Shown one piece after another: positions 1 to 20,757 of a stretch of DNA of 20,757 bases. Every line of letters starts with the position of its first letter. Position 1 is the stretch's first letter. The position numbers and the translations under genes were made by a program. The stretch covers positions 1 to 20,757 of the IMG/VR virus record IMGVR_UViG_3300017770_000228, one strand, 5' to 3'. The notes beneath the pieces were generated by a model, which was not told the origin of the DNA, searched no databases, and saw nothing but the letters and a program-made list of their open reading frames with translations. Origin of the DNA: a virus.

Positions 1-1
1 C

Positions 2-3000
2 GACTATTACAACAATCCATCGGCAAAGGTTGGATTTACTATCGTTGAAGAAGTTGTTACTCCAGAAGAAGATGCATCTCTATATGACAATTCTATTGGA
101 TCTGCAAACTATTCTGCTCCTGGGTCACATAGACTTAAGATTAGTTTAACAATTAAGAAATTTAAACTATCTGAAGCGACAGATAAGAATTTTATTCAAC
201 TAATTACAGTATACAAAGGATTGGTACAGAAAAAAGTATCTCCTACAAACTATAGTTTGATTGAGCAGACTCTTGCTAGAAGAACTTTCGACGAAAGTGG
301 AGATTATATTGTTAATAATTTCTCTGTAGATGTTAGAGAATATGCACAAAAAGATAAGAATGGCGGTGTCTATAAGATTGACGAATTTGGATCATATAAT
401 GGATTAACAGAGTCAGAAGCAAGTAGAAAAATGCTTGCTGGTATTGGACCAGGTAAAGCATATATTAGAGGATACGAAATTGTCAACAAAGAGACAAAAT
501 TTCTAGAAATTAATAAAGCAAGAGAATCTCTTTCAAGTGATAATGTTACACTGAAAACTAAAGGACTTCCCACTTTTAATATTACCAACACGTATGGAAG
601 TGTACCTTTAAATAAAGAAGGTGGAGATCTCACTGCATATCCATATATTAATTTATTCGCTACTTATAATGATGGATCTATTGGTCTCAATGGATCAGAA
701 GAATCTACAGACCACAGACAAACTTTAAATAAAAGAGGAACCACATTAACAAGTAATGATGGTATCAAAACAGTTACTATTAATGTAACAAACACAACCA
801 CTACATTGGCATCGATTACAGATGGTACGTTTGCTAATTTGGCAGATTTGTATTTCATCAAAACAAGAGACGATGCTGGTAATGCACTTACAACAGGAAC
901 ATTAAAGTCATTATCTTTTGCTAAAGTAAACAAACCATTACTCAATGCTAATGACTCTGTTCTATTCCTAGAATTAACAGTAGTTGGAGAGAAAGAAGAT
1001 ATTGAATTATTGATGCTGGAATACGATCCAGGTGATACTAATTATCAAAGAAATATATTTTTATCAGAAGCAGATGCTTCTACTGATAGCAACGAATTAG
1101 GATATATCATTGATTATAGTGAAACTATCACACCTTTAGTTGGTAGAGCAAAACCAAGCAACTATTTCTTAAAGAATAGAGGTCTTGGATTTAATTCGGA
1201 CTCTGACATTATCTTATCTAAAGGAAGATTGGCAGCAGGTGGCGACACATACAATGCCATTTTTGGTCTTTCTTATTTTGATCCTGAATTTTACACAAAA
1301 TTACTACTACAAACTGTCCCACAAAATAATAGTTTTGGAATTGGTAAGTATGTTGTTGGATTGACTAGTGGTGCTTATGGAGTTGTTGAAGGAGCACCTT
1401 CCGGAACATATTCCATTGGTAGTATTCTATTTGTAAAAACTCTTTCTGGTAAATTTGCTTCTGGAGAATCCATTAGAGATGAAGATGGGGTTACAAATAA
1501 AATTGCTAAAGACAATACAATTTCTAAATTTATTGTAGTTAATCGTGGACTTGGATATGCTGATGGTTCTACTCTTGTTATCAATGGCGTAGAATACGAT
1601 GCTGCAGCAGCAGAATTGATGCGCTTGACAAACGGTTCGTTCTATACAGTTGAAATTAATAACAAGTCTGCTTTATCTACTGAGTATTCCCAACCACCAG
1701 CAGTATCAATTAAACAACCAGATGGAGCTGCTAATCCTAGCATTAGTGCTGTTATTTTACCTGTACTAACTAGAAATTCTGTAACAACTTACACACCACA
1801 AAATGTAAAATCTGTAACAGCACAATATGGATCTGGCAATGCCAATATCTTTACTGCAGATTTAGTTACAGATGATCAATCATATGCAGAAATTAAATCA
1901 GTCACTGATTTTACTTTCTTTGGTTCTAAAGGTTATAATTTTATAGAATCTACTAGTTTTAGTGCTGATGCTAGTATTTTGCTACAGCAAGGAGATGTTG
2001 TTCAGTTTTCAGATGAAAGCAACACACTAGTTCGTGCTGTTGTACAATATGCTACTCAAAGACAAGGATCTTCTAAGTCTAGAGTATACATGGATACTGT
2101 CCTTCCTGGTAATGTAACCAATACTAGTATTGTTAGATTACGTCCTAGAGTAGATAATGCTAACTTAGGAACTTTATTATTCCCAACAGGAAGCAATCAG
2201 ATTAAAAAAGTTTCTAATACACCCGAAGAAACAAATATCAAATATTTTTTCCGTAGAGATTTTGTAACTACAGCATCTACGTCTGGTGGTACAATTACTT
2301 TTGCTGCTCAACTACCATTTGGTACACAAAGGTTTGCTACTTTTACTGAAGAAAATTATGTTATTACTGTATTAGATCCAGGTGATGCTCCAAATATCAG
2401 TAAGGGTGATATCATTTACGTTGATGTAGACTCTGTAGAAATTAGTTCTGCTACTGATACAGCAAGTGGATTAACATCTGGTAGTATTAGTCTCAATCTA
2501 CCAACATCATACTTTGGAACTATTCCAGTAAATGGCACATTCCCCAAGTTAAAACTATCTGCAACATTAGAAGTTTCAAATGCCAAACCTAGATTAAAAA
2601 CTTCTATTGAAAACAGAAGGATTGTTGTCACTTCTTCTGGAGATCGTGTAATCCCATTTAGAGGAACTAATTACGATAGTGATGTTGTTGAAACTATTTC
2701 ATATTCAGATGCTTATAAACTGAAATATGTCTATGAAGGTAGCGCAACACAACCACCAACTGTTGATACTTCAGGACAGTTAATTTCTGGAATAGATGTA
2801 ACAGATAGATTTACGTTTGATAATGGACAAAGAGATACCATATATGATGTTTCTCGTATTGTATTAAAACCTGGAAAAGAACAAACTACAGGTCAACTTG
2901 TAATTGCTTTTGATTACTTTGAACAGTCTCAGGGAGACTTCTGTACAATTGATAGTTATATTCATGAAGCGGGTGTAACCGAAGACCTCATTCCCTCATT

Positions 3001-6000
3001 CAATTCTTCTGTCTATGGAATTGTAAATTTAAAAAATTTGTTAGACTTTAGACCTAAGGTTGATTCTGCATCAACTATCGCTGGTTTCCAAGATCAATCT
3101 TCTTTGGCAGATAGTGTAGGTAAATTTGCCGGAGTAGGATCTGTAATTGCTGCTACACCAGCACCAGATCTTGGACTAGAGTACACAATCTCTTTTAGTC
3201 AAGTACAATATCTTGATAGAATTGATGGAGTTTTCTTGAATAAAAATGGAAACTTTATTGTTAAGGAAGGAAACTCTTCATTAAATCCAACTAAACCAGA
3301 TCCTATTGATGATGCGATTGCTTTATTCTATGCTTATATTCCTGCGTTTACTCAAACCAGCAAAGATGTAAGAATTACATCAGTCGATAATCGCCGTTAC
3401 ACGATGCGTGATATCGGCAAACTAGAGAAGCGTATCGAACGTTTAGAGTATTACACTACACTCAGCATCCTAGAGCAACAAGCTTTAAACATGCAGATCA
3501 AAGACGAAATTGGTTTGGATAGATTCAAATCAGGTTTCTTAGTTGATAATTTTGAATCCCATAGATCTGGAAATCTAGTATCTCTTGATTACCAATGTGC
3601 AGTTGATTCTCAGCAATCAGTTTTACGTCCCCAATCTAAAGAAGATTCTCTATTCTTAGAAGAACTCAATACTAGGGAAGATCAAAGATTTGTTTCTGGA
3701 TATAAAAAATCTGGCAACATTATCACTCTACCTTACACTAGTTTAAATCTATTAGGTAATAGTTTTGCTTCAAAAACATTAAACCCAAATCCATTTGTTG
3801 TTTTACAATATGTTGGCGATGCTTCTATATCACCAAGTATCGATCAATGGTATGATCAATCCACAGAACCTCTTGTAGTAGATACAAATACTGATCTATA
3901 TAAGATTTTTCTTGCTAAGCAAGATGTAAGAGAAAGTTTTTCAAGTTTACATAATTCCTTTATCATAAACTGGGTTGGATCTTCTCCATCATTTACATCT
4001 ATCAATTCTCTAGGACAAATCAATTCCTTAGAATCCCAGTCTTCTGTAAGTAAAGCTTCTGTTTCAAGTTCCTCAAATATCAGTCCACAAAATAATGATA
4101 TTGCTAAAGGAGTACAATCTTCTATCGTTAGAGGCAATTCTGTATCTACTTCACTACAATTCTTTGCTAGAAGTCAACCAGTTAAGTTTGTAATTAGTAG
4201 ACTAAAACCAAATACTAATATCTCAGTCTTCTTAGAAGGTCGAGATGTTAGTCGTTGGGTAAATCCAGATCTCAAATTTACTGGTGTTGCTGGTAATTCA
4301 CTATCAGCTTTTAACGGCACTATAACTACAGACAATGATGGCAACGCTAGTGGACTGATCTTATTACCTGCAGGTTTTGCTCCTAGACAAAATGCTACAT
4401 GGGGTGGCGATGTTGATACTGTTGATTATGATACAGATTCCGAAGAAGTAAGAATTACATCTGGAGTTAAGACTTTCAGGTTTACTTCAAGCGATAGCGA
4501 TGCTGATAAACTAACAGTGTCTACATATGCTGAAGTTAAGTATTATGCTACAGGCATTTTACCAGAAAATCCTGTTAGTATTATCTCAACCAAACCATCT
4601 TTCTTTAAAGCAAACGAGGGTGTTCAATTTGTCGATAGTAATACAGATAATCCTGTAAGACCAAATCCACTTGCTCAAACATTTAAAGTTGAAAACTATG
4701 ATGGTGGAGTATTTACTACTGGTATTGATCTTTACTTCAACAAAAAGAGTAATAAGGTTCCCGTCAAAGTATACTTAACCAATGTAGAGTCGGACAAACC
4801 AGGCAAAAATATTATTCCTGGAACAGAAAAAATCCTATCTCCATTTACGTATATTAAATTCTCGGCAAATGGAAATGTTTATATTACCAAAGGCGAAAAC
4901 GTAACGGGAACTACTTCTGCCGCAAGTGGTCCAATTGAAAAGGTTATTGATAAAAATGGTGTTGATTTAATTCCATCTTCTTCTGGTAGGTTCTTGCTAA
5001 CAAATGAGCAAGTATATACACTTGTTCTGAGTAACCACAATGGTCGTTCGTTTAATCAAAACGAACAACTTTCAGTTCCATCAGTAACTCTCAGAAACAA
5101 TACACAAGGAGAATTTGGAGTTCTAACTGTTGCTAAAGATAGTGGCAAAGTTTCAAATATCAGAATTACATCTACAGGTCAAAATTATACTAACGCAATT
5201 TTAACTATTGAAAGTCCACAACTTCCTGGTGGATCTGTTGCTACTGCTAGTGTGGAAGTATCTGACGGCAAACTTTATAATACAGAAATTAGTTTGAACG
5301 GATTTGGATATACAGAACCACCATCGGTCGTCATCAAAGGCATCGGTAACGGCGCTGGAGGAGCGATAATTGAGACTGAGATAGAGATTGATAGTCCGGC
5401 TGTCAGAATGGGTGTAGCAGTGGATCAGAGTGGTCTCACAGATTCCACTGTCCCAACACATTTTGAATTTGAACATCCTGTATATCTACAGAATGACACA
5501 GAGTATGCCATGGCAATTGAAACAGACTCAACTGACTATGAAATTTGGGTATCTAGACTTGGGGAAGTTGATGTTTCTACAAGTACTGTTATTACGACAC
5601 AACCTTCTCTTGGTTCAGTATACAGATCACAAAATGTAGACAACTGGACAGAAGATAATTTTGAGGATGTCAAGTTTACTCTATACAGAGCAGAATTTAA
5701 TATCACCAAAACTGCAGAGTTAGTATTAACAAATGAATCTTTAGGTTATGAGTTATTATCTAAGAATCCATTCAATACTAATGCTACAGCTAATACAAAC
5801 GCGACTTCAAGACTCTTCCGAAACAACAACAACATCATTCAAGTATCACATAGAGATAATGGATTTGAAACTTCTGGATCCTCTTATGTTTTCTTCAAAG
5901 GAGCGGTTGAGACTGGTGGTGTGACTTCTGATGTTTTAAACAGCAAATTATTCCAGATTACAAATAGTGGAATTGATACCTACAATATTGTATCAGATGT

Positions 6001-7435
6001 TGCTGCTTCCGGAAACATTGAAGGTGGTGGTGAAGTAGTATATGCTACTTACAACAGAAAATATGAAATTTTATATCCACAAATTCAATACTTATCATTT
6101 ACCGGAACTAAACTAAGTTCTTCTATCAAAACAACAAATGTTGTTCCCGTAGATTCAACAACTAATAATTACACATCATACTCACAGACAGATTATGAAA
6201 AGACATTTTTAAATGAACCACATTATTTCACGAATCAAAAATTCATTGCTTCTGATATTAATGAGACATTAAACAATGTTACTTCATTAATGTATAAGTT
6301 GTCTCTTTCATCTACTGTTTCATATCTTTCCCCTGTAGTTGATCTTTCCACAGCAAGTGTCAAAACTATATCTAATAGAATTGAATCTGCTACTGGGCAA
6401 GAAGACAGATACGGAAGAAGAGATCAAGTTATTAAGTTCTACCCAATCTATAAGTTTAATATAGGAAATACCAGCGGTAGTCAAATTCAAAACAACCAAG
6501 CTATCGAAGGATATACTTCAAAAGCAGTTGGTACTATTGCTAGAGTTGATGGTTCCACAGTTTATGTGAGACTTAAAACAAGTCAATTCTTTAAGAGAGG
6601 AGAAAGAGTTACATTAGGAAATCAGCCAACGTTAGTTGAGACTCTTAATGGTGTAATTGTACCAGCTGCTACTATTGATACCAACCCAATTGAAGTATTC
6701 CTTGATATTCCTGATGCGGCAACTATGGTTGCCAGAAATCCATCTAATATTTTAGAATCATATGATAACATCATTACCGGAACTGCGGTTATTTGGAACA
6801 ATAAAACCCAAGAATTGGAAGTAAGGAATGATACACAACCATTAGCAGATGACTTCACAGGAAGAATTATTGACAATGTAATATACAATAGAAATTCTGT
6901 TGTAAATGATCAACTTTCTGATATCTTTAGAGTAGGAGACTTTCTTAAGTATCCAAATCAAGTAGATGAGGAAGCAAGATTCTTAGAAATTAAAGAAATT
7001 ACTTATGCTAATGGAATAACATATGTTTCGGACAACACTTCCAAAAACAGTTCTGCTGTGGCAAAATATGTTACAAAAGAAGTTGTAATTAATAATCCGG
7101 CAACTGCTGTTGATGTTCATATAACATTAAATTCTAAAGACATTAATGATGTTCAAGTTCTTTATAAATTTAAAAAATCTTCGAGTCAAGAAAACTTTGA
7201 AGACATTAACTGGATATACTTTAATGAAGATGGATCTCCAAATTCACTAGAGATTGCTACAGCAGAAAATACAATTTCTTCTGTTATAGAGAAACAATCT
7301 TCGTATCAAGACATTACTTATAGTGTGTCTGATCTCCCAGAGTTCTCATCATTTGCTGTTAAGATTGTTATGAAGGGAGTTGATCCAGCATTTGTTCCCA
7401 AAATTCAAGACATCAGAGCAGTAGCAGCATTCTAA
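2..7435 (+). CDS. DUF4815 virion structural protein, 5'-truncated
   Basis: The frame is open from base 2 with no stop until TAA at 7433-7435. The TTG at 221 is therefore internal and the true start lies left of the window. I see 2477 residues (numbered from base 2). Residues 1-170 look like the DUF4815 start found in T4-like cyanophage proteins (APGSHRLKISLTIKKFKL, then RRTFDESGDYIV). Residues 390-530 carry glycine-rich beta modules (NRGLGF, TSGAYGVV, NRGLGYADG). Residues 1131-1215 are a conserved charged helical part (RRYTMRDIGKLEKRIERLEYY). Residues 1565-1900 resemble the C-terminal beta domain of such proteins (GIDLYF, PVYLQNDTEYAM, WVSRLGEVD), interrupted by GxGY repeats at about 1690-1795. 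The role is probably a baseplate or fibre-associated virion protein; no enzymatic motif is visible. Family assignment is from remembered conservation, so the exact structural role is open. Confidence 0.88.
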   Translation, partial: DYYNNPSAKVGFTIVEEVVTPEEDASLYDNSIGSANYSAPGSHRLKISLTIKKFKLSEATDKNFIQLITVYKGLVQKKVSPTNYSLIEQTLARRTFDESGDYIVNNFSVDVREYAQKDKNGGVYKIDEFGSYNGLTESEASRKMLAGIGPGKAYIRGYEIVNKETKFLEINKARESLSSDNVTLKTKGLPTFNITNTYGSVPLNKEGGDLTAYPYINLFATYNDGSIGLNGSEESTDHRQTLNKRGTTLTSNDGIKTVTINVTNTTTTLASITDGTFANLADLYFIKTRDDAGNALTTGTLKSLSFAKVNKPLLNANDSVLFLELTVVGEKEDIELLMLEYDPGDTNYQRNIFLSEADASTDSNELGYIIDYSETITPLVGRAKPSNYFLKNRGLGFNSDSDIILSKGRLAAGGDTYNAIFGLSYFDPEFYTKLLLQTVPQNNSFGIGKYVVGLTSGAYGVVEGAPSGTYSIGSILFVKTLSGKFASGESIRDEDGVTNKIAKDNTISKFIVVNRGLGYADGSTLVINGVEYDAAAAELMRLTNGSFYTVEINNKSALSTEYSQPPAVSIKQPDGAANPSISAVILPVLTRNSVTTYTPQNVKSVTAQYGSGNANIFTADLVTDDQSYAEIKSVTDFTFFGSKGYNFIESTSFSADASILLQQGDVVQFSDESNTLVRAVVQYATQRQGSSKSRVYMDTVLPGNVTNTSIVRLRPRVDNANLGTLLFPTGSNQIKKVSNTPEETNIKYFFRRDFVTTASTSGGTITFAAQLPFGTQRFATFTEENYVITVLDPGDAPNISKGDIIYVDVDSVEISSATDTASGLTSGSISLNLPTSYFGTIPVNGTFPKLKLSATLEVSNAKPRLKTSIENRRIVVTSSGDRVIPFRGTNYDSDVVETISYSDAYKLKYVYEGSATQPPTVDTSGQLISGIDVTDRFTFDNGQRDTIYDVSRIVLKPGKEQTTGQLVIAFDYFEQSQGDFCTIDSYIHEAGVTEDLIPSFNSSVYGIVNLKNLLDFRPKVDSASTIAGFQDQSSLADSVGKFAGVGSVIAATPAPDLGLEYTISFSQVQYLDRIDGVFLNKNGNFIVKEGNSSLNPTKPDPIDDAIALFYAYIPAFTQTSKDVRITSVDNRRYTMRDIGKLEKRIERLEYYTTLSILEQQALNMQIKDEIGLDRFKSGFLVDNFESHRSGNLVSLDYQCAVDSQQSVLRPQSKEDSLFLEELNTREDQRFVSGYKKSGNIITLPYTSLNLLGNSFASKTLNPNPFVVLQYVGDASISPSIDQWYDQSTEPLVVDTNTDLYKIFLAKQDVRESFSSLHNSFIINWVGSSPSFTSINSLGQINSLESQSSVSKASVSSSSNISPQNNDIAKGVQSSIVRGNSVSTSLQFFARSQPVKFVISRLKPNTNISVFLEGRDVSRWVNPDLKFTGVAGNSLSAFNGTITTDNDGNASGLILLPAGFAPRQNATWGGDVDTVDYDTDSEEVRITSGVKTFRFTSSDSDADKLTVSTYAEVKYYATGILPENPVSIISTKPSFFKANEGVQFVDSNTDNPVRPNPLAQTFKVENYDGGVFTTGIDLYFNKKSNKVPVKVYLTNVESDKPGKNIIPGTEKILSPFTYIKFSANGNVYITKGENVTGTTSAASGPIEKVIDKNGVDLIPSSSGRFLLTNEQVYTLVLSNHNGRSFNQNEQLSVPSVTLRNNTQGEFGVLTVAKDSGKVSNIRITSTGQNYTNAILTIESPQLPGGSVATASVEVSDGKLYNTEISLNGFGYTEPPSVVIKGIGNGAGGAIIETEIEIDSPAVRMGVAVDQSGLTDSTVPTHFEFEHPVYLQNDTEYAMAIETDSTDYEIWVSRLGEVDVSTSTVITTQPSLGSVYRSQNVDNWTEDNFEDVKFTLYRAEFNITKTAELVLTNESLGYELLSKNPFNTNATANTNATSRLFRNNNNIIQVSHRDNGFETSGSSYVFFKGAVETGGVTSDVLNSKLFQITNSGIDTYNIVSDVAASGNIEGGGEVVYATYNRKYEILYPQIQYLSFTGTKLSSSIKTTNVVPVDSTTNNYTSYSQTDYEKTFLNEPHYFTNQKFIASDINETLNNVTSLMYKLSLSSTVSYLSPVVDLSTASVKTISNRIESATGQEDRYGRRDQVIKFYPIYKFNIGNTSGSQIQNNQAIEGYTSKAVGTIARVDGSTVYVRLKTSQFFKRGERVTLGNQPTLVETLNGVIVPAATIDTNPIEVFLDIPDAATMVARNPSNILESYDNIITGTAVIWNNKTQELEVRNDTQPLADDFTGRIIDNVIYNRNSVVNDQLSDIFRVGDFLKYPNQVDEEARFLEIKEITYANGITYVSDNTSKNSSAVAKYVTKEVVINNPATAVDVHITLNSKDINDVQVLYKFKKSSSQENFEDINWIYFNEDGSPNSLEIATAENTISSVIEKQSSYQDITYSVSDLPEFSSFAVKIVMKGVDPAFVPKIQDIRAVAAF

Positions 7436-7444
7436 TTTCCGCAT

Positions 7445-7651
7445 ATGAGTTACATTAAAGTAGAGGGTCATGATGGTCTCGTTAGAGACGAGACCACAGG
7501 TGCTATCATCAATTTCGACAATTCTGCTATAGAATCTAGACGCAAATCAAAACACCTTGGTTCCGCGTTAGAAGACATAAATATGTTGAAGGATGAAATC
7601 TCTGAAATCAAATCCCTACTTAGAGAGTTAGTAAGAAATGCCAGCAATTAA
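7445..7651 (+). CDS. 68-residue coiled-coil protein, probably virion-associated
   Basis: ATG at 7445 lies 9 bases after the stop of the DUF4815 gene, and the TAA at 7649-7651 lies inside the next gene, an overlap of 14 bases. The N-terminal half (MSYIKVEGHDGLVRDETTGA) is polar. The C-terminal half, about residues 38-65, has heptad-spaced Leu and Ile (ALEDINMLKDEISEIKSLL) and should form a short coiled coil. There is no signal peptide or membrane segment. I see no Shine-Dalgarno in front of the ATG, so translation may depend on coupling to the upstream gene. Small proteins with this opening sit between giant structural genes in T4-like cyanophages. A fibre-attachment or oligomerising role is inference only. 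The reality of the gene is supported by its tight packing and clean frame. Confidence 0.8.
   Translation: MSYIKVEGHDGLVRDETTGAIINFDNSAIESRRKSKHLGSALEDINMLKDEISEIKSLLRELVRNASN
7474..7496 (+). other. Perfect 9-bp inverted repeat within the 68-residue gene
   Basis: TGGTCTCGT (7474-7482) and ACGAGACCA (7488-7496) are exact reverse complements around a 5-base loop, TAGAG. The hairpin starts 30 bases after the ATG of the small coiled-coil gene. No U-run follows, so it is not a standard intrinsic terminator. It could affect mRNA stability or translation, or be incidental to coding for GLVRDETT. Confidence 0.6.
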
Positions 7652-10600
7652 TGTCGCTAGAACTGATACCTTTGAAAAACAAAGGGTAAAAATTAATGAA
7701 GTCGCTGCTCAAATTTTTAACGTTACTGCAGGTGGATCTGATCTATCTACAGGAAATTTAAAATTAGGTGATGGTTCAGTATCTATTCCGAGTTTGGCAT
7801 TTGTAAATGATGCTGCGTTAGGCATCTATAGAAATGGGGCAGGTGTATTAGGATTTGCCAGTAACAGTAAAAAATTATCAGATCTGTCAGCGGCAAACGT
7901 TAAGTATTACAGAGATTTTGTAATTGAGAAAAATAGTCTCGATACTACCGGCATCGCTGTTTTAAATACTGGTAGTAATTATGACGCTGGATCTTATTCG
8001 GGAATTGCAGTAATTGGTGGTACTGGTGATTCTGCTACTGTTGGTATCGAAGTGGATGGATTTGGTGGATCTGTTACATCTACTGGTTCCGCATATGTAC
8101 CAGGAGTTTATTTAAATATTCCAGTTCTTAGTAACGGATCTGGTACTGGTGCTCTTATCGACTTCACAGTTGATGAAATTGCTGGTGCTATTACTAATGG
8201 TGGTATTAACTATGCCACTGGTTCATATACAAACTTAGCAGTAATTGGTGGTAGTGGTCAGCAGATGACTGCTGATGTCACAATTAGTGCGTTTGCTGCC
8301 ACAGTAACTGGCGGAACTAACTATCCAAACGGGGTGTTTAAGAGCATCCCAATGACGGGTGGTAATGGAACAGGAATGCTGATGAATCTCAGTGTTCAAA
8401 ATGGTGGTGTACAACCTGTTGGTGGAGTTGATAGCAGCGAATTCGTATCTGTTACATCTCAGTACACTGCAGGGGATGTTGTAACAGGAACTATTCCTCT
8501 TGCAGGAACACAAACATTTGTAGTTAAATCTTCTTTAGGTAACAAATATTTCCTTGATGGATTTGAAGGAGGAGATTTTAATCTATTAAAAGGTAAAACT
8601 TATATTTTTGAAGTTGTTGATCCAACAAATGGTTCACACCCAATGTTCTTTTCATCTACACAAGATGATGCGAACACTATTTTAGATGCTGCTGATGGTT
8701 TTACATATGTTCTAGATGGAGTTACAGTAACTGGATCAGGATTTGTTTCAGGTTATTTTGGTGCTACTACTAGAAGTATTACATATGCAGTACCAGCAAA
8801 CCCAGCAAATGCTGTTGTTTATTATGGATGTGCTGTTCACCCATTAATGGGTGGTGCTATTACTCACTCAGATCCAAATCCACAACAAAGTGGATTCCAA
8901 ATGGAAATCGAAACTGTTGGTGGTAGTGTCACAGAATTTATAGTCAATGCTCCAGGAAATGGTCTTTACCAAGCAGGAGATGTCATCTCTGTTGCTGCAG
9001 CAGATTTATATGATGTAGACACTGCCAATGCAGGATCATTAGGTTCTGGTATGCAGATTACTCTTGGTGGTAATTTTGGTGCTATTTCAGCATTAGATCA
9101 GATCGCTGATTTTGGTAATGGATATCAAACTGGAGATATTCTTACATTAGCAAGTGCAGTTAGTAATGTCAACACTTATGCTAGAGGAGAATTGACCTTT
9201 AGTGGTATTACCTTCACATCTACAGCAGGTGTTACCGCAATTCAGTTTACAGGTAATGCTTTTGGTAGTGCTAGAACATATAATAGTATTGCCGTACAAA
9301 ATATCACTAGTGGTGGTAGTGGATTAATTGTTGATGTTGTTATCTCGGAAGGTGGTGGTAATTCTTTCTATGAATCTGTAACCATTGTAACAGCTGGTAC
9401 TGGTTACTTACCAGGAGATTCATTATACATTGCGGGTAACACCTTAGGTGGTACTTCTGGTGTTCAACCTGGATCTGGTGGTAATGATCTTGCTATTAGT
9501 GTTTCTACAATTGATGCTGGTAGTCCTCAGATTACAGTTTCCGATACTACTGGTATTGAAGTTGGTGATGGTGTTGAAATTGTTCAAAACATTAATAACC
9601 CAGGACAAATTCCTGGTGGTGTAACTGTTCTTAGTGTTGATAGTGGAACACAGTTCACTATGTCAGAGGGACCAACTATCCCTGGTAGTGCAGATCTTAA
9701 AATTGTCAACTCAAATTTAGATAATTTAACAGTTGCTTCCACGACAGGTATTGTTGTTGGAATGGAAATTACCAAAGTAAGTGGTAACGGTGAACTTGTT
9801 TCTGGCACAACAGTTAATGAAATCATTAATGCAACTACGTTAAAAATTTCTATTAATCCATCAGTTGCTGGCACAATGGTTGTCAACTTTGAACCAGAAT
9901 ATGGTGGTGGTACTGGATTCCAATATACAGTTGGCACATTAGGTTTTGTTAGTGAGGTAAGTATTGTAGAAGGTGGTAATGGATATACCATTGGAGATAC
10001 TTTAGAAGTTAGTCCGTTTGATCTTGTCCAACCAGAAGTATATGCAGTTACTAACTTAGAAGTTGATAAGATTAGTTTTGTAAGTAATGTAATTCCTGCT
10101 GCCACATTTAGCGTAGGAGATACAGTAGGAGATGCTGGTGGATCAATTCTAGCATCTACAGTAACAGTTTCTACGGTTGTAGCAGCTGCTAATGATGGTG
10201 TATACAGTGGGGTAGTACAGAGTGCAACATCTGGAAATGGCGTTGGTGCTACCTTTGATATACAAAGAGACAACACTGGTGCTATTCTGTCCGCCGTAAT
10301 TACTACAGGATCTGAAGGATCTTTCTACGCAGATAATGATACTATCACAATTCCTGGCGCATCTATTGGTGGTAATACACCTGCCGATAACCTGACAATC
10401 ACAGTTAACTCTGTCAATGCTGCTGGTGATCCTGTAGTTGTTCGTAAAGTGGCAACTTCTGCTGGTAACATTGATTACATTATAGTAGATAGATTCGGTT
10501 TTTCTGCAGGAGACATTCTTGTAAATGCAAGTGCTCCAACAGTAGGATATGAGACTGATACTGCCGAAACAGAGTATCGTTACTTTGTTGATTTAAATGA

Positions 10601-13142
10601 TGGTAATGGAGCAACAATGACTCCATCTTGGACTGTATATTCTGGTAACAGTTACGTATTTGATCTTAGCGATGGAACAAATGGCGGTCATGATTTTGCT
10701 CTGTCTACATTTAGGGATGGTATTTGGGCACCTAGTAGGAGAGAAAACCTTAGTACTACTTTAGAAACTACTAGTAAAATTATTACCATCACTTCAACCA
10801 GTGGAATTACTGCTGGTATGGTTGTACAAAAAGTATCTGGAGATGGTATTCTTGGGGATAATACAACTGTTGTATCTGTAGATAGTGCGACTCAATTGAC
10901 ACTGAGTTCAAATCCAACTACACCAGGTGAAGTTGTTATCAATATCTTTGGTGCACAATATACGGATGGTGTTACTGTTGATGGTACAAATGTAACAATT
11001 AAAGTTTCAGATACAACACCTACTCTTTATTATTTCTGTTCTACAGAAAATATTGATCACCAAAACGAAGGTGGCGATGATAACGATGAAGCACAAATTA
11101 CAGTTAGCACAAATAATCCTAAGACATTTGGTAGTGGATTCTCATTATCTGTAACTGATGTTATTGTAGAGGAAGTTGTAAAAGGAACTGTACAAGATGG
11201 TTTCTTTGAAGTTCAAAAACTTACAACACCATTAGCAGAAGCGACTGAAGCTGTGATTGCTAATGCGACTATTAGTACATTACTAACATCTACAGCAATT
11301 ACATGTGGTAATTTCTCTGGTCCTGCAGCAGGAAATATCGACATTGCTGTAGATGATCCTCTAACTGGAATTGTTAATGTTACTGCTGCTACATTAAACG
11401 TAGGTTCTAAGGTTCAGTTTGCGGCAACAACAGGTGATCTTACTGTTACTAATATCCTCAAGGGTAGTGAAGTAAGAATTGGTGATTACTTAAAAATTGA
11501 AAATGTTGATAATTCGTTCAGATCACTTGGTGGATTTGATGTTAAGTTTGTTCCTGATACAGGTAGAATTGCGGATGTTTTAACTAATACTGCTATTGCT
11601 GTTCCATCTGGTAATACGTCAGAAAGACCTGTTGCTGGTATCGTAAAAGATGGTTGTATTAGATTTAACACAGACACAAATCAATACGAAGGTTATAGTT
11701 CACAAACTTCTTCATGGGCGTCATTAGGTGGTGTTAGAGATCTAGATGGAAATACATTTATCTTAGCGGAAGAGAGTGTAGGTAATAACGACAATACTTT
11801 ATGGTTTATTAACGACAATATTAATACGGTTAGGTTCACTCCAAATCATCTTGAATTTGTCAACATGAAGAAGATGCGTTCTGTGAATGTGACTGCTCCT
11901 GCATATACAGAGTGGGCAGCAAACGTTCCTGTAACGGAAGGGCAATATCTCAAGTATAAGAATAACCTTTATCTTGTTCCTAGTGGTGGAGCTGGTACTA
12001 CTGCTACAAGTGGTAGTGAACCAACACATACAAGTGGCACTCTACCTAATGGTTCTGCACAACTAGAATACTCTCAAATCGCAGTTGCTCCTCTAACATT
12101 TGAGGATATTGAAGAACTGAGAATTGGACCTCTAGGTGATTTGCCATTAAGTATTAATGGCGATTTAAGATTAGCAGATAATGTAGTATCAACTGATGTT
12201 AGTGATCTACTTCTAAGACCTAACTCTGGCAAAAAAGTTATTATTGATGCAGCAACATCTCTTGTAATTCCAAATGGATCTACTGGCGAAAGAGGAACAG
12301 CAGAGCAAGGTTCTATTAGATACAATACAACCAATCTAACATATGAAGGTTATGATGGAACCAACTGGGGTTCTCTTGGTGGTGTCAAAGACGTTGATCA
12401 AAACACTTATATTATTCCGGAAACCGTTCCTGGTGCTAATGAAAATATTTTATACTTCTACAATGATGGAAACAACTCATTACAACTCACCACGTCAGCA
12501 CTTGATTTCTATACCGTAGATACAATCAGATCGCAATCAAGCAATCAGTTTGAGATTACTGCAAACTTAATGACATTTAATAATGCAGAAACTACATTTG
12601 ATAATACTGATACAACTAGGACATTCCTACATACTTCAAAACCATATTTTGATCTTGGTGTTTCCACAGGCATCTATGTAGATCCTATTCTTAGATTGGA
12701 TGATCAAGGTGATGTATATCTAAACACTGGTTTTGGCACTGGTAACTATAATGGAGTTAAGGTCTTTGATGGAGATCTTAAAGAATTTGAACTTGCAGAT
12801 ATTAAAATTTCATCTGAGAAAGTAACTTTGATTAAAGGTTCTGCGAATAATGGTGGTTCCAACATATATGATACAACTGTTGCTAAAGGAGCAAAGGTAG
12901 TTGTAGTGGCAGAAAATCAAGCAGATGGTTCTAAAGAATTTATTGAATTTGGTGTAACAGATGATGGTACAGATATATTCCATACAGAGTATGGAAACTT
13001 AAGAACTGGATACCAATTGATTGTTCCAGAGTTTGAATTTACTTCTGGAAATGAAGCAAGGTTAAATATTACATTAGGAGCTGATGTTCCTACTACAAAT
13101 ACCGTAGTTATTACTTTCTCATCCACAATTACCAAGAACTAA
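7638..13142 (+). CDS. Giant mosaic fibre-like virion protein with cupredoxin-like domains
   Basis: This 1834-residue protein runs from ATG 7638 to TAA 13140-13142. GAGAG at 7623-7627 is a plausible ribosome site. The start is supported by a cyanophage-type N terminus (ARTDTFEKQRVKINEVAAQI, residues 6-25). Next is a tail-fibre motif (LGIYRNGAGVLGF, about 62-74), then four tandem GxxY repeats (112-255). A cupredoxin-like domain lies at 294-412 with His334, Cys398, His401 and Met404. GxGYxxGD repeats follow (about 430-800). Copies of a TTGI/VSG module start at 629, 694 and 1047. A second cupredoxin-like domain lies at 981-1158. A duplicated RxNT-YEGY-W-SLGGV segment lies at about 1300-1415 and 1523-1632. 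The C-terminal domain (about 1716-1834, VAKGAKVVVVAENQADGSKE) resembles ends of other cyanophage fibre proteins. Only four cysteines occur. The role is probably a tail or baseplate fibre exposed on the virion; no enzyme motif is seen. Confidence 0.88.
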   Translation: MPAINVARTDTFEKQRVKINEVAAQIFNVTAGGSDLSTGNLKLGDGSVSIPSLAFVNDAALGIYRNGAGVLGFASNSKKLSDLSAANVKYYRDFVIEKNSLDTTGIAVLNTGSNYDAGSYSGIAVIGGTGDSATVGIEVDGFGGSVTSTGSAYVPGVYLNIPVLSNGSGTGALIDFTVDEIAGAITNGGINYATGSYTNLAVIGGSGQQMTADVTISAFAATVTGGTNYPNGVFKSIPMTGGNGTGMLMNLSVQNGGVQPVGGVDSSEFVSVTSQYTAGDVVTGTIPLAGTQTFVVKSSLGNKYFLDGFEGGDFNLLKGKTYIFEVVDPTNGSHPMFFSSTQDDANTILDAADGFTYVLDGVTVTGSGFVSGYFGATTRSITYAVPANPANAVVYYGCAVHPLMGGAITHSDPNPQQSGFQMEIETVGGSVTEFIVNAPGNGLYQAGDVISVAAADLYDVDTANAGSLGSGMQITLGGNFGAISALDQIADFGNGYQTGDILTLASAVSNVNTYARGELTFSGITFTSTAGVTAIQFTGNAFGSARTYNSIAVQNITSGGSGLIVDVVISEGGGNSFYESVTIVTAGTGYLPGDSLYIAGNTLGGTSGVQPGSGGNDLAISVSTIDAGSPQITVSDTTGIEVGDGVEIVQNINNPGQIPGGVTVLSVDSGTQFTMSEGPTIPGSADLKIVNSNLDNLTVASTTGIVVGMEITKVSGNGELVSGTTVNEIINATTLKISINPSVAGTMVVNFEPEYGGGTGFQYTVGTLGFVSEVSIVEGGNGYTIGDTLEVSPFDLVQPEVYAVTNLEVDKISFVSNVIPAATFSVGDTVGDAGGSILASTVTVSTVVAAANDGVYSGVVQSATSGNGVGATFDIQRDNTGAILSAVITTGSEGSFYADNDTITIPGASIGGNTPADNLTITVNSVNAAGDPVVVRKVATSAGNIDYIIVDRFGFSAGDILVNASAPTVGYETDTAETEYRYFVDLNDGNGATMTPSWTVYSGNSYVFDLSDGTNGGHDFALSTFRDGIWAPSRRENLSTTLETTSKIITITSTSGITAGMVVQKVSGDGILGDNTTVVSVDSATQLTLSSNPTTPGEVVINIFGAQYTDGVTVDGTNVTIKVSDTTPTLYYFCSTENIDHQNEGGDDNDEAQITVSTNNPKTFGSGFSLSVTDVIVEEVVKGTVQDGFFEVQKLTTPLAEATEAVIANATISTLLTSTAITCGNFSGPAAGNIDIAVDDPLTGIVNVTAATLNVGSKVQFAATTGDLTVTNILKGSEVRIGDYLKIENVDNSFRSLGGFDVKFVPDTGRIADVLTNTAIAVPSGNTSERPVAGIVKDGCIRFNTDTNQYEGYSSQTSSWASLGGVRDLDGNTFILAEESVGNNDNTLWFINDNINTVRFTPNHLEFVNMKKMRSVNVTAPAYTEWAANVPVTEGQYLKYKNNLYLVPSGGAGTTATSGSEPTHTSGTLPNGSAQLEYSQIAVAPLTFEDIEELRIGPLGDLPLSINGDLRLADNVVSTDVSDLLLRPNSGKKVIIDAATSLVIPNGSTGERGTAEQGSIRYNTTNLTYEGYDGTNWGSLGGVKDVDQNTYIIPETVPGANENILYFYNDGNNSLQLTTSALDFYTVDTIRSQSSNQFEITANLMTFNNAETTFDNTDTTRTFLHTSKPYFDLGVSTGIYVDPILRLDDQGDVYLNTGFGTGNYNGVKVFDGDLKEFELADIKISSEKVTLIKGSANNGGSNIYDTTVAKGAKVVVVAENQADGSKEFIEFGVTDDGTDIFHTEYGNLRTGYQLIVPEFEFTSGNEARLNITLGADVPTTNTVVITFSSTITKN
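7971..8397 (+). repeat. Four tandem GxxY-GxY repeats encoding 37-39 residues each
   Basis: The aligned glycines are residues 112, 150, 189 and 226 of the giant fibre-like protein, giving spacings of 38, 39 and 37. Each unit reads roughly TGG-x-NY-xxG-xY-xxIxVxGG-x-GTG followed by a beta strand. Examples are TGSNYDAGSYSGIAVIGG and GGINYATGSYTNLAVIGG. The regular period suggests a beta-solenoid or stacked beta fold. The copies differ at many DNA positions, so they are old duplications. Confidence 0.8.
8517..8880 (+). other. Cupredoxin-like domain with complete type 1 copper ligand set
   Basis: Residues 294-414 of the fibre-like protein. The order is strand NKYFLDG, strand KGKTYIFEVVD, NGSHPMFF with His334, a loop or insert, then YYGCAVHPLMGG with Cys398, His401 and Met404, and a final strand. 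The Cys-x2-His-x2-Met loop has the same spacing as the amicyanin copper loop, CTPHPFM, with a proline after His in both. An upstream His on a strand is what type 1 copper proteins require. His334 to Cys398 is 64 residues, longer than the 39 in amicyanin, so an extra loop is needed. Copper binding is inference. Confidence 0.6.
9522..9893 (+). repeat. Two adjacent copies of a TTGI / KVSG beta module
   Basis: Copy one starts at residue 629 (ITVSDTTGIEVGDGVEIV, then GGVTVLSVDSGTQFTMS). Copy two starts at residue 694 (LTVASTTGIVVGMEITKVSG, then GTTVNEIINATTLKIS). Each is about 60 residues with the pattern TVxSTTGIxVGMxV, a glycine turn, TTVxxVxxxTxLxxSxxP, and a closing strand. A third copy lies about 900 bases downstream at 10776-10952. 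Confidence 0.7.
10578..11111 (+). other. Second, degenerate cupredoxin-like domain split by an insert
   Basis: Residues 981-1158 repeat the first cupredoxin-like pattern. RYFVDL matches KYFLDG, SGNSYVFDLSDGTNGGHDF matches KGKTYIFEVVDPTNGSHPMF, and LYYFCSTENIDH matches VYYGCAVHPLM. The equivalent residues are His1018, Cys1134 and His1141, but the Cys-His spacing is widened to six intervening residues and no Met follows. Between the His and Cys strands sits a third TTGI/KVSG module (residues 1047-1105). It probably does not form a normal type 1 copper site. Confidence 0.5.
10776..10952 (+). repeat. Third TTGI / KVSG module, inserted in a cupredoxin-like domain
   Basis: Residues 1047-1105 (ITSTSGITAGMVVQKVSGDG, then TTVVSVDSATQLTLS, then GEVVINIFG) align with the copies at residues 629 and 694. 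This copy interrupts the second cupredoxin-like domain between its His and Cys strands. Confidence 0.65.
11535..11882 (+). repeat. Tail-fibre segment, copy 1 of internal duplication
   Basis: Encodes residues about 1300-1415 of the fibre-like protein: a strand region ending VPSGNTSERP, then CIRFNTDTNQYEGY, SSWASLGGVRDLDGNTFI, NTLWFINDN and MKKMRS. The RxNT-x-YEGY-x-W-xSLGG pattern is common in tailed-phage fibre proteins. It matches copy 2 at 12204-12533 motif by motif. Confidence 0.72.
12204..12533 (+). repeat. Tail-fibre segment, copy 2 of internal duplication
   Basis: Encodes residues about 1523-1632: VIPNGSTGERG, SIRYNTTNLTYEGYDGTNWG, SLGGVKDVDQNTYI, NILYFYNDG and VDTIRS, in the same order as copy 1. 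The copies are separated by about 105 residues that include an extra strand-rich stretch and a short Gly/Ser/Thr linker. Confidence 0.72.
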
Positions 13143-13143
13143 A

Positions 13144-13644
13144 ATGGCAACTACAATCGAAAAATTTGATTCCGCAGGTGGTTTTTCTATCGGAAAAACT
13201 GTGATTGTCGATGAAAGTCGAAATGGTAAAGATCTGAATACTTTAGAAATTAAAAACTCTAACTATGCAGATAGTAATACTACCACATATATTTTAAGAG
13301 GTATCAACACAGCATCTCTAGAATTAGATGGCGTAGGAGCACAAATTCCTATTGCTAATAGCACCATGAATTTTATTACTGGACATATTATTGCAGTAAA
13401 TGCTTCTGGTGTTATCTTCACAAGTAAATTAGAATCTGCGGTGTATTGCGACGGAGTAGGTTCAGTTACTGTAATGTCAACTATGGAAACAATCATCAAA
13501 GATGATATTCCTGCGGGTCAAACTTGGTCAATTACTCCAGTGGGAGCAACTAATAGATTTTCTTATACTACTATTAGAGCAGGCACAACATCTACTATTA
13601 AATGGGCAGTATCAACTCAAGTTACAACACTTGAGTGGGCATGA
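13144..13644 (+). CDS. Small probable virion structural protein, 166 residues
   Basis: ATG at 13144 follows the previous stop by one base, so it is almost certainly translated from the same message. TGA is at 13642-13644. The start MATTIEKFDSAGGFSIGKTV and the internal YILRGINTASLELDG resemble a small conserved protein that follows fibre-like genes in T4-like cyanophages. The sequence is rich in Thr, Ser, Ile and Val and predicted to be mostly beta strand, with no signal peptide, membrane segment or catalytic motif. The C-terminal part (GQTWSITP, RAGTTSTIKWAV) looks like a compact beta domain. A capping, decoration or fibre-attachment role is possible, but I do not recognise a characterised function. 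No strong Shine-Dalgarno is visible, which fits translational coupling. Confidence 0.82.
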   Translation: MATTIEKFDSAGGFSIGKTVIVDESRNGKDLNTLEIKNSNYADSNTTTYILRGINTASLELDGVGAQIPIANSTMNFITGHIIAVNASGVIFTSKLESAVYCDGVGSVTVMSTMETIIKDDIPAGQTWSITPVGATNRFSYTTIRAGTTSTIKWAVSTQVTTLEWA

Positions 13645-13648
13645 GAAT

Positions 13649-13656
13649 GCTAAATA
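13649..13656 (+). promoter_or_regulatory. T4-late-promoter-like box upstream of the last gene
   Basis: GCTAAATA matches the T4 late promoter TATAAATA at 6 of 8 positions, including the whole TAAATA core. It is followed by C, as many late promoters are. It lies in the only sizeable non-coding gap in the window, 40 bases before the ATG at 13697. That would leave a leader of about 30 bases carrying GGGAG. No -35 element is needed for late promoters. Confidence 0.45.
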
Positions 13657-13679
13657 CAACTGAGGATAATACAGGTTCT

Positions 13680-13684
13680 GGGAG
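13680..13684 (+). promoter_or_regulatory. Shine-Dalgarno-like GGGAG
   Basis: GGGAG ends 12 bases before the ATG at 13697, slightly far for an ideal site. It is the clearest purine-rich box at a gene start in this window and helps choose this ATG. Confidence 0.45.
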
Positions 13685-13696
13685 TTAGACTGCGAC

Positions 13697-16600
13697 ATGT
13701 CAATTCATATTAATTCCGATAAGGAAAAGTTTCAGGGTTCCAAACCTAAGCTGGTCGGTGATAATGAACTTACTGTTAGAGGCGGTACAGGTTCATTAGA
13801 AAAAGAAATTCTAAGGACGCAGTTAGATGCTAATACGGGTTTACCCCGTGTTGGTATTAATAGAACGGGGCAGAGAGTTAATGATGTTAAAATTTTAACT
13901 GGTGGTTCTGGATATATTTCGCCACCAATTATAACAATATCGGCACCTATTGGTGGGGGTGGAGTCCAAGCACAGGGTTCTGCATTTATCTTTAATGGTC
14001 AGGTTGTATCTATTGCTGTCAATGATCCCGGCAGTGGATATACTCAAGCTCCTACAGTTACCATTCAAGCTGGTGGCGGTGTTGGTGCTTCTGCTGAGGC
14101 ATTACTTGATACTGTTGATTTTGAACTTGACATCAACGGTGCTATTAGAACCTCTACGTCTATCATTTCCGATACGGCGAGAATCCTCAACTTGGATATC
14201 GACAACTTCGTTACTCCAAACGCAGCATTTAGAGCACCCTCTCTAAAAACTTATATTAATAATTCGGGTACTTTATGGTCCTCGAATATTATTCTACAGG
14301 AAAATGCGTACAGGTACTTTGGACAGAACGTATATCAAGCATTAAACTCAGGACAAACTGGATCTAGCGCACCTGTTCATACGGATGGCGAAGCACTAAA
14401 TGGTGAAGTTAATTTCAAACATATTGGTTTTCGTGTAGTTGACGAAAATGATTTTGGATATTCAGAAACTGGTGCATCTGGGGTATTCCCTCGTTCTATT
14501 ACTCCTTTACTAGGAGATAGATCAGACAAGATTGCTACTACAGAATACGTCCTCAACCTAGCAACGAATGACGTTGGTGGTCGTATTTACGTTTCACAAA
14601 CTATTGGTTCTGACTTAAACGATGGTCGTTCTGCCGTAAACCCAGTTCGTTCTATCAAGAAAGCAGCACAACTTGCATGGGCGACTCCTGGTGTTAAGGA
14701 GACCCTTATTGTTTCTGGTGGTGACTACGTAGAAGATAACCCAATTTCACTGCCACCTGACGCATCAGTTGTTGGCGATAACCTTCGTCTCGTAATTATC
14801 AGACCTGCCAACCCCGGCAAGCATATCTTCAAGTTTGGTGATAAAAACTACGTTACTGGTGTCACTTACAGAGATAAGATTGATTCCAATGGCGATGCAG
14901 TTGCGACTTGGGATTTCGCAATGGTCTTTGACGATAAACAGCGTATCTTAATTGATGCTGATGTCAATGGAGATTTTGGTACTAGTTTCCCAATCGGTCA
15001 TCAAATTTTTGGACCACAACAGTTCAGAGTTACATTCCAAAATAACACTGGTCTATCTACTTTAATTACTGGATTGAGCGTAATTGGTGTTAACACTGGT
15101 TCCAGAGCAAATATACAAAAAGTTGTATTTGATGATATTACTGGTCCTAGTGCATACATTAGTGGTACTCTTGATATTACACTAGATAGTGGTTCTTTTG
15201 TTGAGGGAGAACAATTTAATTTTGTAACTTCTATTAGTTATAGCGTAGGAAGTCCCTTAGCATTAACGTCTACCGGAACAACTTCTGCAAACAAAATTAC
15301 ATTTAGCACTGATCCAACTTCTATAACCCCAGCTGGAACATACGTATATTTAAGTGATGATGGTAATGCAATATTTACTCCTTCTGCTGGTTACTACGAA
15401 GTAACTCAAATTGAACCAAATGATATCAACAATCCAACTTCATGGGAAGTTAGTTACTTACCTGTTCTTGGATCTACTGGATGGACCGCAATTCAAACTG
15501 CGTCTATTGAAGTATTTACCGGAAATGCTCAGGTAGAAACATTAAATACTACAGCTCTCAAATCAATTCGTGCTGAGGGAGAAGTTGTTTCTGTAGATGA
15601 AGATTACACATCACTTTTGCCTATCTCCAGATTAGATTTCTCATTACAAGGAGATACCAGTATTGCAACTGGTGGATTCCAAGGCACCCAATTTGGGAAT
15701 GCAGAAGATCTTGGTGGTATTGTATTTTATACAAATGCTCTGGTTGGCAGAAATAATACACATGACTTTAAAGAAGGTCAAGAGATCTTAATTGAAGGTC
15801 TCCCAACTTCTTCACCTGATCTATCTGCGTTAAATGGCAGACAGAGAATTTATAAAGTATTAGAAGATGCTGATGGTCGTTGCAGACGATTTGTCATTCC
15901 TAAAAAAATGCCAGCTCTTACTGATGCGGAATTTGATCCAGGTCAATTTGCAACTGTTAAGACAGCAACAAAATCTATTACCTTATCGCTACTTAACTCC
16001 CCAAACACATTCCCAATTAGTTCTCCTGTAGATAGGAGGTTCCAAGACGCCTGTACGTTACTGCGTAACAATAGAGATTTTATTGCTGATGAAGTCGTAG
16101 GTAAAATTAACGATCAATTTGCAAGATACTTCTACTCTGCATATAATATCAGCGGAAACTCATTTGATATTTTTGTAGGTCTTGCAGAACAATCTCACAC
16201 ATATGTTTCTGGTGGTACTGTAAAGTTTGGTGGTACTACTTATAACGTTTTAAACTTTGTTTACAGTAACGCTGTAACTGGTGTTGCAACTGTAACAACA
16301 GATAGTCTTGTTGCGGGTTTGAATGAAGATGATCACATCAAACTAGAGGGAATGACTCTAGAATGTGATGCTGGTCAAAAAGTTTATCCATCTTATAGTT
16401 CACCAAGTGCTACTGGCAGTGATGGTGATAGTCAGTGTAAAGAAGATATTGTTCACTTTATTAACGCAATCATTAGAGATTTAGAATTTGGATCTAATCA
16501 TAATGTAATTGAAGCAGCTCAAAAATATATTGTAGATGGTAAGATTACTTACATTGAAGATGAAATTATTCAAAATGCTCGTGCTATTGAATATGCTAGA

Positions 16601-19600
16601 GAACTAGCAATTTATTGTATGAGGAACTGGAGAACCGAAAATGGTGCTCCATCGGATCCCATCTACACACCACTACATTCATCTTTACCAAGATATTTTG
16701 ATGATACTATTATTACATTAACTGCAGGAACACCTGCTTGTGCTAACGTAGCATCTGCTATTGATACTTTATCATTCCTTTGGTCTGATGTCATTACCAA
16801 TAATGCGTCCGGCACATATCTAGATGCTGCGTATTTAATTTCTAGAAATAAAGATCTTATTGCTGATCAAGCACTTATTGATACGGAAGCACAATTTCCT
16901 TCATTAAATCTTAGCGATACCAACCAAAGAAAATGTCGTAGAGATATTAGAATTGTACTTGATGGTCTTATCAAAGACTTGGTACTTGGTGGCAATAATG
17001 GAATTGTTACTGTTGCTGAATCATACTTCACTGGTGTTCAGTTAACTGGTATTGCCGAAGCGCAGCGTCCTTCTACGATATATGCTTTCCAGAGAGTTAA
17101 AATATATGCATTGGAAACAATGCGTAACTGGTCTGATGGTGTAGTCGATTCTGTAACACCAGTTGGTGCCATTTACAATTCTACTACAGGTGATTTAAAT
17201 ATCACTTACCCTGTTTCTGGTGGTGGTATTCCACAGGTAGGAGACAGAATTGCGTTTACAGAAGATGCTATCACTTTCTCCTGTGATATGGGTGGTGGCG
17301 CTGCTAACCACGCAAGTCCAAACAGATTTGATTCCAACTACGGAAAGAGTTACGAAATCAATTCTGTAACTGGAACGACAATGATTGCCATTGGATTGAA
17401 CGTTGGAGACGCAGGAACTGCAGCAGGAATTGCTCATACATTTGTTAGTGCAAAAACAAACGGAACGATCATTATATTCAATCCGACTACAGTAACTTCC
17501 ACCATTCCTAGGTTTGATGATTGGAATATCTTATTGGATTCCACACCACTATGTGCGAATGTCGCAACTTCCATTAATACAATAATGGATCTGTTTGAAG
17601 ATATTTTAGATGAGACAATTTCTGCTGGAACAACAGTTAAAACTTTTGGAACATTATTTGATCCAGCATTGCTAATAACATATCCTGATAATTTTATCTA
17701 TGATTCCAATAATGTAAGAATGGCAATTCGGGGTGACTTTGATGATAATCCTATCATCGAAGCATCACCATACACTCAAAATGCATCTGTTATCTCCTTC
17801 CTAGGTGGTGGTGGTGCTCTAATTGATGGTAGTAAGGTCAAACAACCTAACTGTCCTTTCCCTGGTCTTGAACTAGATGGATCCGCATCCTTCCCTAATC
17901 AGGGTAAGTCGATGGTTGCTGCGGCATTCACGATTGTATCTTTTGGTGGCACAGGTTATAAAGTTATAAACGATGGTTATACTCAGTTAGTTTCTGTCTT
18001 TGTTATCTTCTGTGCTGATGGCGTTCTTTGTGAATCTGGTGGTTATGCATCTATCACCAACTCCGCTACTAACTTCGGACAGTATGCTCTAAGAGGTATT
18101 GGATTTAGAGAAGATCCATATACATTTGATATTGCAACAATCTCTAACGTTTCTTCTACTCCTACTGGTAGAACTATTCTAACAGTAACTGGTTTAGGAA
18201 GAGAACCACTAGAGCATTATGTTGCTAAAATTGATGGTTATAGAAATACTAATACAGACATCGAATACTTTGTTGATGTTGTTGCTGCAGTTACAGTTGG
18301 TCCTCCTTTCTCTGCTCAGTTAACATTTGACGATGGCACAGGTGGTGCCATGGATCTAACCGATAATGCAACTAATCAGGCAGTATCTACTGGTTCATTG
18401 TTAGGTAAGACAATCAATCTACACAGACCATCTATTGTTAACTCTTCTTCCCACACTTGGGAATTTGCTGGTTCGGGAACTAATTACTTAGCACTACCTG
18501 AGAACGGTGGTACTAAGATTGAAGCATTTGAACAAGTTTCCGAACAGTATGGACGTGTATATGTCTCTGGTACTGACGAACTTGGCGACTTTAAGGTTGG
18601 TACGTTTGCTAGAATTGAAAACAGAACTGGTAATATTACTTTCACTGGTACGGTTACAATTTCTGAAGTTGAATTCTTGAAACTGAAAGGTGGCGACGTT
18701 GTTGTTACTGGTTTCGACGCATCCAACACACTTGGTGGCGCAACTGCGACCGACTCTAAACTACCCACACAAAAGGCAGTTAGAGATTATATCACTAACA
18801 ACCTTGGACCTTACATCAACAAACCATACTCTACGAATGCTGTTCCTAGAGCACTGGTTGAACTTACTGATTCTGGTAAAATTTCTATCGACCAGATCCC
18901 AGCACTTAGACCATTTAGTGTCTTCACTGTTGCCAACCAAGCAGAAAGAACTTCACTAGAAGGAGCACTTGCTGGTGATATTGCGATCCAACAGGATACA
19001 TCCACATCATTCATTCTAAACAATGATAATTCTAGTTTGTTCCTAGGGTTTGCTGTAGATCCAGCATTATCATTTACTATTGGTGATGTATTTACCGGTA
19101 GCATTTCTACTGGACGTATCCAATCAACTGAATACAGAAAGGGTGTTGTATATCAAATTAATGTCAACAACGGTGGTTCTGGATATGTAACCCCACCGGT
19201 AATTACATTTGCTGGTGGCAATCCAGAAGCAGGTGCAGTCGCAGCTGCCGCAACTTGTACTATTGCCAATGGTACAGTAGTTACTGTAACAATCATCGAC
19301 TTCAATGGTTATAAAGGTGGTTTTGGATATACCACTGCTCCTACTATAACATTCGCTGCTCCTCCTGGAGCTGGTGTACAAGCACAAGGTAATGCTTTAC
19401 TTGAAAGCAGATTGTATGGCAATATTGTTAATAATATTAAAATTGAAGACACCGATACTATTAACGATAGTACATCACCTACTCCAAATACAATTAACAT
19501 TAACAGAGGTGTTAATACATCTTCATTCGATATTAATAACTGGGTATCTCTATCTTCCAACCAGATTGCTGCATCCGATATTACATCCGGTGTTATTGAA

Positions 19601-20757
19601 ACAGATAGACTAGCATCTGGCGGTGCTGCAAACTCATTCACTTTCTTACGTGGCGACCAAAACTTTGCTCTTGCCATGCAATCCATTAAGGGTGCTGAGA
19701 GAAGATACTTTGCTCTACTAGCAGCACAGTGTAATTCTGGTTCTAGTCAGATGTTGTTTACTACCAACTCTGATGTTCTAATCGGACACGAAGTTAAGAA
19801 CAACGTTGCCGGTGTTCAAAATAATACAAACATCACTGGTGTTATCACAGCTGCTGGTTTAACCACTGTAGCACTAAACAATCCAGTAACACAAAATATT
19901 CCAATCAACACGATCATCGAATTTGAGCGTGGCGAATCTCCAATGACGTTTGAATCTACCTATACTTTAGGTGGATTTGTTGATGCTGTTATCGTTGCCA
20001 ATGGTGGTAGTGGATATACTAATGGTCAGTATTTTGATGTTGAACTACAAGGTGGCACAGGCACAGGTCTTAAAGCAAATATTGTTGTTTCTGGCAACGC
20101 AGTTACAGATCTGACAGTTACCGATGGTGGTAGTGGATACAACGCTGACTATGCTATCACAGTTTCTCCAACAGAAATTGGTGCTGGTTCTAATCTTGTA
20201 TTGAATGCTAAAGTTTCTACTGTTAATAGACAGTATGCAAACGTTGCTATTGATATCACCAGAGTTTCGGATCTAACTATTTCCGCTGATCTTTACGGAA
20301 CAATTGGTGTTTCTAGATATAAGAAAGCACAGTTCAATATCGGTCAGGCTGGTAATGGTTCGGTTGAACTTAAGACAGGTCCAGATAGTGGTCTAGACGC
20401 TGACTTACTAGATGGTCAGCAAGGTAATTACTATACAAATGCATCCAATCTATTTTCTGGAACAATTCCATCCGATAGATTAAATGGTACTTACAATATT
20501 GACGTTAGTGGATCTTCAAACAACACTATCAGATTACAAACTGGTACTAACAACCCAACATCAAATCCAGATCCAAACAGTTTTGTTGAAGGTGCTATTT
20601 CAAACACAGTATTTAATAGCTCCAACGGATTGGGATCTGCTTATCCTTCTGTTAATACTGGTATTGGATCTGGCACATCAACTAAGCACTTAGTTCTAAC
20701 TCTAAGAAACGGTGCGTCTGGTTTCGACGCATCATTTGGTGGCGTAAGACAACTTGC
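13697..20757 (+). CDS. Giant tail-fibre-like virion protein, 3'-truncated
   Basis: From ATG 13697 the frame shows no stop through to the right edge, at least 2353 residues. Residues 66-145 hold two GxGY repeats (GGSGYISPP, GSGYTQAP). At 284-300, KIATTEYVLNLA leads into GRIYVSQTIGSDLNDGRS. That is the usual opening of pectate-lyase-like beta helices, although no lyase catalytic site is evident. Residues 779-1310 contain two helical repeat units ending in MRNW and CANVA motifs. About 1360-1500 is glycine- and aromatic-rich (FLGGGGALIDGSKV, FPNQGKSMVAAAF, FGGTGYKV). After about 1640 come fibre motifs: ELGDFKVGTFARIE, LPTQKAVRDYI (1689), SGKISIDQIPAL, more GxGY repeats, FTFLRGDQNF and LDADLLDGQQGNYY (2233-2246). 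The latter are typical of trimeric fibres in tailed phages. It is probably a long tail fibre or baseplate-fibre protein; receptor specificity may lie beyond the window. The 52-base gap and promoter-like box suggest separate late transcription. Confidence 0.87.
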   Translation, partial: MSIHINSDKEKFQGSKPKLVGDNELTVRGGTGSLEKEILRTQLDANTGLPRVGINRTGQRVNDVKILTGGSGYISPPIITISAPIGGGGVQAQGSAFIFNGQVVSIAVNDPGSGYTQAPTVTIQAGGGVGASAEALLDTVDFELDINGAIRTSTSIISDTARILNLDIDNFVTPNAAFRAPSLKTYINNSGTLWSSNIILQENAYRYFGQNVYQALNSGQTGSSAPVHTDGEALNGEVNFKHIGFRVVDENDFGYSETGASGVFPRSITPLLGDRSDKIATTEYVLNLATNDVGGRIYVSQTIGSDLNDGRSAVNPVRSIKKAAQLAWATPGVKETLIVSGGDYVEDNPISLPPDASVVGDNLRLVIIRPANPGKHIFKFGDKNYVTGVTYRDKIDSNGDAVATWDFAMVFDDKQRILIDADVNGDFGTSFPIGHQIFGPQQFRVTFQNNTGLSTLITGLSVIGVNTGSRANIQKVVFDDITGPSAYISGTLDITLDSGSFVEGEQFNFVTSISYSVGSPLALTSTGTTSANKITFSTDPTSITPAGTYVYLSDDGNAIFTPSAGYYEVTQIEPNDINNPTSWEVSYLPVLGSTGWTAIQTASIEVFTGNAQVETLNTTALKSIRAEGEVVSVDEDYTSLLPISRLDFSLQGDTSIATGGFQGTQFGNAEDLGGIVFYTNALVGRNNTHDFKEGQEILIEGLPTSSPDLSALNGRQRIYKVLEDADGRCRRFVIPKKMPALTDAEFDPGQFATVKTATKSITLSLLNSPNTFPISSPVDRRFQDACTLLRNNRDFIADEVVGKINDQFARYFYSAYNISGNSFDIFVGLAEQSHTYVSGGTVKFGGTTYNVLNFVYSNAVTGVATVTTDSLVAGLNEDDHIKLEGMTLECDAGQKVYPSYSSPSATGSDGDSQCKEDIVHFINAIIRDLEFGSNHNVIEAAQKYIVDGKITYIEDEIIQNARAIEYARELAIYCMRNWRTENGAPSDPIYTPLHSSLPRYFDDTIITLTAGTPACANVASAIDTLSFLWSDVITNNASGTYLDAAYLISRNKDLIADQALIDTEAQFPSLNLSDTNQRKCRRDIRIVLDGLIKDLVLGGNNGIVTVAESYFTGVQLTGIAEAQRPSTIYAFQRVKIYALETMRNWSDGVVDSVTPVGAIYNSTTGDLNITYPVSGGGIPQVGDRIAFTEDAITFSCDMGGGAANHASPNRFDSNYGKSYEINSVTGTTMIAIGLNVGDAGTAAGIAHTFVSAKTNGTIIIFNPTTVTSTIPRFDDWNILLDSTPLCANVATSINTIMDLFEDILDETISAGTTVKTFGTLFDPALLITYPDNFIYDSNNVRMAIRGDFDDNPIIEASPYTQNASVISFLGGGGALIDGSKVKQPNCPFPGLELDGSASFPNQGKSMVAAAFTIVSFGGTGYKVINDGYTQLVSVFVIFCADGVLCESGGYASITNSATNFGQYALRGIGFREDPYTFDIATISNVSSTPTGRTILTVTGLGREPLEHYVAKIDGYRNTNTDIEYFVDVVAAVTVGPPFSAQLTFDDGTGGAMDLTDNATNQAVSTGSLLGKTINLHRPSIVNSSSHTWEFAGSGTNYLALPENGGTKIEAFEQVSEQYGRVYVSGTDELGDFKVGTFARIENRTGNITFTGTVTISEVEFLKLKGGDVVVTGFDASNTLGGATATDSKLPTQKAVRDYITNNLGPYINKPYSTNAVPRALVELTDSGKISIDQIPALRPFSVFTVANQAERTSLEGALAGDIAIQQDTSTSFILNNDNSSLFLGFAVDPALSFTIGDVFTGSISTGRIQSTEYRKGVVYQINVNNGGSGYVTPPVITFAGGNPEAGAVAAAATCTIANGTVVTVTIIDFNGYKGGFGYTTAPTITFAAPPGAGVQAQGNALLESRLYGNIVNNIKIEDTDTINDSTSPTPNTININRGVNTSSFDINNWVSLSSNQIAASDITSGVIETDRLASGGAANSFTFLRGDQNFALAMQSIKGAERRYFALLAAQCNSGSSQMLFTTNSDVLIGHEVKNNVAGVQNNTNITGVITAAGLTTVALNNPVTQNIPINTIIEFERGESPMTFESTYTLGGFVDAVIVANGGSGYTNGQYFDVELQGGTGTGLKANIVVSGNAVTDLTVTDGGSGYNADYAITVSPTEIGAGSNLVLNAKVSTVNRQYANVAIDITRVSDLTISADLYGTIGVSRYKKAQFNIGQAGNGSVELKTGPDSGLDADLLDGQQGNYYTNASNLFSGTIPSDRLNGTYNIDVSGSSNNTIRLQTGTNNPTSNPDPNSFVEGAISNTVFNSSNGLGSAYPSVNTGIGSGTSTKHLVLTLRNGASGFDASFGGVRQL
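16031..16816 (+). repeat. Helical repeat unit 1 in the tail-fibre-like protein
   Basis: Residues 779-1040. The order is FQDACTLLRNNRDFIADE, an inserted beta module (about 803-905), CKEDIVHFINAIIRDLEFGS, a helix ending AIYCMRNW (W978), a strand (LPRYFDDTIITL), then CANVASAIDTLSFLWSDVI (C1015). Unit 2 follows directly. Confidence 0.7.
16817..17640 (+). repeat. Helical repeat unit 2 in the tail-fibre-like protein
   Basis: Residues 1041-1315. The order is LDAAYLISRNKDLIADQA, CRRDIRIVLDGLIKDLVLGG, a helix ending ALETMRNW (W1145), a beta insert (about 1150-1260), a strand (IPRFDDWNILL), then CANVATSINTIMDLFEDIL (C1286). The helical motifs follow the same order as in unit 1, but the beta insert is in a different place. 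Confidence 0.7.

Follow-up and report, generated by a model that had tools for sequence, protein, structure and literature searches.

The window, which is the whole stretch of DNA that we analysed (20,757 bases, an IMG/VR virus fragment), has four large open reading frames (ORFs) on its + strand. The first (2-7435) is open at its start and matches DUF4815 and PHROG 358. The second (7638-13142) encodes a protein of 1834 amino acids that matches a family of virion structural proteins (PHROG 6005) and holds both of the cupredoxin-like copies that we describe here. It is adjoined by an ORF of 166 amino acids (13144-13644; PHROG 5449, virion structural protein), and a gene of about this size comes directly after the orthologue of the 1834-residue protein in every orthologous locus that we read in named phages. 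The fourth ORF (13697-20755) matches a tail-fibre family (PHROG 5342). As this gene order is common to the Kyanoviridae Synechococcus phages S-H9-1, S-RSM4, S-CAM4, S-RIM44, and ACG-2014e/h/i/j, the window would seem to be the part of a T4-like cyanophage-type genome that encodes baseplate and fibres. A sequence-only reading of this DNA had called the 1834-residue protein fibre-like. That it belongs to the virion is borne out by PHROG 6005 and by a match of residues 1515-1631 to a baseplate-wedge PHROG; as a statement about fibres in particular, the label is only a fair one.

Residues 294-414 of this protein (8517-8880, + strand; profile core 301-408, family profile i-E 1e-25) make up copy 1, a cupredoxin domain with an intact type-1-like set of ligands. 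These are His334 (in GSHPMF, 8637-8639), which is the N-terminal copper-type ligand, Cys398 (8829-8831), His401 (8838-8840), and the axial Met404 (8847-8849), all on the + strand. When the sequence was reread, the four residues stood where the sequence-only reading had placed them, the last three within YYGCAVHPLMGG, and the C-x2-H-x2-M spacing of amicyanin was present, with a proline after the His in the window copy. The protein has four Cys and nine His, and two of the Cys and five of the His are inside the two cupredoxin-like regions, just as had been counted before.

An AF2 model of copy 1, built from an alignment of 99 relatives, has a pLDDT of 92.1 and a pTM of 0.86. In this model, His334 (model residue 47) lies directly ahead of strand 49-52, Cys398 (residue 111) closes strand 106-111, and His401 (residue 114) and Met404 (residue 117) are in the loop that joins this strand to strand 119-124. 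Strands assigned by DSSP therefore have the cupredoxin arrangement, with the N-terminal His at a strand, the Cys at the end of a strand, and the His and Met in the next loop. As far as strand topology can show, His334 would thus stand near the other three ligands. The top match of the model in the PDB (Foldseek) was rusticyanin (E 2.4e-4, probability 1.00), followed by AcoP, small laccase, multicopper oxidases, and plastocyanin, with a TM of only about 0.5 and with 12-15% identity to rusticyanin, AcoP, and plastocyanin. The model and these matches support a reading of residues 294-414 as a cupredoxin domain, of Greek-key beta-sandwich fold, so that the confidently predicted fold is the one that the ligand pattern had suggested. 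Peptidylarginine deiminase, which has a cupredoxin-like domain without copper, was also among the PDB matches, and therefore the fold by itself is no proof of copper. When the model was compared with predicted structures of viral proteins, tail-fibre, baseplate-connector, and proximal long-tail-fibre proteins of cyanophages were among the best matches. The fold is also matched by cyanophage proteins that are annotated as having an S8/S53 peptidase domain (BFVD A0A0E3F583 and V5URI3) and, by fold match alone, by beta-sandwich proteins of giant viruses (BFVD A0A481YVH3, A0A481Z6J5, and A0A481Z7Q7, from Marseillevirus LCMAC201 and Pithovirus LCPAC302/304).

A Pfam search with the 1834-residue protein gave no family match for the domain, and no model in Pfam or NCBIfam scored above its cut-off for the domain family. 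(PF25489, CBM_4_9, and ribosomal L31 gave weak matches that we judged to be unreliable.) PF00127, the plastocyanin/azurin family, had below-threshold matches in 4 of 99 members (best member E 0.022) and no match in the window protein. A single-sequence search of the PDB with the window protein found nothing convincing. When the profile was used instead, seven of the eight best matches were copper proteins (E 0.1-1); over the profile searches, matches to copper proteins had E-values of 0.07-1 and were mixed with matches to antibodies. Such profile matches lean weakly towards a cupredoxin. Alignment by hhalign to pseudoazurins from SAR86 gave an E-value of 0.0013 (0.13-0.66 for five control regions) at a low probability (18%). 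Amicyanin was absent from the PDB matches by sequence and from the best 50 by fold.

The domain is widespread. We searched for the family starting from a virion protein of cyanophage S-TIM5 that bears the same motif, and found the domain at 536 places in 354 public phage records, which rules out that it is a one-off curiosity of this protein. The hosts of these phages are Synechococcus, Prochlorococcus, Pelagibacter (SAR11), and Methylophilales, and there are a few marine or uncultured records besides. Scans of IMG/VR for the domain gave at least 600 matches each. The annotated matches are mostly tail-fibre, baseplate, gp9-like, or structural proteins, and the rest are hypothetical or lack annotation. 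Each phage record that we examined has one to five profile matches, some of which are halves of one split copy. Also, ORFs of 671-977 amino acids in related cyanophage genomes (W01, W09, W10, and G157), which are about as large as the cyanophage proteins annotated with an S8/S53 peptidase domain, carry the domain by profile. The sequence-only reading had correctly put the domain inside a virion protein but had missed this family, which extends far beyond a single mosaic protein.

The family profile was built from the matches listed, roughly 200 distinct sequences, and every one of them has His, Cys, His, and Met in the four ligand columns. Because part of this set had been gathered by means of patterns that themselves contain C, H, or M, we also made a ligand-blind sample, whose loci were picked solely by G-x-T-Y-x-F-D-Q-x-D, a pattern that holds no ligand (one unrelated ORF was removed by hand). 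C-x2-H-x2/3-[M/Q] is kept in 78 of these 92 sequences, with Gln as the axial residue in three family members. After clustering, the C-terminal set is intact in 49 of 60 clusters, and all 49 have a His in the upstream stretch. This His is missing from 5 of the 11 clusters without the C-terminal set (Fisher p 8e-5, a cautious value, since in at least two clusters the His that was counted is an unrelated one). Some of the relatives outside the orthologues have lost the whole site. Judging from these sequences, the ligands tend to be lost or retained as a set. Across the roughly 200 relatives, the ligand-blind sample, and the orthologues, none of the four positions varies freely among homologues. 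Because homologues hold these positions, and retain them jointly, a chance motif is ruled out; the sequence-only reading had thought it unlikely from residue counts.

The domain is also present in 71 of 151 genomes of the SAR86 order, in proteins of about 170-190, 320, 640, or over 3,000 amino acids, which belong to the same family by profile (E to 1e-39). We read seven of these proteins in full (167-636 amino acids). Close to its start, each has a lipoprotein-type signal (ACGGGG or similar), and the four ligands are intact in 7/7. These predicted surface lipoproteins (L205:3872-4396; L540-L546) include some that are little but the domain and others that contain cadherin-like repeats.

Copy 2 of the window protein is split. 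It spans residues 982-1144 (modelled as residues 974-1162; 10557-11123, + strand) and has profile matches at 982-1060 and 1104-1136 (i-E 1e-12 and 1e-6), so it is homologous to the family of copy 1. Its N-terminal His, identified from the sequence and by comparison of orthologues, is His1018 (10689-10691, + strand), and where C-x2-H-x2-M would be there is instead Cys1134-x6-His1141-x2-Glu1144 (11037-11069, + strand). A second cupredoxin-like region had been noticed before, and the family profile bears this out as homology, but copy 2 of the window is not of the amicyanin type. Its AF2 model is confident (pLDDT 93.5), and Foldseek with this insert-split model found no significant match in the PDB. 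The insert is a beta module (10755-10946, + strand; about residues 1040-1103) that repeats two tandem modules elsewhere in the same ORF. Because the same module stands in tandem at residues 624-694 and 698-760, it seems to be a mobile unit of its own.

To compare the two copies, we took full-length orthologues from named phages and from two scans of IMG/VR, 126 distinct proteins in all. In 51 of these, copy 2 has a Glu-type loop (C-x5/6-H-x2-E), always with the N-terminal His (51/51), and these copies are spread over 11 clusters at 70% identity. This conserved set of His, Cys, His, and Glu may be a different, new kind of metal site on a cupredoxin scaffold; its Glu presumably recalls nitrosocyanin.

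At least one canonical site is present in 122 of the 126 orthologues (two sites in 7, none in 4), and the two copies tend to alternate. If copy 1 is canonical (n = 87), then copy 2 is canonical in 7, of the Glu type in 49, and has neither set in 31. If copy 1 is absent (n = 36), then copy 2 is canonical in 33, of the Glu type in 1, and has neither in 2. In the three orthologues whose copy 1 is present but ligand-less, copy 2 is canonical in two and of the Glu type in one. Overall, of the 39 orthologues that lack a canonical copy 1, 35 have a canonical copy 2, versus only 7 of the 87 in which copy 1 is canonical. The clearest cases are two orthologues that retain a ligand-less copy 1 and have a canonical copy 2 (L361 and L483). 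The negative association is seen among clusters at 90, 80, 70, and 60% identity (Fisher p 4e-11, 6e-7, 5.5e-5, and 0.0017). In a tree built from the C-terminal region, copy 1 changes state at least 13 times and copy 2 at least 15 times. A sign test on this tree with 10 independent pairs had 6.9 changes in opposite directions and 0.7 in the same direction (median p 0.07); this is suggestive of alternation, as the direction is right and the p value is borderline. A stricter rule of exactly one canonical site per orthologue, which fit 74/74 proteins in our first set, failed in the wider set of 126.

The upstream His goes with the rest of the site: it is present in 87/87 canonical copies 1 and 42/42 canonical copies 2, but in only 10/33 site-less copies 2 and 0/3 site-less copies 1. 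The axial residue of the canonical copies is Met in 117, Gln in 12, and never anything else. We rejected counting the twelve as site-less, as Gln stands for Met. They are close relatives of the window (L338-L351) with Gln at Met404, which amounts to a natural axial swap between sister phages. The sequence-only reading had missed both this toggle and the swapping between copies 1 and 2.

We propose that the window protein contains a cupredoxin module with a type-1-like copper site, which is built into a virion protein of the baseplate or fibre region and serves the chain or the virion as a whole; we think that this account is likely to be right. In the proposed mechanism, the module supplies His334, Cys398, His401, and the axial Met404, copper would be bound at this type-1-like site, and the particle would display it. 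We judge it quite likely that the site would bind copper. The domain recurs in hundreds of ocean phages, and in this protein a copper-type site has nearly always been retained at one position or the other, so the particles of these viruses are likely to have copper bound to them. The metal would serve the whole chain or particle rather than the folding of the local domain, because the site can take up one or other of two positions that are separated by about 680 residues, and because ligand-less copies persist. The likeliest uses would be to make contact with the host surface via this site or to carry copper in bound form.

A decorative beta-sandwich with an Ig-like role, in which the ligand residues are relics, would account for the members that keep the domain without any ligand, and domains in this role are frequent in phage fibres. 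However, among the matches listed, no other positions of the family are as conserved as the four ligands, these are retained or lost together, and one ligand set is kept somewhere in nearly every orthologue, so we consider relics very improbable. If the ligands do hold a metal, then it could be a structural staple (Zn, Fe, or Cu) that makes the domain stiffer within the particle. Virion appendages do hold structural metal: iron is bound by His-x-His motifs in gp37, a fibre protein of phage T4, and has been proposed in the tail fibres of marine phages as a "Trojan (Ferrojan) Horse" (PMC11705849). Also, the identity of the metal is not nameable from sequence alone. Nevertheless, copy 2 persists in many orthologues after the loss of its ligands, and copy 2 of the window, which no longer has a canonical site, still gives a confident model, so the fold seems not to need metal. 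Furthermore, Met swaps solely with Gln, which suits type-1 copper better than Zn or Fe. A staple thus seems unlikely.

Electron transfer is another potential role: the Cu(I)/Cu(II) state, or oxidation of the Cys, might report arrival at a photosynthetic cell. We give this redox trigger very little credence because there is no evident partner or electron path, because the domain is also found in phages of SAR11 and Methylophilales, which are not cyanobacteria, and because the two distant places apparently serve equally well. A different proposal is compatible with a copper site that serves the virion, and is a special case of it: host proteins for copper uptake, or other surface proteins, might recognise the copper of the virion, by analogy to the precedent proposed for iron (PMC11705849). 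Fibre and baseplate proteins carry the domain in phages that infect Synechococcus, Prochlorococcus, SAR11, and Methylophilales, and every named phage group among the matches either infects these aquatic hosts or comes from marine records. We view such piracy or docking as possible, if rather doubtful. Broader still is the idea that, in many abundant ocean phages, a type-1-like copper site is a standard and selected part of tail and baseplate, a copper "Ferrojan Horse" with which to engage the host or move copper, and that copy 2 has evolved a new His/Cys/His/Glu metal site from the same scaffold; as a whole we put this forward tentatively.

If the virion-wide role of the site is correct, then virions would be a copper-binding component of seawater, via a conserved and unannotated site in hundreds of marine phage records. 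Cys398 would be the residue through which a role for metal in phage attachment is directly addressable. Copper would matter to these hosts because Prochlorococcus is reported to be more sensitive to copper than the other picophytoplankton examined (PMC13374865). Our search of open-access papers found no cupredoxin in phage particles and no virion cupredoxin module with a roaming site in marine phages. To our knowledge, copper-type cupredoxins are electron carriers and enzymes and not parts of virus particles.

The cupredoxin fold and the type-1 site are themselves already known. The closest parallel to the ligand loop is in amicyanin, which shares the C-x2-H-x2-M spacing, the Pro after the His (in the window copy), an upstream His ahead of a strand, and the beta-sandwich. 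In contrast to these likenesses, sequence homology between amicyanin and the window domain is not detectable, and the 64 residues that separate the N-terminal His from the Cys in copy 1 are unlike amicyanin. Amicyanin is also a periplasmic electron carrier, whereas the window domain lies inside a virion protein. Rusticyanin, AcoP, and plastocyanin are the best fold matches in the PDB and have the same order of ligands (His...Cys...His...Met), but the ligand loops are longer, with C-x4-H-x4-M in rusticyanin and C-x2-H-x4-M in plastocyanin. The replacement of Met by Gln in the 12 near relatives and in three members of the ligand-blind sample resembles stellacyanin-type sites and TsNirK, and for TsNirK type-1 copper coordinated by Gln is documented (PMC6400189); the window copy itself has Met and an amicyanin-like loop spacing. 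The SAR86 lipoproteins are of the same family and, in the seven that we read, have intact ligands, but they are cellular and predicted to be lipid-anchored. Finally, T4 gp37 and the "Ferrojan" fibres are alike in that a phage appendage holds, or would hold, a metal, but their fold and ligands are different, with iron in an octahedral His-x-His site in place of a copper-type one.
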